From Gammaproteobacteria bacterium (GTDB lineage Bacteria > Pseudomonadota > Gammaproteobacteria > Pseudomonadales > Porticoccaceae): a DNA stretch of 64,000 bases. Made by a program: the position numbers and the translations under genes. How positions within the stretch are numbered: position 1 is the stretch's first letter; each line of letters starts with the position of its first letter. Below are positions 1-64,000 of this stretch, piece after piece. A model generated the notes under the pieces. That model had not been told where the DNA came from, did no database searches, and was given only the letters and a program-made list of their open reading frames with translations. The stretch is taken from positions 1 through 64,000 of the forward strand of contig JAGPUW010000002.1 in assembly GCA_018069465.1 (NCBI GenBank), written 5' to 3'.

Positions 1-239
1 GCAATCGCCCTGACCGAATAGAACCGAGAGCGGTCAAACGACGGCCAAAACCGATGCCGCTATTGATGAAACCCCGCGAAGAAGCGCGGGCAGAAATCAG
101 GAAAAACGGTCATTCGTTAAAGCTTAAGTAAGTGCCATTCAGACCTGACCCCGCTCTTGCGCCGGTATATGCGCAACAGGCGGGGGTGTTTGCACCCTTG
201 CAAGAAGAGGTGGGGTGCAATTTGCGTCTGGATATTTAG
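1..239. other. Gene-poor debris ahead of IS30 remnant
   Basis: No convincing gene. A short plus-strand frame ends at about 126, and a segment reading CATTCAGACCTGACCCC follows it. That kind of sequence is often seen beside REP-associated or other small transposases, but nothing here is enough to name an element. With the IS30 remnant this looks like a mobile-element graveyard at the window edge. Confidence 0.3.
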
Positions 240-395
240 GGTCGGAATGTGATTCGGAAAGGGGCGGACTTTAGAGCAGTCAGCTGGAAGCAGGTAAAAG
301 ATGCTGTTGATAACTTAAATAATCGACCACGAAAAATACGCGGCTATCGAACACCGAATGAGATGTTCAATAATATATTTGTGCCGCTGATTTAA
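240..395 (+). pseudogene. IS30-family transposase, C-terminal remnant
   Basis: An open frame of about 51 codons ends in TAA and reads DNLNNRPRKIRGYRTPNEMF near its end. This is the typical C-terminal signature of IS30-family transposases (N-R-P-R-K, G-Y-x-T-P-x-E). The frame is closed upstream by a stop, so the DDE catalytic core is missing. The bases after the stop (TTGCACTTACTACTTGAATT) resemble the terminal segment of such elements, though no intact inverted repeat pair is visible. This is a decayed insertion-sequence end. Confidence 0.75.
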
Positions 396-475
396 ATAAA
401 TTGCACTTACTACTTGAATTCAGGATTTTTTCGCGGTCATTTGTAACCAGTTCATAGTATTCCTACAGACCCAGT

Positions 476-1072
476 TTACACAAAGAGTCCTTCAAGATGC
501 TCGACCGCCATTTCTGCTGCATTACTTATGATTGTCGGTGGAGCCTTAGCTCTTATCATAACAAATAAACCTAGGGTCGAAGCCGTGAAAAAATCAGCTT
601 CCTTTCTTAGAGAGACAGAGTTTCGTAACTCACCATTACTATATGCATTGTTCAGCGCTTTATAAAATGCCTTAGACAAACGTTCGAAGTATTGCTGTAC
701 AAACCCTGCACCGCTGGGATCGTCCGGCCCAAACTCAACCGCCGTATTGCACAGCAAGCACCCGCGGCCTGACGCTGGTCCGTTTATAGCCGATGCGAAG
801 AACTCTAATAATGAACGAACCTCTTTAACACCTGCATCGAGAGCCTCGAGTGGGCCGAAGTTTCGTTCAATTACCGTCTGGTTGTAACGTTCAAGTGCGG
901 AGTCAAATAGCTTCTGCTTGTTTCCGAATTCGGCATAAAGGCTAAAACGATTTATCCCAAGTCCCTCGACGAGCATTTGAGTCGACGTTCCCGCAAAGCC
1001 GTGGCCACGAAAGATTTCCATGGCTTTGTCTATCAATACATCCCGGTCGTAATTCTTTCTTCGGCCCATCAA
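476..1072 (-). CDS. TetR/AcrR family transcriptional regulator
   Basis: 198 residues, normal for TetR regulators. The N-terminal helix-turn-helix is clear at about residues 10-55 (FRGHGFAGTSTQMLVEGLGI followed by LYAEFGNKQKLFDSAL). The rest is the variable ligand-binding domain. It contains a CLLCNTAVEF segment, common in the branch with a TetR_C YfiR/AcrR-like ligand domain. It is divergent from the DUF1330-type gene at 1157 across an 84-bp gap that holds a strong palindrome. It probably represses both genes until a small hydrophobic or electrophilic ligand binds; the ligand cannot be read from sequence. Confidence 0.88.
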   Translation of the reverse strand: MMGRRKNYDRDVLIDKAMEIFRGHGFAGTSTQMLVEGLGINRFSLYAEFGNKQKLFDSALERYNQTVIERNFGPLEALDAGVKEVRSLLEFFASAINGPASGRGCLLCNTAVEFGPDDPSGAGFVQQYFERLSKAFYKALNNAYSNGELRNSVSLRKEADFFTASTLGLFVMIRAKAPPTIISNAAEMAVEHLEGLFV

Positions 1073-1098
1073 TGTCTCCTACTTGACTGTATCTTCTT

Positions 1099-1138
1099 AA
1101 TATTATATAACTAACTGTACGTTCAGTTATATAATATT
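1099..1138. promoter_or_regulatory. Divergent operator palindrome for the TetR regulator
   Basis: Two perfect 14-bp arms (AATATTATATAACT and its reverse complement) flank AACTGTACGTTC. The inner 16 bases AACTGTACGTTCAGTT are also palindromic with one mismatched pair, as in typical TetR-family operators. The site lies in the gap shared by the two divergent genes, so autorepression plus control of the neighbour is likely. Confidence 0.75.
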
Positions 1139-1156
1139 TTCAAAAGGAGAGAAAAA

Positions 1157-1456
1157 ATGAATGCAAAAACAACCTTGGTAGTTACTGCGACCCCTAATCC
1201 CAACGAAATGGAGTCAGCTCAGAATTACCTACAGGGAGTATTACCATTACTAATGAAGGCAGGTGGCCAGTTAGTGAAACGACTAAAGGTCAGTAAGGTG
1301 ATTCACGGAAACCCCAACGGGATGGTGTTAGTAATGGACTTCGATTCTGATGACGTGATTACAGAATTATTCGAATCCGATGAATACGCTGCGCTCATAC
1401 CAATGCGTGACCAAGGATTTACAGAAATGAACATTCTATTGACGAATGAAATGTGA
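1157..1456 (+). CDS. DUF1330-like small ferredoxin-fold protein
   Basis: 99 residues, cytosolic, no signal or membrane segment. The pattern fits the DUF1330/dimeric alpha-beta barrel group: an N-terminal beta strand (TTLVVTATPNP), a helix, the strand NGMVLVMDFDS, then a segment reading FESDEYAALIPMRDQGF that resembles the Y-x-x-L-x-x-x-R motif of that family. AAAGGAGAG upstream is a strong ribosome binding site and supports the ATG at 1157. It is divergent from the TetR regulator and probably controlled by it. Function unknown. Such proteins are often small oxidoreductase-like or monooxygenase-like partners. Confidence 0.72.
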   Translation: MNAKTTLVVTATPNPNEMESAQNYLQGVLPLLMKAGGQLVKRLKVSKVIHGNPNGMVLVMDFDSDDVITELFESDEYAALIPMRDQGFTEMNILLTNEM

Positions 1457-1988
1457 GCTTGTTTAGCCCTAAAATCGCCTATATTTTAAGGGAGCATTGA
1501 AAAAACAATAGCTTTTATGTCAAAGAGGACTGATTTATTTGAGAAGCAGCCAAAAATCGCTCTTCAAATAAATCTATCCCTTTTAGCTCCATGGTTCTCG
1601 CACACATAACAGTTAACTATTCACCTGCGGCCTGCCATATAAAAGTTAATAAAAATCAACCCGTTAGCGAATTTGTCGGCCGAAATGGGCTGGTAAATAT
1701 TACTGCGTTCCTGATTAGGCAGAATAATGCTTCTCGTTTACCCAATACACGCTATGCCAGGTAATTATGGCTGGCTAATGTGACGCGCAGTTTGTCTAGT
1801 TTTATAAATATAATAGAGGGCCAAGTATTGCTGATAGAGCCGATCTGCTGGTGCAAAACTTTTGCTTTAGTGCGAAGGATACAGTGAATCTGCGAAAGAA
1901 TGATGAAGGGGTGAGTCAGTGCCTGGCTTGATAGTCTCAACCAGCCACTTCCTTTTAAGGGGGGTGACTAGTTGAGTCCGGGGTGATA
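1457..1988. other. Intergenic stretch with a long imperfect hairpin
   Basis: No supported gene; the 62-codon minus ORF at 1752 has no recognisable features. The notable structure is at 1532-1574, where GATTTATTTGA pairs with TCAAATAAATC around a mostly paired core. It is a candidate terminator for the DUF1330-type gene, though it lacks a clean T tract. Confidence 0.4.
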
Positions 1989-3044
1989 TTACCGCGCAGC
2001 AGGAATAGTCTTACCAACGGGTTCGCCGTCAATAATCTGATCACAATATTCCGACAAGCCGTAGCCGACTTTGTCTTTATAGCGGAACTCGGTCATTGCT
2101 TCGGTGATACGGGTGTGCAGCCATTCGCCATTGTCTAATTGGCGGCGGTTGCGCACGGGCACCAGGGTGATGACTTTGCCGGTGATCTCGTATTCGCCTT
2201 TTTCGGTTTTCGCCCAGATGCGCATGCTGGTCTGGTTGAAATCTTCGTCCCACTCGGAGTCAACGGTGCAGTCGGTGATGAGTTCGTATTCGCCCTTGTT
2301 TAAAATCATGCCGCCGCAGTCGAGTTCGCCATCGGCAGTGCCGGTGGTCATCACCATCGCACCAAAGTTTTCGTCGAAGCTGATGGGCAACCAGCGGTAC
2401 CAGTAAATGTTCTGCCAGTAGCGCGGGCCCCAGGAGTGATCGCGTAAACCGTAGCCGGAAATAGTCCAGGTGTTGTCGCCGACGGTGATGGTGCCTTCGG
2501 CTTTAACGTGCTGCTCAAAGTGGGCGCGGGCGAGGGCGTGTTCCATATCCAGTTCTATGGGCGTGCCGTCGGCTTTCAGGTGCTCGCCGCCGTACATGGG
2601 TGAAACGCCGGTGTAGTCGAGTTCGACGGAGCAGGGCAGTTTGGGGTTTTCTTTAAAGGCTTTACTGGGGTTTAACAGTGCCTGGGGGTCGGCCATCACC
2701 AGTATGTCGCCGTCATAGCTGACGTGGAGTTTTTTGTAGGGCTCGATAATATCAAAGCGTGCACCGCCTGCCTCGAAGGCATCATTGGTGCTGATTTGGG
2801 CTTTCTTAAACATAAAGCCCGCCGTGCCATCGGGGAAGTAGAGGCAGATTGATACTTCTGCGTAGCCTTCGTTGACGCGATTGCCGATGCGAAACCAGCC
2901 GCCGACCTTTTGTTCGCCGTCGTAAATATTGTAATAGGCGCTCTCGTTAAAATTAATCAGGTCTTCCGGTGGGTGGGTGTACTCGTCTTGCGGTTCCATC
3001 CGCACGTTGTCGCCGGGCTTGGTGATAAAGGCATGTTTGACCAT
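1989..3044 (-). CDS. DUF7064/DUF7065-type lipocalin-like protein
   Basis: 351 residues, no signal peptide. Sequence features match the DUF7065/DUF7064 pair: an N-terminal half with ESAYYNIYDGEQKVGGWFRI, and a C-terminal half with the conserved GYGLRDHSWGPR block and tryptophan-rich strands (YWQNIYWYRWLPI). These proteins are related by fold prediction to the double-lipocalin AttH/CrtC hydratase group, and they recur beside steroid or terpenoid catabolic genes in proteobacteria and actinobacteria. The downstream minus-strand neighbours (BVMO, SDR, amidohydrolase) agree with that. TATAAGGACAAAGAAA precedes the ATG, giving a good ribosome binding site. A specific reaction cannot be assigned. Confidence 0.7.
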   Translation of the reverse strand: MVKHAFITKPGDNVRMEPQDEYTHPPEDLINFNESAYYNIYDGEQKVGGWFRIGNRVNEGYAEVSICLYFPDGTAGFMFKKAQISTNDAFEAGGARFDIIEPYKKLHVSYDGDILVMADPQALLNPSKAFKENPKLPCSVELDYTGVSPMYGGEHLKADGTPIELDMEHALARAHFEQHVKAEGTITVGDNTWTISGYGLRDHSWGPRYWQNIYWYRWLPISFDENFGAMVMTTGTADGELDCGGMILNKGEYELITDCTVDSEWDEDFNQTSMRIWAKTEKGEYEITGKVITLVPVRNRRQLDNGEWLHTRITEAMTEFRYKDKVGYGLSEYCDQIIDGEPVGKTIPAAR

Positions 3045-3171
3045 TTTCTTTGTCCTTATATTTAGTGACTTTTAATGAGTAATTTGTAATGGGTAATTGG
3101 TTCGACTGAGTATGCTGGATGAAGTGTCACCGGGCAAATTATGCTTATCTAGCGGTGACTCGATTGATGGG

Positions 3172-4635
3172 TCAATTTGTTGGCGCAGTGAACACCATGG
3201 TGCCGTCGTCGACCTTGCCAAATTTTAAATTTTTAATATCGAGCAGGTAGTTTTGCGGCGCCATCCACGGGTCTTTATCCCCTTGTTTGGGCAGCTTGCC
3301 TTTCGCCCTTTGTACATAGCCGGAAGAGAGATTGAACCAGGCACTTTCGCCCATGCTCGGGTCATTCAGTCGAGGCGTGCACTGGCGCGTGGCCGTTGCA
3401 TCCATATGCTTGAGCAGGCGGCAAACGTAGGCACAGGTGAGGTCGCTACGCAGTGTCCATGAGGCGTTGGTGTAACCAAAAGACACCGCCATATTGGGTA
3501 TGTCGCTGTACATCATGCCCTTGTACATATAGGTTTTTGCCGGTTCAACAGCCACGCCGTCAACACTCAGGGCGATGCCGTTGAACACTTCCAGCGCCAG
3601 CCCGGTAGCCGTAACTACCATGTCGGCCTCTAGCTGGCGACCCGATTTCAGGGTGATGCCTGTCGCAGTAAAGGTGTCGATATGGTCGGTGACAATGTCG
3701 GCGCTGTTGTTTTTTAGCGCGTCAAAAAAATCATCGTCGGGCACCAGACACAGGCGCTGATCCCAGGGGCCGTAGCCGGGAGTGAAGTGAGTGTCGACGT
3801 CGTAGTCTTTACCCATGCGCTTTTTAATCTGATTAATCAGGTACTTCTTCATGCGCTCCGGGCTTTTTTTGGAGCGGTCGAACATAAACATGGTGAGTAG
3901 CACGTTGCGCCAACGCACGATGTCGTAAGCCAGCTTGGCGGGCAGGACTTTGCGTAGCCGGTTGGCGAAGGCATCGATTGCCGGGCGCGACAGCATATAA
4001 GTAGGCGAGCGCTGTAGCATGGTGACGTGGGCGGCGGTTTTGGCCATCTCCGGTACTAGCGTGACGGCGGTGGCACCACTGCCGATCACCACCACCTTTT
4101 TATCTTTGTAATCGATATTGTTGGTCCACTTTTGTGGATGCACGACCTGGCCTTTAAAGTCATCGAGGCCGGGGAAATCCGGTGTGTAACCCGCAGCGTA
4201 TTGATAGTAGCCACCACAAAGGAAAAGAAAGTTGCAGGTGTATTCGGCGATCTCCAGCCCGTCTCTGCGCGCCACTTGCAGCGTCCACTGGCTGTCTTTG
4301 CTCGACCAGGCGGCACTTTTCACTTGATGCTGAAAGTGGATGTTTTTGGTGATCTGGTTTTCGTTTGCCGTTTCGTGCAGGTAGGCGAGAATATCCGGCC
4401 CATCGGCAATGGCTTTTTGTGCAGTCCAAGGCTTAAACGCATAGCCCAGGGTGTACATGTCGGAGTCGGAGCGAATACCGGGGTAGCGGAATAAATCCCA
4501 GGTGCCGCCAAGGTTTTCGCGGCCCTCCAGTATGGCGTAGCTTTTGCTCGGGCAATCGCGCTGTAAATGGTAGGCCGCGCCGATACCGGAAAGTCCGGCG
4601 CCGATAATTAATACGTCGAAGTGTTCTCTTAACAT
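3172..4635 (-). CDS. Flavin-containing monooxygenase, EthA-like Baeyer-Villiger type
   Basis: About 487 residues, close to EthA (489). The FAD Rossmann motif is at the N-terminus (DVLIIGAGLSGIGAAYHLQ), followed by the family signature GGTWDLFRYPGIRSDSDMYT. A second dinucleotide motif (VVVIGSGATAVTLVPEM) binds NADPH. FKGQVVHPQKW just before it is a variant of the Baeyer-Villiger fingerprint FxGxxxHxxxWP. The expected reaction is NADPH- and O2-dependent oxygen insertion into ketones. The ORF track begins at a TTG four codons upstream (4647); I prefer the ATG at 4635. Neighbours suggest a role in ketone or steroid-like substrate breakdown. Confidence 0.87.
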   Translation of the reverse strand: MLREHFDVLIIGAGLSGIGAAYHLQRDCPSKSYAILEGRENLGGTWDLFRYPGIRSDSDMYTLGYAFKPWTAQKAIADGPDILAYLHETANENQITKNIHFQHQVKSAAWSSKDSQWTLQVARRDGLEIAEYTCNFLFLCGGYYQYAAGYTPDFPGLDDFKGQVVHPQKWTNNIDYKDKKVVVIGSGATAVTLVPEMAKTAAHVTMLQRSPTYMLSRPAIDAFANRLRKVLPAKLAYDIVRWRNVLLTMFMFDRSKKSPERMKKYLINQIKKRMGKDYDVDTHFTPGYGPWDQRLCLVPDDDFFDALKNNSADIVTDHIDTFTATGITLKSGRQLEADMVVTATGLALEVFNGIALSVDGVAVEPAKTYMYKGMMYSDIPNMAVSFGYTNASWTLRSDLTCAYVCRLLKHMDATATRQCTPRLNDPSMGESAWFNLSSGYVQRAKGKLPKQGDKDPWMAPQNYLLDIKNLKFGKVDDGTMVFTAPTN

Positions 4636-4659
4636 AGTGTTGCTCAATTATTTTTATAG

Positions 4660-4674
4660 GCTGTAAGTTACAGC
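4660..4674. promoter_or_regulatory. Perfect palindrome upstream of the BVMO gene
   Basis: GCTGTAAGTTACAGC is a perfect 7-bp inverted repeat around one base, about 25 bp upstream of the monooxygenase start. The size and position fit a repressor operator, but no cognate regulator is adjacent. Confidence 0.4.
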
Positions 4675-4721
4675 GTTAGATTATTGCCGCCAATATAGCA
4701 GAGCCAAGATTTTGGCCAAAA

Positions 4722-4754
4722 AAAAGGAGTGACCACCGGGGTCACTCCTTTTTA
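4722..4754. terminator. Bidirectional rho-independent terminator
   Basis: A perfect 14-bp stem AAAAAGGAGTGACC / GGTCACTCCTTTTT with a short loop lies just after the SDR stop codon (minus strand). The A and T runs on the two sides let it work in either direction, and it separates the SDR gene from the BVMO gene. Confidence 0.88.
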
Positions 4755-4779
4755 CTCGAGCTACAGCTTCAGTTGCTCA

Positions 4780-5691
4780 TTAGCTTGCCGCGTTCAGTTT
4801 TTTAAACACGGCGCGAATCACATCGTCAGCGCCGGGGTAGGGCTGTGCGCCCGTCATATCGCTGATCTCGCCCCAGTGCGCGCCAATGTCCTCGGCGCTG
4901 GGCACTTCGTCGCCCTTGAAAATATAGCCGGGCGCTTCAGTAATTTGCACCTTGCTGTAATAGCCCATGCCCGCTTCGATAATTTCTCCGGCCAGGGTCG
5001 AGCCCTCAGAGCACAGCCAGCCTACCAGTGCGGTGACATATTCCGGCTTCATTTTTGGTGCCAGTTTGGGTGACATCACTTCTTCTGTCATACGGGTTAG
5101 GGCCATCGGCGCGACGCAGTTAACCAGTATATTTTTCGAGGTGCCTTCCTGTTTTAAGGCGTTCATAAAGCCCACCAGGGCGATTTTGGCGCTGGAGTAA
5201 TTGGTGTGGCCGTGGGTGCCATACAGGCCGGCTGCTGAGGTGGTGTGCACGATGCGCCCGTAGCGCTGTTCGAGCATGATGGGCCACGCCGCTTTGGTGC
5301 AATACACGGCGCCCATTAAATGCACGTCCATCAGCGCGGTAAAATCTTTCAGGTCCATTTTGCGAAAACTTTTATCACGCACGTTGCCGGCATTGTTGAT
5401 CAGTATGTCGATGCCACCGAAATTATCGACGGCGGTTTTAATAATATTGGCACCGCCTTCCTCGGTGGCGACGCTGTCGTAATTAGCGACGGCGATGCCG
5501 CCAGCGTCGGTGATTTCTTTTACGACCTCGTCAGCCGCTTTTGATGAGCCACCGGTACCGGCGACTGAGCCACCGAGATCGTTGACCACAACTTTCGCGC
5601 CGTGGGCGGCAAAATATTTTGCGTGGCTGCGGCCCAGGCCTGCGCCTGCTCCGGTTACCACGGCGACTCTTCCGTCGAATGTAATGCTCAT
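4780..5691 (-). CDS. SDR-family dehydrogenase, HSD17B4/3-hydroxyacyl-CoA type
   Basis: 303 residues. Classical short-chain dehydrogenase: the NAD(P) motif TGAGAGLGRSHA near residue 14, the structural NNAG (LINNAGNVRD), catalytic Ser-Tyr-Lys in TTSAAGLYGTHGHTNYSSAK. The N-terminal stretch KVVVNDLGGSVAGTGGSSKAAD is characteristic of the dehydrogenase unit of multifunctional enzyme type 2 (HSD17B4), which oxidises 3-hydroxyacyl-CoA thioesters, including steroid side chains. It stands alone here, without hydratase or SCP2 domains. AGGAGAAACAATT precedes the ATG. A role in beta-oxidation of bulky acyl-CoAs is inferred from family and neighbours. Confidence 0.88.
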   Translation of the reverse strand: MSITFDGRVAVVTGAGAGLGRSHAKYFAAHGAKVVVNDLGGSVAGTGGSSKAADEVVKEITDAGGIAVANYDSVATEEGGANIIKTAVDNFGGIDILINNAGNVRDKSFRKMDLKDFTALMDVHLMGAVYCTKAAWPIMLEQRYGRIVHTTSAAGLYGTHGHTNYSSAKIALVGFMNALKQEGTSKNILVNCVAPMALTRMTEEVMSPKLAPKMKPEYVTALVGWLCSEGSTLAGEIIEAGMGYYSKVQITEAPGYIFKGDEVPSAEDIGAHWGEISDMTGAQPYPGADDVIRAVFKKLNAAS

Positions 5692-5853
5692 AATTGTTTC
5701 TCCTGTTTTATAAAAGTGATGAATTTAAAGGGGGTAACCTTTTGATTTATTCTAAGTAGGATTTTTTGTAAACAGACTGCTCTGTAAATAGGCAGCGCTA
5801 TGAATTTTGCATTTGTGGCTGCTGTGCAGGCCCAGGGCAGTGGTGCCCAACAT

Positions 5854-5883
5854 AAAAAGGAGAGCCACTAGGCTCCCCTTTTT
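5854..5883. terminator. Rho-independent terminator after the amidohydrolase gene
   Basis: The stem AAAAAGGAGAGCC / GGCTCCCCTTTTT (one mismatch, ACTA loop) lies 28 bp beyond the amidohydrolase stop on the minus strand. It has flanking A/T runs like the terminator at 4722. Confidence 0.82.
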
Positions 5884-5910
5884 AAAGGTTTTCGGACAAC
5901 AGCGGGCGTA

Positions 5911-6960
5911 CTACAATTTGTAAACGCGGGTCGCGGTGCCAGAAAACATGGCGTTCTTTTCGTCCTCGGAAAAATCTTTAACGATTTTCTTCATGGCATT
6001 CCAGTACACCTGGTAGGACAGCTCCAGTTTGTCGACCGGGAAATTACTTTCGAACATGCAGCGCTCGGGCGTGAAGCACTCAATAACATGCAGGTAATAC
6101 TTAGCCTGAGCGGCGACCACTTCGTCAGAGGTCGGCGGTGTGCTGCGGCCCGCCCAGTCCATGCCGTTGTCGGGCATGGAGAAGCCGCCGAGCTTGGCGA
6201 TGGTGTTGGGGCAGGCGGCGATTTCGGCGATGCCTTTTTTCCAGTCTTGAAAAACTTCATCGCGTTTGTCGGCGTAAATGCCGGTGCCAACAGGTGTGCC
6301 GATGTGGTCGAGCACCATGGTGGTTTCGGGCACTGTGCGCGCCAGTTCGGCAAATTCGGGGTTCTGGTAGTGGTAGTGCCAGGACTCGTAGCTGTGGCCC
6401 ATTTTGCCGAGTATCTGCATGCCTTTAATAAAGTCGGGGTCTTTGTGAATGTCTTTGGGGCTGGCGGCTTCGAGTCGCAGGCCTTCATTGGGGCGGGCAT
6501 TAGCCAGTGCCTGGCGGATGCCGCGGAAGCGACCTTTGCTGGTTTCGCGGTGGCGGTGCACCAGATCTTCAACGCCGTCGCCCTGACGCAGATCGAAAGC
6601 AGTGACCAGTGCAGCGATTTCTGTCTGACCTGTAGTGTCGGCAGCCGTGCGGTCGGCGAGCCCGGTGACGTACTCGACTTCGCCTAGTGAACGCAGGTGC
6701 TCGGGGCCATCGGTGTAGTAGTTAGAGTGGCACTCCATAAATACCGACTTCACCAAATTGTGGCCAGAGCCGGTATCCGCCCAGAAATCATCGAGGGAAT
6801 AGGGAATTAAACCCGCCGATGACCAGAGGTGGTGATGGGTATCGATAATCGCGCGCTCGGGGTCAAAAATATCTTCTTTAACCTGCTCTAACCACTCGGG
6901 CTGTAGCTCTAGTGAATGGGCGATTTGTAGACCTTCATATTTGCTGTCAGACATGTTCAT
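5911..6960 (-). CDS. Amidohydrolase family 2 (TIM-barrel metal hydrolase)
   Basis: About 349 residues. The N-terminal IIDTHHHLWSSAG carries the metal-binding H-x-H of amidohydrolase_2 enzymes. Later HYHYQNPEF, VLDHIGTP and FESNFPVDK match the barrel histidine and terminal aspartate positions of this family, which includes lactonases and decarboxylase-like hydrolases. The ORF track starts at a GTG 17 codons upstream (7011). I chose ATG 6960 because AATAGGACCC gives a ribosome binding site and the family begins close to it. Hydrolysis of a lactone made by the nearby Baeyer-Villiger enzyme would fit the context, but this is inference. Confidence 0.83.
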   Translation of the reverse strand: MNMSDSKYEGLQIAHSLELQPEWLEQVKEDIFDPERAIIDTHHHLWSSAGLIPYSLDDFWADTGSGHNLVKSVFMECHSNYYTDGPEHLRSLGEVEYVTGLADRTAADTTGQTEIAALVTAFDLRQGDGVEDLVHRHRETSKGRFRGIRQALANARPNEGLRLEAASPKDIHKDPDFIKGMQILGKMGHSYESWHYHYQNPEFAELARTVPETTMVLDHIGTPVGTGIYADKRDEVFQDWKKGIAEIAACPNTIAKLGGFSMPDNGMDWAGRSTPPTSDEVVAAQAKYYLHVIECFTPERCMFESNFPVDKLELSYQVYWNAMKKIVKDFSEDEKNAMFSGTATRVYKL

Positions 6961-7392
6961 GGGTCCTATTATTAGTATTTCTGCTTTTTGAATTGGGGGA
7001 GTTGAACTCACCTGTTATCACTATCCATAGATTCGCAGTGTTAGCACTAAATGTAAACCGTTGGCTGAGATTGAAGTGGTTTTAAGCCGCGGGTAGGCGG
7101 TGACATTATTTGCGTGTTGAACTTGGATGAATGTTTTTACGGTTCACTGCAGGCGCTTCTGGTCGTACAAACTGGGCTTTGATAGCGCGCAAGGTATTGA
7201 TTATTGGCGCAATAAGCTCTAATATCTTGGGCAAATTAAACATCCACATCCCCTGCTTTTTACCCGTTTTGGGCGTATAAAAATTCTATAGATTATCGCT
7301 CGGGGCTACTCTGAAAAAAGTGCTTCGCTAAAATAAGGTAAGTACTTCGCCATCAAGCTTTGTCTTGATGGCGGTGAGTTAGTGGGGACAAT
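6961..7392. other. Intergenic region with a perfect 10-bp hairpin
   Basis: No gene seen. CGCCATCAAG and CTTGATGGCG form a perfect inverted repeat at 7348-7373 around CTTTGT, just before the DUF1302 gene. No T tract follows, so a regulator site or 5' leader structure is more likely than a terminator. The region should contain the promoters of both divergent units. Confidence 0.45.
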
Positions 7393-7407
7393 TTGAGATT
7401 TATTAGC

Positions 7408-9066
7408 ATGGTTAATGTGTTCCGGAAAGGGCTCGGGGTTTTGTCTGGGTCGGGTAGTTGTAGTGCAAGTGGTAGCGCAGCAAAATTCTCTTTTTTAACC
7501 GCCAAAAATACCACGCTTGCACTGTTGTGCTGTGCCTTCAGTGGCGGTGCTCTGGCCCAGGATACCTTTGCCGCGTTTGAGCGTTCAATGGCGACTTTTG
7601 ATCCCGGCGGCAAGTATTTAACCAAACCTGTTGAGCGCTTTGTGCCCGGTTTAAGTCTCAACGGCACCATCACCCACTGGTCAGATTATTTGGTCTCGGG
7701 TGACGACGATATCGGTTTTCGCGAGCGCGATTTTCGCGGTCTGCAAATGCAAAGCGTGGTCGAAATTGCCGCCTCCTATCGCTTTTCGCCAAACCTTGAG
7801 CTGACCAGTATTAATCATTTTTTGTACGACGCCCTCTACGATGTCAGCAATGCCGACGGGCTTTACGCCGATCGGGTCGACGAGAGCTTCCGCAAGTACG
7901 ACAGTTTTGATCGCATCGCCCGAGAGCTGTATGTCTCCTACCGCACACCGAAACTTGATGTGGTACTGGGCAAGCAACAAATTGCCTGGGGCAAGATGGA
8001 CGGGCAGTTTATCGACGCCATTAACTCGATGGACTTCCGCGAATCCGTACAGCTAGAGGCCGCCGACTACGAGATGCGTCGCCTGCCGTTGTGGATGGCC
8101 AATGTCACCTATTATTTTGACGATGTTTCACTGAACGTATTGTGGATACCGGACTTCGAAGCCAATCTAAACCCTGGCTACGGGGCACCCTGGTCATCCC
8201 CCTTATTACCTCCCGGTGATGACACGGCGCGCAATAACCAGGCGCTGCTCGATGAGCGCAGTAATCCCGCTGGCGATCGAGTGCTGCAAACGGAGCGCCC
8301 GGACTGGACCCACCTCAGTGATCACCAAATTGCCGCCCGCCTGGATTTTGCCAATGGCGCCTTAACCTGGGGGTTGGTGTATTTCTACGCCTGGGAGCGC
8401 GATGCTACGCCTTTCATTACCGGGCGCTTTAGCGATGGCGATGGTGATCATCTGATTATTACGCCGAGCCACGAGCGGCTCCATCACTTTGGCGCAACCT
8501 CCGATTACGCCTGGGTGGCCTCCGGTGTGCCGCTGATCGGTACGCTGCCGATGGTGTTTCGCGCCGAGGCGCTGTACACCAAGGATGCTCACTTTATCGA
8601 TTATAAAAACCGTGGCGCAGTGCGCGCCGGTGGCAGTGGTGATGGCGTGAGTGAGCACGACACGCTGCGCGCAGCCCTGGCCTTTGAATTCGCCTTCCCC
8701 TCGAAAGTGACGGCGATTTTCCAGCCCTCGTTTTATTACACCTTCGATTGGCGAGAGGGTTTGGGTGTCGGTTTTGGTGGTGCCATTGGCGATGAGTGGA
8801 ATTTCGCGCCGGTGCTGTTTGTTTCGCGCCCGGTGCAAAGCACCCGCGACCGCCTGCTGCTGAGTGTGACGCTAACGCCCTACCTGAGTGGTTCAAATAA
8901 GGATTATCAGGGTTCAAAAACCAGGCTCGTGGCGAGCTATGAAATCTCGCCCTTCTTCAACGGCAGTTTGATTTATACCGACTACAGTGGCGGCGATGAC
9001 GATGATTTATTTGGCCAATACCAGAAGTACGACAATATTGGCATAGAACTGCAGTATGAATTCTAG
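7408..9066 (+). CDS. DUF1302 family outer-membrane protein
   Basis: About 552 residues. An export signal ends near TLALLCCAFSGGALAQ. The remainder is rich in alternating aromatic and polar strands (for example FSPNLELTSINHFLYDALYD, VVLGKQQIAWGKMDG) and ends in aromatic F (IGIELQYEF), as expected for an outer-membrane beta barrel. These features match DUF1302. The family is typically paired with DUF1329 proteins and RND-type exporters in genomes that degrade lipids or steroids. The frame opens at TTG 7393; ATG 7408 is an alternative start and neither has a strong ribosome binding site. Transport of hydrophobic compounds is plausible but unproven. Confidence 0.82.
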   Translation: MVNVFRKGLGVLSGSGSCSASGSAAKFSFLTAKNTTLALLCCAFSGGALAQDTFAAFERSMATFDPGGKYLTKPVERFVPGLSLNGTITHWSDYLVSGDDDIGFRERDFRGLQMQSVVEIAASYRFSPNLELTSINHFLYDALYDVSNADGLYADRVDESFRKYDSFDRIARELYVSYRTPKLDVVLGKQQIAWGKMDGQFIDAINSMDFRESVQLEAADYEMRRLPLWMANVTYYFDDVSLNVLWIPDFEANLNPGYGAPWSSPLLPPGDDTARNNQALLDERSNPAGDRVLQTERPDWTHLSDHQIAARLDFANGALTWGLVYFYAWERDATPFITGRFSDGDGDHLIITPSHERLHHFGATSDYAWVASGVPLIGTLPMVFRAEALYTKDAHFIDYKNRGAVRAGGSGDGVSEHDTLRAALAFEFAFPSKVTAIFQPSFYYTFDWREGLGVGFGGAIGDEWNFAPVLFVSRPVQSTRDRLLLSVTLTPYLSGSNKDYQGSKTRLVASYEISPFFNGSLIYTDYSGGDDDDLFGQYQKYDNIGIELQYEF

Positions 9067-9177
9067 GTGCAGTTTAGGGGCTCTATTTAGCGGCGCAGTT
9101 TTCGGCGCTCAGTTTTAGCAGTCCTTTTTCAGTCGTCACTGCGATTGATGCCTGCCCTCAAACAACAGGTGACAGAA

Positions 9178-10545
9178 ATGCTTCGACGGTTTTTCCCCAA
9201 GATGAAGGCGCGTGTAGGGAGCTGCGTGCTATTGGCGCTACTGGTTTTTTCCGCCCAGGTCATCAGTCAGCAGTCCGCTGAGGGTGGGGATGACAGTGTT
9301 CGTCAAACGAGTGCTAGTCAAACCTGGCGCAGTGTCGAGCAGTTAACCGACTGGGAGCGCCAGCGGGTCGATCTGCGCACCGAGACCCCGCGAAATAAGG
9401 ATATTCCCTACCTACCCGCCGAGCCTTACCCCTTTACCGCGCCCTTTACGGCGGAAGAAATGGGTTATCGCACCATGGACTTTACCCACACGGCGCGCTG
9501 GTCCCACGTTATGGCCGACGCCTTTGGCACCATCACCAAGGCGGGTTATCTGAGCCAGGGGGTGACCGTTGGCATGATCGACCAGATGCTCTCGCCGAAT
9601 GCCCAAAGCCAAATTTTCAAGCAGCCCGGTGAAGCCTATTCGCGGCATATGTATTACTACACCTACCCACCGAAAAATGATGGTGTGCAGGAAATGTGGA
9701 TCTTGCGCCGCAGTGGTTTAGAGGCCCCGGCGAAGCTCGATTACTTCGCCTACACGCCTTCTCTGCGTCGTGTCAGGCGCCAGCCCCCGCCACGTCGGGA
9801 GACCTCCTTCCCCGGCGTTGTGCAGTCCTTTGACGATATTCTCGGGGTCGAGTCCTGGGAGTTTGACTGGCGCTTGCTGGGTGCAGATGTTTTGCACGAG
9901 ACGGTTCGCTTCCCGAACAATCGTCCACAGATCACCCTCTCCTCAGCCAATGGCAAGTTTTACGACGTGGCGACGGACTCGATTAAATTAATGAAAGAGC
10001 GCTATCCCTTTTATCGCGAGGACGGTGGGGTCAATTGCTTCGTTATTGAATCGACGCCAAAGCGCGAGTGGCTGGCGGACTACGAGGTCAGCAAAATTAT
10101 TTATTGGCTTGACCAGTACTATTTTTATCCCCTCAGGATTGAGCGCTACGACGCCGAGGGCAAATTGAAAATGGTCGAGGTGCGCATTGCCGAAGAGGAG
10201 AATACCGCACTGCCCAACGGTCAGGGTTTTGCGAGTAGTCTGGTTGTCTATTTCGATGCACAGCTAGATTTAATCAGCTACAGCTTGCACGACGCCCACC
10301 TGATACGGGATTGGACAGAGCAAGATTTAGCCCAGTTTACCCCCGATTTTATGCGTCGGCGCTGGCTGAAATACCCGCAGAAAAGCCAGTCCATGGTCAG
10401 TGTGCCGGAGCAATTTTATCTGCGCCCCGATCTGTTGGAGGGGCGCTTCCCCGAGCAGCGTCCGGTGTCGGTCAGCCCTGCCATCGCCGCTCGTATCGAG
10501 GCTCAAAATAAGACCGGGCACTTAGTCTTTGATATTGACGAATAA
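9178..10545 (+). CDS. DUF1329 family periplasmic/outer-membrane-associated protein
   Basis: About 455 residues. The signal peptide is VGSCVLLALLVFSAQVISQQ. The body matches DUF1329: LTDWERQRVD, ARWSHVMADAFGTITKAGYL, the repeated RRVRR-type segment (TPSLRRVRRQPPPRRE), and a late KIIYWLDQYYFYPLRIERYD. This group has a LolA/LolB-like fold by family knowledge and pairs with DUF1302 proteins, as here (gap about 110 bp). AGGTGACAGAA gives a ribosome binding site for the ATG at 9178; the track uses TTG 9145 with none. The pair probably acts in export or trafficking of lipophilic material. Confidence 0.83.
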   Translation: MLRRFFPKMKARVGSCVLLALLVFSAQVISQQSAEGGDDSVRQTSASQTWRSVEQLTDWERQRVDLRTETPRNKDIPYLPAEPYPFTAPFTAEEMGYRTMDFTHTARWSHVMADAFGTITKAGYLSQGVTVGMIDQMLSPNAQSQIFKQPGEAYSRHMYYYTYPPKNDGVQEMWILRRSGLEAPAKLDYFAYTPSLRRVRRQPPPRRETSFPGVVQSFDDILGVESWEFDWRLLGADVLHETVRFPNNRPQITLSSANGKFYDVATDSIKLMKERYPFYREDGGVNCFVIESTPKREWLADYEVSKIIYWLDQYYFYPLRIERYDAEGKLKMVEVRIAEEENTALPNGQGFASSLVVYFDAQLDLISYSLHDAHLIRDWTEQDLAQFTPDFMRRRWLKYPQKSQSMVSVPEQFYLRPDLLEGRFPEQRPVSVSPAIAARIEAQNKTGHLVFDIDE

Positions 10546-10660
10546 AAGGCGGGATAGGCGCCGAGCCTAAAGAGCCATCAATTGATGTCGGCTGAGCTGT
10601 AACTTTCACGATTCGTGCTAATGTAAACAGACAAGTGGCCGACAGTGACAGGTTTGTGTG

Positions 10661-11557
10661 ATGACAAAGTTTTCTCGTGAAACAGCCAGTTTTATTGATG
10701 AGCTAGATGCCGCTGTAGAGGCCCACATGGACTGGACTCGCAGGGTATTGCGCTGTGCCGTATTGCGGGTCTCCCCGGGTGAGGATGTGCTAGCCCCTCT
10801 GGCTCATACCCTGTGTCGCTTTGGCCGCTGGTTTAGTGCCAATCAAGAGCGCTTCGCGCTTATTAACGCACAAAGTGCGGAGCGGCTAGAGCGGGTTCAT
10901 CAATCGATGCACAATGCTATTCGCTCTATTTGTGAAGATGTGCTGGCCAATCAGCCGGGCAAAACAGCCTCTCTCGATGCCTTTGAGCAGAGCCAGTCTG
11001 AACTGGTGGGTTTATTGGCCGATTTTAAAACCGATTTTTTGGCCACAGCGGTGCGCCAGGATCCTCTGACGGGCTTGCCCCTGCGCTACGGCATTGAGCA
11101 CGAATTCACGCAAATACAAAAAAGCTGTCAGCGTAGCGGCACTTTACTGTACGTGGTGATGATCGATATTGACCACTTTAAGCGAGTCAATGACAACTAC
11201 GGCCACCCGGTCGGCGACGTGGCTTTGCGCCACCTCGCCGACACCTTAAAAAATAGTGTGCGGGGCAATGAATCCCTGTATCGCTTTGGTGGGGAGGAGT
11301 TTCTCCTGCTGTTGCAGGCTGGCACCCCAGAGGGGGTTGTCGTCCCCGTGCAGCGTATTCTCGACGCGGTGCGCAATACGCCGGTGGTGATTGCCGATGT
11401 AGAGCCGCTGTATTTGACGGTGACGCTAGGAGTTGCCAAGGTTGCCCACGAAGAGACGATGAACAGTGCCGTGGAGCGTGCCGATAAGGCCCTTTATGAA
11501 GGCAAGGCCGCAGGGCGGGATCGCTATGTGCTGGCTGCTGACAAGGCTAATAAATAA
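10661..11557 (+). CDS. Diguanylate cyclase with CZB-like zinc-sensing N-terminus
   Basis: 298 residues. The C-terminal half is a GGDEF domain: DPLTGLPLRYGIE, the metal-binding MIDIDHFKRVNDNYGH, and the active-site loop RFGGEEF (GGEEF, competent). The N-terminal half reads AHMDWTRRVLRC and later LCRFGRWF, matching the chemoreceptor zinc-binding (CZB) pattern with its Cys-x-x-Gly-x-Trp core and helical histidines, as in E. coli DgcZ. So the enzyme probably makes cyclic di-GMP under zinc control. No membrane segments. I take the ATG one codon after the GTG used in the track. Confidence 0.88.
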   Translation: MTKFSRETASFIDELDAAVEAHMDWTRRVLRCAVLRVSPGEDVLAPLAHTLCRFGRWFSANQERFALINAQSAERLERVHQSMHNAIRSICEDVLANQPGKTASLDAFEQSQSELVGLLADFKTDFLATAVRQDPLTGLPLRYGIEHEFTQIQKSCQRSGTLLYVVMIDIDHFKRVNDNYGHPVGDVALRHLADTLKNSVRGNESLYRFGGEEFLLLLQAGTPEGVVVPVQRILDAVRNTPVVIADVEPLYLTVTLGVAKVAHEETMNSAVERADKALYEGKAAGRDRYVLAADKANK

Positions 11558-11650
11558 ACAGATTGGCAAATAGCGAGCTATCAGCGAAGTCGACAGGGAT
11601 AAGTATTCGTCTGATCTCATAAGCTCACGACAGAAGCCCATCACATAAGT

Positions 11651-11677
11651 AGCCCGCCCTATTGAGCGGGCTTTTTT
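11651..11677 (+). terminator. Rho-independent terminator after the GGDEF gene
   Basis: AGCCCGC and GCGGGCT pair around CCTATTGA and are followed by six T. The hairpin lies between the convergent diguanylate cyclase and dioxygenase genes. Confidence 0.88.
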
Positions 11678-11747
11678 GCTAGCGTTATCACCAGCAAGAC
11701 CTCGATCCTATCGTTTGCCGGTTTGCCGGAGCGGCAGTTGCTGGGTT

Positions 11748-12584
11748 CTATACTGGTCGATCACCTTTCAGTGAAACCCGGTGCAGCAGCCGACGGTAGC
11801 CGTTGTAGTCATTAATCGGGTAGTGATGGCTTGAGCGGTTATCCCACAATACGACCATGCCGGGGCTCCAGCGCAGGCGGCATTGAAACTCGGGCTTGCG
11901 GGCGTGCATATACAGCTGATGCAGCAGGGGCTCGCTCTCCTCCTCCGAACAGTGCTCAAAACTCAAGGTGTGGGCCTCGTGAACGAAGAGGGTCTTTTCG
12001 CCAGTTTCGGGATGGGTGCGCACCACCGGGTGAATATTGGTAAACACTTCCGGGGCCGATGAATCACCACAGTCGGCCAGGCGGGGCATGCGGGTTTTGG
12101 ATACCGCCGCTTTGCCCGAGGTGAAGACCGCTTTGCGCCCATCAATCAGTTCTTTGATGCCCTGCTCCAGAGCTTCGTAGGCGGTTTGCATATTGCAGAA
12201 AATCGTGTCGCCGCCGACCGGGGGCAGCTCCAGTGCGTAGAGGCTGGCACCGGCTGCGGGGCTTTCTAAATAAGTGGTATCGGCGTGCCAGACACCGCCA
12301 AAGTTAATGGTTTCCTCCGGCAGCTTGAGCACCGGGGCGACCAGTGGGTTGCCTTCAATGCCGTTCAGGAAGGGGTATTTATTTACTTCGCCAAATTGAC
12401 GAGTAAAGGCCAGCTGCTGATCGGGGGTGAGTTTTTGGTCGAGAAAATAAATCATTTTTCGGTCGAGCCATACCTTGCGCAGTTCCGCCAGCGTGTCGGC
12501 GGGAATGGGCTGGGACAGGTCGAGGCCTTTTATCTCGCTACCGATAAAAGGCGTTAAGGGTTCAACTTCAAAATGCGTATTCAT
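11748..12584 (-). CDS. TauD/TfdA-family Fe(II)/2-oxoglutarate dioxygenase
   Basis: About 278 residues, standard size. The iron-binding H-x-D is in VWHADTTYLE, the distal histidine and 2-oxoglutarate-binding arginine are in the C-terminal VVLWDNRSSHHYPINDYNGYRR. The N-terminus has the typical GSEIKGLDLSQPI opening and the QLAFTRQFGEVNKYP segment. Enzymes of this family hydroxylate or cleave taurine, aryloxyalkanoates and many other substrates; the substrate is not predictable. It is downstream of the LeuB-like gene with a gap of about 34 bp, so probably co-transcribed. ATG 12584 is preferred over the GTG 12 bases upstream. Confidence 0.88.
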   Translation of the reverse strand: MNTHFEVEPLTPFIGSEIKGLDLSQPIPADTLAELRKVWLDRKMIYFLDQKLTPDQQLAFTRQFGEVNKYPFLNGIEGNPLVAPVLKLPEETINFGGVWHADTTYLESPAAGASLYALELPPVGGDTIFCNMQTAYEALEQGIKELIDGRKAVFTSGKAAVSKTRMPRLADCGDSSAPEVFTNIHPVVRTHPETGEKTLFVHEAHTLSFEHCSEEESEPLLHQLYMHARKPEFQCRLRWSPGMVVLWDNRSSHHYPINDYNGYRRLLHRVSLKGDRPV

Positions 12585-12618
12585 AAGGCTACTCACTAGG
12601 ATTTGTTGATAACTCGCG

Positions 12619-13728
12619 TTACATCGCTTGCAGTTTTTCGATCACTCGGTCGCCAAAGGCATCGGTGCCAATGACCTTGTCATTTGTTGCACCTGCGGCT
12701 AGGTCGGGGGTGGTGTAACCGTCGGCAAACACACCCTGCATCGCCGCCCAGATATTTTTCGCTTCATCAGCCATGTCGAAGCTGTACTCCAGCATCATCG
12801 CCACCGAGCCAATCATCGAATAAGGGTTGGCAATATTTTGCCCGGCGATGTCGGGAGCGGAGCCGTGTGATGGCTCGTAATAGGCTTTGCCGTCGCCAAC
12901 ACAGGCCGATGGCATGAGGCCCAGTGAGCCGATCAAACCACCGCCCTGGTCACTGAGAATATCGCCAAACATGTTTTCCATCACCATCACATCGAACTGG
13001 CCGGGGTTGAGGCAAAGGTGGGTAGCGGCGGCATCGACTAACATATTCACCACAGTCACTTCGGGGTAATCGACCGCGACCTCGTCGAGCACTTCATTCC
13101 ACAGCACGCTCGATTTGAGAATATTGCTCTTGTGAATATTGTGCAGCACCTTTTTGCGTTTCATCGCTTGCTCAAAGGCTGTTTTCACTACCTGACGGAT
13201 TTGCACCTCGTCGTAGCGCAGGGTTTCCTCGGCGAAGCGCAGATTGTTCTCATCGATACCGAGTACCTTCTTGCCGAAGTAGAGCCCGCCGAGCAGCTCG
13301 CGGATCATCAGTATGTCGATGCCCTCGCCAATCACTTCTGCTTTTAAGGGCGAGAGGTGGGCCAGCGCCTTGGGCAGTGATACCGGGCGCAGGTTGGCGT
13401 AGGTGTTGTAGCGGGCGCGCAGTGGTAGCACGGCACCGCGCTCGGGCTGTAAATCGACGGGGATTTTCATCGCCTCGGCATGGGCCAAACCCACCGGGCC
13501 TTTTAAGATGGCATCGGCAGCGTCGCAAACCGCCTGTGTTTGTTCGGGAAAGGGATGGCCAAAGTCAAAATAGGCAGCGGCCCCAAAGGGCGATTCTGTC
13601 AGCTCGAAATGCACGCCCGTGCGCTGCTCAACCAGGGCGAGTACCTTGAGGGCCTCTTTCATGATTTCGGGGCCGATACCGTCTCCGGTGAGGATGGCGA
13701 CTTTATGTGTTGTCATAAGTGTTGTCAT
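12619..13728 (-). CDS. 3-isopropylmalate dehydrogenase-like oxidoreductase
   Basis: About 369 residues from MTTLMTTHKVAILTGDGIGP; the 484-codon track ORF runs far upstream of the conserved start. Family features: GDGIGPE, the RELLGGLYFGKK loop, NMFGDILSDQGGGLIGSLG, and EPSHGSAPDIAGQNIANP. This is the beta-decarboxylating dehydrogenase fold of LeuB and tartrate/homoisocitrate enzymes. The catalytic-lysine strand reads IHKSNILKSS rather than the usual V-D-K-A-N-V-L: the lysine is kept and the aspartate is a histidine. Paired with a TauD-type dioxygenase and not with leuACD, it may be a specialised paralogue rather than the leucine enzyme. Two in-frame ATGs 12 bases apart precede the conserved sequence. 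Confidence 0.82.
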   Translation of the reverse strand: MTTLMTTHKVAILTGDGIGPEIMKEALKVLALVEQRTGVHFELTESPFGAAAYFDFGHPFPEQTQAVCDAADAILKGPVGLAHAEAMKIPVDLQPERGAVLPLRARYNTYANLRPVSLPKALAHLSPLKAEVIGEGIDILMIRELLGGLYFGKKVLGIDENNLRFAEETLRYDEVQIRQVVKTAFEQAMKRKKVLHNIHKSNILKSSVLWNEVLDEVAVDYPEVTVVNMLVDAAATHLCLNPGQFDVMVMENMFGDILSDQGGGLIGSLGLMPSACVGDGKAYYEPSHGSAPDIAGQNIANPYSMIGSVAMMLEYSFDMADEAKNIWAAMQGVFADGYTTPDLAAGATNDKVIGTDAFGDRVIEKLQAM

Positions 13729-13978
13729 AAGTATTGTGGGCTGCACGTTACGAGTAGGCTGGCATTGTAGCGAATCGCCCGGACGCTCGACAATAAATGG
13801 CGAGGGCAGAGCCCGGGCGCAATGGCCGAGGTGCCTATGCAGTAAGCTGCCAGTCATGTAGTCTTTGTACTTCATTTTCAGTAGGCTTGGCTTTTCAGTA
13901 CGGCTGAGCCGCAGAAAAATAACAATGCCGAGCCAGCAGCAGATAGTACGCGAAGAGTCACTCCGGAGAGCTTGATCT

Positions 13979-15223
13979 ATGTCATCACCGACTTTGCAAT
14001 TTGATCCAACAGACAGAAAAGTGATTAATAATCCTTTTCCCATTCTCGCCCGTTTACAGCGGGAGGCGCCCATTCACTGGAGCGACACCGCCCGCTGCTG
14101 GATCGTTACCCGCTATGAAGATTGCAAATCGGTGCTGATGGACAAGCGCTTTTCTTCGGAGCGCATGAAGCCGTTTTTTGAATCCCTCGGCGCCGAGCAA
14201 CGGGCCAGGCTGGCCAACCTCGAAAGCTCGGTCGGCCTCTGGGCGGTATTTCTCGATCCGCCCGACCACACCCGCTTGCGACGCTTGCTAAACAGGGGCT
14301 TTACCTCGCGTGCAGTGAATGGCATGGCGCCGAGCATTGCTGAAATTGTTCACGAGTTGTTCGACGAGCTTGAGGGCAGGCGTGAAATCGATTTTATTCG
14401 CGATATTGCCTACCGCATTCCCGCTGCGGTGATTATGGAAATGATGGGCGCACCCCGCTCCGAAATTGAAAACTTCAAATTGTGGTCAGATGACATCGGG
14501 CTGTTTGTCGGCGGCTCGCGGGTCACCCCCGACAAATACACCCGCGCCGAAGCGGCCACGGCACAAATGAGCGATGCCTTCCGCGACTTGATTGCCGAGC
14601 GCCGGCGCAATCCCCGTGAAGATATGATCACCGATTTGATTCGCGCTGAAGACGAGGGCCAGGTACTGGGCGAAGAGGAGTTGATCGCGACCTGTATTTT
14701 GCTGCTGTTTGCCGGTCACGAAACCACCGGCAACCTGCTCGGCACCAGCATGTACTACTTTATGCGCCACCTCGACCAGTTTGAAGACCTGCGCTGCAAC
14801 CCCGAGCTGGCCGATAATGCGGTGGAAGAAGTACTGCGCCACGATGGCCCCAACGCGGCGGCGACCCGTGTTGCCGGTGAAGATATAGAGCTGGGCGGGC
14901 AGTTAATTCGCAAGGGTCAGCGCGTGTTTGCGATGCTCAATGCCGCTAATCGCGACCCCGCATTATTTACCGATCCCGATCAATTTAATATTCGGCGCCA
15001 GCCCAATGGCAGCGCGGCCATCGGCCAGTTTGCCTTTGGTCATGGCATTCACTTTTGCATCGGCGCACCGCTGGCGCGGCTGGAAGGGCGCATCGCCCTG
15101 CCGATCTTTGCCGATAGGATCCACAATCCGAAGTTGGTGGGTGGCGAACCCGACTGGATAGATAGCCTCAATTTTCGCGGCCTCACCGAGCTGCCCATGA
15201 GTTGTGAAATAAAGGGGCGCTAA
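13979..15223 (+). CDS. Cytochrome P450
   Basis: 414 residues, soluble bacterial class. The I-helix oxygen-activation motif is AGHETTGNL, the K-helix E-x-x-R is EEVLRHDGP, and the heme-ligand loop is FAFGHGIHFCIGAPLAR with the cysteine at about residue 360. The N-terminus reads PFPILARLQREAPIHW, without a membrane anchor. Closest groups by pattern are CYP107/CYP125-like hydroxylases. It needs ferredoxin partners not seen here. It is divergent from the LeuB-like/TauD pair across about 250 bp. Neighbourhood hints at hydrophobic substrate hydroxylation. Confidence 0.92.
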   Translation: MSSPTLQFDPTDRKVINNPFPILARLQREAPIHWSDTARCWIVTRYEDCKSVLMDKRFSSERMKPFFESLGAEQRARLANLESSVGLWAVFLDPPDHTRLRRLLNRGFTSRAVNGMAPSIAEIVHELFDELEGRREIDFIRDIAYRIPAAVIMEMMGAPRSEIENFKLWSDDIGLFVGGSRVTPDKYTRAEAATAQMSDAFRDLIAERRRNPREDMITDLIRAEDEGQVLGEEELIATCILLLFAGHETTGNLLGTSMYYFMRHLDQFEDLRCNPELADNAVEEVLRHDGPNAAATRVAGEDIELGGQLIRKGQRVFAMLNAANRDPALFTDPDQFNIRRQPNGSAAIGQFAFGHGIHFCIGAPLARLEGRIALPIFADRIHNPKLVGGEPDWIDSLNFRGLTELPMSCEIKGR

Positions 15224-15326
15224 CAATAAAGGCTTAGGCCGATGAGTGTTGGCCGGGTTTACAGCGTCGCCTTTGTCTGGCGCGCTGTTTTTACTGTGAG
15301 CAGATTAAGCGCCCGCAGTTGATCGC

Positions 15327-17348
<2,022 letters not shown>

Positions 17349-17583
17349 AGGAGAGTGCCTGCTGAGCGTGGTTCAAAGGGCGGCGCATTGTAGCAGCAGT
17401 CGCCAGCCGGGCCGAGACAAAGCGGCGACTGATTGAAGATTGGCAGTAGCTGGAGCAAGCTTCAATCGCCAGCGGGTGGGGCTAGTGGCGGGTATTCGTA
17501 ATGGCGTACTTCAGGGCGTAAATATTAGGGCCTACTGACAGCCGGGTTCGGAGCTACGGCAGCTGAGTCTCTAGTGCTAAGCG

Positions 17584-17844
17584 CTATGTGCTGTAGTGAT
17601 ACCGAAGTTGAGCTATCAATATCGCATCATTATGAAATTTATAAACGATACGATGCTCATCATTAATGCGACGAGACCAATAGCTAGCCAGTCCATGTTT
17701 CAGCGGCTCTGGCTTGCCAATACCTTCATAAGGTGAGCGAATAATATCTTTAATTAATGTATTTATTCTTTTAAGCATTTTTTTATCGGTTGTTTGCCAA
17801 TAAAGGTAATGATCCCAGGCAATAGAAGAGAAAGTTATCTTCAT
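17584..17844 (-). CDS. yoeB: YoeB-type mRNA interferase toxin
   Basis: 86 residues of the RelE/YoeB fold. Positions match the E. coli active-site numbering: Glu46 in GKPEPLKHG, Arg65 in NDEHRIVYK, His83-Tyr84 in LRYHYST. It cleaves mRNA in the ribosome A site when not bound by YefM. It overlaps the antitoxin gene by 4 bp, the usual arrangement for this pair, so it should be intact and functional. Confidence 0.94.
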   Translation of the reverse strand: MKITFSSIAWDHYLYWQTTDKKMLKRINTLIKDIIRSPYEGIGKPEPLKHGLASYWSRRINDEHRIVYKFHNDAILIAQLRYHYST

Positions 17845-18092
17845 TCAATAAGGTCTCTTGCAATACCATTGCCTGCCTCAAGCTCCGCAATTGACTCCAG
17901 TAGCTGCCTTGCATTGGCTGGTGAGCGGAGTAAATAGGTGGTTTCCTCCATGGCCTGATAATCCTCTAGAGACATCATGACGACAGGACTCTCACTTTTG
18001 CGAGTTATTATTACCGGTGCGTGGTCTGCGCAAACCTTTTCCATAGTACTGGCAAGGTTTGCTCGGGCAGAGGTATAACTAATAGCGTCCAT
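17841..18092 (-). CDS. yefM: YefM-type antitoxin
   Basis: 83 residues of the Phd/YefM family: N-terminal ISYTSARANLASTMEKVC DNA-binding fold, then PVIITRKSESPVVMMSLEDYQAMEET, with a flexible C-terminus that would cover YoeB. It is the first gene of the pair and expected to repress its own promoter with toxin as co-repressor. Three CTGTAC half-sites precede it. Confidence 0.94.
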   Translation of the reverse strand: MDAISYTSARANLASTMEKVCADHAPVIITRKSESPVVMMSLEDYQAMEETTYLLRSPANARQLLESIAELEAGNGIARDLIE

Positions 18093-18106
18093 GTGAATTC
18101 TCCATT

Positions 18107-18130
18107 CTGTACCTGTACGTTAATCTGTAC
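18107..18130 (-). promoter_or_regulatory. yefM-yoeB operator, three CTGTAC half-sites
   Basis: CTGTAC occurs at 18107, 18113 and 18125, just upstream of yefM. The E. coli YefM operator is built on TGTACA-core palindromes, so these repeated half-sites are likely autoregulatory sites. Confidence 0.55.
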
Positions 18131-18381
18131 GATATTATGAGCGCGCATAACAAGACCGTCAAGCAGCTTGCTTTTCCGCTGTTTCGCGCTCCAAATTAAG
18201 CGCTTACGCAGGGGTTGAGAGTCGTTGAGCTAGGACGCCTATCTATAAACGCCTACGGTCTCCCTCGTGTGAGCAAGGTATTCGAGTGGGTGTCATGGTA
18301 GCAATCTTGCGATTACTTAAAGATTGGCCGTCGCATGAAACTGTCGGCCAAATGAAAATAAGCCCTCGTCTATGTGAAAGG

Positions 18382-18830
18382 CTATGTGAAAGTATCGGCC
18401 AATTTTATGCCGTGTTCTGTTAGACGATATTGCTGTCAACGGCTGCTGGGTTTACCGGGGATGGTCATTTCTATCAAGCCTGCTTGTAGTGCAGGTTTTA
18501 GATAACGTTCACGGAAGGACTCTCGGTCTTTGAGTGATAACCTGGTTTGCAGCGTACTTCTATTCAGCGGTTTGCCAGCTTTATACAGCGCCTTAATCAA
18601 TCGTTCGACTTGCGGGGTGACTTGCTGGCTGACCTGCAGGGTGGCACTCCGTCCAGCGCTTTCGATGGTCTCCAGAATCACACTCAACATAAATTCGATA
18701 AAAGGCGCAGAGTCGGTTTTTTTTGTGCTGAGATTGATCGCCTGGTAATACTCGCTTTGATGCGCATGCACCATGCTTTCTACCGGATGCTGCGCCCGCC
18801 GCCGGGTAGTTTTGTCAAATACTAAGTATA
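18382..18830 (-). pseudogene. Fic-family protein, chimeric C-terminal remnant
   Basis: The minus frame reads PVESMVHAHQSEYYQ, then TDSAPFIEFML and a C-terminal winged-helix segment (LKDRESFRERYLKPALQAGL), which is the C-terminal third of one Fic protein subgroup. No Fic HPFxxGNGR motif remains. After GKPSSR there is a TGA where relatives continue, and the frame then goes on as QQYRLTEHGIKLADTFT to a TAG at 18382, so there is an internal stop. Directly upstream is a scrap reading KLPGGGRSIR in another frame, matching the C-terminus of the Fic gene at 30420. The remnant is therefore a junction of two different Fic genes. Confidence 0.75.
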
Positions 18831-18916
18831 AAGCTGTCTAGCAGTATTATTAGTGATACGATTAATAGCATTCCTAATCATACTATTATAAGTGTTGTTA
18901 ACTGGGGCGGTGAGCA

Positions 18917-19174
18917 ATGGGTAAGCTAACGGCGAATGAGCTTAAAACCAAAGGTGTGTCAGCCGTAGAGGCGCGCTTAAAAGTAGATGAAGAGGTGATT
19001 ATTACGGTGCGGGGGCAGGATCGCTACGTGGTAATGGATGTTGAGAAGTACGCCCGCCTGCGTGAGTGCGAGCTGAGTATTGCCTTGCAGGAAGCCAGGG
19101 CCGATGTCGATGCAGGCCGTTATGTCACCGAGAGCGTGGCTGAGCATATGCGGCGTGTGGCCGATGATCTATAG
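18917..19174 (+). CDS. Phd/RelB-like type II antitoxin
   Basis: 85 residues. N-terminal LTANELKTKGVSAVEARL and EEVIITVRGQDRYVVMDVEKY follow the Phd/YefM-type ribbon-helix pattern; the tail is charged and helical, as expected for a toxin-wrapping segment. It overlaps the toxin gene by 11 bp. A partly palindromic AT-rich stretch upstream (about 18868-18888) is a candidate autoregulatory site. Confidence 0.85.
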   Translation: MGKLTANELKTKGVSAVEARLKVDEEVIITVRGQDRYVVMDVEKYARLRECELSIALQEARADVDAGRYVTESVAEHMRRVADDL

Positions 19175-19439
19175 GCTGGTTTACCCCGAAAGTTATCTCA
19201 GGCGCGCAAAAAAGTTTTTAAAAAAGCACCCCGAGGTGTACGGCCAGTATCAAAAAACTCTGGAGCTGCTTGAACTTAACCCCCACCACCCATCGCTGCG
19301 CTTGCACGGTTTGCAGGGTCGGCTTAGCGGTTTGACTTCCGTTTCCATCAACATGCGTTATCGCATCGTGCTGGATATGATCCTGCGAGAAAATGACATT
19401 ATCCTTGTCGATATTGGTAACCATGACCACGTTTATTAG
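19164..19439 (+). CDS. RelE/ParE superfamily toxin
   Basis: 91 residues from ATG 19164 (MIYRLVYPESYLRR); the track's earlier start at 19080 would run through the antitoxin. Pattern: YLRRAKKFLKKHPEV, LHGLQGRLSGLTSVSINMRYRIVLDM, ending VDIGNHDHVY, typical of YafQ/RelE-like ribonucleases with a C-terminal histidine. It forms a module with the overlapping antitoxin. Confidence 0.87.
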   Translation: MIYRLVYPESYLRRAKKFLKKHPEVYGQYQKTLELLELNPHHPSLRLHGLQGRLSGLTSVSINMRYRIVLDMILRENDIILVDIGNHDHVY

Positions 19440-19539
19440 TAGCCATGTTTATTTGCGATAGGGTGTAAGAGGCATGACTGAATAAAAAGCCGTCCCCTCA
19501 GTTTCTGTGAGTTACACGTGTAATGGCAGCTCTAAGTAA

Positions 19540-19689
19540 TCGAATGAGTTGGGTATGCGCCCGATGCAGGAGCGCGCCTATGAAAAACGTGGTGAGCAAT
19601 GTTTGCTGATTAAATCGCCCTCTGCCTCGGGTAAAAGCCGGGCGTTGAAGTTTATCGCCCTTGATAAACCACATAACAGAATTAGTTAG
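19540..19689 (+). pseudogene. Helicase/ATPase N-terminal fragment cut at a repeat
   Basis: The plus frame reads NELGMRPMQERAYEKRGEQC then LLIKSPSASGKSRALKFIAL, a Walker A-containing N-terminus as in DEAD/DEAH-type superfamily 2 proteins. It stops at TAG formed by the first bases of the AGTTAGGACACCC repeat. Everything after the Walker A region is missing. It is evidence that a helicase gene was truncated exactly at repeat copy R1. Confidence 0.65.
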
Positions 19690-19788
19690 GACACCCACCC
19701 AAAGCGATAACTAGGTCAGCCAGTTACGAACTATGACGCTAAAGTTTGTCTTCGCTATTCCTCCTCGCGTGCATAATTACTGCGCCCA
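19684..19788. repeat. 105-bp direct repeat, copy R1 (left of the R-M module)
   Basis: This 105-bp segment begins AGTTAGGACACCCACCC and ends TACTGCGCCCA. It matches 30026-30130 in the same orientation with six single-base differences, all transitions by eye. The two copies bracket the whole helicase-DUF4391-Mod-Res module. Confidence 0.92.
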
Positions 19789-19870
19789 ATCATGACAACA
19801 TGGGCCAGTCGAACTTTATTTCGCCGTGCTTCTCGATTGATCGTGCTGGGAGATCGATCCAGGCGACGTG

Positions 19871-20080
19871 CTATTCGCCTGATGGGTGTAGATCAATCGA
19901 GACTGACCCCATCGATCGATAAATAGAGACATCACCAATGCGGCCCTTGTGAGCGGTGATGAAGTTTTCTGATTGCACAAAGAAACCGCCGGAGCCACAG
20001 CACCCGTAACATTCATTACTGGTGACAATGGCTGTAGGCCATGATTTATCTGCATTGTAGCCGCTTCCTAAGTTGTCCAT
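19871..20080 (-). CDS. Small hypothetical protein with a CCGSGG motif
   Basis: 69 codons, from MDNLGSGYNADKSWPTAIV through CYGCCGSGGFF to DLHPSGE. I do not recognise a family. In favour of a real gene: AAAGG about 9 bp upstream of the ATG, same strand as the Res gene, and a perfect 12-bp inverted repeat just upstream. The cysteine-glycine cluster could bind metal or be structural. Against: short, and an overlapping ORF exists in another frame. Confidence 0.35.
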   Translation of the reverse strand: MDNLGSGYNADKSWPTAIVTSNECYGCCGSGGFFVQSENFITAHKGRIGDVSIYRSMGSVSIDLHPSGE

Positions 20081-20092
20081 ATATGATGCCCT

Positions 20093-20128
20093 TTAGTGGT
20101 GACAAATAGGCAATTATGTCACCACTAA
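20093..20128. promoter_or_regulatory. Perfect 12-bp inverted repeat after the Res gene
   Basis: TTAGTGGTGACA and TGTCACCACTAA pair perfectly around a 12-base loop. The site lies between the Res stop codon and the start of the small 69-codon ORF. There is no T tract. It may be an operator for the small gene or a processing/termination structure for the R-M operon. Confidence 0.6.
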
Positions 20129-20159
20129 TTTAACCAATAGTATTTTCCATTTGCTCAAT

Positions 20160-23100
20160 TTAGGCAGCCGTTGGTTTGCCAACTGCCGTCATTAGTTGGT
20201 CGTAATTCGTCACAACATCATATTTCACATTTTCGCCTGAACCAGCTTCTTCAAGCTTTTTGAAGAACTTTCTGGCGCAATCGATTTTTCGACCTTCAAT
20301 ACCACGCAAATCTAAGCTAGACATAGAACCTTTAGTTTCCGCAATGAAATACACATGCTTAACGGAACCTTCTTTAAAAGATATAGCCCAGTCAGGGTTG
20401 TAGTCACCCACTGGTGTTGGGATAAAGAATCCGCCTGGCAGTTTGGCATAAACAACAACCTCGTCACTTACATCAAGCTTTTCAGCGAACTCTTTTTCAA
20501 CTTTAGAGTCGGTAATTACATAATCATAAATATGGCGTTTTAGCGGCTCTGTTGCTTTACTGAAGTCTTGCTTGCTTTGTGATGCCGTGAAGATATTGGA
20601 ACCAAAGGTTTGATCTGTTTCATCGTAGCTGAGCTTATTGATAATGATGCTAGCCTTTTGTTCCTTAATAAGGCGCGACACTTCTGAAATAAATTGCTCA
20701 GGATTCTTTTTAAACAAACCGAACTTATAATCTTCTATACCCGTCAATATGGCTGCGACTGTTTTTCTGGTAAGTACCGTTGCTTCACCAATTTTACCGA
20801 GCAAGTCATATTCAACTCTCGAATGAACACTACCACTGGATGTGTCATCGTAGCTTTCCTTAATGGCAAAACCCTTGCCATCTCTTAAGGCTCCACCGGT
20901 AAGACCGCTATTCATTAGACCTGATTCAACACGATATGTTAGCTCAGTGACTTTAAGCTCTTTATTGATCGCAAAAACAGCGTTATCAATCAGCTCTTGA
21001 GAGTCAAAATCGACCTTGTAGACCGCTTTCTTGTTAATTCGATTCCAAAGCTCTTTAAATTCTTTCTTATTGAAGTTGTCATTCAACGGGTTGGTTTTTG
21101 GTTTACGTCCATCACCAAAATCAGGCATTTGATTAACATCGAATACGCCATCTACGAGTTTTAAAATAGCTTCGGTATAAGGTTGTAACTCAGCAGGCAA
21201 ATCGGGCAACTTACCTTCGGCTTTGGCAGAATGATATTCTGGGGTTATTTCATCGGCATCGTTAGTGAAGTCGTTCTTCATTAAATAGCGATAGATTTGA
21301 TTCGCCATTATCTCCGTGACAACTATTTCGCCCGAATCCGTTTTTAAGGTCTTGCCATTAAAGTATTCTTTATCAGCCTTACGCGGTCTTGCGGCTAGGG
21401 TATCAGCAATCTCAGTTTGCAGATTAGTCACGAAGTCTTGATAGCTTTCGCTGGCAACCACTGTTAGCACGTTGATATCGTGAACCGTTGACGGCTGGTC
21501 TTGGCGTTCACCATTTTGGTTCACAGAGATACGCAAACCACGGCCTACCTCTTGTCGGCGTGAAATAGTGTTGTCGCTGTTTTTTAGCATGCACATGGTA
21601 AATACATTAGGGTTATCCCAGCCTTCACGTAGTGCCGAGTGAGAGAATATAAAGCGCAGGCTTTTCTTAGCTAGCGCTTCTTCACCATCGCTAGACTTAG
21701 GTAACGACAGTAGAGCCTCCTTATCTCTCAGGATTAGATCATAAGCATCAACATCGGTGCTTTGTGTCTTTTCTGACTTAGCCGATTTAACGCTATCAAC
21801 CATCTTGCCTTTTTTATCAATAGAGAAGTAACCCTGATGCGTAGCCTCTACCTGAATGTTTTTTAGGTAAGTGTGGTATTCAGGGTTAAGCGCCAGTTGA
21901 TCTAGCTTATAGGCAATTTGCTCTGTGTATTCCTCCTCAAATATCGTCGCATATTGGCCTTTATTATCTGGCGCTTCGTAATCACGGTATTTTGCTACTT
22001 CATCAATAAAGAAAAGCGATAACACCTTAATGCCTTGCTTAAACAACTGCTCTTCTTTTTCTAGGTGGGCCTTAATGGTTTCACGAATCTGAATACGGCG
22101 GCGCACAGCTTCATCTACATCACCAAAGGCATCGCCAGCCGTTAATATCAGGCCATTGGTAAATTCAACGGTATCGGTATTGGCATTTATATCAGCGACA
22201 ACATAGCCCTTGTATTGGTCAAGCTCACCACTTTTAATATATAGATCATCGCCTTTGTCAATAAGTTTTCGTTTCTTTTTGATCACACCCGTCTTTAATT
22301 TTTCTTCAATCTCTATCCAGGCTTTAGGTGCTTGTTTTGAGATTTCGATATTCTCTAAATACAAGTAAGATGCCGTGCCACCTTGGCCCTTTACACTGAT
22401 GCCGCGCACCGCGATTTTCTTAACCAGCTTTTGGTTGTAGGCATCTAGTGCATCTAAGCGGTGAACCTTGAGGTGATTGGTTTTATGGGTGGCCGAATAA
22501 CGAATCACCATTAGTGGTTTGAAGTCGGCTAACGATTCAAGGGTTTTGTCACCCTCCATTTTTTGTGGCTCATCTAAAAACAAGATGGGGCGATTCGCAT
22601 TAATAACATCAATCGGTTTTCTTGACTGAAAGTCATCTAGCCCTACAAGCTCAATTTCGCCGTTAGGCAGTTTCTTGGGTGTACCATAGATTCGCCTGGC
22701 ATCAGCTCCCTTTGCATTAAAGGCCTGAATGTTGATGACCATCACATTAATACCACTGTCTGACGAGAAGCTCTCAATCTCGTGCAGCTGCTTGGAGTTA
22801 TAGGTGAAGAAACGAATCTTCTTACCATAACTGTCAGTAAAGTGGTCGGCAGTAATTTGCAATGACTTAGTCACGCCTTCACGAATCGCAATACTGGGCA
22901 CGACAATAATGAACTTACTCCAGCCATATTTTTGATTCATCTCGAACATGGTTTTGATGTAGCAGTAGGTTTTACCCGTTCCGGTTTCCATCTCAACATC
23001 TAAATGCACGGGCGCGATGGCGCGAGCATTTTTCAAATAGGCCGCTTTAACAGGCTCAATCGTTTTATTCCTATCATTCTTTAGCGTAAATTCAGTCAGT

Positions 23101-23369
23101 GATGAACTTACGGGCAAGTTTTGGCGGCTTTGCACTTGCTGGATATTGCACAGCAACTCAGCCTCATCCAATTTGATATCAGAGTTACGAAAACCCTCAT
23201 CACTATCGATAGCAAGACTGGCTTGTTGACCACTTTTACTCGGGGAATTCGGTAAACCTTTATCTAAACGGTAATTGAGTGGATTGATTTTCGGCTGACC
23301 CTGAAAGCAATCGACCACTGCTTCCACGGCTGCGGTTTGGTAGGCTTGGCTTTTAAATTTTATCTTCAT
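20160..23369 (-). CDS. Type III restriction enzyme, Res subunit
   Basis: 1069 residues, typical of Res. Superfamily 2 helicase motifs: Walker [16 protein letters not shown] near residue 127, motif [16 protein letters not shown] (DEPQ), motif [13 protein letters not shown], and motif VI REGWDNP plus [14 protein letters not shown]. The C-terminal nuclease is visible as [11 protein letters not shown] followed by YFIAETKGS, a PD-(D/E)xK arrangement. Res forms a complex with Mod and cleaves DNA after ATP-driven communication between inversely oriented unmethylated sites. Last gene of the minus-strand module, 12 bp after mod. Base composition is more AT-rich than the flanking core genes. Confidence 0.94.
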
Positions 23370-23381
23370 TGCTTATTCCCC

Positions 23382-25367
23382 CTATATCGCTTTGATATCG
23401 GCGGCCGGAGCCAGCTGTTTGAAGATTTGCTCTACATTGATTTTTACGCTGTCAGATACAAACCCATCATCACGGAATACCACGCGCAATGGCTTTTTCG
23501 CCGCAAGAGCTTTAATTAACGCCTCATCAATGCCTTTGTCGAAACAGGCGACTAGATCACAAGGTGCTTGGTCATCATCGTTTACGAAATAGACTTCTTT
23601 GCCTTCGATGGTTTCTTTTCGAATGGGTAAAGATAAATCCACTCCCCAGTCCAGCATAACTTGGAATAACAAATCCTCGCTGCTGCGGTCGGTTTTGATG
23701 TGCTCTACTTGATTAAAAAGATCATCTTTAGATACTGTATCAGGCGTGTAGTGCACTTCATTCATGTTGCTGGAGTCGATCTTTAGAACGCGGAAGCCGG
23801 TGTCTAAATTAGTTACTTCTGGATTTTCTTCTTTGATTTTTTGACCAGCGCGACGAATGCGCTCTTTGCTGATTTCAGCAATAGTGCTGTAACCAGCTTT
23901 TAAGGCTTCAGATTTTTCATCGCAAACCTCTGGCAGCTGAACCATGATGAATTTTCGACTTCCGCCATCTTTGGCATTAAGTTGTAATACGGCTTGAGCA
24001 GTCGAGCCAGATCCCGCAAAAAAATCCAAAACTAGAGCTTTAGGGTCAGATCCGGTCGCAAGGTCAAGCCACCTTGCGAGGACGCACTCATCCTTTGGGT
24101 AGTCAAAAATTCCAGATCCGATTAAGCGCGCCAGGCGTTGCGAGGCAGTTGTTCGAATCTGAGTGAAAACAGACTCAGGGACTTGGCTATCCAACTCTTT
24201 GAGAAAGGTCTTTCCCCGCGGAATTTTCTTCTCATCCGGCCCGAAAGCAACAAGACCAGCATTAATTTGCTCTTTTAGCCTAGCCTCGGTATACCTCCAC
24301 CCTGTACTAGGATTTGACACAGGGCATCTCGTAACGGGATGGAGTACGTCGAAATGTGGTCCGCCTCCGCCCGGCCAGCCAAGATCCTTATCAGCGTTGT
24401 AGATTCGACCCAAGTCATCAATGTTCTTGAAACGTGATACAGACGCAGTTATGTCTTTTTGTTTGGAGAGCCAAGAACGAAAAATTGACGTTGCCGTTGC
24501 GGGATCGTGCCCGCTAGTAGCCCAAGCTTCATGTCCTGCAGCCAAAGCATCATCAACGCCCGTCTTCCGCTCGCGCCACCGAACGCCAAGCTCCCTTAGT
24601 CGTGTTTCGTTTTTTGCATAAATCAAAAGGTAATCATGGCCGACCGAGACGTACCGGGAGTCGTTCTTCCGACCACCTTGCCAAACGACGGTCGTGATAT
24701 AGTTTTGCTCGCCAAGAATGAGATTAGCGACCTCACGAAAATTCGCTACCTCAGTATCGTCGATAGACATGATTACGACTCCATCGTCAGCCAGTAGGTT
24801 TCTCGCCAATTTAAGGCGAGAATAAATCATGCTCAACCAATCTGAATGAAATCGCCCATTAGACTCAGTATTCGCTATAAGTCGATTCCCTACTTCATCC
24901 TTTTGCTCGGAACCTAATAAATATTCTTCTGAGGACTCAGAGAAATCATCGTTATAAATAAAGTCATTACCTGTATTATAAGGCGGATCGATATAAATCA
25001 ACTTCACCTTGCCCAGATAGGTTTCTTGCAGCAGCTTTAAAGCCTCAAGATTATCCCCTTCAATAAATAAATTTTCGGTGGTATCAAAATCTACCGATTC
25101 TTCCCGACAAGGGCGCAGTGTTTTAGCTATAGGTGCATTAGCGGTTAATAGGGCTTCTCTTTTACCCGGCCAATTTAGTTGGTAACGCTCTTGCGGCCCT
25201 TCAACAATATTTTTAGACAGTTCCTGCTTGAGCAGGTCAAAATCTATCCCAGCTCTCAACTCTCCATCATCATCTTGCTTTTCTGTTTTGCAATTAGGGA
25301 AAAGCTCTAACAACTGATCTATATTCTGTTGTGTGATGTCGGGGCTGTGCATTTTTAGCTTATCCAT
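23382..25367 (-). CDS. Type III R-M DNA adenine methyltransferase, Mod subunit
   Basis: 661 residues. Beta-class order of motifs: DPPYNTGNDFIYNDDF (catalytic DPPY at about residue 127) comes before the AdoMet-binding VLDFFAGSGSTAQAVLQLN. The region between holds the target-recognition domain, including unusual segments such as WPGGGGPHFDVLHP. It methylates one strand of an asymmetric site and guides Res. The recognition sequence cannot be read from the protein. About 75 bp separate it from the DUF4391 gene, so a shared transcript is likely. Confidence 0.94.
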   Translation of the reverse strand: MDKLKMHSPDITQQNIDQLLELFPNCKTEKQDDDGELRAGIDFDLLKQELSKNIVEGPQERYQLNWPGKREALLTANAPIAKTLRPCREESVDFDTTENLFIEGDNLEALKLLQETYLGKVKLIYIDPPYNTGNDFIYNDDFSESSEEYLLGSEQKDEVGNRLIANTESNGRFHSDWLSMIYSRLKLARNLLADDGVVIMSIDDTEVANFREVANLILGEQNYITTVVWQGGRKNDSRYVSVGHDYLLIYAKNETRLRELGVRWRERKTGVDDALAAGHEAWATSGHDPATATSIFRSWLSKQKDITASVSRFKNIDDLGRIYNADKDLGWPGGGGPHFDVLHPVTRCPVSNPSTGWRYTEARLKEQINAGLVAFGPDEKKIPRGKTFLKELDSQVPESVFTQIRTTASQRLARLIGSGIFDYPKDECVLARWLDLATGSDPKALVLDFFAGSGSTAQAVLQLNAKDGGSRKFIMVQLPEVCDEKSEALKAGYSTIAEISKERIRRAGQKIKEENPEVTNLDTGFRVLKIDSSNMNEVHYTPDTVSKDDLFNQVEHIKTDRSSEDLLFQVMLDWGVDLSLPIRKETIEGKEVYFVNDDDQAPCDLVACFDKGIDEALIKALAAKKPLRVVFRDDGFVSDSVKINVEQIFKQLAPAADIKAI

Positions 25368-25441
25368 ATTGGTCTCTAATCTTTTAAGTTTTGTATGCTG
25401 TAAGGTTTATGGCTTAAGTAGTGTGTTAAATATGCGCTATT

Positions 25442-26251
25442 TTAACCGTGTTGAAGCGCTGCCAGCTCTTTTTTTAAGGCTTTAAACTGGTCATTCAGTT
25501 CACGTTTACGGTTAAACTGCTTTTCTTTATCACGCTTGGCTTTGGTCTGCTCAATCAGCTTATTCAGTTTTTCTATGGCAGCTAGGTCGGCGAGCTTATC
25601 CTCTAAGCTGCGCTTTTTTTGTTGTGACTTAGTATGTTCATTCGCACTTTTAGGTTCTTGTAAATTTTTTGCACTTTGAAAACCCAAGGGCATGAGTGCT
25701 TCAAGCAACTGGGTGTATAGGCTCTCTAAACTGGTTGCAGCGGGTAATGGTGCAGAACACTGACTGCTTTGCACTAACCACTGGCTTTTTAGGTACGCGC
25801 TTTGCTGCCATTTGTCTTTATTGCTTTGCGTGAGCGTTTTAAGTTTATGGGCAGCTTGGTAGGCAATTTCTTGCTCTGCTGGCACCTCCTCGTTTTCACC
25901 CTTTACCTTATCACCCGGCGTTAAATCACGAGTCAGCATAAATAAGGTAGGGTGCGGTATGGCTTTGTCGATGGCTGTTAGTATTTTTTCATCAAGGGTT
26001 TGGGCTTTTAATTTTATGTGGATCACTTCTAGCTCATGTACTTGTTCGGTTTTAGCTAGGTTTATGGTGCTTTCGGCCAGTTTAAACGCCCACTTAATTT
26101 GGGCGACTTGCTCTACAAACAACTGCTTTAACTCGGCGTTAGCACCCGCTTGGCTGTAGAGCTTTTCTTTGGGGATAACACGGCCAAACTTGGAAGCTTC
26201 CGGAAACTTCCAATGGAGTCGTGGTTGATTTTGTTTCTTGGCGTCATCCAT
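25442..26251 (-). CDS. DUF4391 domain protein
   Basis: 269 residues. The first 200 residues match the DUF4391 type: PKEKLYSQAGANAELKQLFV, VAQIKWAFKLAESTINLAKT, EVIHIKLK, then AIPHPTLFMLTRD. The last 70 residues are a charged coiled coil (KKRSLEDKLADLAAIEKLNK and on), suited to binding partner proteins. DUF4391 genes are repeatedly found between a large helicase and type III mod/res genes. No catalytic motif seen. It starts 5 bp after the helicase stop, implying translational coupling. Likely an adaptor. Confidence 0.8.
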   Translation of the reverse strand: MDDAKKQNQPRLHWKFPEASKFGRVIPKEKLYSQAGANAELKQLFVEQVAQIKWAFKLAESTINLAKTEQVHELEVIHIKLKAQTLDEKILTAIDKAIPHPTLFMLTRDLTPGDKVKGENEEVPAEQEIAYQAAHKLKTLTQSNKDKWQQSAYLKSQWLVQSSQCSAPLPAATSLESLYTQLLEALMPLGFQSAKNLQEPKSANEHTKSQQKKRSLEDKLADLAAIEKLNKLIEQTKAKRDKEKQFNRKRELNDQFKALKKELAALQHG

Positions 26252-26256
26252 TGCCG

Positions 26257-29200
26257 TTACTCATGCTCGCCTTGTATGACTATAAAAGCCAACAACTCGA
26301 AGTCGTCTAAGCCTTGAATGCTATTCACTAGCGCGGTAGTTTCGCCACTGCTGAATAAGCTGTCTAGGTCTTTCTCTTCTTTAACATCCACCATGCTGCG
26401 TATGGCATCGCTGAGCAGGCTAGAGTAAGGCTCCATGTTGCGGCCATCTTGAGTGACTGAGTTAAACAGGGTGCAGACATTGGCAATGGGGCTAGTTTGG
26501 TTTTTACAGCAGCTTCTTGTTAAATCCAGGAGCCGCTTCACTTCGGTATGGTCTGCAACAATCTCTCCGCCATTACTGATGTAGACGAGGTAATAAGGGT
26601 GCAATCGGTTTTGCTGGTCAATATTTACTGTGTCATTAATATTCTTAAGCGCAAAGATCACCCCTGAGTTTAAGCCCTTTTCTGGATTGGCTGGCACCAC
26701 AGCATGCATGCCATTGGGAGCGGTTGTAGGCTCGCCATATTTTTCGACCATACCCATGAGATCCATACGAAAGTCGTTAAGGCCGAGGTCGGTTATGGAT
26801 ACACCCGTTTTCAAGTCCTCTAGTTCAACCACCTCTTCTTGCAGGCGTTTGAGCTGTTCTTTTCGATAACTTAGATCGTTAGCTTTGGCGCTGAGTACAT
26901 TGTCATCACCGGTTGCTGTGACATCGACAATAGTCATGCGGCTTTCAACTCGGTCTTTTAGATTGATGTATTCATCGAGCGAAATATCAGGCCAGTAGTT
27001 GACCAGCTGTATGGATTCATTCGGTGAGCCAATACGGTCTACACGACCAAAGCGTTGGATGATTCGAACGGGGTTCCAATGGATATCGTAGTTAATGAGG
27101 TAGTCACAATCTTGTAGGTTTTGGCCTTCTGAAATACAGTCTGTTGCAATGAGCACGTCTATCTCCGACGGTTCTTGGGGAAGAATGGCCGCCTTAGACT
27201 TTGATATGGGCGAGAAGAGCGTGAGTATTTCTTGTATGTCATAGCCACGTTTTGCACTTTTAAGGGTGCTTTTAGGCGGACTAGAGCCTGTTACCATCGC
27301 TGTGTGTAGTTGCTGTGTTGACCATAATTGGGGCGCTAATTGCTCGTAAAGATATTGGGCTGTGTCGGCAAAGGCGGTGAATATAATTACTTTCTTGTTA
27401 CCTTTTCCTTCTATGGTGTTGATAGGTTGTTCAATTTTATCATCAACATGTTTTATTAAGTGCTGAAGCTTGGCATCATCTTCAGGCTCAATTTTTGACA
27501 CAGACGCTAGCAAAGCATTAATCATCTCTAAGTCTGCACTTAGGTCTTGCTGCCAAGAAGGTAAATCCATATCCATTAGCTGGATTTGTACTTTTTTGCC
27601 GATGCTCATTTCTTGAAAGGCTTCGCCATCATCGTCATCCAGTAGGCTCATTGCCTCTTCTAGATCGCTTATTTCTGTTACGCCACCCTTGCTATGGAAT
27701 TTATCGATTAATGCTAAAACGCGATTGTGATTATCTGAGAGTGACTGCAAGGTTTTACGGAACGAATAAACCGAACTCTCTAACCGCTTTAGCAAGTTAG
27801 TGGTCATAAGCGCCACTAGGCTCTTCTCACGGTCAACTTGCCTAAACTTTCCTTTACCCCCTTCTACTTCGGTATCGTATAGCTCTTCGTATTTTTTTAA
27901 TCGACTTGGCAAGATATAACTTATGGGCGCATAGACTGAGAGTTTGAGTAGCTTAAGGTGATCGAATATATCGTTTAGGCTGACTACATCGTTGCGCGTG
28001 GTCAAGGGGCAACGATAAGACAAAGGCGCTCTTCGCTTGGGAAAATGACCAATATCTGTGGTGTCATAAAAGGTTTGAATGTGTTTACGTGAACGGGCAA
28101 TGGTGACGCTGTCTAACAATTCAAAAAAGTCTATATCTAACGAATCTAGTATAGCTTTTGGGGTGCGCTGCTCTGGCTCTAGCTTCGACCAGTCGTTAAA
28201 AGCCCTTTGCGCATTTTTAAAGATAGCTTCTACGGTATTACTTGTTTTCAAGTTCTTGGTGAGATTGCTTGATTCACCCTCATAAGCAAGTGCGAGTTGA
28301 TTGCGCAGATCAACAAATTTGTTGTTTACTGGGGTGGCCGACAACATCAGTACTTTTGTTTTAACGCCGCTTTTGATGACTTTATTCATCAACTTTTGAT
28401 AGCGGGTTTCTCGGTCGTTAACGGCCAGGTCATTTCTAAAGTTATGAGATTCATCAATCACAACCAGGTCATAATTACCCCAATTCACTTGATTAAGTTT
28501 GGTGCCGAATGATTCCCCCGAAACCCTGCTTAAGTCAGTGTGGCAAAGCACATCGTAGTTAAAACGATCTTTTGCCAGTATATTCGTCGTGACATTTCGG
28601 TTATAGGTGAGCCAGTTGTCTGCCAATTTTTTGGGGCAAAGCAACAATACAGATTTGTTGCGCAGCTCGTAGTATTTCATTACCGCTAATGCGGTGAAGG
28701 TTTTACCTAAGCCAACCGAGTCAGCAAGGATGCAGCCGTTGTGCATTTCGAGCTTGTTGATGATACCCGTGGCACCATCTTTTTGGTAATTGAATAGAGC
28801 TTGCCAAATTACAGTGTCTTGATAGCCCGTTCGGTCGTTTGCGAGTACATCCTCATTCATCTCATCTAGAAATTCTTGGAAGATGTTGTAGAGCATGATG
28901 AAGTAAACGCGCTCGGGCGGGTTTTCGTGATAGACCGATTCTATGTGCTGCACGACTTGCTCTGTGACGTCTTCAAGCTTTTCAGGGTCACTCCAGATTT
29001 GGTCAAATAGCTGCAAATATTGAGCTGTGAATGGCATCTGATCCATTTTATGTACAAAGTTGGATACGGCATTACCTTTTTGATAACCCAGATCTACCGC
29101 TGTGAACCCATTGATAGGGGCAAAAATGGTGTCTTTATCTTTGGCTTGGGTTGCTGCGAAAGATTGCATTTGTGCATTAGACGTATTCGATTTAAAAGTC

Positions 29201-29547
29201 ACTTTATTTTTAATCCAGTCGGCACACTCTTTTGCTATGGCTTTCTGGTTGAGTTCGTTTTTGAGGTGAATTTCAAATTCTGACCCGAATACACTGCGCT
29301 CCCTATGGTTTTTGGGGATATAAAATTCACGATGTTCTTTTTTTATTTTATCAGTGACTTTCTCTGCAACGAATGTAGGCGAGGTAAAGATAAATTCTAG
29401 AGAGTCTATTTTTGATAACTCTTTTTTTAGAGCGACGAAGGCGTACATAGAAAAGCATGAGGCAGCGACTTTTAGCTTTGAGTTAGCGGTCAGTGATGAC
29501 TTTAACTCTTCACCAAATAAGGTGTTTATATTGTCGATTATCTGCAT
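26257..29547 (-). CDS. SNF2-like superfamily 2 helicase of the R-M module
   Basis: 1096 residues. The N-terminal 200 residues (KVAASCFSMYAFVALKKELS, IFTSPTFVAEKV, FEIHLKNELNQKAIAKECAD) resemble the PLD-like N-terminus of defence helicases, but no HxK motif is present. The helicase core follows: Walker A ADSVGLGKTFTALAVMKYYE near 278, DEAH-type box VVIDESHNFRND near 363, motif III LSATPVNNKF, motif V CISEGQNLQDCDYLINYD, motif VI IIQRFGRVDRIGS near 830. It is a DNA translocase rather than part of canonical type III systems. First large gene of the module, directly downstream of the HTH gene. AT-rich relative to flanks. Confidence 0.9.
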   Translation of the reverse strand: MQIIDNINTLFGEELKSSLTANSKLKVAASCFSMYAFVALKKELSKIDSLEFIFTSPTFVAEKVTDKIKKEHREFYIPKNHRERSVFGSEFEIHLKNELNQKAIAKECADWIKNKVTFKSNTSNAQMQSFAATQAKDKDTIFAPINGFTAVDLGYQKGNAVSNFVHKMDQMPFTAQYLQLFDQIWSDPEKLEDVTEQVVQHIESVYHENPPERVYFIMLYNIFQEFLDEMNEDVLANDRTGYQDTVIWQALFNYQKDGATGIINKLEMHNGCILADSVGLGKTFTALAVMKYYELRNKSVLLLCPKKLADNWLTYNRNVTTNILAKDRFNYDVLCHTDLSRVSGESFGTKLNQVNWGNYDLVVIDESHNFRNDLAVNDRETRYQKLMNKVIKSGVKTKVLMLSATPVNNKFVDLRNQLALAYEGESSNLTKNLKTSNTVEAIFKNAQRAFNDWSKLEPEQRTPKAILDSLDIDFFELLDSVTIARSRKHIQTFYDTTDIGHFPKRRAPLSYRCPLTTRNDVVSLNDIFDHLKLLKLSVYAPISYILPSRLKKYEELYDTEVEGGKGKFRQVDREKSLVALMTTNLLKRLESSVYSFRKTLQSLSDNHNRVLALIDKFHSKGGVTEISDLEEAMSLLDDDDGEAFQEMSIGKKVQIQLMDMDLPSWQQDLSADLEMINALLASVSKIEPEDDAKLQHLIKHVDDKIEQPINTIEGKGNKKVIIFTAFADTAQYLYEQLAPQLWSTQQLHTAMVTGSSPPKSTLKSAKRGYDIQEILTLFSPISKSKAAILPQEPSEIDVLIATDCISEGQNLQDCDYLINYDIHWNPVRIIQRFGRVDRIGSPNESIQLVNYWPDISLDEYINLKDRVESRMTIVDVTATGDDNVLSAKANDLSYRKEQLKRLQEEVVELEDLKTGVSITDLGLNDFRMDLMGMVEKYGEPTTAPNGMHAVVPANPEKGLNSGVIFALKNINDTVNIDQQNRLHPYYLVYISNGGEIVADHTEVKRLLDLTRSCCKNQTSPIANVCTLFNSVTQDGRNMEPYSSLLSDAIRSMVDVKEEKDLDSLFSSGETTALVNSIQGLDDFELLAFIVIQGEHE

Positions 29548-29593
29548 ATTAAAACGTCCATTATCTATAAACTCTTAAGCTAAACTATCAGGA

Positions 29594-29779
29594 TTAATCA
29601 GCCGCTTGACCAGACCGGACCCAGTCATCAACTTCATCCTTTTTAAACTTCCATAACCTGCCAATTTTGTGGGCTGGCATCCCTTTTTTCTCGATCCATT
29701 TGTAAGCGGTGTCACTGGATATCCCCAAATGCTTACAAATTTCGGACATCGACAACCAACGATCTTCTATTTCGTCCAT
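29594..29779 (-). CDS. Excisionase/MerR-like helix-turn-helix protein
   Basis: 61 residues, one compact DNA-binding domain: LSMSEICKHLGISSDTAYKW is the helix-turn-helix and MPAHKIGRLWKFKKDEVDDW is the wing and C-terminal helix of the HTH_17 (excisionase-like) fold. Such small proteins commonly precede helicase/R-M defence operons. It lies 46 bp upstream of the helicase start and just downstream of the eight 10-bp iterons, so it is the obvious candidate for binding them and controlling the module. No integrase is nearby, so a role as a recombination directionality factor is less likely. Confidence 0.87.
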   Translation of the reverse strand: MDEIEDRWLSMSEICKHLGISSDTAYKWIEKKGMPAHKIGRLWKFKKDEVDDWVRSGQAAD

Positions 29780-29820
29780 CTTTGCCTCATTAATTTTGTT
29801 TCTATAACGATCTACCGGAA

Positions 29821-29900
29821 AGCCAATTTAAGCCAATTTAAGCTAATTTAAGCCAACTCTAGCCGATTTAAGCTGATTTATCAGGTTTTAAGCTATTTAT
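29821..29900. repeat. Eight tandem 10-bp iterons upstream of the HTH gene
   Basis: Eight consecutive units of exactly 10 bp with consensus AGCCAATTTA (variants AGCTAATTTA, AGCCGATTTA, AGCTGATTTA, and more degenerate units 4 and 7). A period of 10 bp places one unit per helical turn on the same DNA face. Position 41 bp upstream of the HTH start suggests a cooperative regulator-binding array. Confidence 0.88.
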
Positions 29901-30025
29901 TCGATGGACTTTCAGTGACTTCAGAATGTTTCACTTGAAAATCTTTACGTTAGATCTGGCATCAAGCGAACATTACTCTCTGGTAGTTGGCTTCTAAGCA
30001 GCTGATTCTCTAGGGGCAGGCGCTC

Positions 30026-30130
30026 AGTTAGGACACCCACCCAAAGCGACAACTAGGTCAGCCAGTTACGAACTATGATGCTAAAGCTTGTCTTCGCTAC
30101 TCCTCCTCGCGCGCATAATTACTGCGCTCA
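30026..30130. repeat. 105-bp direct repeat, copy R2 (right of the R-M module)
   Basis: Same orientation as copy R1 at 19684 with six single-base differences over 105 bp. Its last base is the first base of the next, shorter repeat copy. The pair R1/R2 encloses about 10.2 kb. Confidence 0.92.
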
Positions 30131-30245
30131 GTTAGGACACCCACCTTAAGCGCTAAACGAACTGCCGAGTAATCCTCGGTAGTTGCTGATTCATCTAGCT
30201 CGCCTTCTTTAAAGATGTTTTTAAGATGGAGGCTCACGTTGTCTG
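30130..30245 (-). pseudogene. RhuM-family gene fragment 1 fused to repeat R3
   Basis: The minus strand reads DNVSLHLKNIFKEGELDESA then TTEDYSAV, matching the N-terminal part of the RhuM virulence-protein family (the IFKEGELDE segment). It then runs into RLALKVGVLT, encoded by the AGTTAGGACACCCACCTTAAGCGC repeat, and breaks off. No start codon or remainder of the gene is present. Confidence 0.65.
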
Positions 30246-30251
30246 AAAATT

Positions 30252-30340
30252 AGTTAGGACACCCACCTTAAGCGCTAAACGAACTGCTAAGAAATCCTTA
30301 GTAGTTGCCGCTTCATCTAACTCATTGTCTTTGAATACGC
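30252..30340 (-). pseudogene. RhuM-family gene fragment 2 fused to repeat R4
   Basis: The minus strand reads FKDNELDEAATTKDFLAV and then the same repeat-encoded RLALKVGVLT tail as fragment 1. It is a second, diverged RhuM-like scrap broken at the same position, so the truncation is tied to the repeat and not random. Confidence 0.6.
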
Positions 30341-30342
30341 TC

Positions 30343-30370
30343 AGTTAGGACACCCATCTTAAGCGCTCAT
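30343..30370. repeat. Short repeat copy R5 at the start of the Fic unit
   Basis: AGTTAGGACACCCATCTTAAGCGCTCATTCG. It marks the left edge of a unit (30343-31744) that carries the intact Fic gene and is repeated, in broken form, at 31745-33680. Confidence 0.75.
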
Positions 30371-30419
30371 TCGCGGCAGGCAACGCTGTCGTCGCGCAGT
30401 AGGTTCCAGAGTTTGGCGA

Positions 30420-31601
30420 TTAAACCTTGTGTGTTGTCGTGATATTGCTGTGATTGGCCAGTGCATAGCGGGTGCTGCGGCCGCCACCGGGTAGTTTGGT
30501 CAAGCAGTTTTTTTGTACTAAGTCGGCCAGCTCGCGGGTGGCGGTGGCTTTGCTGACCTTGGCCAGGCCGCGGTATTTACTGGCGTTAATGCCCTGTAAA
30601 AACTCTTCGCCCTGGGTATCTAAAAGCCGGTTCAATACTTTGATCTGCCGTTGGTTTAATACGGTTTGGCTGTGTTGTTGCCAAAAGCGGGTTTTTGTTA
30701 GTACTTGGTCAAACCTTGCCAGGCCCTGGGTGAGTGCGTCGTTGAGCACGGTAAGGAACCAGCTTAGCCAGGGTGTTAGGTCTAAGCTGCCTTTCTGGGT
30801 TTGCTCCAGCATTTCATAGTATTCGCTGCGCCGGGCCATGATGGCTGCACTGTGAGAGTAGTAGCGAATGCTGCTGTGTTCGGCCTGCGCCAGGGCGCGG
30901 TCGGTGAGGGCGCGGGTGACGCGGCCATTGCCATCGTCAAAGGGGTGCAGGGTGACGAGCCACAAGTGAGCGATGCCTGCCCTTAGCAGCACATCCAAGC
31001 CTTTGGGGGCGTGGTTAAACCAGTGAATAAAGCGTTGCAGTTCCGCTTCCAGAGTCTCGCGGGGCGGGGCTTCAAAGTGGACGTTTGGCTGGTCGAGCCG
31101 CCCTGATACGACTTGCATGGCAGCGTCGCCACGCAGTTGGCCGATACGCAGTTCGACAAATCGGGGCGGCTCGGGGAAAAGTGCCGCCTGCCATAAACAA
31201 AGGGTTTGCAGGCTTAGGGATGCCTGGGTTTGTGTTGTGGCCTCGACCAATAGCTTGGCGAGGGCATCGGTTTGGGGTGTGCCTTTTATGTCATTAACTA
31301 TGTAGCCGGCATTATCGAGGCCGAGTTGGTTAATGACGGATGAGCGCACCGAGGCGACGTTGAGTGTCTCGCCTTCTATTTCGCTGGTGCGCAGGGCGTT
31401 TTGCACAAGGGCATCCAGCTGTGCCGCTTGTAGCTCGTGCGGTGGTTCGCCACCTTCGCTATTGGCGACGGCCTCACTTTTTCCTAACAAGCGGCCCTGT
31501 TGCAGACGCACGGCCTCTAATTGCGGCAGCAATGTCTCGGTTTGCCAATGAAAGGCGGGCATATCGCCCTGCTTCCAGTCGTCTCGCTGCCAGATATACA
31601 T
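30420..31601 (-). CDS. Fic family protein (DUF4172-type N-terminus, class II)
   Basis: 393 residues. The catalytic motif is HPFDDGNGRVTR at about residues 219-230, complete for AMPylation-type transfer. The inhibitory motif TSEIEG at 72-77 lies N-terminal, placing it in class II. The C-terminus is a winged-helix segment (KVSKATATRELADLVQK) that could bind DNA. Fic enzymes attach AMP or other nucleotide groups to target hydroxyls. ATG at 31601. Two palindromes upstream suggest autoregulation. The gene occupies the first unit of a tandem duplication; its 5' and 3' ends are found again around the second Fic gene. Confidence 0.93.
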   Translation of the reverse strand: MYIWQRDDWKQGDMPAFHWQTETLLPQLEAVRLQQGRLLGKSEAVANSEGGEPPHELQAAQLDALVQNALRTSEIEGETLNVASVRSSVINQLGLDNAGYIVNDIKGTPQTDALAKLLVEATTQTQASLSLQTLCLWQAALFPEPPRFVELRIGQLRGDAAMQVVSGRLDQPNVHFEAPPRETLEAELQRFIHWFNHAPKGLDVLLRAGIAHLWLVTLHPFDDGNGRVTRALTDRALAQAEHSSIRYYSHSAAIMARRSEYYEMLEQTQKGSLDLTPWLSWFLTVLNDALTQGLARFDQVLTKTRFWQQHSQTVLNQRQIKVLNRLLDTQGEEFLQGINASKYRGLAKVSKATATRELADLVQKNCLTKLPGGGRSTRYALANHSNITTTHKV

Positions 31602-31649
31602 AGTTGCTTAATCTGCGTTGTGGCTTAGCTTGTGATAAGTATTGGTGCT

Positions 31650-31676
31650 GAGCCGAATAGAAAACACATTCGGCTC
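31650..31676. promoter_or_regulatory. Operator-like palindrome 1 upstream of the first Fic gene
   Basis: GAGCCGAAT and ATTCGGCTC form a perfect 9-bp inverted repeat around nine bases, about 50 bp upstream of the Fic start. A related copy occurs near 33614-33640 in the second unit. Confidence 0.55.
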
Positions 31677-31683
31677 ATAATTT

Positions 31684-31711
31684 GAGTCGAATACTAGCGC
31701 TTATTCGGCTC
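31684..31711. promoter_or_regulatory. Operator-like palindrome 2 upstream of the first Fic gene
   Basis: GAGTCGAAT and ATTCGGCTC repeat the arms of palindrome 1 with one mismatch around ten bases. Two tandem sites of the same design suggest cooperative binding, possibly by the winged helix of the Fic protein. Confidence 0.5.
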
Positions 31712-31744
31712 AAGGGCGAGGGGCTTAGCTAGCGTTGTAGTAAT

Positions 31745-31965
31745 TAGTTAGGACACCCATGATAAGCGCCCATTCGTGGTAGGTAGCGCTGTCGTCGCAA
31801 AGCAGTGTTTGGCGATTAATTTTATGTGTTGCAGTGATTGGCCAGTGCATAGCGGGTGCTGCGCCCGCCACCGAATAGTTTCGTCAAACATTTTTTTGTG
31901 CTAAGTCAGCCAGCGCGCGGGTGGCTTTGGCCAGGCTGCTGTGTTCGGCCTGCGCCTACGCGTAA
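31745..31965 (-). pseudogene. Fic C-terminal remnant with repeat copy R6
   Basis: Begins with AGTTAGGACACCCATGATAAGCGCC and continues with a diverged, partly deleted copy of 30343-30560, the 3' end of the first Fic gene (compare AGCGGGTGCTGCGCCCGCCA with AGCGGGTGCTGCGGCCGCCA). It is the left end of a second Fic unit whose middle is gone. Confidence 0.8.
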
Positions 31966-32032
31966 CGTGGGATAAGCGAATGTGCCCTCCACCATTTACT
32001 GTGGCACCCGTTTTAGTCTATGCTGACTTTAA

Positions 32033-32139
32033 CCGGCCAGAAAACCGGCCCTTATCGAGTAAAAATAGCAGTATTGTTTAAAAATAGCCTCTTAATATCA
32101 GCCAATTACAGCTATTTATATCCGGCCATTCAACCGGCC
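32033..32139. promoter_or_regulatory. Paired CCGGCC sites upstream of the second Fic gene
   Basis: CCGGCC occurs at 32033, 32045, 32122 and 32134: two pairs, each with 12-base spacing, upstream of the Fic start at 32197. AAATAGC-type words recur between them. The symmetry suggests a regulator binding the two pairs, perhaps by looping. Confidence 0.45.
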
Positions 32140-32196
32140 ATACCATGTCTTTAATAGCAGCACTGGCGGCTAACAAGAGCTAATCAAAGCGTGCTT

Positions 32197-33420
32197 ATGA
32201 AAAAACAAGCGATCAAAAGCTCAATACTGGATGTAACGCCTTTTATTCCTAGCGATAAAGCCTTAGCGGGCTCTGCCGTGCCCGATTTGGCGATGCAGTT
32301 AAGCCAGTTATCGGCAAAATTATCAGGGCAGTTGGCACTCCCTACGGTGCAAACACTTGAAGCCTATATGCGAGTAATTAACTCCTATTACTCCAACTTG
32401 ATTGAGGGCAATGCCACTCAGCCCCATGAGATAAGAGCCGCACAACGGGGTGATTATTTTACCGATGCCGCCAAGCGTGATTTACAGGAAGAGTCGCTGG
32501 GGCATATGGCGGTGCAGCAATGGTTGCAAAGCCAGTCGCCCACTATTGAGCAGGTGTTTAGCCCGGCGTTTATTCTGGAGGTGCATCGGCAATTTTATAC
32601 CTCTATGCCTGAGCGTTTGTGCTTAATAAAAAATAGCCAGGGTGATGTGGTGGGTAAGGTGGTGCCGGGTGCCTGGCGTGAGCAAGCGGTAGCGGTGGGT
32701 GTGCATATTCCGCCAGAGTCAGAAAGTATTGCGGCATTAATGAAAAGCTTTGCTGAAACCTATAACCCCCAGCGTTTTGTTGGCGACAGAAAGTTAATAG
32801 CGATTATGGCGGCGCACCATCGTTTTGCCTGGCTTCACCCTTTTTTAGATGGCAATGGTCGTGTGGGTCGCTTAATCACCGATGCGGCGTTAAAGGCAGT
32901 GGGTTTAGACAGTTGTGGCGCCTGGTGTTTAAGCCGTGGTTTGGCCAATAAAAATGGCGATTACAAACGGTTTTTGGCAATGGCAGACCTGCCTCGGCAG
33001 GGTGATTACGATGGCCGGGGGCAGTTAAGCGAAAAGGGTCTATTGGCTTTTTGCGAATATATGCTGGCCACCGCGATTGATCAGGTGGGCTATATGAGCA
33101 GCCTGCTGGATTTAAGCCACTTGCGTCAGCGGATGGATGCGTATGTGCAAGCCAGAAATGATCGGCGCGTGAGGGCTTTGGATAAAGACCTTAAACCGGT
33201 TGCTGGCCTGATATTGCATACTGCTTTTATCTACGGTGAGATTAGCCGCGCTCAGGCTTTGGAGTTATGTGGTATGCCCGAGCGTAGCGCCAGGCGTTTG
33301 TTGAGCCAGTTAAAAAATGAAGGCTTATTAAGCGAAACAAGTACTAAATCACCTTTGCGCTGGGAAATACCTGAGCACGCAGAACCTTGGTATTTTCCTG
33401 ATTTGGCACCGCTCATTTAG
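32197..33420 (+). CDS. Fic family protein (class II, second type)
   Basis: 407 residues from ATG 32197 (the track begins two codons earlier at GTG). The catalytic motif HPFLDGNGRVGR lies near residue 214, and the inhibitory SNLIEG near 66, again class II. A C-terminal winged helix (ALELCGMPERSARRLLSQLK) follows. It belongs to a different Fic subgroup from the gene at 30420 and is on the opposite strand, between the two broken ends of a duplicated copy of that gene. This suggests it replaced the interior of the duplicate. Confidence 0.92.
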   Translation: MKKQAIKSSILDVTPFIPSDKALAGSAVPDLAMQLSQLSAKLSGQLALPTVQTLEAYMRVINSYYSNLIEGNATQPHEIRAAQRGDYFTDAAKRDLQEESLGHMAVQQWLQSQSPTIEQVFSPAFILEVHRQFYTSMPERLCLIKNSQGDVVGKVVPGAWREQAVAVGVHIPPESESIAALMKSFAETYNPQRFVGDRKLIAIMAAHHRFAWLHPFLDGNGRVGRLITDAALKAVGLDSCGAWCLSRGLANKNGDYKRFLAMADLPRQGDYDGRGQLSEKGLLAFCEYMLATAIDQVGYMSSLLDLSHLRQRMDAYVQARNDRRVRALDKDLKPVAGLILHTAFIYGEISRAQALELCGMPERSARRLLSQLKNEGLLSETSTKSPLRWEIPEHAEPWYFPDLAPLI

Positions 33421-33469
33421 CGATAAAAATAAAAGGGATATAGAGTGTTGACGATGGGGAAGACCAGCC

Positions 33470-33564
33470 GTACGGCTTCAAGTTGCGGCAGTAATGTCTC
33501 TGTTTGCCAATATAAAGGCGGGCATATCGCCCTGCTTCCAATCGTCTCGCTGCCAGATATACAT
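33470..33564 (-). pseudogene. Fic N-terminal remnant of the second unit
   Basis: The minus strand starts MYIWQRDDWKQGDMPAF as in the first Fic gene, then diverges by a frameshift and ends after about 30 codons. The upstream DNA to about 33680 also copies 31602-31740, including one GAGCTGAAT...ATTCGGCTC palindrome. Confidence 0.8.
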
Positions 33565-33668
33565 ATTCGCTTAATCTGCGTTATGGCTTAGCTTGCCATC
33601 GGTATTAGTGCTGAGCTGAATAGAAAATACATTCGGCTCAAAGGCGAGGGGCTTCAAGGGGGCTTGCT

Positions 33669-34052
33669 TCACGTTGTAGTGGGAGTGCGAGGAGCTTGCG
33701 GTGGCTTGATCAGTGATTCAGCGGGGATGCCTAAACCCTGGTGAAGCTTCCAGATCATTCTTAGGGTCAGTGAGCGTTTGTGATTTAAGATCTCATAGAC
33801 GCGGTTGCTCTTGCCGATCATGGGTTCCAAGTCTTTAACCGTTAAGCCTTTGCGCTCCATTTCAAATTTAATGGCCTCCACGGGATCAGGCAGATCGAGT
33901 GGGAAGTGCTTAGCCTCATAAGCCTCGATGAGAGTGGTCATTACATCCAGCTTTTCACCCTCTGGTGTATCAAGTGCGGCCATCATCAGGCTTTCAATTT
34001 CTTGCAATGCCGCTCGGTAGTCGGCATCAGTTTTGATGGGTTTGATGTTCAT
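33669..34052 (-). CDS. higA: HigA-type antitoxin (XRE family)
   Basis: 127 residues. The N-terminal IKTDADYRAALQEIESLM and the DLPDPVEAIKFEMERKGL linker lead into an XRE helix-turn-helix (VKDLEPMIGKSNRVYEILNHKRSLTLRMI), the HigA pattern of HigBA modules in which toxin comes first. The toxin gene upstream is frameshifted. The last codons (PTTT, stop) lie in DNA shared with the duplicated Fic unit, so the C-terminal tail was set by that junction. Confidence 0.9.
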   Translation of the reverse strand: MNIKPIKTDADYRAALQEIESLMMAALDTPEGEKLDVMTTLIEAYEAKHFPLDLPDPVEAIKFEMERKGLTVKDLEPMIGKSNRVYEILNHKRSLTLRMIWKLHQGLGIPAESLIKPPQAPRTPTTT

Positions 34053-34093
34053 AAGTATTACCTTTCATTTTTAGCTAAGGGGCATTCAATTTA

Positions 34094-34389
34094 TTAAATA
34101 GTTTGTGCGTCAATCTTGTCGTATTGGGCGTGAGCGTCTATAAAAGCGGATATAAACAATTCGATGGGCGTAGTTAATCCAAACCACCAGGCGATACTTG
34201 TTTCCTGCAATAGTAAACACGACACGGCCATCTTTAAGGATACTGGCGTTTCTGAAGTCGTGCTTCACATCGGCAGGTGAACACCAGTCAACATGTAAAG
34301 TATGGTGATACCAAACCAGAGTCGGTTCTTTCGCATCCAGATATTCCGGGCTGTTTTCCCAAAATGGGACTTGAGAAAATAAAATACAT
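34094..34389 (-). pseudogene. higB: HigB-type toxin with two frameshifts
   Basis: The conserved block DWCSPADVKHDFRNASILKD then AGNKYRLVVWINY is plainly HigB. From the ATG at 34389 the frame reads MYFI and then shifts at a run of four T (minus strand) to reach QVPFWENSPEYLDAKEP. It shifts again at another T run (34142-34145), after which IDAHAQYDKIDAQTI, stop, completes the family C-terminus. Removing one T at each run gives a 97-codon HigB ending at 34094. Either a dead toxin or two homopolymer sequencing errors. As written the toxin is inactive while its antitoxin is intact. Confidence 0.82.
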
Positions 34390-34576
34390 TGATAGTAGAA
34401 AGAGCGTACTTGAGGTTGCCGGCGGCCGGATTCGGGTCGCTCTCGGCGATCCGTGGCAGGGTCGTTTATTGGTGGCAATTGTCAATTTGAAAAGCCGTTC
34501 GCTATTTAAGCATAGGTCTTAAAAATTGACCAAAGACCTAATTTAGGACTATATTTGGTCTTGATGAGAGGTGTTT

Positions 34577-34852
34577 ATGAAATTATCAGATCAAATCAAG
34601 TCGATTAGTTACTTGAAAGCGCATACCGCAGAAATCGTTCGTAATCTGTCGACTCAGATGGAACCCTTGGTTATTACCCAAAATGGTGAAGCCAAGGCTG
34701 TGATTCAGGACATTAAGAGTTATGAGCAAACCCAGGAGACTATGGCGCTTTTGAAGGTGCTTGCGCTAGGTCAGCGTCAGATCGACGAAGGAAAAGTTCA
34801 GCCTGTCGGTGATGTTGTTGCCAGGATTCGTAGTCGAAGCAAAAATCGCTAA
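34577..34852 (+). CDS. Phd/YefM-type antitoxin
   Basis: 91 residues from ATG 34577, with GAGAGG as ribosome binding site; the track starts at GTG two codons earlier. The Phd/YefM pattern is SISYLKAHTAEIVRNLSTQ then PLVITQNGEAKAVIQDIKSY. The C-terminal QIDEGKVQPVGDV is the typical tail ahead of a ParE partner. Stop and start codons overlap (TAATG) with the toxin gene. Confidence 0.92.
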   Translation: MKLSDQIKSISYLKAHTAEIVRNLSTQMEPLVITQNGEAKAVIQDIKSYEQTQETMALLKVLALGQRQIDEGKVQPVGDVVARIRSRSKNR

Positions 34853-35178
34853 TGGGTTATCAGGTATTTCTGACTGACGATGCCGCTTACGATCTTGAGG
34901 GTTTATACGACTATATCGAATCCCGTGATGCGCCAGAAAAGGCTGAGCACGTTCTTGACAGCATAGAGGAAACTTTTTCGAGCCTTTCCGACAATCCGCA
35001 GCGCGGGGCTTATCCGAATGAGTTATTGGCTGTTGGCTTGCGTGAATATCGAGAAATTTATTTCAAGCCCTACCGGATTATTTACCGAATTATTGCTCAA
35101 AATGTCTACGTTATGGTGATTGCTGATGGTCGCCGTGACATGCAGACACTTCTCCAGCGACGCTTGCTTCAAGCCTAA
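34852..35178 (+). CDS. ParE/RelE-family toxin
   Basis: 108 residues. The ParE pattern: AAYDLEGLYDYIESRDAPEK, SSLSDNPQRGAYPNEL, REYREIYFKPYRIIYRI, and a terminal VMVIADGRRDMQTLLQRRLL. Its partner is the overlapping upstream antitoxin. ParE toxins poison gyrase while RelE relatives cut mRNA; the sequence alone favours ParE. It is the last island gene before the ssrA gene. Confidence 0.92.
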   Translation: MGYQVFLTDDAAYDLEGLYDYIESRDAPEKAEHVLDSIEETFSSLSDNPQRGAYPNELLAVGLREYREIYFKPYRIIYRIIAQNVYVMVIADGRRDMQTLLQRRLLQA

Positions 35179-35324
35179 GTTTCCATCATGTCTAATCTCC
35201 GTGGCCTGCGCGACAGACACACATCCTGTGTGCCACCCGCAGCGCGAATGCGTTGAAACTTGTATTTCAGCCAATCGTCGCGCCGCTATCCATAGCTCTT
35301 TTCGATATTCATTCCATCCATGGA

Positions 35325-35357
35325 AATAAAAAACCCCACCACTTGCGTGGCAGGGTT
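35325..35357 (-). terminator. ssrA terminator
   Basis: On the minus strand an AACCCTGCCAC / GTGGTGGGGTT stem with a GCAA loop is followed by a TTTTTTATTT tract, immediately beyond the tmRNA 3' end. Confidence 0.82.
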
Positions 35358-35363
35358 GTTTAT

Positions 35364-35762
35364 TGGTGGAGGCGGCGGGAATTGAACCCGCGTCCGCTAG
35401 TCCGCTGCTATCAGCTCTACATGCTTAGTTCGGTCTATTATATTTAACCTCTCACTGCCCGGCCGGCAGGGCATGTGAAATGGCGATTCTGGTTTAGGTT
35501 TTAGCGAGTCGCCCCCAGACGTGGGTCATCGCGATCTTATGAGCTATGACACCTGAATGCTTCGCCACTACCCGAGGGTAGTTGAAACCTGGACGCATAA
35601 GCACGGCTCCAGTCAGATGGCACTCTACTGGTGTTTAAGCAGCGAGTGCGTAGTTGTCGTCGTTGGCAACTATAAAGTTTGCGACTTTGGATTAACGAGA
35701 TTGGTCACCATCTCGGCATGCACCTCAAGTTTTGTAACCGGCGTCGAATCCAAAACGCCCCC
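35364..35762 (-). ncRNA. ssrA: Transfer-messenger RNA (tmRNA)
   Basis: About 399 nt. The 3' end reads GGTTCAATTCCCGCCGCCTCCACCA, a tRNA-like T arm and CCA; the 5' end is GGGGGCGTTTTGGATTCGAC. The tag frame at 35635-35667 encodes ANDDNYALAA followed by TAA, the same tag as in Pseudomonas. tmRNA with SmpB frees stalled ribosomes and tags proteins for proteolysis. Its 3' end faces the accessory island, and this site is a common integration point, but no duplicate of the 3' end was seen on the other side. Confidence 0.96.
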
Positions 35763-35928
35763 GAAAGCTTGAATGTGTTGTGGCTTCTATTCCCTGATGC
35801 CTTGACCATTTATATGGGGTCAAAGCGGGGGATTAAAAGGCACGGCGCGATTTTAACACAGTCTGTGGCGGGGCAGTGTGGCTTATGTGGGCGGTGTTGC
35901 GTCTGTGGATAGCGCCGCTGATGTGGGC

Positions 35929-36411
35929 TCAGGCAGAGTGGCTGAGAATGCGTTGCTTTTGCCGTTGCCAGTCGCTTTTTTTCTCGCTCTGGCGCTTGTC
36001 GTATTCGGCCTTGCCTTTGGCGAGGGCGACTTCGCATTTCACCAGGTGGCCCTTCCAGTAGATGGCGGTGCAAATACAGGTGTAGCCTTTTTGTTGCACG
36101 GCGGCGCTAATTTTGTCGAGCTCGCGGCGATGCAGCAGTAGTTTGCGGCTGCGGTTGGGCTCGGTGACGTAGTGGGTGGAGGCAGTGGGCAGGGGTTGAA
36201 TATTGGCGCCGAACAGCAGGGCTTCGCCATTTTGAATATGGACGTAGCTGTCGGTGAGCTGGACTTTTTTCTCGCGCAGGCTTTTTACTTCCCAGCCCAT
36301 GAGTGAGATGCCCGCTTCGAATCTGTCGTCGATCTGATAATCGTGACGCGCACGTTTATTGACGACGATGGTGTTGGAGGCGGACTTTTTTTTCTTTGCG
36401 GATTTGGCCAT
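35929..36411 (-). CDS. smpB: SsrA-binding protein SmpB
   Basis: 160 residues from ATG 36411 (MAKSAKKKK); the track ORF runs 50 codons too far upstream. Family landmarks: [38 protein letters not shown], and the basic tail [17 protein letters not shown] that mimics a codon-anticodon helix in the ribosome. It is encoded next to ssrA on the same strand, an efficient pairing seen in few lineages. Confidence 0.97.
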
Positions 36412-36536
36412 GGCGCAATTATACGGTCTGGCATCGGTACTGCCTATGCCTGCGTGGTGAGTCGAGCGCTTATATTCAACGTTATTGCGGTTTTGTGCGG
36501 CCGGGGCAAGGGGTACAATGGCGGCCTTTCCTACAA

Positions 36537-37922
36537 ATGAGTCCCGTCTTGAGTCAGACAAAGCCCTATCCGGCGTGGAGCAGTCGCTGGGTGTTTATTA
36601 TGGCGGCAACCGGTTCTGCGGTTGGCCTCGGCAATATCTGGAAGTTTCCCTATATCACCGGCGAAAACGGCGGCGGCGCCTTCGTGTTGGTGTATCTGGT
36701 GTGTATTTTACTGCTGGGTATTCCAGTGATGGTGGCTGAGGTGATGCTCGGTCGGCGCGGTCGGCAGAGCCCGGTCAATGCCATGCGCGAGCTCACTCGT
36801 GAAGCGGGTTTGCACGGTTTCTGGAATAGCATCGGCTGGCTCGGTGTGGTCGCCGGGTTGTTGATTCTGTCTTATTACTCGGTGATTGCGGGCTGGGCGC
36901 TGGCCTATATTCCAGAGATGGGCAAGGGTACGTTTCAAGGTGCGGGGGTGGTCGAGTCTCAGGCTTTTTTCGACGCGCTGCTGGCCGATAAAAGCCGTTT
37001 ACTGGCCTGGCAGAGCTTGTTTATGGTGTTGACCGTGGGCGTGGTGGCCTGCGGTGTGGTCAAGGGCCTCGGTGTTGCGGTGCGGATTCTCATGCCGCTG
37101 TTATTTGTTTTACTGCTGGCGATGCTGGTTTTTGCCTACCGCGAGGGTGACTTTGCCGCCGCCGCTACATTTTTATTCCGCCCAGATTTTGGCGCTCTTA
37201 CCGGTCGCTCTGTGCTGGAGGCCCTGGGCCACTCCTTTTTCACCCTGAGTTTAGGCATGGGTTCGATTATGGCCTACGGCGCCTATATGCCGGCCGATGC
37301 CAGTATTGGCAAAACGGTGCTGGTTGTTGCGCTGTTAGACACCCTGGTTGCGCTGATGGCGGGCATGGCTATTTTCCCCATTGTGTTTGCCAATCCGAGT
37401 ATTAATCCGGCGGCGGGGCCTGAGCTGTTGTTTGTCAGTTTACCGGTGGCCTTTGGTGCCATGCCGGGTGGTTTGTTGGTCGGTATGTTGTTCTTTATTC
37501 TGGTCACCATTGCCGCCTGGAGTTCGGCCATATCGCTGATTGAGCCGGGGGTCGCCTGGTTGATTGAGCAGCGTGGCTTTAATCGCTTTTCGGCAAATAT
37601 CTTGCTGGGCCTTATGGCCTGGGCACTGGGTCTGGGCACTATATTGTCATTCAATGACTGGTCCGGTGTTACCTTCGGTGGCTTTACCTTTTTTGCCGCC
37701 ATGGATTTTTTGACCTCGCGCATTATGTTGCCGCTGACGGGTTTGTTTATCGCTATATTTGTCGGCTGGGTGATGCCACGTATGACCGCGAAAAGTGAGC
37801 TTAATGGCGACAACTCGAAGATGTATGGCCTCTGGTTGTGGGTGTTGCGCTACATCTGTCCACCGGCCATCGGCGTGGTGCTGTTGGTCGGCCTGTACGA
37901 CACGTTTGCAGCGGCTAATTAG
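36537..37922 (+). CDS. Neurotransmitter:sodium symporter (SNF/NSS) family transporter
   Basis: About 461 residues from ATG 36537 ([14 protein letters not shown]); the track ORF overlaps smpB because it starts at an upstream in-frame ATG. The opening [20 protein letters not shown] then [15 protein letters not shown] is the NSS signature (TM1 with its sodium-binding unwound region). About 11 hydrophobic segments follow, as in LeuT/MhsT-like proteins. Expected to import an amino acid or similar substrate with sodium. Divergent from smpB. Confidence 0.92.
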
Positions 37923-37932
37923 GGGTGGCGAT

Positions 37933-38385
37933 ATGAAAACAACCGCTATCCAGCGCAGCGCGCTGGTACTGCACTCAGCCCAGGCGATGTTCGATTTAGT
38001 CAATGATATTGAGGCCTATCCCCAATACATGGATGGTTGCACCGGTGCCGAGGTTGTGTCGCGGGACGATAAAGAAATTATTGCCCGGCTCGATTTGCGC
38101 AAGGCGGGCATTAGCCACAGCTTTACCACGCGCAATCATTTGTCGGCACCTCAATTGGTAGAAATGACACTGGTCGATGGGCCCTTTAGTTATTTTCAGG
38201 GTGTCTGGCAGTTCAAGGCCTTGCAGGAAGATGCGTCGAAAGTCAGTCTCGATCTTGAGTTCGCCTTCAAAAGTGGCGTGCTGAATAAAGCCGCCGGTAA
38301 GTTATTTACCCGGGTGGCCAATAATTTGGTGGCGGCGCTGGTGCAGCGCGCTGATACGATACTGCCAGCTGCCGATAATGAGTGA
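37933..38385 (+). CDS. ratA: RatA-like START-domain protein (type II toxin/coenzyme Q-binding family)
   Basis: 150 residues from ATG 37933, with AGGGGTGG as ribosome binding site. SRPBCC/START fold: MFDLVNDIEAYPQYMDGCTG, GISHSFTTRNHLSAPQ, LEFAFKSGVLNKAAGKLFTR. In E. coli RatA blocks 70S assembly; relatives of COQ10 bind ubiquinone. Here it stands in the conserved smpB-ratA-rnfH-bamE-fur order. It starts 11 bp after the symporter stop. Confidence 0.9.
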   Translation: MKTTAIQRSALVLHSAQAMFDLVNDIEAYPQYMDGCTGAEVVSRDDKEIIARLDLRKAGISHSFTTRNHLSAPQLVEMTLVDGPFSYFQGVWQFKALQEDASKVSLDLEFAFKSGVLNKAAGKLFTRVANNLVAALVQRADTILPAADNE

Positions 38386-38445
38386 AGTGCGGGCTGTAGT
38401 GCTAAGTCAACTTGTGGCAAGTCATGTGAGGTTGTGTAGAAAGTG

Positions 38446-38817
38446 ATGCAAGAACAAGCGCCTGAAACGATAGCGCCCGAAACCATAGAGGTAGAGGTGG
38501 CCTACGCGCTGCCCGATAAGCAAAAAATTATGACTCTGCAAGTGTCGCCCGGTACCACGGCGCGCCAGGCAGTGCGCGCGTCAAATATTGTCGCGGTGTT
38601 TCCCGAGATCGATATCGACGCTGCGCCCCTGGGTATTTTCAGCCACACCCTGGGTACGAAAGGTATGCCCTCCGCCGAGGAGTATGTGTTACAGCCGCTG
38701 GACAGGGTGGAAATTTATCGTGCGCTGATTGTCGATCCCAAAGAGGTGCGCAAACAGCGTGCCGCCAAAGCTCGGGAAGAACGAGCGGCACAAAAAGCGC
38801 AACAAAAAGCTGAGTAA
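38446..38817 (+). CDS. rnfH: RnfH/RatB family ubiquitin-like protein
   Basis: 123 residues. The ubiquitin-like core IEVEVAYALPDKQKIMTLQV, SPGTTARQAVRASNI and GIFSHTLG followed by LQPLDRVEIYRALIVDPKEVR is diagnostic. The C-terminus is lysine and alanine rich. It regularly accompanies ratA. Precise function unresolved. ATG 38446 is taken; a GTG precedes it. Confidence 0.9.
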   Translation: MQEQAPETIAPETIEVEVAYALPDKQKIMTLQVSPGTTARQAVRASNIVAVFPEIDIDAAPLGIFSHTLGTKGMPSAEEYVLQPLDRVEIYRALIVDPKEVRKQRAAKAREERAAQKAQQKAE

Positions 38818-38854
38818 TCGTTTGAGTTTACAGTGTTGGCCAGATTGAGCTGAC

Positions 38855-39298
38855 TCACTGAGTGGCTGTCGGGGCCTCGGCGTCGAGTTTGGCTGGCGAT
38901 GGCAGCGCCTGGGTTTGGGGCGCATCTTGTGCTTCTGTTTCATCGGTCGCTGTGGCTTTTAAGCTACTCGGCAGGTAATCACCACTAAAGTGGCTGAGGG
39001 TATTGCCCTCAAAAAAGAGTGTGATTTTTTCGCGCATCTCTTTCCGGCCGGGGCGTTTAATACTGTAATAGTAGTCCCAGCGGTCCTGGTCGAAGGTGTC
39101 CATTAGCAGGGGAGTACCGAGGATATAACGCACTTGCGAGCGGGTCATGCCGGGGAGCAGCTGGTCGACCATCTCCTGGTTGACGATATTGCCTTGCTGC
39201 ACTGTCACCTTGTGAATGTCGGGGTATTTGAGGTAGGAGCAGCCGTTTAATAGCGCGGCGGTAACAATTAAGAGGGCCAGGGGAAAGCGGCTTGGCAT
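38855..39298 (-). CDS. bamE: Outer-membrane assembly lipoprotein BamE
   Basis: 147 residues. Lipoprotein signal with lipobox LLNGC, then YPDIHKVTVQQGNIVNQEMV and LLPGMTRSQVRYILGTPLLM, the BamE core, ending FFEGNTLSHFSGDYLPS. BamE stabilises the BamA/BamD complex that inserts beta barrels. The C-terminal acidic tail (TATDETEAQDAPQTQ) is longer than in E. coli. Divergent from fur, as in Pseudomonas. Confidence 0.94.
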   Translation of the reverse strand: MPSRFPLALLIVTAALLNGCSYLKYPDIHKVTVQQGNIVNQEMVDQLLPGMTRSQVRYILGTPLLMDTFDQDRWDYYYSIKRPGRKEMREKITLFFEGNTLSHFSGDYLPSSLKATATDETEAQDAPQTQALPSPAKLDAEAPTATQ

Positions 39299-39368
39299 TT
39301 GGGGTTCCAGTCTGTGAATCGAACGGGGATAATACCCTATTCACCAAATCTGTGAGAAGAGGTCATCA

Positions 39369-39776
39369 ATGTCTCAGGGCAATCAAGAACTGAAAAAAGC
39401 GGGTTTGAAGGTGACGCATCCCCGTATCAAAATCTTACAAATTATGGAGAGCGAAAAACAGCGCCACCTGAGTGCCGATGACGTGTTTCGCTGCCTCCAT
39501 GAAAAAGGTGAAGATGTGGGCATTGCCACGGTCTATCGGGTGCTGACGCAATTCGAAACGGCGGGTTTGATACAGCGCCACAGTTTTGATTCGGGGCCGG
39601 CACTTTATGAACTCAACCGTGGCGAGCATCACGATCATATGATTTGTGTCGATAGTGGTGAGGTCTCGGAATTCCACAGTGAGGAAATCGAGGCCCTGCA
39701 ACGGCGCATCGCCGCCGAAAAAGGTTACGAGTTGATAGGCCATAGCCTGGTGCTCTACGTTAAGCCCAAAGCATAG
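39369..39776 (+). CDS. fur: Ferric uptake regulator Fur
   Basis: 135 residues. N-terminal winged helix KAGLKVTHPRIKILQIME and EDVGIATVYRVLTQFETAGL, then the metal-site residues ELNRGEHHDHMICVDSGEV and the C-terminal GHSLVLYV. Fur represses iron-uptake genes with Fe(II) as co-repressor. AGAGG upstream of the ATG. The zinc-type C-terminal CxxC pair found in E. coli Fur is not evident, as in Pseudomonas-like Fur proteins. A Fur box 4 kb downstream (43771) suggests a target. Confidence 0.96.
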   Translation: MSQGNQELKKAGLKVTHPRIKILQIMESEKQRHLSADDVFRCLHEKGEDVGIATVYRVLTQFETAGLIQRHSFDSGPALYELNRGEHHDHMICVDSGEVSEFHSEEIEALQRRIAAEKGYELIGHSLVLYVKPKA

Positions 39777-39872
39777 AAAGAGTGTTGTTTTTCATTGTCA
39801 GTGTGTTCGTTACTACTGACTGAAAAAGTTAACAGGGGTGTTGTTTAGCGCCCCGCGAATGAGGAGAAAAAA

Positions 39873-41000
39873 GTGGAAGACATTAGTTTGCAGTCGCGAA
39901 TCGACGTGCTCAGCGAAGAGCAGGTGATGATTCAGGATAGTGCTGTCGCGTTTATCGCCCAGGACGAAGAGCTTAAAAAAGTCCGTGAAAACCGTTTTAG
40001 CCAGCCCGGCTACGATGCACAGACCTGGGCCGAAATGGCTGAAGCCGGTTGGTTGGGTTTTTTGGTGCCGGAAGAATATGACGGCATTGGCCTGACCTTT
40101 TCCGATCTTAGTCTGGTCTTAATCCAGCTCGGCAAGGGGCTGGTACCGGCACCCTTTTCTGCCACCGCCGTACTGGCGGCGCGAACTATTGTTAAAGGTG
40201 ATAACGAATCTTTCAAAAAAGCCCGATTACCGGCGCTGATCAGCGGCGAGTGGAAACCCGCCGTGGCCTGGCAGGAAGCCCGCGCAACGCTGGATGTCAA
40301 CGCTAAAAACGTCACTTGTACCGATGGCAAATTGAACGGCCAAAAACTCTTTGTGCCCGATGCCGGTGGTGCCGATGACTTCATCGTTTCTGCGGCAACA
40401 GCCGAGGGCACAGCCCTGTATCTGGTTGAGAAAGACGCCAGCGGCCTGAGCATTGAATACGCCCAGCGCGTCGATGGTGGCTTTTACGCCACGCTGACAT
40501 TTAACAATGTCGCGGCGGGTGAGCAAGTCGCCAGTGCTGCCGTGGCCGAGCAAGCGTTGGCCAGCGCACTGGACGAGGCACGCGTTGCCGCCAGCGCCGA
40601 GTTGCTGGGGGTGATGACCCGCGCTCTGGAAATCACTGTCGACTATTTGACCCAGCGGGTGCAGTTCGACAAGCCCATCGGTAGCTTCCAGTCTCTGCAA
40701 CACAAGTCTGTCGACCTGTTTGTGCTGTCGGAAATTTCCCGCTCGGTACTGCTACAAACCACGGCGCTATTTGACGGCGATGCCTCCGTTGAGGCGCGCG
40801 CCATTGCCGCCAGCCAGCTGAAAGCGCGCTGTGGCGATGCGGCCCTGCAAATCACTAAAGATGCTATCCAGTTACACGGCGGCATCGGTTATACCGACGA
40901 GTGCAATATCGGCCTCTATCTGAAAAAAGCCATGTACCTCTCCTCCCTGTGGGGCAACCCCTCCGCCCACCGCAGTCGTTATGCGTCTCTTGTGTTGTAA
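39873..41000 (+). CDS. Acyl-CoA dehydrogenase family protein (first of three)
   Basis: 375 residues. Acyl-CoA dehydrogenase fold: WAEMAEAGWLGFLVPEEYDG, the middle beta domain (ALYLVEKDASGLSIEYAQRV), and ITKDAIQLHGGIGYTDECN near the C-terminus with YLKKAMYLSSLWGNP. The flavin-contact block differs from the next two genes and it looks like the smaller partner of a heteromeric dehydrogenase. GTG start with GAGGAG upstream. First of a row of three on the same strand with gaps of 67 and 91 bp. Confidence 0.88.
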   Translation: MEDISLQSRIDVLSEEQVMIQDSAVAFIAQDEELKKVRENRFSQPGYDAQTWAEMAEAGWLGFLVPEEYDGIGLTFSDLSLVLIQLGKGLVPAPFSATAVLAARTIVKGDNESFKKARLPALISGEWKPAVAWQEARATLDVNAKNVTCTDGKLNGQKLFVPDAGGADDFIVSAATAEGTALYLVEKDASGLSIEYAQRVDGGFYATLTFNNVAAGEQVASAAVAEQALASALDEARVAASAELLGVMTRALEITVDYLTQRVQFDKPIGSFQSLQHKSVDLFVLSEISRSVLLQTTALFDGDASVEARAIAASQLKARCGDAALQITKDAIQLHGGIGYTDECNIGLYLKKAMYLSSLWGNPSAHRSRYASLVL

Positions 41001-41067
41001 ATAGCGCACCTTCAATTTGCCCTGTTTAACGTAAGTAACGACACCATTTTAGTTTTGAGGAGAGACA

Positions 41068-42216
41068 ATGACTGATTACAACGCAATGGCGGATGATGAC
41101 TTCCGCAAAATGCTCTGCGACTGGTTGGTTGCGAATTACCCCGACGAGCTGCGCTTTCCGTCAGCGCGCATGCACTGGGATCAGTGCGGCGACTGGTATA
41201 TGACCCTGGCCAAAAAAGGCTGGTTGGCGCCGGGCTGGCCTGCTGAACACGGCGGCATGGGGCTGGATGCCAATAAACTGCTGATTTTGATGGAAGAGTT
41301 CGAAGGTTACGGCGTCGGCCGCACACCAGATCAGGGCATGACCATGATCGGGCCGCTGTTAATTCAGTACGGCAGCGAAGAGCAGCGCAAACACTACCTG
41401 CCGAAAATATTGAATGGCGAAAATATTTGGTGTCAGGGTTATTCCGAGCCGGGTGCGGGTTCTGATTTGGCCAGCCTGCGTACCGCAGCGGTGCGCGACG
41501 GCGATGACTATGTGGTCAATGGCCACAAAATCTGGACCACTCTGGCGATGGACGCCAATATGATCTTCACCCTGGTGCGCACCAATAAAGAGGGCAAGAA
41601 GCAGCAGGGCATTACCTTTTTGCTGATTCCTCTCGATAGTCCCGGCATCACCGTGCGGGGCATCGACAACCTCGGCATGCACGATGAATTTGCCGAAGTG
41701 TTTTTTGACGATGTGCGCGTGCCCGTTGCCAACGTCGTGGGTAAAGAGAATGACGGTTGGACTATCGCCAAGGCCCTACTCGGCCACGAGCGTATTTTTA
41801 TCGGCAGCCCAAAGATGGCGTCGCTGGCAATGAATCGCCTCCAGGCGCTGGCTGAAAGTGCCGACATGTTCGCCGATCCCCTCTTTGTTGAGCGCTACAT
41901 CGCACTGAAACTGGATATCGAAGATCTGGCGGCGGCCTATCGACGCTTTGTCGAGGTGCTCAAGCGCGGCGGTAAAATTGGTGCGGAAGTGTCGATGCTA
42001 AAAATTTGGAATACCGAAACCCAGCAGCGCATCACCGATTTGATGCTCGATGTGGCTGGCGAAAACTGCGGTGTCTCCGATGCCATCCCCGCCGGTGATA
42101 CGGCTGTCAGTGCGCCGGGTGAATTTATTGGCGCCCGCCCGACCACTATTTATGGCGGCAGTAACGAGATTCAGCGCAATATTCTCGCCAAAGCCGTGCT
42201 CAAGTTGCCCAGCTAG
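41068..42216 (+). CDS. Acyl-CoA dehydrogenase (second of three)
   Basis: 382 residues. Conserved YSEPGAGSDLASLRT (substrate/FAD contact), VVNGHKIWTTLAM, and the C-terminal TIYGGSNEIQRNILAKAVLKLP. The position of the E376-type catalytic base (YEG) holds glycine, so the base must come from elsewhere, as in FadE/ChsE heteromers. FAD-dependent alpha-beta oxidation of an acyl-CoA. The gene is close in sequence to the next one, probably from duplication. TTGAGGAGAGACA upstream is an excellent ribosome binding site. Confidence 0.9.
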   Translation: MTDYNAMADDDFRKMLCDWLVANYPDELRFPSARMHWDQCGDWYMTLAKKGWLAPGWPAEHGGMGLDANKLLILMEEFEGYGVGRTPDQGMTMIGPLLIQYGSEEQRKHYLPKILNGENIWCQGYSEPGAGSDLASLRTAAVRDGDDYVVNGHKIWTTLAMDANMIFTLVRTNKEGKKQQGITFLLIPLDSPGITVRGIDNLGMHDEFAEVFFDDVRVPVANVVGKENDGWTIAKALLGHERIFIGSPKMASLAMNRLQALAESADMFADPLFVERYIALKLDIEDLAAAYRRFVEVLKRGGKIGAEVSMLKIWNTETQQRITDLMLDVAGENCGVSDAIPAGDTAVSAPGEFIGARPTTIYGGSNEIQRNILAKAVLKLPS

Positions 42217-42307
42217 TTTTTCAGCGCTGCAATTGGTTTTTCTAGTTTGCTAACGATAGCGGGGCGCTTAGCTCGCCCCGAGATTTAAAAATAAAAGGTA
42301 GATCACA

Positions 42308-43441
42308 ATGGATGATCAGGCGTTTCGCCTTCAGGCCCGCGAGTGGCTAGAAGCTAACTTCCCCCAGGAGATGCGCTTTCCACCGCGCCGACTGGATTTC
42401 AATCAGGCCATGGACTGGCATAAAAAGCTCAACGAAAAGGGCTGGGTCGCCCCCGGTTGGCCCGAGCAGTACGGCGGCATGGGTCTCAGCCCCTATCAGC
42501 AGATTATTTTTGCCGAAGAGCTCGATAAAGTCGGCGCTTTTATTATCCCCAGCTTTGGTGTGACCATGCTGGGGCCGCTGTTGTTAGGCTACGGTACTGA
42601 TGAGCAGCGGGCAGAATATTTGCCAAAAATCCTTTCCGGTGAGCACATCTGGTGCCAGGGTTACTCCGAGCCGGGCGCGGGTTCAGATTTGGCCAGCCTG
42701 CGAACGTCCGCTGTGCCCGATGGCGATGACTACATTGTCAATGGCCAGAAAACCTGGACCACTATGGCCCAGCAGGCCAACTGGGTCTTCCTCTTAGTGC
42801 GCACCGATAAAGACGCCAAGAAGCAAAAGGGCATTAGCTTTTTACTGGTGCCCATGGATACACCGGGCATCACCGTGCGTGAGATCGACAATATTGGCGG
42901 TTACTCCGAGTTTGCCGAGGTCTTCTTCGACGATGTGCGAGTGCCGCGCAGCAATATGGTTGGCGAAGTGAATCAGGGCTGGACCATGGCCAAAGCTCTT
43001 TTAGGCGCGGAGCGAATATTGCTTGGCAGCCCGAAATTGGCGAAATTCCCTATGCAACGGCTGAAAGCGCTGGCCACTGACTTCGGTCTGTTCGAAGACG
43101 CGGTCTTCAAAGAACGCTTCACCAAATTGCACATGGATGTTGAAGATTCAGTGGCGGTCTATGTGCGCATGCTTGAAGTGTTGCGACGCGGCGAAGTGCT
43201 GGGGCCGGAAGTGTCTATCTTGAAGCTGGCGGTGACGGAAATGTTTCAGCAGGTAGCGGATTTAATTCTTGATGCTGCCGCTGAATTTGGTGGCACCGAA
43301 GCCGTTATACCACTGTCGGATGGCTCCTCTTATAAGCCAGCGAACACCTACTACCTATCGCGACCGTCCACTATTTATGGCGGCAGCAGCCAGGTGCAGC
43401 GCAATATTCTTGCTAAAGCGGTGTTGAAGCTGCCGGGCTAA
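42308..43441 (+). CDS. Acyl-CoA dehydrogenase (third of three)
   Basis: 377 residues, a paralogue of the preceding protein: YSEPGAGSDLASLRT, IVNGQKTWTTMAQ, FAEVFFDDVRVP, TIYGGSSQVQRNILAKAVL. The same glycine replaces the YEG glutamate. With the two upstream genes it may form mixed subunit complexes acting on bulky or branched acyl-CoAs such as steroid or terpene side chains; this is inference from the architecture of known ChsE-type enzymes. Confidence 0.9.
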   Translation: MDDQAFRLQAREWLEANFPQEMRFPPRRLDFNQAMDWHKKLNEKGWVAPGWPEQYGGMGLSPYQQIIFAEELDKVGAFIIPSFGVTMLGPLLLGYGTDEQRAEYLPKILSGEHIWCQGYSEPGAGSDLASLRTSAVPDGDDYIVNGQKTWTTMAQQANWVFLLVRTDKDAKKQKGISFLLVPMDTPGITVREIDNIGGYSEFAEVFFDDVRVPRSNMVGEVNQGWTMAKALLGAERILLGSPKLAKFPMQRLKALATDFGLFEDAVFKERFTKLHMDVEDSVAVYVRMLEVLRRGEVLGPEVSILKLAVTEMFQQVADLILDAAAEFGGTEAVIPLSDGSSYKPANTYYLSRPSTIYGGSSQVQRNILAKAVLKLPG

Positions 43442-43461
43442 AGAGTTTGTTGATAAAAGAA

Positions 43462-43496
43462 ACCCTATTGTGACGATCGTGCCGTCGCAATAGGGT
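43462..43496. terminator. Stem-loop between convergent genes
   Basis: ACCCTATTG-T-GACG pairs with CGTC-G-CAATAGGGT (one wobble) around a seven-base loop. It lies between the third acyl-CoA dehydrogenase and a convergent small gene. It lacks a T tract, so it could also be a processing or regulatory stem. Confidence 0.6.
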
Positions 43497-43519
43497 AAAG
43501 CCTGGAGAATAGAGTCGGC

Positions 43520-43681
43520 TTAGAAAAGGGCTGGTAGTGCTAAAAAGGGCATGCTTAATTGCAGTAGTCCCACCGCGCCGATGATGGCTAGCGACAAAGT
43601 GAGTATGCCGAGCAGTGGCCAGTCAGCGTGTAAATGTAAAGGGTGTTCCCGAAAAAAGTGTGAATCGTGTTTGTGGAACAT
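43520..43681 (-). CDS. Small His-rich single-pass membrane protein, Fur-box promoter
   Basis: 53 codons, absent from the ORF track. It reads MFHKHDSHFFREHPLHLHAD, with seven histidines (counting the start region), then a hydrophobic span WPLLGILTLSLAIIGAVGLL and a short tail ending FLALPALF. TGGAGGAAGTCATC upstream is a strong ribosome binding site. A Fur box lies about 90 bp upstream of the start (43771). The histidine cluster followed by one membrane helix suggests a metal-linked membrane peptide; I do not recognise a family. Confidence 0.68.
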   Translation of the reverse strand: MFHKHDSHFFREHPLHLHADWPLLGILTLSLAIIGAVGLLQLSMPFLALPALF

Positions 43682-43770
43682 GATGACTTCCTCCATGGAG
43701 ATTGTTGGCTTTAATGCGTAGCGCGCTATGTTGACGCCGCAGCGGATTATAATAAAATGAAACGAGTATT

Positions 43771-43789
43771 GATAATGATACTCATTTAT
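43771..43789 (-). promoter_or_regulatory. Fur box
   Basis: GATAATGATACTCATTTAT compares with the 19-bp consensus GATAATGATAATCATTATC at most positions. It lies upstream of the small His-rich gene on the minus strand, about 90 bp from its start. The fur gene is 4 kb away. Confidence 0.72.
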
Positions 43790-43948
43790 AGTATCGCCTC
43801 TTGAGTTTGTCAGTGTTCGTTATTTTCCTATAAAAAACCCCTGCTGCCGTTTTGCGTTTTGCGTTATCGGCAACAAGGCGGGTAGTTTCAATAGCGTTCT
43901 GCTTTTTATTTTGCCCGGGCTGATATTGTCAGCCTTAACCGCCACCGC

Positions 43949-44098
43949 TTAAAAGGGCGTTGGCGAGGATAGAAAGGGCGTGCTCACATGGGCTATCTGT
44001 AGTAGTTCTGCGATAGCGATAGTTAAGACCATAAGGCCAGCTGCAATGCTGGTGCTAAGTCGTTTTTTACAGGCTTGTGATGCGCAGTTGATAGACAT
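43949..44098 (-). CDS. Small single-pass membrane protein (second of a pair)
   Basis: 49 codons, not in the ORF track. It reads MSINCASQACKKRLSTSIAA, then GLMVLTIAIAELLQIA and a tail ending FLSSPTPF. AAGGAAAGAACT is a good ribosome binding site. The hydrophobic part and the -PF- ending resemble the other small protein at 43520, so the two may be distant paralogues. Divergent from the LysR regulator. Confidence 0.58.
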   Translation of the reverse strand: MSINCASQACKKRLSTSIAAGLMVLTIAIAELLQIAHVSTPFLSSPTPF

Positions 44099-44194
44099 AG
44101 TTCTTTCCTTTCTTTGGGTTCACTCAATGGTTTCAAGTAAGATGAGGGCTTCGTCTTACTTGGCTTGGAAAGAATACTAGTCTCCTTGCCCCTA

Positions 44195-44210
44195 TGTGTA
44201 AATTCACACA
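44195..44210. promoter_or_regulatory. Palindrome in the LysR/small-gene divergent promoter
   Basis: TGTGTAAATTCACACA is palindromic over 7 of 8 base pairs. It lies between the divergent small membrane protein gene and the LysR-type regulator start, where LysR regulators usually bind. Confidence 0.5.
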
Positions 44211-44241
44211 AAGTGCAAACAACTTGTGCAATAATGCACGG

Positions 44242-45117
44242 ATGAATGATTGGGATGATTTGCGCTATTTCCTCGCCGTGGCAAGAAATAGCAGTGTTTC
44301 TGGGGCGGCTGTGGAGCTTGGTGTTAACCACTCCACCGTTTCTCGCCGCATAAATGCCTACGAAAAAAAACATGATGTGCGTTTATTCGAGCGCCTGCCT
44401 CAGGGTTATGCCATGACCCAGGCGGCGGAGAATATTTATCGCTACGCGCTGGAGATTGAAGAGCGCACGCAGATTGTTGAGCGAGAGTTGTTTGGCCGCG
44501 ATACGCGCCTGCAGGGCAGGCTGTGTATTACCTCCTACCACAGCACGTTCAATGAGCTGGTGATTCCTGCGCTGCACAGTTTTTCTGCAGCATACCCGGA
44601 AATCGACCTCGAGCTTTCTGTCACTGCCGATGTGCGCGATCTATCGGCGCGGGAGGCGGATATCGCCATTCGCGGCACACCGCAGCCACCGGATCACCTG
44701 ATTGGCAAAAAAGTGGCCGACTTTGGCAGTGCTATCTATACCGCCGAAAGTTATCAGGCCCGCCAGCCTCGGCGCCCCGAGGTGATTCTCTGGCGCGACG
44801 AGATGCAGCTCCCCGAGTGGGCGGTCGCGCATTTTCCCGATGCGCGGGTGGTGCTGCGGGTGGATGATGTCACCGCGATGCGCACCGCTGTGCAGGCGGG
44901 CCTCGGCATGGCGAGACTGCCCAGCTGGGTGGCTGACGTCTGCCCTGACTTATTCCGCTTAAAGCTTGATATCCCGTCAATGGGCTGGGGCTTGTGGGTT
45001 TTGATTCACGCCGATTTGCGCTCCACGGCACGGGTTCGTGTGTGCCGCGATTTTTTGATCGAAACACTGGAGAAAAAACGTGACTTGATTGAGGGCCGCT
45101 GTTCAAACTACCTGTGA
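44242..45117 (+). CDS. LysR-family transcriptional regulator
   Basis: 291 residues from ATG 44242 (MNDWDDLRYFLAVARN); the track starts 16 codons earlier. The winged helix is SVSGAAVELGVNHSTVSRRI and the effector domain follows (LCITSYHSTFNELVIPALHSF to WVADVCPDLF). The opening and size match the LysR subgroup that controls single divergent operons. Likely regulates the small gene at 43949 or the GFA gene downstream. Confidence 0.9.
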   Translation: MNDWDDLRYFLAVARNSSVSGAAVELGVNHSTVSRRINAYEKKHDVRLFERLPQGYAMTQAAENIYRYALEIEERTQIVERELFGRDTRLQGRLCITSYHSTFNELVIPALHSFSAAYPEIDLELSVTADVRDLSAREADIAIRGTPQPPDHLIGKKVADFGSAIYTAESYQARQPRRPEVILWRDEMQLPEWAVAHFPDARVVLRVDDVTAMRTAVQAGLGMARLPSWVADVCPDLFRLKLDIPSMGWGLWVLIHADLRSTARVRVCRDFLIETLEKKRDLIEGRCSNYL

Positions 45118-45182
45118 GCGGGGTAAAGTTCCTGGCTCAAACATTCGCTGCAGAAAACGCTAATAAAAAAGGTCTCAGTTCT

Positions 45183-45653
45183 ATGGAAACTCCCCTTACC
45201 GGCGGCTGCTTTTGCGGCGCCATTCGCTATCGCATTACGGCACCGCCTTTCGGTCAGGCGAACTGTCACTGTCGAGCCTGCCAGCGCGCCACCGGTGGTG
45301 CCTTTGCCGGTGTTTTACTGGTGCCCACCGAGGCCCTTGAGGTGGCGGGTGAGTACCGTGAATTCACCGAGCTCGGCGATAGTGGCAACAAGGTGAGCCG
45401 GGGTTTTTGCCCGCAGTGTGGTAGTACTCTGTTTGCCCGTACCACGCGCATAGCGTCGATGCGCCCGGTGTACGCGGCGACTCTGGATAAGCCCGAATTG
45501 TTTACGCCCACCCTCGATGCCTGGGTGGATTTTGCCCAGCCCTGGGTGACAATGGATGAAAGTTTACCCAAATATCGGCGCGACTTGCCGGCTGAATGCG
45601 CGGGTCTGCCCGCACCGAAAAATCGCCGGCCGCGCCCTGTTGTAGGTAGTTAA
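45183..45653 (+). CDS. GFA/CENP-V family zinc protein
   Basis: 156 residues from ATG 45183 (METPLTGGCFCGAIRYR). Cysteine pattern of the glutathione-dependent formaldehyde-activating (Gfa-like) fold: GGCFCGAIRYR, CHCRACQRATGGAF, and SRGFCPQCGSTLFAR. Zinc is bound structurally and in the active site; most family members act on or bind glutathione adducts, others are unknown. Immediately downstream of the LysR gene on the same strand. AAGGTCTCAGTTCT precedes the ATG. Confidence 0.9.
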   Translation: METPLTGGCFCGAIRYRITAPPFGQANCHCRACQRATGGAFAGVLLVPTEALEVAGEYREFTELGDSGNKVSRGFCPQCGSTLFARTTRIASMRPVYAATLDKPELFTPTLDAWVDFAQPWVTMDESLPKYRRDLPAECAGLPAPKNRRPRPVVGS

Positions 45654-45805
45654 AGAGAAATGCCGCCATAGGTAGTTTATGTTTGACGAAGGTGCGCTAC
45701 TTGCTGTTAAGATAAAGTGACAGCGCTTGACCTGCGTTAATGCAGAGCGAGTGCTAGCGAGCACAATAATAAATCGTCAACACTATCGCTAGAGCGGGAC
45801 ACGGT

Positions 45806-46429
45806 ATGGATCTGGATTTAATCGAGCAGGGCGGCCCTGTTGTTATTGTTTTAATTGGCCTGTCTATTGTTGGCTTGGCATTGGTTTTTTTCAAATTATT
45901 TCACTATCGCCATTACTCAATGGCCAAAATTCGCAGCATAGAAGGCGCTATTGATCTGTGGATTGGGGGTGACAAACAGCAGGCACTCGATGGGCTAGAT
46001 AAAATCCCCGGCCCCTACGCCGCCATGCTCGGACAGGGTATTCGCTGGCTGGATAAGGGTGACAAAGAGCAAGCCTCAATTCGCGAAGAACTTAATCGTC
46101 AGGGCCAGCAAGTCGTTTCCCAGGTCAACGGCATGAACGGCTTTGTCGAGCAAATTGCCTACTTGTCACCGATGCTCGGTTTGCTCGGCACCGTGCTGGG
46201 CATGATTGATGTGTTTCGCGGCCTCGCCAATCAGGGGGGTGGCGGTGACACAGGTGCTCTCGCCGGGGGCATTTGGGAGGCGCTAATGACCACGGCGGTG
46301 GGTTTGACCGTGGCTATTCCCTTCGCACTGATTTACTACATGCTCGACAGCCACGCGACAACGATTCGCCGCAGTATGGAGGATCAGTTGACCCGCCTGT
46401 TCACGGTCAAGCTGTACGGCAAGTCTTAA
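45806..46429 (+). CDS. ExbB/TolQ-family proton channel protein
   Basis: 207 residues, MotA/TolQ/ExbB type. The first helix is GGPVVIVLIGLSIVGLALVF, then a cytoplasmic stretch, and the last two helices in QIAYLSPMLGLLGTVLGMID and ALMTTAVGLTVAIPFALIYY, with the conserved threonine and proline that line the proton pathway. Works with ExbD-type proteins to turn the proton gradient into motion. First gene of the five-gene operon. A weak promoter-like TTGACG/TAAGAT pair is upstream. Confidence 0.93.
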   Translation: MDLDLIEQGGPVVIVLIGLSIVGLALVFFKLFHYRHYSMAKIRSIEGAIDLWIGGDKQQALDGLDKIPGPYAAMLGQGIRWLDKGDKEQASIREELNRQGQQVVSQVNGMNGFVEQIAYLSPMLGLLGTVLGMIDVFRGLANQGGGGDTGALAGGIWEALMTTAVGLTVAIPFALIYYMLDSHATTIRRSMEDQLTRLFTVKLYGKS

Positions 46430-46455
46430 GCTAGCCCCCCACAGGCGACTCCGAC

Positions 46456-46860
46456 ATGCACCTGCAATCTCACCATCGCAAAGCACTGCGCCGCATCAGT
46501 CTTACGCCACTGGCTGATCTGGTGTTTATCTTGCTCGTTTTCTTTATTCTCGAAACCAGCTTTGTTGAGTTCCGGGAAATTGCTTTTAAAGTGCCCGATG
46601 AGCCGACCACGGCGAGTCATGCGGCGGGCGAGAGCCTGAGCATACAGGTCTTCCCCGGTGGCAAATTGTGGATAGAGGGTGAGTCGCTGGCACTGACAGA
46701 CCTCACTCCCTGGCTTCTGCGTAAGCAATTGGGCGAAGAGACCGCGGTGGTGCTCAAAGCGCAGGACCGTGTGGCCCTGCAAACGCTGGTCGAAACCATG
46801 GACCTGCTGCGGGCTCAGTCATTGTCGCGGGTACAGATACACGCGCTGGGAGATAACTAG
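46456..46860 (+). CDS. ExbD/TolR-family protein (first copy)
   Basis: 134 residues. One N-terminal helix with the motor aspartate, LTPLADLVFILLVFFILETS, followed by a periplasmic domain ending in LVETMDLLRAQSLSRVQIHA. ExbD proteins form the proton path with ExbB and contact TonB-like partners. The start ATG at 46456 is 26 bp after exbB. Two non-identical ExbD proteins in one operon are unusual and may form a hetero-dimer. Confidence 0.92.
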   Translation: MHLQSHHRKALRRISLTPLADLVFILLVFFILETSFVEFREIAFKVPDEPTTASHAAGESLSIQVFPGGKLWIEGESLALTDLTPWLLRKQLGEETAVVLKAQDRVALQTLVETMDLLRAQSLSRVQIHALGDN

Positions 46861-46862
46861 CG

Positions 46863-47276
46863 ATGTTTAACCTCGGTGGTGAGCACGAGCAGCGCAAGCA
46901 GCTCGATGGCAATATGCTGCCGGTCATTAATATGACCTTTTTACTGCTGCTGTTTTTTATTGTGGTCGGCAGTTTTAGCGAGACCTATAACAAGGACATC
47001 GCGCCGCCCCAGTCGAGCAGCGAGTCGCTGACGGCGGATGCCGAAGAGCTATCCCTCAGTGGTGATGGCAAATTGTGGTGGCGGGGAGAGAGCACAACAC
47101 TGGCGAACTGGGCCAGTCAGTTGCAGGCAGAGGGCCAGGCAGTGCCCTCGCGAGTCAGCTTGCGCGCCGATGGCCGCACACCCGCAGCAGTCATTATCCC
47201 CCTGATCGACGAGCTTAAATTGCTCAAAGTTAGCCGGGTGGCACTGGTCACTGTGAACGACCCCGGTATGCTCTAG
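46863..47276 (+). CDS. ExbD/TolR-family protein (second copy)
   Basis: 137 residues. N-terminal LDGNMLPVINMTFLLLLFFI carries a helix in which the motor aspartate of the first copy is replaced by asparagine (VINMTF versus the usual D-x-x-F/L). Then a periplasmic domain that ends VPSRVSLRADGRTPAAVIIP, LLKVSRVALVTVNDPGML. Two bases separate it from the first copy, and its stop overlaps the GTG start of the VWA gene. The pair could have divided labour: one conducts protons, the other is structural. Confidence 0.88.
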   Translation: MFNLGGEHEQRKQLDGNMLPVINMTFLLLLFFIVVGSFSETYNKDIAPPQSSSESLTADAEELSLSGDGKLWWRGESTTLANWASQLQAEGQAVPSRVSLRADGRTPAAVIIPLIDELKLLKVSRVALVTVNDPGML

Positions 47277-48406
47277 TGGCAATATTGGGGTCGCCATTGG
47301 GACAGCTGTCTAGCCGCCTGAAAACCCTTGGCCTGTGGTTGGCACTACTACTCATTTCCCTCGGCATCCACCTGGTGTTGACCTGGCAGGCCTCCCTGCA
47401 CATTCTGACCATTGAGCCGCTGACGGCCAATAGTGCTGAGGAAGTTGAGATCTTACTCGACCTGGCCGAGCCGCAAGCCGAGAAAGAAGAACTGGTTTTT
47501 GAAGAGGCCATAGAGTTTGAACCACCGCCGGTACTGGTGCCGACCGCAGCGCTGGCGCCACCGCCACCGGAGGTCAACCTGGCCATGGAGGCCGCCGCCG
47601 GGGGTGAAAGTGCCGCCGGTTTTTCTGCCCCTCTACTGTCGAATATCGCCACCGCCGGGGAGGGTCTAGCCGGATTTGGTAGCGGTGTCGGCACCGGCCT
47701 CGGCCAGTCGGCGAATCAGTTTGCCGCCTATGTTCAGGGCTTGCGCGAGACCGGCCTCGACGTGGTGTTTGTGGTCGACTCGACCGGCTCCATGGACTGG
47801 GTGATCGATGAGGTGCAGCGACGCATTGTCGACATCGTCGACGTGGTGCGCCCTCTAGTGCCAGTTTCACGCTTTGGCGTGGTTGCCTATCGCGATGTCG
47901 GTAGTCCGTCTTACGTCACTCAGCATCAGGTATTAACGTTCAGCCTCAATAAACTGAGCCGCTTTTTAAATAATTTGAGTGCCGAGGGCGGTGGCGATTT
48001 TCAGGAGGCAGTGTATGAGGGCATGAAGGTCGCCACTGAAAAAAGCGGTTGGCGGCTGGGGGCTAAAAAAGTCATTATTTTGATTGGCGATGCGCCACCC
48101 CATCAGGATTCTTTTCAGCGCTTACTGGCGGTCAACCGCGAGTTTGCCAGTGGTCACGGGCAAATTTCGACTCTCGATGTCAGCCACCACGCCAACCCCG
48201 CAGTGCTCGAAGCCAAGCTCGGTCGACCGGTGAACCGGGCTTTCTACACGGACACGGCGATGCTCGACTACCAGCTAATGGCGGAGGCTGGTGGTGGAAC
48301 CGCCTCTACCCTCGATGGCGATGTGCACATCACCCGCCAGCTGGTGTCACTGATTATGGGCGGCCAATTTGCCCGTGAGATGGCGCTCTTGCTGGAGGGT
48401 TTTTAA
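47276..48406 (+). CDS. TonB-like N-terminus fused to a von Willebrand A domain
   Basis: 376 residues. N-terminal helix LWLALLLISLGIHLVLTWQA, then an acidic and proline-rich linker (EIEPPPVLVP-like, with EVEILLDLAEPQAEKEE), then a glycine-rich spacer and a VWA domain. The MIDAS motif is DSTGSM at about residues 168-173, with the further loop YRDVG and an IGDAPPH segment. Start GTG overlaps the preceding stop; the stop overlaps the next ATG. The organisation copies TonB/TolA (helix plus linker) but with an adhesion-type metal domain in place of the TonB C-terminal fold. Substrate unknown. Confidence 0.82.
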   Translation: MAILGSPLGQLSSRLKTLGLWLALLLISLGIHLVLTWQASLHILTIEPLTANSAEEVEILLDLAEPQAEKEELVFEEAIEFEPPPVLVPTAALAPPPPEVNLAMEAAAGGESAAGFSAPLLSNIATAGEGLAGFGSGVGTGLGQSANQFAAYVQGLRETGLDVVFVVDSTGSMDWVIDEVQRRIVDIVDVVRPLVPVSRFGVVAYRDVGSPSYVTQHQVLTFSLNKLSRFLNNLSAEGGGDFQEAVYEGMKVATEKSGWRLGAKKVIILIGDAPPHQDSFQRLLAVNREFASGHGQISTLDVSHHANPAVLEAKLGRPVNRAFYTDTAMLDYQLMAEAGGGTASTLDGDVHITRQLVSLIMGGQFAREMALLLEGF

Positions 48407-50781
48407 TGGCCCTGTTGCAGAGAATGTATCGCACAGCTCAGTGCTGTTTACTGTTGATGGCACTGGGCGGGGCGGCCAACACGCTGGCAACGCCGCCGGT
48501 GGCGCTGGCGAAACTACTAGAACAGTCAACTCAGGTGACGACACCCCGGGCGAGCAAAGCACTGCTGGTGCAAATTCAGCAAAGTTTGGCAGTGGATCTG
48601 GAGAGTTTGACGACGCAGGATTTTGTCAGCGCCGCCGATGCCTATGGCCATCTGGTGGCAGGTGCCCGCGAAGAAAGTGGGGGCAAGGCCGATTTTGAAC
48701 ACTTGATCAGTCGCGGCGCGAGTTTTTACCAGCGCTGTCGGGCCAAGATCCGCAATCTCGAAGAGGCCACTGGCGACCGGGAAGCGGCACTGGAGACCCT
48801 TTATCGCTCCGACATTTGGCACGATATTAACTACGCGCTGTCGGCGTTTAATTACTGGCAGGCCTGGGGCAAGCTGGGCCTGGCTCACAACTATCGGGGC
48901 GAGCAGGAGCAGGTCAAGTGGCTGAACGAAGCCGAGCACGGTTTTCAGACCTCATCCGTACGCATTCTCTATCCGGGCATCGTCTACGGTAGCTGGCTGG
49001 GCATGGCCTATGTCGCCCAGGCTCGGGGTGATGAGGGCCTGGCCGAGCAGCGTTTTCGCCGTTTGGTGATGGCTCTGGCGGGGGATGAAGACAACCCGGT
49101 ACGCACCGCAGCCGAAACAGAACTCACCTTGTTGGCGATTCGCAAAGGCGAGCTGCCCACACTGCCACCGATGGCCGATGAGCCACTGACACCGAGCACG
49201 GCCAGAGTCTATCAAGAGCAGGCTTTTATGCTCTTACAGCGCCAGCGTGATACCCAGACTGGTGCGCTGGAAGCGGCGGTGCGCTTGAAGCGCGTGATCG
49301 AAATGGGCTTTCTCAACGACGCATTATTGAATCGTATTATTGCCTACCGCGATGAAATAGCCGGTCGCGATATTGGTCTCTTGAGTCTTTATGTCGACAC
49401 CGAATACGCTTTCGCCTGGCACCAATACGACACCACGGTGCTGAAATACCGGGCTTTTGTCGAACAGGGTGGTCTCGATTTGCCGGTTAACCTCCGCGTA
49501 CTGCAATACCACTACGCGGTCGCCCTGCTGGAAATACAGCTGGCGCGCGAGGCGCTCAAGGTGGTGGAAAACTTACAGCATGAAACCGACCTGCCCCAGC
49601 CCGTGGCCAAAGCCCTGCCCAAGTTGAAATTTCTGATCGCCATGGATCTCTACCAGCGGCGTGACAACAGCGCCAATCGCAAGCGCGTGTTGGCCGAGGC
49701 CGAATACTTTTTGCGGCTCAGCCCCAGTGACGGGGATGTGGGTAGCGCCCACCTGCTGATCGGACAATTGAGTGCCGACCCCGACAAGGCGAGCCGTCAC
49801 ATGAAGGCTGCCAGCAAGGACAAAAAGCTCAAGGGCAGTGTTGCCATGAGCCAAATGCAGCGCGCTATTGGCGACTTTAACCGGGCGGTCATTAAAGTGG
49901 ATGCCAGAGCCCAGCAAAAGCAGGCTAAAAAGGTCCTGGCAGCGCTGGCAGAACTACGTCGAAACCAACGTAAAAAGCCCTGGTTTCGTGCGGTGTCGCT
50001 GCAAATGCGTGCGGTGCTGGCCGAAGATCTCGAGCGGGTGCTGCGCGACATTAATGAGATGTACGCAGACGCGGAAGCTTATCCGGACAAGGAGGAATAC
50101 CGGCTGGATCAGCGCGTGCGCCGGGTTTTAATGTGGGCGGAGCTGCGCGCCCGGGATAGCTATCAGCAGGGGCAAACCCTGGCTGTTTTTATTGGCGAGC
50201 TAGCGCACGCGCCCAGTGATGCCATGGTGCAGAAAGAGGTCTACCAATTTTTGTTGGCAAAAGAACAACAGGGAGGCTACGCTCAAATAGTCGCTTTAGC
50301 AGAGGCTTTTTACCCAGCTTTGCAGGGCCAGCCACAGGATCAACGGCAGTTGCGGCTACTGCAAATTCGCGCGGCGAATGCATTGGGGGAGGGACAGCGC
50401 GCCTATCAAATTGCCGAGCAGCTGATTGCCGACTTTGCCGATTCTGGCGATGCCTGGGTCGCTTTTGCGCAAAGCGCTGAGCAAATGGAGCGCTGGTTTG
50501 AGGCGGAGCGGGCCTGGGCGAAGATCACTGTAGGGCAGCCCCAGGGTTCCCCCCGCTGGCGTGAGGCAATGTTTAAACGCAGTGCCGCGCTCACGGCGCA
50601 AAGCGCTGCCGAGACCGAAGGTGACAGTGGGCAAAAAGAGGACGCTACCGATCCCGCGCAGTGCTCACTACTGGCCAGATTATCTGTCTACCGACGTTTG
50701 ATGGCTGCAGCGCAACAGCGAGAGTTGGACAAAGGTATTAAACAGCAAAGTTGTACAAGCATAAAAAATGCTCGAAAGTAA
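48406..50781 (+). CDS. Large exported TPR-like protein of the Exb-VWA operon
   Basis: 791 residues. Signal peptide near the N-terminus (CCLLLMALGGAANTLATPP). The rest is helical with many repeated pairs, such as FNYWQAWGKLGLAHNYRGEQ, LGMAYVAQARGDEGLAEQRF, LQYHYAVALLEIQLAREALK and AWVAFAQSAEQMERWFEAER, consistent with tetratricopeptide-like scaffolding. ATG overlaps the stop of the VWA gene. As the last gene it may be the partner that receives force or cargo from the Exb/VWA complex. No enzyme motif seen. Confidence 0.7.
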   Translation: MALLQRMYRTAQCCLLLMALGGAANTLATPPVALAKLLEQSTQVTTPRASKALLVQIQQSLAVDLESLTTQDFVSAADAYGHLVAGAREESGGKADFEHLISRGASFYQRCRAKIRNLEEATGDREAALETLYRSDIWHDINYALSAFNYWQAWGKLGLAHNYRGEQEQVKWLNEAEHGFQTSSVRILYPGIVYGSWLGMAYVAQARGDEGLAEQRFRRLVMALAGDEDNPVRTAAETELTLLAIRKGELPTLPPMADEPLTPSTARVYQEQAFMLLQRQRDTQTGALEAAVRLKRVIEMGFLNDALLNRIIAYRDEIAGRDIGLLSLYVDTEYAFAWHQYDTTVLKYRAFVEQGGLDLPVNLRVLQYHYAVALLEIQLAREALKVVENLQHETDLPQPVAKALPKLKFLIAMDLYQRRDNSANRKRVLAEAEYFLRLSPSDGDVGSAHLLIGQLSADPDKASRHMKAASKDKKLKGSVAMSQMQRAIGDFNRAVIKVDARAQQKQAKKVLAALAELRRNQRKKPWFRAVSLQMRAVLAEDLERVLRDINEMYADAEAYPDKEEYRLDQRVRRVLMWAELRARDSYQQGQTLAVFIGELAHAPSDAMVQKEVYQFLLAKEQQGGYAQIVALAEAFYPALQGQPQDQRQLRLLQIRAANALGEGQRAYQIAEQLIADFADSGDAWVAFAQSAEQMERWFEAERAWAKITVGQPQGSPRWREAMFKRSAALTAQSAAETEGDSGQKEDATDPAQCSLLARLSVYRRLMAAAQQRELDKGIKQQSCTSIKNARK

Positions 50782-50814
50782 GAGGACGCTCGAAAGTAAG
50801 AGGACGCTCGAAAG
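50770..50814. repeat. 18-bp tandem repeat at the end of the TPR gene
   Basis: GCTCGAAAGTAAGAGGAC occurs twice in full (50770, 50788) and once in part (50806). The first unit contains the stop codon of the TPR-like gene. It is a recent slippage-type duplication. Confidence 0.8.
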
Positions 50815-50885
50815 AAAGCTGCTCGGGTGGAACATAGTAGGGAGCTTGGTTCAGCACGTTTTGGTCTGGTTTTAAAGGAGACGAG

Positions 50886-52262
50886 ATGAGAATTCGCAAA
50901 TATGATTTCAACTACGGGCGCCGCCACTTTATGGGCCAGCTCAGTAAAGGTGTGCTGGCAACCGGGGTACTGTCGCCGCTGTGGAAAGCGATCGCCGACA
51001 CCGGTGATATCGCCGGTGTCTACCCCGACGAGCTGATGTCGATTGAAAGTTATACCAAGGGAAAAATCAGTACCGGGGATATGATTAACGCCGACAATGT
51101 TGAGCATGTCAAAGATCTGCTCGATCCTATTCGCTACACCCAGGTGTCGCAGATGGGTCGGCAAATGCGCATGATCGACACCACGACTGACATTATGAAA
51201 CTCAGCGCCTGGGAATATAACGAGGCCACACTGCGCAATTACGGCAAGGCAATGTTTGATGCCAACGGCAATGTGGTGACGAAAGAGGGCAAGCCCTGGA
51301 TAGGCGGCAATCCCTTTCCAGATCCGAAATCGGCCTTGGAAGTGTTTGCCGGCATCACCCTCAGCTGGGGCCGCCACGACGCCTCGTTTTACGCTATTAA
51401 GGAACAGGACGTTGGCCCCGATGGCGATGTTGAATATGAGTATGAGTTGGGCTGGGCTGAGATGTCACCTGTGGCCAGAACCGTACTCGAGCCCAAACCC
51501 TATTGGCCGGGCCACGAAGACAAGCTGCGTTATCAATCGGTATTTTTTGTCAGCCCCAACGATATTGCCGGCACCTCGTTTTTGAATGTCTGGCATTACG
51601 ACCAGCGCCGCTTTCCCGATTTGAGTGGCTATTTACCGGCGTTTAAGCGGGTGCGACGCTTTCCGACCAATCAGCGTTTTGAGCCAATGATTCCCGGTTC
51701 AACCCTTTATCTCTCCGATGCATGGACGGCGGGTGATCCCTTTCTGACCTGGGGCAACTACAAGGTGGTGGGCCGCGGCCCCACTTTGGCGGCTATTTCA
51801 CGCAGCTGGAATTCACAACACGAAAACTGGGAGGGCACTACTCACGGTGGCCCCAAGGGTAATACTTTCTGGGATATGGATGTCGAGCTAGTGCCCGAGG
51901 CCATCGTCGTTGAAGCCGAGCCGGTGAAATTCCCCCGCGCACCCATTAGTAAAAAGCGCGTCTGGTTTGATGCCCGTACCTTGCTGCCACTGGCGATGGT
52001 TTCCTACGATCGCAGGGGCGAAATGTTTCGCTCCTTCGACGGTGCTGCATCGCTTTACACCGATGGCGAAAATACCGTTTACGATGGCAAGCATCCCTAT
52101 GCCTCCTGGACCCGGGTGCACGCCCACAATATCCAGGTCAACCGCATGGCCCGACTGGCTCAGGTTAAAGAAATTTCTGGCGGCTATAAAACCAGTGTTA
52201 ATGAAGATAACCTCTACGATAAGTTTTTAACTCAGTCGGCGATTAGGCGCCTGGGTCGATAA
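50886..52262 (+). CDS. DUF1329 family protein with a Tat-like N-terminus
   Basis: 458 residues. The start MRIRKYDFNYGRRHFMGQLS with two adjacent arginines and a hydrophobic run (GVLATGVLSPLW) suggests Tat export. The body matches DUF1329: QMGRQMRMIDTTTDIMKLS, VFAGITLSWGRHDASFYA, KRVRRFPTNQRFEPMIPGS, GTTHGGPKGNTFWDMDVELV, ARTLLPLAMVSYDRRGEM. It is distinct from the paralogue at 9178. AAAGGAGACGAG precedes the ATG. It lies 105 bp after the TPR gene and may be an independent unit. Confidence 0.83.
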   Translation: MRIRKYDFNYGRRHFMGQLSKGVLATGVLSPLWKAIADTGDIAGVYPDELMSIESYTKGKISTGDMINADNVEHVKDLLDPIRYTQVSQMGRQMRMIDTTTDIMKLSAWEYNEATLRNYGKAMFDANGNVVTKEGKPWIGGNPFPDPKSALEVFAGITLSWGRHDASFYAIKEQDVGPDGDVEYEYELGWAEMSPVARTVLEPKPYWPGHEDKLRYQSVFFVSPNDIAGTSFLNVWHYDQRRFPDLSGYLPAFKRVRRFPTNQRFEPMIPGSTLYLSDAWTAGDPFLTWGNYKVVGRGPTLAAISRSWNSQHENWEGTTHGGPKGNTFWDMDVELVPEAIVVEAEPVKFPRAPISKKRVWFDARTLLPLAMVSYDRRGEMFRSFDGAASLYTDGENTVYDGKHPYASWTRVHAHNIQVNRMARLAQVKEISGGYKTSVNEDNLYDKFLTQSAIRRLGR

Positions 52263-52347
52263 AAAGCGTATTGATACCCCCGAAGGGGGGGGTAGACTTG
52301 CTTATTATTGCTGTATAAATAGCCCTCAATAAAAGGATTTATGCCTC

Positions 52348-53364
52348 ATGCCAGGTGCAAGGAATCGAGTGCTAAAAGCTTTTTGTCTAATGGGGGCCTT
52401 GTTTTTTGGCTTGTCAGCTTGTGATCAAAACTCAGAGACTACAGCGAATAGTAAGGCTGTAGAATCTCTCGATATTGTTAATATTGGCCGACTTATTTGC
52501 GGTGGCCACTTACCCTTAGCTATCGTTGAAAAGAAATACCAGCAACAATTAAAAACCTTTCAACTACACACCGTGCAAAATCACGACTGGAATGATGTTG
52601 TGGTCGATTTGTCATCGGGTAAGTTGGCGGGTACGTTTATTTTGTCACCGCTGGCAATGAACTTAATACGTGAGGGCTTTCCTGGCAAAATAGTCTTATT
52701 GGCCGATCGCAATGGCAATGGTTTTGTGTTGTCTAAAAATATTAAATCAATCGATCAGTTGAAAAGCCAGCGCGCGATTATTGCCGTCCCCCATCTGTAT
52801 TCACAGCACCATGTTTTATTACATGAGCTATTAAAGCAGCACGCCATCCCAACAGAGAACATCAAGGTTTTGGGGATGCCGCCTAGAGATATGATTCATT
52901 CTTTGCGCAGCGGGGAGATTGATGGCTTTGTGGTGGGTGAGCCAGAGGGCAATCGCTCTTTGAGCCAGGGTGTCGGCTGGATGGCGGCAATATCACCGCA
53001 GATCTGGCAAGACCATATGGATCACGTCTTCCTTGTGTCAGATACTTTTATTAATGAGCAGCCTGAAAAATTACAGGAGTTGGTTCAGCAATTGGTGCGG
53101 GGCGGTGAGTTTATTGAAAACAACCCCCGTGAGGCTGTCGTGATGGGTGAGGATTATACCGGCGCCCCAGCGGCAGTATTTGAGCAGGTACTGAGCACCC
53201 CACCTGACTGGATTAGCTACTCTAATATGATGGTTGATGACAAAGATATGATAAGCATGGCTGAAAAAATGGTTGAAATGAATTTATGGCCGGATGTTCC
53301 TGACAATCTCGGTAGTCAATATTTTAATATGAGTTTTGTTGAAAAAGCAGTTCGAGAAAAATAA
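52348..53364 (+). CDS. NrtA/SsuA-like substrate-binding lipoprotein
   Basis: 338 residues. Lipoprotein signal (FCLMGALFFGLSACDQN). The two-lobed NMT1/NrtA-like binding fold is seen in NIGRLICGGHLPLAIVEKKY, SGKLAGTFILSPLAMNLI, GMPPRDMIHSLRSGEIDGF and VVGEPEGNRSL. No ABC permease or ATPase follows. Instead the next gene, 8 bp away, is a huge sensor kinase with an extracellular domain. It likely presents a small molecule to that sensor. Confidence 0.85.
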   Translation: MPGARNRVLKAFCLMGALFFGLSACDQNSETTANSKAVESLDIVNIGRLICGGHLPLAIVEKKYQQQLKTFQLHTVQNHDWNDVVVDLSSGKLAGTFILSPLAMNLIREGFPGKIVLLADRNGNGFVLSKNIKSIDQLKSQRAIIAVPHLYSQHHVLLHELLKQHAIPTENIKVLGMPPRDMIHSLRSGEIDGFVVGEPEGNRSLSQGVGWMAAISPQIWQDHMDHVFLVSDTFINEQPEKLQELVQQLVRGGEFIENNPREAVVMGEDYTGAPAAVFEQVLSTPPDWISYSNMMVDDKDMISMAEKMVEMNLWPDVPDNLGSQYFNMSFVEKAVREK

Positions 53365-53371
53365 TTAAGTA

Positions 53372-56300
53372 ATGAAATTTAAAATATCGCTTAAAAGGCT
53401 ATCTGTCTTAATTATTATTTTCTCAGCACTGGTTCCAGTGCTTGTGGTAATACTTTGGTACGGGCAGGATTTATACAATCATAAGTTGAATGATGCGCTT
53501 CTCAAGGAGCAGTACGTCAATGAACTTGGAAAAATTAAAATTGAATCAGAAGTTAAGCGTTTTCAGACCCTGCTAAAAAATAAAAGCGACCCACTATCTA
53601 TCCTGCTCGATGAGCCTGGCGATCAGGAAACATTGATGCAAATAAACAGCTTATTAGCGTTGATCATTAAGCGTGAGCCCGCTATTCATGAGGCTTTTCT
53701 CTTGTCGTTGTCGGGCAAGGTGCTCGCTGATGTTGACCCAGATATGGGCCTGCTAGGTGATCGAGTTTTATCGGCAAAAGAACTGGAGCGCGCAGCCATC
53801 TTGGCGGGCTTTAATAAAACCTACAGCTTACCTGAGGTAATGATTCCTTCACTGGGCAGATCTTACAAGGGATCACCTAAGTTACATGACGGAAAGTATG
53901 TATTTACCATGGCCGAGCCTGTCGGGTCACCTGTTAAAGCGGTGCTCGTTGTTATGGTTGAGGTCGATAAGTTATGGCTTGGCACACAGGATAAGAAAGA
54001 CGGTGATGTTACTAAAAAAAGTAGTAACTACTTAGTTGATAGACGTGGTGTTTTATTGACGAATGTCGCTGATAGCCCCGTCAAAATGGGTGGTCTGATC
54101 ACGCACCTGGAAATCGTGCGCACCGCATTAATAGATGACGCCTGGCCCGCCCGTCGTTCATATCTCGGCGTTGGCAACGAGCAGGTCTATGGCACGCTGA
54201 CAAAAATCCCCTTATTAGATTGGACGCTGGTCTCGGAAGTACGCACAGCGGAGCTCATCGAGCCAATTATTGCTGACTTATCGAAAGTCCTGGTATTTAC
54301 CTCGCTGGGCATGGCTATTTTTATTGCATTGGTTATGCAGGTAATGGCTAAAGCTTTAAAGCCGATAGAACATGCCTGTAAGGCGATTGATCTAGTGGCT
54401 CAGGGTGATTACGACTTTGTTTTACAGCCAGTCGGCATCCTCGAATTTGATACTTTAAATAGGGATATTACGCGGATGACAAAAGCGCGTAAGGCGGCAG
54501 AAAGCGCTTTACTGGAGAGCCAGCAGGATCTTCAGGTCACCTTGAACAGTATTGGTGATGCCGTTATTGCCTGCGATGAGAAAGGCAATGTTACACGGAT
54601 GAATGCAGTGGCCGAGCAACTAACAGCCTGGTCTATTAAAGAGGCCAAAGGCCAGTCCATACAAAGCGTGTTTAATATTATCGACGCCTCCACTCGTGAA
54701 ACCATCCCCAGCCCGGTAGAAAAAGTATTGAACCGTGGCGAAATTGTTTACCTGAGTAATCACACGACTCTGCTGGCAAAAGACGGCAGGGAGTATCATA
54801 TTTCCGATTCGGCTGCCCCTATCCGAGATGAGAGGGGTAGTATTTTAGGCATGGTGCTGGTGTTTAATGATGTTACCGAGGCCTATCACCTGCGTGAGAA
54901 AGCGTCAGCTGCACAGCGTTTATTGCAGGAATTATTTGACGATATGGAAACCATGGTGGCGATCACCAACCCCGATGGTGTCGTCGTTTTTGCCAATAAA
55001 TCACCTCTAAGCGCCTCTGGTGTTACTTTGGATGAAGTGCTGGGTAAAAGGCTGTGGGAATGCATTTGGTTTCAGGCCGATGAAAAGCTGCAGGCGAAAA
55101 TGAAGAGTAACTGTGTTGAAGCGAGGGCGGGGATAAGTAATCAGCTCGATATTCAAATCACCACTCTTGCTGGCTTGTTTTGGGTCTCGTACAGCATGCA
55201 TCCGGTGTTTGATGAGCACGGTGAAGTACTACAAATACTGCATGAGGGACGTGATGTTAACGAGCGAAAAATTGCAGAAGATGAATTGCGAGCCTCAGCA
55301 CAACATCTCAAGCTCTACCGTGAGCAAACCCCTCTCGCGGCGATCGAGTGGAGTACTGACTTAGAGGTGATAGATTGGAATGCTGCAGCAGAAGAAATGT
55401 TTGGCTATTCGATTGCTGAAATCAGAGAGCTAAGTGTCGTTGATATTTTAGTTTCAAATGCGGACAAAGCCGCTGTTAAGGCGATAGGTAAAAGCTTAAA
55501 AGCCAATACGGGTGGGGCAAAAAGTACTCATCAAATTCTCACTAAAGACGGTAGAGTTATTTTATGTGAATGGCATAACACCTTATTGAAAGACGAGCGA
55601 GGTGTGATTATTGGTGCCGCCTCAGTGGTGATAGATATTACCGCCCAGCAAAAGGCACAGCACGATTTAATATTGAAAGAGCGGGAGCAAAGTGAGCTTT
55701 TCAACTGTATGACCGATGGAGTCATTAGTATTGACGAACATGGAAATGTTTTGCAATTTAATAAAACAGCTGAGGCGTTGTTTGGTTATTCTGCCGAAGA
55801 GATGGTCGGCAATAATGTCAGTCAACTGATGCCCGAACCCCATGCTAGTCAGCATGATGGCTATCTGCAGCGGTATTTGCAGACTGGCGACGCACATATC
55901 ATTGGCTTTGGCCGAGAACTAATGGGCAGGCACAAAAGTAATAAACTCTTTCCCCTGCGCCTATTTATTGCTGAATTGCCTGTAAGTGACTCGGGTGAAA
56001 GGCGCTTTATTGGCAGCTGCCATGACCTGACTCAGGAAAAATCTCAGGAAGAGCAATTGCGACGCAGCCAGAAAATGGATGCCCTGGGCAAGCTTACCGG
56101 AGGTGTCGCCCACGATTTTAATAACATACTAGGTGTGGTGACAGGCTATGCCGACTTATTGGAAGGCATGCTGGTGGATCAGCCAAAGCTTGGTGGCTAC
56201 GCTAAAGAAATACATCACGCCGGGCTACGTGGTGCCAAGCTGACAAAAAAACTATTATCATTTACTCGACAGGAAACACTTGCGGCGGCCAAGATCGACA

Positions 56301-57205
56301 TTAACAAGCTCTTGCTTGAACAGCAGGATATGCTGCAAAAAACCCTGACCGTTAGTATTAAACTGGTTATGAATCTTGCCGACGAGCTTTGGCCGGTGTG
56401 GCTGGATAGCTCAGACCTGGAAGACGCCGTGCTCAATATGAGTATTAATGCCATGCACGCTATGGTGGATAAACCAGTGGGCGCACAGTTAACGATCCGC
56501 ACTAAAAATCTAACGCTCTCTACAGTTGATGCTTCTACTTTAGGTTTGTCAAAATCGGGTAATTATGTGCAGTTAAGCCTGGTAGATACTGGTAGCGGTA
56601 TGGATGAGGCTACCCGGGGGAAAATATTTGATCCTTTTTTCTCGACCAAGGGTGAGATGGGTACAGGCCTTGGGCTGTCGCAGGTATTTGGTTTTGTGAT
56701 TCGAGCCGGTGGTGCGGTCAAAGTTTACTCTGAGCCAGGCCACGGCAGTGAATTTGCTCTTTACTTCCCGCGCTATAACGCTGTGAATATGGAGTCTGAT
56801 GACTCTGTAATAGAAGACCATTCGGCCTTGGGTGGAAGCGAAAACATACTGGTTGTCGATGACGAGCGGGCCCTGCGCGAATTGGCTGCCGAATTATTAC
56901 GCCAACAAGGTTATCGGGTATTTTGTGCTGACAGCGGTGCAGAGGCTTTAAAAACCCTTCAATCTGAAACAATCGACCTGGTGCTCTCGGATGTCATCAT
57001 GCCAGAAATGAGCGGCTATCAACTGGCTGTGAAACTTAAGGCCGATTACCCACAGATTAAAATACAGTTGGCCAGTGGCTTTGCCGATGAGCGAGAGGCG
57101 ACTATCGTCGACCCAAGCCTACATAATAATATGTTGCACAAACCCTATCATTCACAAGCCCTATTTAAAGCGATAAGAAACCTGTTAGATGACGGCGGAC
57201 GCTAA
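53372..57205 (+). CDS. Hybrid sensor histidine kinase with dCache-like and PAS domains
   Basis: 1277 residues. TM1 at about 10-30, a periplasmic sensor of about 270 residues, TM2 near 310 ([18 protein letters not shown]), HAMP, then several PAS domains (for example [40 protein letters not shown]). The kinase core has the phosphate-accepting His914 in [20 protein letters not shown] and an ATPase with [13 protein letters not shown]. The C-terminal receiver has Asp1207 in [13 protein letters not shown]. Downstream of the substrate-binding lipoprotein, so input may come from that protein. Output partner unknown. Confidence 0.93.
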
Positions 57206-57368
57206 TCGCCTAAATTGCCTTACTTGACCTGCTCATCAAAAAAAATGAATGCTAACGATTACTCATAGGTGGTAATGCAATAATTAGGCTTTGAATTGAC
57301 CCTTTGAGCTGTTCGGATGCAGTGTATAAAGTATGGCTACACTATCCAGATAATTTGTCTTCGCGGGC

Positions 57369-57542
57369 CTAGAAGCAGGCAAGGAGTCGCCCTTGCCCCC
57401 GAGTAACCTGGCTACAGTTTTTTTTCGTTTCTGCAGCACAGGCTTCCAACACTTCTTTGTGAATATTCTCCAGGGAAACGGCAGTACCCGTGAAGCCAAA
57501 AGATATTAGTACTGCAGGTAATAATGATTTTCTAAAGTCCAT
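57369..57542 (-). CDS. Small exported cysteine-rich protein, shortened
   Basis: 57 residues from ATG 57542 (MDFRKSLLPAVLISFGFTG), signal peptide then LENIHKEVLEACAAETKKNC and SQVTRGQGRLLACF, stop. The C-x-x-x-x-x-x-C-x-x-V-x-x-G-x-G-R-L pattern is one Cys_rich_FGFR repeat, but the usual CLxxHxxxLSxxC completion is missing. AGGGAGTAAGACTC upstream supports the start; the track's earlier start is rejected. Either a truncated gene or a minimal version. Confidence 0.62.
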   Translation of the reverse strand: MDFRKSLLPAVLISFGFTGTAVSLENIHKEVLEACAAETKKNCSQVTRGQGRLLACF

Positions 57543-57808
57543 GAGTCTTACTCCCTGGTATTTTTTTGGTGTGTTGTGCGGCTTGTGTGACAAAGCCTAT
57601 GGACAATCAAGCCGGTGTTGATGATGGGCGTCCCCATTAATTGCGGACTTGAGCCTGGCGGGAAATATGCCTTTTTGAATCTAAATTTTTTTTCGTCATT
57701 ATATTAAACACAGAGGACGCGAATAATTTCTTACTTTGTGTCAGCCCTTGGCACAATGCTATTCTCTTAAAATTTGTGCAAATTCAAACCTTTTTTAAGA
57801 GATGCTCT

Positions 57809-58647
57809 ATGCAAGCGGTAAGTGTTGAATACCAATCATTTGATGGCCTGAAGTTAAAGGGCGATCACTATGGCGACCCTGCTAACCCACCTTTAATTTT
57901 TTTACACGGTGGTGGGCAAACGCGTCATTCCTGGGGTGAGGCAGCCGAGGCGTGGCAAAGGCGGGCTGGCATGTGATTAATATGGACTCCCGTGGCCATG
58001 GCGAATCTGACTGGTGTCCACAGACCAACTATGAAATAGAAGCTTTTGTCGGCGACTTGAAGGTGGTTCTCGATACACTCAATAGCAAGCCCGTAGTGGT
58101 CGGTGCATCCAAGGGTGGCATTGTCGCGTTGGCAACTGCCTGTATGGATGAATCACTGCTGCGCGGCATTGTTCTGGTTGATGTTACGCCGCGTCTTGAA
58201 CCTGCCGGTGTGGGGCGTATTCTTGATTTTATGCGCTCTCGGGCCGATGGCTTTGAAAGCCTTGAAGATGCTGCTGACACCATTGCAAGTTACACCAAGC
58301 GCAAACGCACGAGCAATCTTGAAGGTCTACGTAAAAATCTGCGCGAGCGAGAAGATGGCCGCTTTATATGGCATTGGGACCCTCACCTCATAGGCGGCGA
58401 GTTTCAGGCCAAGATACAGCAGCGCTGTATGCAGCTTTTGGATGAGTCGGTTAAAGTGACTATTCCCACTCTGTTGGTGCGTGGTGCTCAGTCTGATGTG
58501 GTCAGTCACGAAGGTGTCGAAGAATTTCGCAATGCCGTAAAACATGCGGAATACATTGATGTGCAGGAAGCCTCACATATGGTTGCGGGTGATCAGAACA
58601 CGGTGTTTTCTGATGCGGTTATCGATTTTATTGGGCGGCTCGATTAA
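57809..58647 (+). pseudogene. Alpha/beta hydrolase with a frameshift near codon 47
   Basis: Two adjacent frames make one protein. Frame 1 from ATG 57809 (MQAVSVEYQSFDGLKLKGDH) contains the oxyanion turn LIFLHGGGQTRHSW; frame 2 continues with AKAGWHVINMDSRGHGESDW, the nucleophile elbow VVVGASKGGIVAL, and the histidine in YIDVQEASHMVAGD. One base appears to be missing near 57948-57950 (GAGGCGTGGCAAAGGC, expected to read E-A-x-A-K). All catalytic residues are present, so a sequencing error or very recent inactivation is plausible. Neighbours give no substrate. Confidence 0.8.
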
Positions 58648-58822
58648 TGGCCGATGCAATTAAAGGGGCTTTTAGTTAACGGAATGTTCAACTACGGTAT
58701 TTTCACTATTGTTGGCTGTCACCTCTATCGAGCCATGACAGTACACGCCTTTAGTCGCCTCATCCTGACGGCGTATAGGGTACTATGCGTATCCTCTAAT
58801 ATGCCCCGCTAAAGTTGCCCCT

Positions 58823-59938
58823 ATGCTCGACTCCGCCCCTCCCGTTCAAACTTGCATACAACAGCATGTTTATTCAGATGCAACAAATGGAAGTGATTCA
58901 GTGTGCAGTCCCATTATGGTTTGCCCGGTAACCGTTATCGTGCCCGCCTACAATGAAGCCGACTGTATTGCCGATACCGTCAACAGCTTGTTAGCCCAGA
59001 CACTGACACCGCAAGAGATTATTGTTGTCGACGATGGCTCCACCGATAATACGGCAGATATTTGTCGTGCCTTGGGCGTTACGGTGATTGCTCCCCCAGA
59101 AAATACGGGCTCCAAGGCGGGTGCACAAAACTACGCTCTGTCACAGGTGGATACGAAATACACACTCGCCATCGATGCCGACACCACTTTAAAGAGTGAT
59201 GCCCTAGAAAAATTGTTCAGCGCGATGGATGACCCAGAAGTAGTGGCGGCCTGTGGTTTTGTTATTCCTCAGCATGTGAATACTCTGTGGGAAAGGGGTC
59301 GATATGTGGAGTATCTGATGGCCTTCACTTTTTACAAGGAAGTTCAGGAATACTACGAAAAGCCACTGATTTCTTCCGGCTGCTTTTCTTTGTTTCGCAC
59401 CGAATACCTACAGAAAATTAAAGGTTGGTCACTGCGCACCATGGCCGAGGATATGGACTTAACCTGGACGGCCTATCAACTGGGCAAAAAAGTCAGGTTT
59501 ATTCCCAGTGCTATTTGCTACCCCATTGAGCCCCATAACTTCAACTTTATGCATAAACAACTAAAGCGCTGGGCCCATGGCTTTATACAAAATGTTCGTC
59601 TGCACTGGAAAGGTATTTTGCAAGTTCCTTTTCTGCGCTCCATTGTCACCGTCATGTGCTGGGATGCCAGTATTGCGTCAATCTTTTATTTAAGCCTGAT
59701 CCCCCTATTGGCGGTGACGGTAAGCCCTGTATTCTTGCTCGGCTATATTATCGACTTGCCGATGGTCTTAGTGCCCACCTTACTTAAAGCCTACAGCCGT
59801 GGTGAAACGTGGAAAGCACTGAGCAGTATTCCCGCTTTCATGGTGCTGCGCGTTGTCAATTCAGCCATTTTTCTGCAGGCGTTGTTTAATGAGCTAGTCC
59901 TGAAAAAAACCCTCACCACCTACGAAAAGGGGCATTAA
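58823..59938 (+). CDS. Processive family 2 glycosyltransferase
   Basis: 371 residues. GT-A core: VTVIVPAYNEADCIADTVNS, IIVVDDGSTDN, LAIDADTTLKSDAL (DxD), MAEDMDLTW and the processive motif KQLKRWAHGF (QxxRW type). Two or three C-terminal membrane helices (SIASIFYLSLIPLLAV; FLLGYIIDLPMVLVPTL). This arrangement resembles PgaC/hyaluronan-type synthases that export a polymer. The first 30 residues before MVCPVTV are not conserved and the start may be further in. Coupled to the next gene with one base between them. Confidence 0.88.
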   Translation: MLDSAPPVQTCIQQHVYSDATNGSDSVCSPIMVCPVTVIVPAYNEADCIADTVNSLLAQTLTPQEIIVVDDGSTDNTADICRALGVTVIAPPENTGSKAGAQNYALSQVDTKYTLAIDADTTLKSDALEKLFSAMDDPEVVAACGFVIPQHVNTLWERGRYVEYLMAFTFYKEVQEYYEKPLISSGCFSLFRTEYLQKIKGWSLRTMAEDMDLTWTAYQLGKKVRFIPSAICYPIEPHNFNFMHKQLKRWAHGFIQNVRLHWKGILQVPFLRSIVTVMCWDASIASIFYLSLIPLLAVTVSPVFLLGYIIDLPMVLVPTLLKAYSRGETWKALSSIPAFMVLRVVNSAIFLQALFNELVLKKTLTTYEKGH

Positions 59939-59939
59939 T

Positions 59940-60302
59940 ATGAATATTGGTTTACCTGGTGCAGGGATCGGTGGGCTTTATTATTTACTGTGTACTAGCC
60001 TGATGCCATTTAAAGAACTGTTTTTAACACTCACCGTCGCCGAGCATAAATTCCGTTATCGACTGGTTTTTACGCAAGTGAGCATCGCCGTTGGCATCGT
60101 CATAGGTTTGGTGGCGATGTATCAAGTGGCCAGCAATGTGTTGGGCCTTGATCTATCACTGGCCGCAGGCATGGATGGTGAGAGCCAACTATTTTATGCC
60201 ACGCTGCCTGTTTTAATCAGTCTGGGATTATTGCTGCTTATTTTAATGCTGGTGGAAGTGGCCGCGTTTTTCCAAAAAAGGAAAGCACCCGCGAGGTCGT
60301 AA
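59940..60302 (+). CDS. Small membrane protein paired with the glycosyltransferase
   Basis: 120 residues, three hydrophobic segments: IGGLYYLLCTSLMPF near the N-terminus, VFTQVSIAVGIVIGLVAMYQ, and LPVLISLGLLLLILMLVEVA. I do not recognise a family. It starts two bases after the glycosyltransferase stop, so it is almost certainly co-translated, and it probably serves as an accessory subunit like PgaD. Confidence 0.68.
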   Translation: MNIGLPGAGIGGLYYLLCTSLMPFKELFLTLTVAEHKFRYRLVFTQVSIAVGIVIGLVAMYQVASNVLGLDLSLAAGMDGESQLFYATLPVLISLGLLLLILMLVEVAAFFQKRKAPARS

Positions 60303-60356
60303 ATGACAGGGAGTGCTGCCATTTGCGGGTGCTTGTTTCAAGATGTTCAGTCGAGG

Positions 60357-60683
60357 TTAGCAGCGGCCTTTTTTAGCCTGGCCGGGAGGGCAAAGGCGCG
60401 AAGTAGAGTGTTTGTTATTGCTGGGGTGCTCACTGTAGTGAGCCGAGCTATGGGGCTGCTGATCCCCGTCGTTATCTTTGGTGGTAACTGCTGTCCCCGT
60501 TGCGCCGCCCAGTGCGCCGCCGATAATCGCGCCATCCCTGCCGCCGACTTCGTTACCTATCGCTGCTCCGATAGCGCCGCCCAGGCCGCCACCGATGGCG
60601 GCATCGAGAGTGGAATCGCCAGCCTTCACCGCAAGTACTGAGGCTGACAAGCTAATGGCTAAAGCAAAGTGGGCGATTTTCAT
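60357..60683 (-). CDS. Glycine-zipper envelope protein
   Basis: 108 residues from ATG 60683 (MKIAHFALAISLSASVLAVK); signal peptide, then LDAAIGGGLGGAIGAAIGNE and GAIIGGALGGATGTAV, two glycine-zipper membrane segments, ending in a basic, cysteine-containing tail (SRLCPPGQAKKGRC). Found in stress-related lipoproteins and porin-like envelope proteins; exact role unknown. Convergent with the glycosyltransferase pair. The track's start at 60713 is 10 codons further out. Confidence 0.72.
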   Translation of the reverse strand: MKIAHFALAISLSASVLAVKAGDSTLDAAIGGGLGGAIGAAIGNEVGGRDGAIIGGALGGATGTAVTTKDNDGDQQPHSSAHYSEHPSNNKHSTSRLCPPGQAKKGRC

Positions 60684-60815
60684 GGGCTTATATTTAATGG
60701 TGCTGTATTTCATGGGAAGATCCGTGTCGAAATATTAAGTGCGCCCATTATCATCGTTTGGCTTCCCCGTTTGGGTGACCGCGATCACGCTTCAGCTGCG
60801 CTTAGCCGTGGTGAT

Positions 60816-61034
60816 TTACTGGAGCATTTTAGCGGCAGCTTCAGCGGCCGCCGGGGTCAGCTCCTGACCGCCACTGGCAATATACTCACCAATCTGCCTT
60901 TTCATTAAGGGCGACCAGAATTTATCCATGTGGCTGGCGGCACTGGCTATTTTTTCCTCGGCGCTGGCCGCTGGAATATTGAGGATAATTTGATTGGCCA
61001 TTTTTGCCAGGTGTTCATTGCTGTTTGCTGACAT
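60816..61034 (-). CDS. fdsD: NAD-dependent formate dehydrogenase delta subunit
   Basis: 72 residues. KMANQIILNIPAASAEEKIA, ASHMDKFWSPLMKRQIGEYI, and a terminal LTPAAAEAAAKML match the FdsD family. The delta subunit assists maturation or assembly of the FdsABG complex. It lies 30 bp downstream of fdhD on the same strand, so part of the fds operon. Confidence 0.87.
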   Translation of the reverse strand: MSANSNEHLAKMANQIILNIPAASAEEKIASAASHMDKFWSPLMKRQIGEYIASGGQELTPAAAEAAAKMLQ

Positions 61035-61064
61035 GAGTTTTTGTATTCCCTTTTAATAATGCGC

Positions 61065-61919
61065 TTAGGCGAGGATACGCCGAGGGTGGGTATAGACCAT
61101 GTGGCGACCACTGCGGGCGAAGCCAACCAGGGTGATGTTAACTTGCTCTGCCAGCCTGACTGCGAGACTGGTGGGGGCCGATACCGCGACCAGCATACCG
61201 ACGCCCATCACGGCCGCTTTTAGCACCAGTTCATAGCTGGCGCGGCTGGAAATTAAGACAAAACTGTCGGCGAGCTTTGTCTCGTGGCAGTAGTCGGGGG
61301 CCTTGCAGACGGAACCGTAGAGTTTGTCGAGGGCATTGTGGCGGCCCACGTCTTCCCTCAATAGTTGAATATTGCCCTCCGCATTACACAGGGCCGCGCC
61401 GTGCACTGCCCCGGTCAGGGCTTGCAGGGGTTGTCGGCTTTCGAGTTGGGCTACGGCGTTTTCGATGGCGAGATGGCTAAAAGCCTGCTGGGTGGTGACT
61501 GGCTCGGGCTGGCGAATCGCCTGCTCGAGAGATTCCGCGCCGCACAGCCCACAGCCGGTGCGCCCGGTCATATTGCGCCGTGCGGCTTTGAGCAGGGCAA
61601 AGCGCTCATTGCTGATGGTCATCGCCACTTCAATACCGTCATCGAGGGCGCGGGTGTTGATGTCGTACAGTTGTTGCGGGTGCTCGAGTATGCCCTCGGT
61701 GAGGCTAAAGCCCAGGGCGAAGTCTTCGATCTGCCCGGGGGTGGCCATCATCACCACATGGGAGATGCCGTTGTAAACCAGGGCGATGGCGACCTCTTCA
61801 ATCAGCTGATCGTCAACGTCCTTGCTTTCGCCCCTGCGCCAGTCCGTTGCGATGAAGGGCGAGCTAAGTGCCGGCCCTTCATCGGCAGCGTCGTTAACCG
61901 GCTGGACTGGTTGTTTCAT
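61065..61919 (-). CDS. fdhD: Formate dehydrogenase accessory sulfurtransferase FdhD
   Basis: 284 residues. The C-x-x-C pair needed for sulfur transfer is in GRTGCGLCGAESLEQ; the C-terminal ALTGAVHGAALCN and LREDVGRHNALDKLYG are diagnostic. It donates sulfur from IscS to the molybdenum site of formate dehydrogenase. The start overlaps the end of fdsA by 26 bp, showing translational coupling. Confidence 0.94.
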   Translation of the reverse strand: MKQPVQPVNDAADEGPALSSPFIATDWRRGESKDVDDQLIEEVAIALVYNGISHVVMMATPGQIEDFALGFSLTEGILEHPQQLYDINTRALDDGIEVAMTISNERFALLKAARRNMTGRTGCGLCGAESLEQAIRQPEPVTTQQAFSHLAIENAVAQLESRQPLQALTGAVHGAALCNAEGNIQLLREDVGRHNALDKLYGSVCKAPDYCHETKLADSFVLISSRASYELVLKAAVMGVGMLVAVSAPTSLAVRLAEQVNITLVGFARSGRHMVYTHPRRILA

Positions 61920-64000
61920 GCTTGCGCGCTTTCTTCAATAAGCCCTGTTGCTGTTCGTTGAAGGCTTGCTGGCGCTCCTGCCAGGCCGAAGGCGCCGTTA
62001 CTTTACTGATTTCGACCGCCGTGACCTTGTACTCTGGGCAGTTGGTGGCCCAGTCGGAGTTGTCGGTGGTAATCACATTCGCGCCGGATTCGGGGAAGTG
62101 GAAGGTGGTATAGACCACGCCGGGTTGGATGTTCTCGCTGACTTTGGCGCGCAGTACGGTGTCGCCAACGCGGCTTTTAATACCGGCCCAGTCGCCATCT
62201 TTAATGCCGCGCTCCTCGGCGTCGTGGGGGTGGAGCTCGAGAATATCTTCACTGTGCCACTGGTTGTTCTCGGTGCGACGGGTTTGGGCGCCGACGTTGT
62301 ACTGGCTGAGAATACGCCCGGTGGTGAGTAGCAGTGGGAACTTGCGATTGGCGCGCTCGTCGGTGGGCACATACTCCGTAACGGCGAAGAAGCCCTTGCC
62401 GCGCACAAACTCATTGATGTGCATGGTCGGTGTGCCGTCGGGGGTCTCTTCATTACAGGGCCACTGAATACTGCCGGCAGCGTCCAGCTTGTCGAAGCTG
62501 ACATTGGTAAAGGTCGGCGTCAGGCGGGCGATCTCATCCATAATTTCGCTGGGGTGGTCGTAGTGCATATCGACACCCAGCGCCTTGGCCAGCCCCATGG
62601 TGGCTTCCCAGTCGGCGAGTCCCGCTTTGGGCGGCATGGCCTGGCGTACCGGTGAAATACGTCGCTCGGCATTGGTGAAAGTGCCGTCTTTCTCAAGGAA
62701 GGAGGAGCCGGGTAAGAACACGTGGGCAAATTTTGCGGTTTCGTTGAGGAAGAGGTCCTGTACTACCAGGCATTCCAGTGACGAGAGCGCCGCTTCAACG
62801 TGATGGGTGTTGGGGTCCGACTGGGCGATATCTTCGCCGTGGCAATACAGGCCTTTAAATTCACCGTCGATGGCGGCGTCGAACATATTGGGAATGCGCA
62901 GGCCGGGCTCGGGGTCGAGGCTGACATTCCAGTCGTTCTCAAACAGGGCGCGGGTGGAAGCGTCTGATATGTGTCGGTAGCCGGGTAGTTCGTGGGGGAA
63001 GGAACCCATGTCGCAGGAGCCCTGCACATTGTTCTGGCCGCGCATGGGGTTAACGCCGACGCCTTCGCGGCCGATGTTACCGGTGAGCATGGCGAGGTTG
63101 GCAACGCCCATTACTGTGGTCGAACCCTGGCTGTGCTCGGTAACGCCCAGACCGTAGTAAATAGCCGCATTGCCGCCAGTGGCAAACAGCCGGGCAGCGC
63201 TGCGAATGTCAGCGGCGGCAATGCCGGTAATGCTTTCAGTCGCTTCCGGTGAGTGTTTGGCATCGCTAATAAAAGCGCGCCACTGCTCAAAGGCTGGGGT
63301 CTCACAGCGCTCGGCAATAAAGTCTTTGGCCTCCAGGCCCTCGTCGATAATGACGTGGGCCATGGCGTTGATAAACGCGACATTGGTGCCGGGGCGAACC
63401 TGCAAGTGGTGGTCGGCCTTAACGTGGGGTGCGGCGACCAGTTCAATTTTGCGTGGATCGACGACAATCAGCTTGGCACCTTCGCGCAGACGTCTTTTCA
63501 GCCGCGAGGCGAATACCGGGTGTGCGTCGGTGGGGTTGGAGCCCATCACCATCACTACATCAGTTTGCGCGACGGAGGCAAAGGACTGGGTGCCAGCCGA
63601 TTCGCCGAGCGTGGTCTTTAAGCCGTAGCCGGTGGGCGAGTGACAAACCCGGGCGCAGGTGTCGATATTGTTGTTGCCAAAGCCGGCGCGAACCAGCTTT
63701 TGCACTAACCAGACTTCTTCGTTGGTGCAGCGCGAGGAGGAAATAGCGCCAATGCTGTTGTTGCCGTACTTTTCCTGAATGCCGCGCAAGCGCTTGGCGG
63801 CAAAGGCGAAGGCCTCGTCCCAGCTGACTTCCCGCCACTCGTCTTCAATATTGTCGCGCACCATCGGTGAGGTGATGCGATCCTGGTGGGTGGCGTAGCC
63901 AAAGGCAAAACGGCCCTTGACGCAGGCGTGGCCCTCATTGGCTTTGCCGTCTTTCCAGGGGGTCATGTTGACCACGGTGTTGCCGCGCATTTCGGCTTTG
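61894..64000 (-). CDS. fdsA: NAD-dependent formate dehydrogenase alpha subunit, partial
   Basis: The gene runs off the window end; about 702 C-terminal codons are present and the frame is open through the edge. Molybdopterin oxidoreductase: GHACVKGRFAFGYATH, IDTCARVCHSPTGYGLKTTL (Mo-ligand cysteine region), VMVMGSNPTDAHPVFASRLK, NPMRGQNNVQGSCDMGSFPH, and a C-terminal dinucleotide-binding domain LLLTTGRILSQYNVGAQTRR. The N-terminal iron-sulfur domain must lie beyond 64000. It oxidises formate to CO2 with fdsB/fdsG partners presumably upstream. Confidence 0.93.
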   Translation of the reverse strand, partial: KAEMRGNTVVNMTPWKDGKANEGHACVKGRFAFGYATHQDRITSPMVRDNIEDEWREVSWDEAFAFAAKRLRGIQEKYGNNSIGAISSSRCTNEEVWLVQKLVRAGFGNNNIDTCARVCHSPTGYGLKTTLGESAGTQSFASVAQTDVVMVMGSNPTDAHPVFASRLKRRLREGAKLIVVDPRKIELVAAPHVKADHHLQVRPGTNVAFINAMAHVIIDEGLEAKDFIAERCETPAFEQWRAFISDAKHSPEATESITGIAAADIRSAARLFATGGNAAIYYGLGVTEHSQGSTTVMGVANLAMLTGNIGREGVGVNPMRGQNNVQGSCDMGSFPHELPGYRHISDASTRALFENDWNVSLDPEPGLRIPNMFDAAIDGEFKGLYCHGEDIAQSDPNTHHVEAALSSLECLVVQDLFLNETAKFAHVFLPGSSFLEKDGTFTNAERRISPVRQAMPPKAGLADWEATMGLAKALGVDMHYDHPSEIMDEIARLTPTFTNVSFDKLDAAGSIQWPCNEETPDGTPTMHINEFVRGKGFFAVTEYVPTDERANRKFPLLLTTGRILSQYNVGAQTRRTENNQWHSEDILELHPHDAEERGIKDGDWAGIKSRVGDTVLRAKVSENIQPGVVYTTFHFPESGANVITTDNSDWATNCPEYKVTAVEISKVTAPSAWQERQQAFNEQQQGLLKKARKHETTSPAG

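Follow-up and report, generated by a model that had tools for sequence, protein, structure and literature searches.

A probable VWA force-transducer cassette with two unlike ExbD proteins and its linkage to DUF1329 genes in Gammaproteobacteria

What does a proton motor of the ExbB-ExbD type drive when the protein encoded beside it has the layout of TonB and ends in a VWA domain? The question is raised by a run of genes in the window, the 64,000-nucleotide stretch of DNA analysed here. The original prediction read five of them as a complex linking the proton gradient to a periplasmic binding domain, and knew of no characterised system of this design. The latter statement no longer stands: a class of vWA force transducers was described in 2025, without a function (PMC12204202).

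Gene content and distribution of the cassette

Annotation located all five ORFs (ExbB, ExbD, ExbD, VWA and TPR-like) at 45806-50781, as predicted, and Pfam families matched four of them (Table 1). The genes had been described as joined by one- to two-base overlaps; this was true of two of the four junctions (ExbD2-VWA and VWA-TPR, 1 bp each), the other two being gapped by 26 bp (ExbB-ExbD1) and 2 bp (ExbD1-ExbD2). Nor is 50781 the end of the unit: a DUF1329 gene starts 104 bp past the TPR gene on the same strand and belongs to the same unit as the five-gene cassette. Promoter and terminator scans gave signals near the shuffled background and were set aside. The ExbB protein scored under the equivalog cut-offs for both tolQ and exbB, and its Thr129 and Thr163 were invariant in 13 aligned sequences.

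Table 1. Features of the cassette and its surroundings (positions in the window).
Feature	Position	Strand	Evidence
ExbB/TolQ-like proton-channel subunit, 207 aa	45806..46429	+	PF01618 6.7e-28 (MotA_ExbB)
ExbD1, rotor subunit with transmembrane Asp21, motif LTPLADLVF	46456..46860	+	PF02472 1.7e-18
ExbD2, rotor subunit, Asn23 for Asp, motif MLPVINMTF	46863..47276	+	PF02472 9.7e-18
VWA force-transducer protein, 376 aa, GTG start	47276..48406	+	PF25106 (VWA_4) 3.2e-12, PF00092 (VWA) 4.4e-09
TPR-type solenoid protein, exported, 791 aa, N-terminal signal peptide	48406..50781	+	AF2 fold; TPR 0.061
DUF1329, LolA-like periplasmic carrier, twin-arginine signal YGRRHFM	50886..52262	+	PF07044 3e-57, PF17131 5.9e-09
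Acyl-CoA dehydrogenase paralogs, two, upstream context	41068..43441	+	Neighbourhood comparison; kept in genus, one also in second genus
Acyl-CoA dehydrogenase ORF beside the two paralogs	39873-41000		Pfam
LysR regulator and GFA-family protein, upstream context	44194..45653	+	Pfam; kept in part of family (neighbourhood comparison)

The order ExbB-ExbD-ExbD-VWA was found in 18 Gammaproteobacteria genomes, which answers the concern, voiced with the original prediction, that the genes might not be conserved together elsewhere. Because this order recurs, and is rearranged in Desulfobacterota and other Pseudomonadales, the grouping is not a product of chance. Cassettes recovered from a scan of named genomes and a class-wide sample of 369 genomes were sorted into two types. 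Type A, the type of the window, has the order ExbB-ExbD-ExbD-VWA-TPR, with the TPR gene directly 3' of VWA, and was found in Porticoccaceae- or Cellvibrionales-labelled MAGs, Haliea and members of two other families. Type B (VWA-ExbB-ExbD-ExbD-TPR) was found in Desulfobacterota and other Pseudomonadales; the type B cassettes L055, L056, L057, L064 and L066 (L numbers denote the loci compared) encode a MORN_2 repeat protein after TPR. The two types were split in the VWA tree by a branch with 100/100 support, the ancestral type not being given by the tree alone. The VWA gene is patchily distributed around the window genome: any match was detected in 18 of 58 relatives, several of these being weak, and cassette-type VWA proteins scoring above 300 bits were present in 6/369 genomes of the class-wide sample, window genome included.

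In two type A loci, VWA and TPR are kept and ExbB and ExbD are missing between DUF1302 and VWA (L031:10451-10684; L180:10859-11493). Both genomes retain other ExbBs, so a housekeeping motor may serve the VWA arm; alternatively, the arm may be non-functional there.

The VWA transducer, the ExbD pair and the TPR protein

The AF2 model of the VWA protein consists of an N-terminal helix at residues 7-44 (pLDDT mostly 84-96), a VWA fold at 160-345 and C-terminal helices; most of 46-146 is an acid- and proline-rich linker predicted to be disordered (pLDDT <50 at 46-80 and 84-146). The anchor helix contains Ser28 and His32, which have the Ser-His spacing of the TonB/TolA SHLS motif. All motor-linked VWA relatives examined have this SxxxH in their anchor helices, whichever the gene order and at identities of 84% down to 27%. 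VWA matches without motor genes (L065, L068-L119) served only as outgroup or control. Among 12 VWA matches outside motor cassettes scoring above 110 bits, SxxxH was absent from the first 110 residues in 10 and found only in a hydrophilic stretch in the other 2. Pfam analysis of the VWA protein returned VWA families only, and no TonB/TolA C-terminal domain. The idea of a proton-driven transducer that resembles TonB and has a VWA domain at its end is supported, and conservation of both the SxxxH of the anchor helix and the synteny with ExbB/ExbD strengthens it. The assignment of this protein as a force transducer is well supported.

The leucine and the last serine of SHLS are not kept, which counts against our reading of the locus; Ala39 and Ile43 occupy what we take, from the TonB/TolA spacing, to be their places. 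According to PMC12204202, the full motif is found in "many" vWA force transducers and is thus no strict requirement, and AF3 models have the anchor helix docked where TonB and TolA dock, via a conserved histidine. The same text describes a second family, in which a VWA protein would itself be the rotor; this was considered for the window protein and dropped because its helix carries SxxxH without an Asp and because ExbDs are present.

The head had been announced as a MIDAS VWA domain with the motif DSTGSM, and hence as a metal-dependent binding domain in the periplasm. Asp168 was correctly identified, and Asp168, Thr170, Ser172 and Asp272 are invariant among the VWA relatives. The site is not canonical, however. 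A perfect MIDAS has DxSxS with Thr and Asp ligands, and here Gly240 stands where the metal-binding Thr is normally found, with Asp241 next to it on the C-terminal side. With one canonical ligand missing, metal binding is uncertain and the binding-domain proposal is weaker than originally claimed. The closest PDB fold to the model was BatB (3ibs, E 2e-09), other near folds being integrins and TEM8; a PDB search with the VWA protein sequence gave no match.

"The ExbD aspartate" had been treated as one shared feature, which is correct for ExbD1 (Asp21) and incorrect for ExbD2 (Asn23). In the 18 type A genomes having both ExbDs, the proton-carrying Asp of ExbD1 is always kept, and ExbD2 has an Asn (17/18) or a Ser (1/18) at the proton-binding place. 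Type B ExbDs have Asp in both copies in 11 of 12 genomes; the remaining one has Asn for Asp in its first ExbD only (L060:3942-4409), the opposite ExbD from type A. Background ExbD loci sampled from relatives had the Asp in 30/30 cases. Three cassette ExbDs that were missed by the pattern, and seven background ones, were read by eye. These residues point to an asymmetric type A motor in which only ExbD1 bears the proton-binding Asp and the two ExbDs would form a heterodimeric rotor. The D22N substitution of MotB is treated as a mimic of protonation, and 10 ions per turn are counted for rotors with two acids (PMC9389320). By the same arithmetic, a rotor with one Asp would pass at most 5 protons per turn, if both ExbDs form one heterodimer. 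Such a motor would be a natural experiment on the need for an acid on each of the two rotor helices in 5:2 rotary motors, and the comparison of ≤5 with 10 protons would test 5:2 stepping.

An ExbD1 homodimer could also be pictured as an ordinary two-Asp rotor, leaving the Asn-bearing ExbD2 as a separate regulatory or structural subunit. The strong divergence of ExbD2 from ExbD1 (24% identity in the window) suits this arrangement, which we hold to be quite possible, with prospects a little under even. It sits less well with the adjacency of the two ExbDs, neither of which is lost in any of the 18 type A genomes that have motor genes, or with L060, where an Asn in the other ExbD suits an asymmetric pair.

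The fifth gene had been assigned to an exported TPR-like protein. Its AF2 model, an all-helical solenoid (mean pLDDT 88.7) with an N-terminal signal-like helix, agrees with this assignment; the Pfam TPR match of the sequence is weak. Foldseek analysis of the model returned generic TPR solenoids only, with low TM-scores. One of these matches, a periplasmic scaffold from the flagellar motor of Campylobacter, was too weak to use.

Linkage to DUF1329 and DUF1302 genes

Counting a single locus for each of 20 type A genomes, which are related and not independent events, a DUF1329 gene adjoins the cassette in 19; L046 is the exception. This linkage spans at least 4 families while other neighbours change. 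In 8 type A genomes, the gene immediately 5' of ExbB encodes DUF1302, an outer-membrane barrel; where a cluster among these 8 has no motor genes, DUF1302 directly precedes VWA. The order in L182 is MMPL, YCF48, DUF1302, ExbB, ExbD, ExbD, VWA, TPR, AMP-binding ligase, CobW and DUF1329. MMPL and YCF48 are also clustered in L180 and L053, and MMPL in L179, so that the full AmeABCD-like hydrophobe-transporter family set is found in three type A genomes (L182, L180 and L053). No DUF1302 or MMPL gene lies beside the window cassette; of this set, only DUF1329 adjoins it. At 7393-10545, the window contains another DUF1302/DUF1329 pair, highly divergent, with a GGDEF protein encoded after it.

The sequence of the DUF1329 protein matched the LolA-type PDB entries 9tp6 and 3bk5. 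In the DUF1329 tree, the cassette-linked proteins of type A fall into a single subfamily. It also holds several paralogs that neighbour DUF1302 genes in other parts of the window genome, where 15 DUF1329 and 13 DUF1302 matches were counted. A twin-arginine signal (SRRHF[LM]-like) is conserved in this subfamily; the other DUF1329 proteins examined lack it, canonical ones having Sec-like signals. Where context is visible, most type B cassettes lack DUF1329. It was found next to cassette genes in L059 and in L191, whose contig ends upstream of ExbB and whose VWA is on another contig (L061). With 17-19 DUF1329 copies per genome, both adjacencies could be due to chance. As context only, the acyl-CoA dehydrogenases near the window cassette and the AMP-binding ligase of L182 hint at hydrophobic acids as cargo. 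A literature search returned, at the threshold used, no paper naming DUF1329 or DUF1302 together with ExbB/TolQ.

Possible roles and relation to known systems

The analysis shows which genes are present, their conserved order, the SxxxH of the helix, a predicted fold, the lost Asp and linkage with DUF1329, DUF1302, MMPL and YCF48, and from these we infer the following arrangement. The five genes and DUF1329 would encode a proton-driven envelope machine, with ExbB and the ExbD pair as its inner-membrane proton motor. The VWA protein would dock on the outside of ExbB by its single anchor helix (Ser28/His32), like TonB and TolA, and receive force there; its disordered linker of about 100 residues would span the periplasm and its head would grip a periplasmic or outer-membrane partner, the TPR solenoid acting as a periplasmic scaffold or adaptor. 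The machine would most likely spend its work on moving a hydrophobic compound, acyl or terpenoid-like, or on gating its passage, via a route made of DUF1329, as LolA-like carrier, and the DUF1302 barrel, the same partners as in AmeABCD-type transporters. The transport role is suggested by gene linkage. To this whole reading, in which an ExbBD motor of asymmetric build moves a VWA arm in the service of a DUF1302/DUF1329 hydrophobe route, we give about an even chance. A sharper form, an unrecognised energiser of hydrophobe transport in which a one-Asp ExbB-ExbD1-ExbD2 rotor pulls the VWA arm to open or load a DUF1302/DUF1329 lipid route, is rather unlikely. Against a transport role, linkage is not interaction, and DUF1329 is so abundant that single type B adjacencies could be fortuitous. 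Moreover, L046 lacks DUF1329 next door, the window cassette itself has no adjoining DUF1302 or MMPL, and L031 and L180 have no ExbB/ExbD in the cluster, where a dedicated motor is either dispensable or replaced by another ExbBD.

The same genes could build a general envelope machine, in which the task of the VWA arm is to hold or shift a partner in the outer membrane or peptidoglycan, for envelope stability, surface adhesion or gliding, and the DUF1329 linkage is incidental. The class is present in several phyla, mostly without adjoining DUF1329, and most type B cassettes with context have the MORN_2 protein after TPR instead; VWA folds are also often adhesive, and the nearest PDB folds were BatB, integrins and TEM8. 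A surface or gliding-type role is likewise the guess made in PMC12204202, where gliding is suggested and no phenotype is known. We regard this role as rather unlikely; it leaves unexplained why DUF1329, and often DUF1302, MMPL or YCF48, stay with type A while other neighbours change. The DUF1329/DUF1302 linkage would also suit a VWA/TPR module that is an assembly or quality-control device, using the motor to insert or position the DUF1302 barrel or to deliver DUF1329 cargo and not to power transport. DUF1329 resembles lipoprotein-sorting proteins, and TPR scaffolds are common in assembly machines; a single cassette faces many DUF1302 and DUF1329 copies in the same genome, however, and we think a device of this kind doubtful. 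The homology of ExbB with MotA, together with a restriction-like island elsewhere in the window (20160-33420: ResIII/endonuclease, N6 methylase, DUF4391, SNF2-type helicase and two Fic proteins), might recall a Zorya-like anti-phage system. PADLOC found no defence match in the window cassette (E 0.012 or worse, ExbB alone) and nothing matching ZorB, ZorC or ZorD, and the linkage is to transport genes, making a defence function extremely improbable.

The transport reading takes the steady company of DUF1329, joined in relatives by DUF1302, MMPL and YCF48, as the basis of a first testable role, the energising of hydrophobe transport across the envelope. For a class described in 2025 without a function (PMC12204202), this linkage is the first concrete hint of one.

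Similarly to TonB-ExbB-ExbD and TolA-TolQ-TolR, the cassette combines an inner-membrane motor with a single-helix transducer bearing SxxxH and a disordered periplasmic linker; it differs from both by its VWA head, its two unlike ExbDs, one without the Asp, and the attached TPR protein. AmeABCD of Castellaniella defragrans is made of DUF1302, DUF1329, a COG4447 stability/assembly-factor protein and an HAE3 RND protein; it is a monoterpene efflux system, whose deletion lowers monoterpene tolerance (PMC6394551). Relatives of the cassette lie intermixed with genes of these types (DUF1302, DUF1329, YCF48-type and HAE3/MMPL RND). Unlike them, AmeABCD as described there has no ExbBD-VWA-TPR module, and the window cassette adjoins DUF1329 only. 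The TPH-vWA proteins paired with TolQ, the second family of PMC12204202, also have a TM helix and a VWA domain beside a TolQ-like gene, but stand in for ExbD and have the Asp within their own helix, whereas the window has ExbDs and a VWA helix with SxxxH and no Asp. A locus resembling that family, L034:8690-11524, encodes a MotA/TolQ-like protein followed by two TM-VWA proteins.

The nearest relatives are the vWA force transducers themselves, defined from structure prediction by an SHLS helix, a linker, a vWA domain and synteny with TolQ, two TolRs and TPR (Williams-Jones et al. 2025, PMC12204202). Judged by its SxxxH, its predicted linker of about 100 residues, its modelled vWA domain and its synteny, the window locus is a member of this class. 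It shares the SHLS-type helix (Ser and His), the disordered proline-rich linker, the vWA C-terminus and the TolQ/two TolR/TPR synteny; it differs in its order, ExbB-ExbD-ExbD-VWA-TPR-DUF1329, and in keeping only the Ser and His of SHLS. The available part of that paper reports no function, ExbD Asp loss or DUF1329/DUF1302 linkage for its transducers. Compared with it, the present analysis adds a type A subclass marked by DUF1329/DUF1302 linkage, loss of the Asp in ExbD2 and a Tat-type DUF1329.
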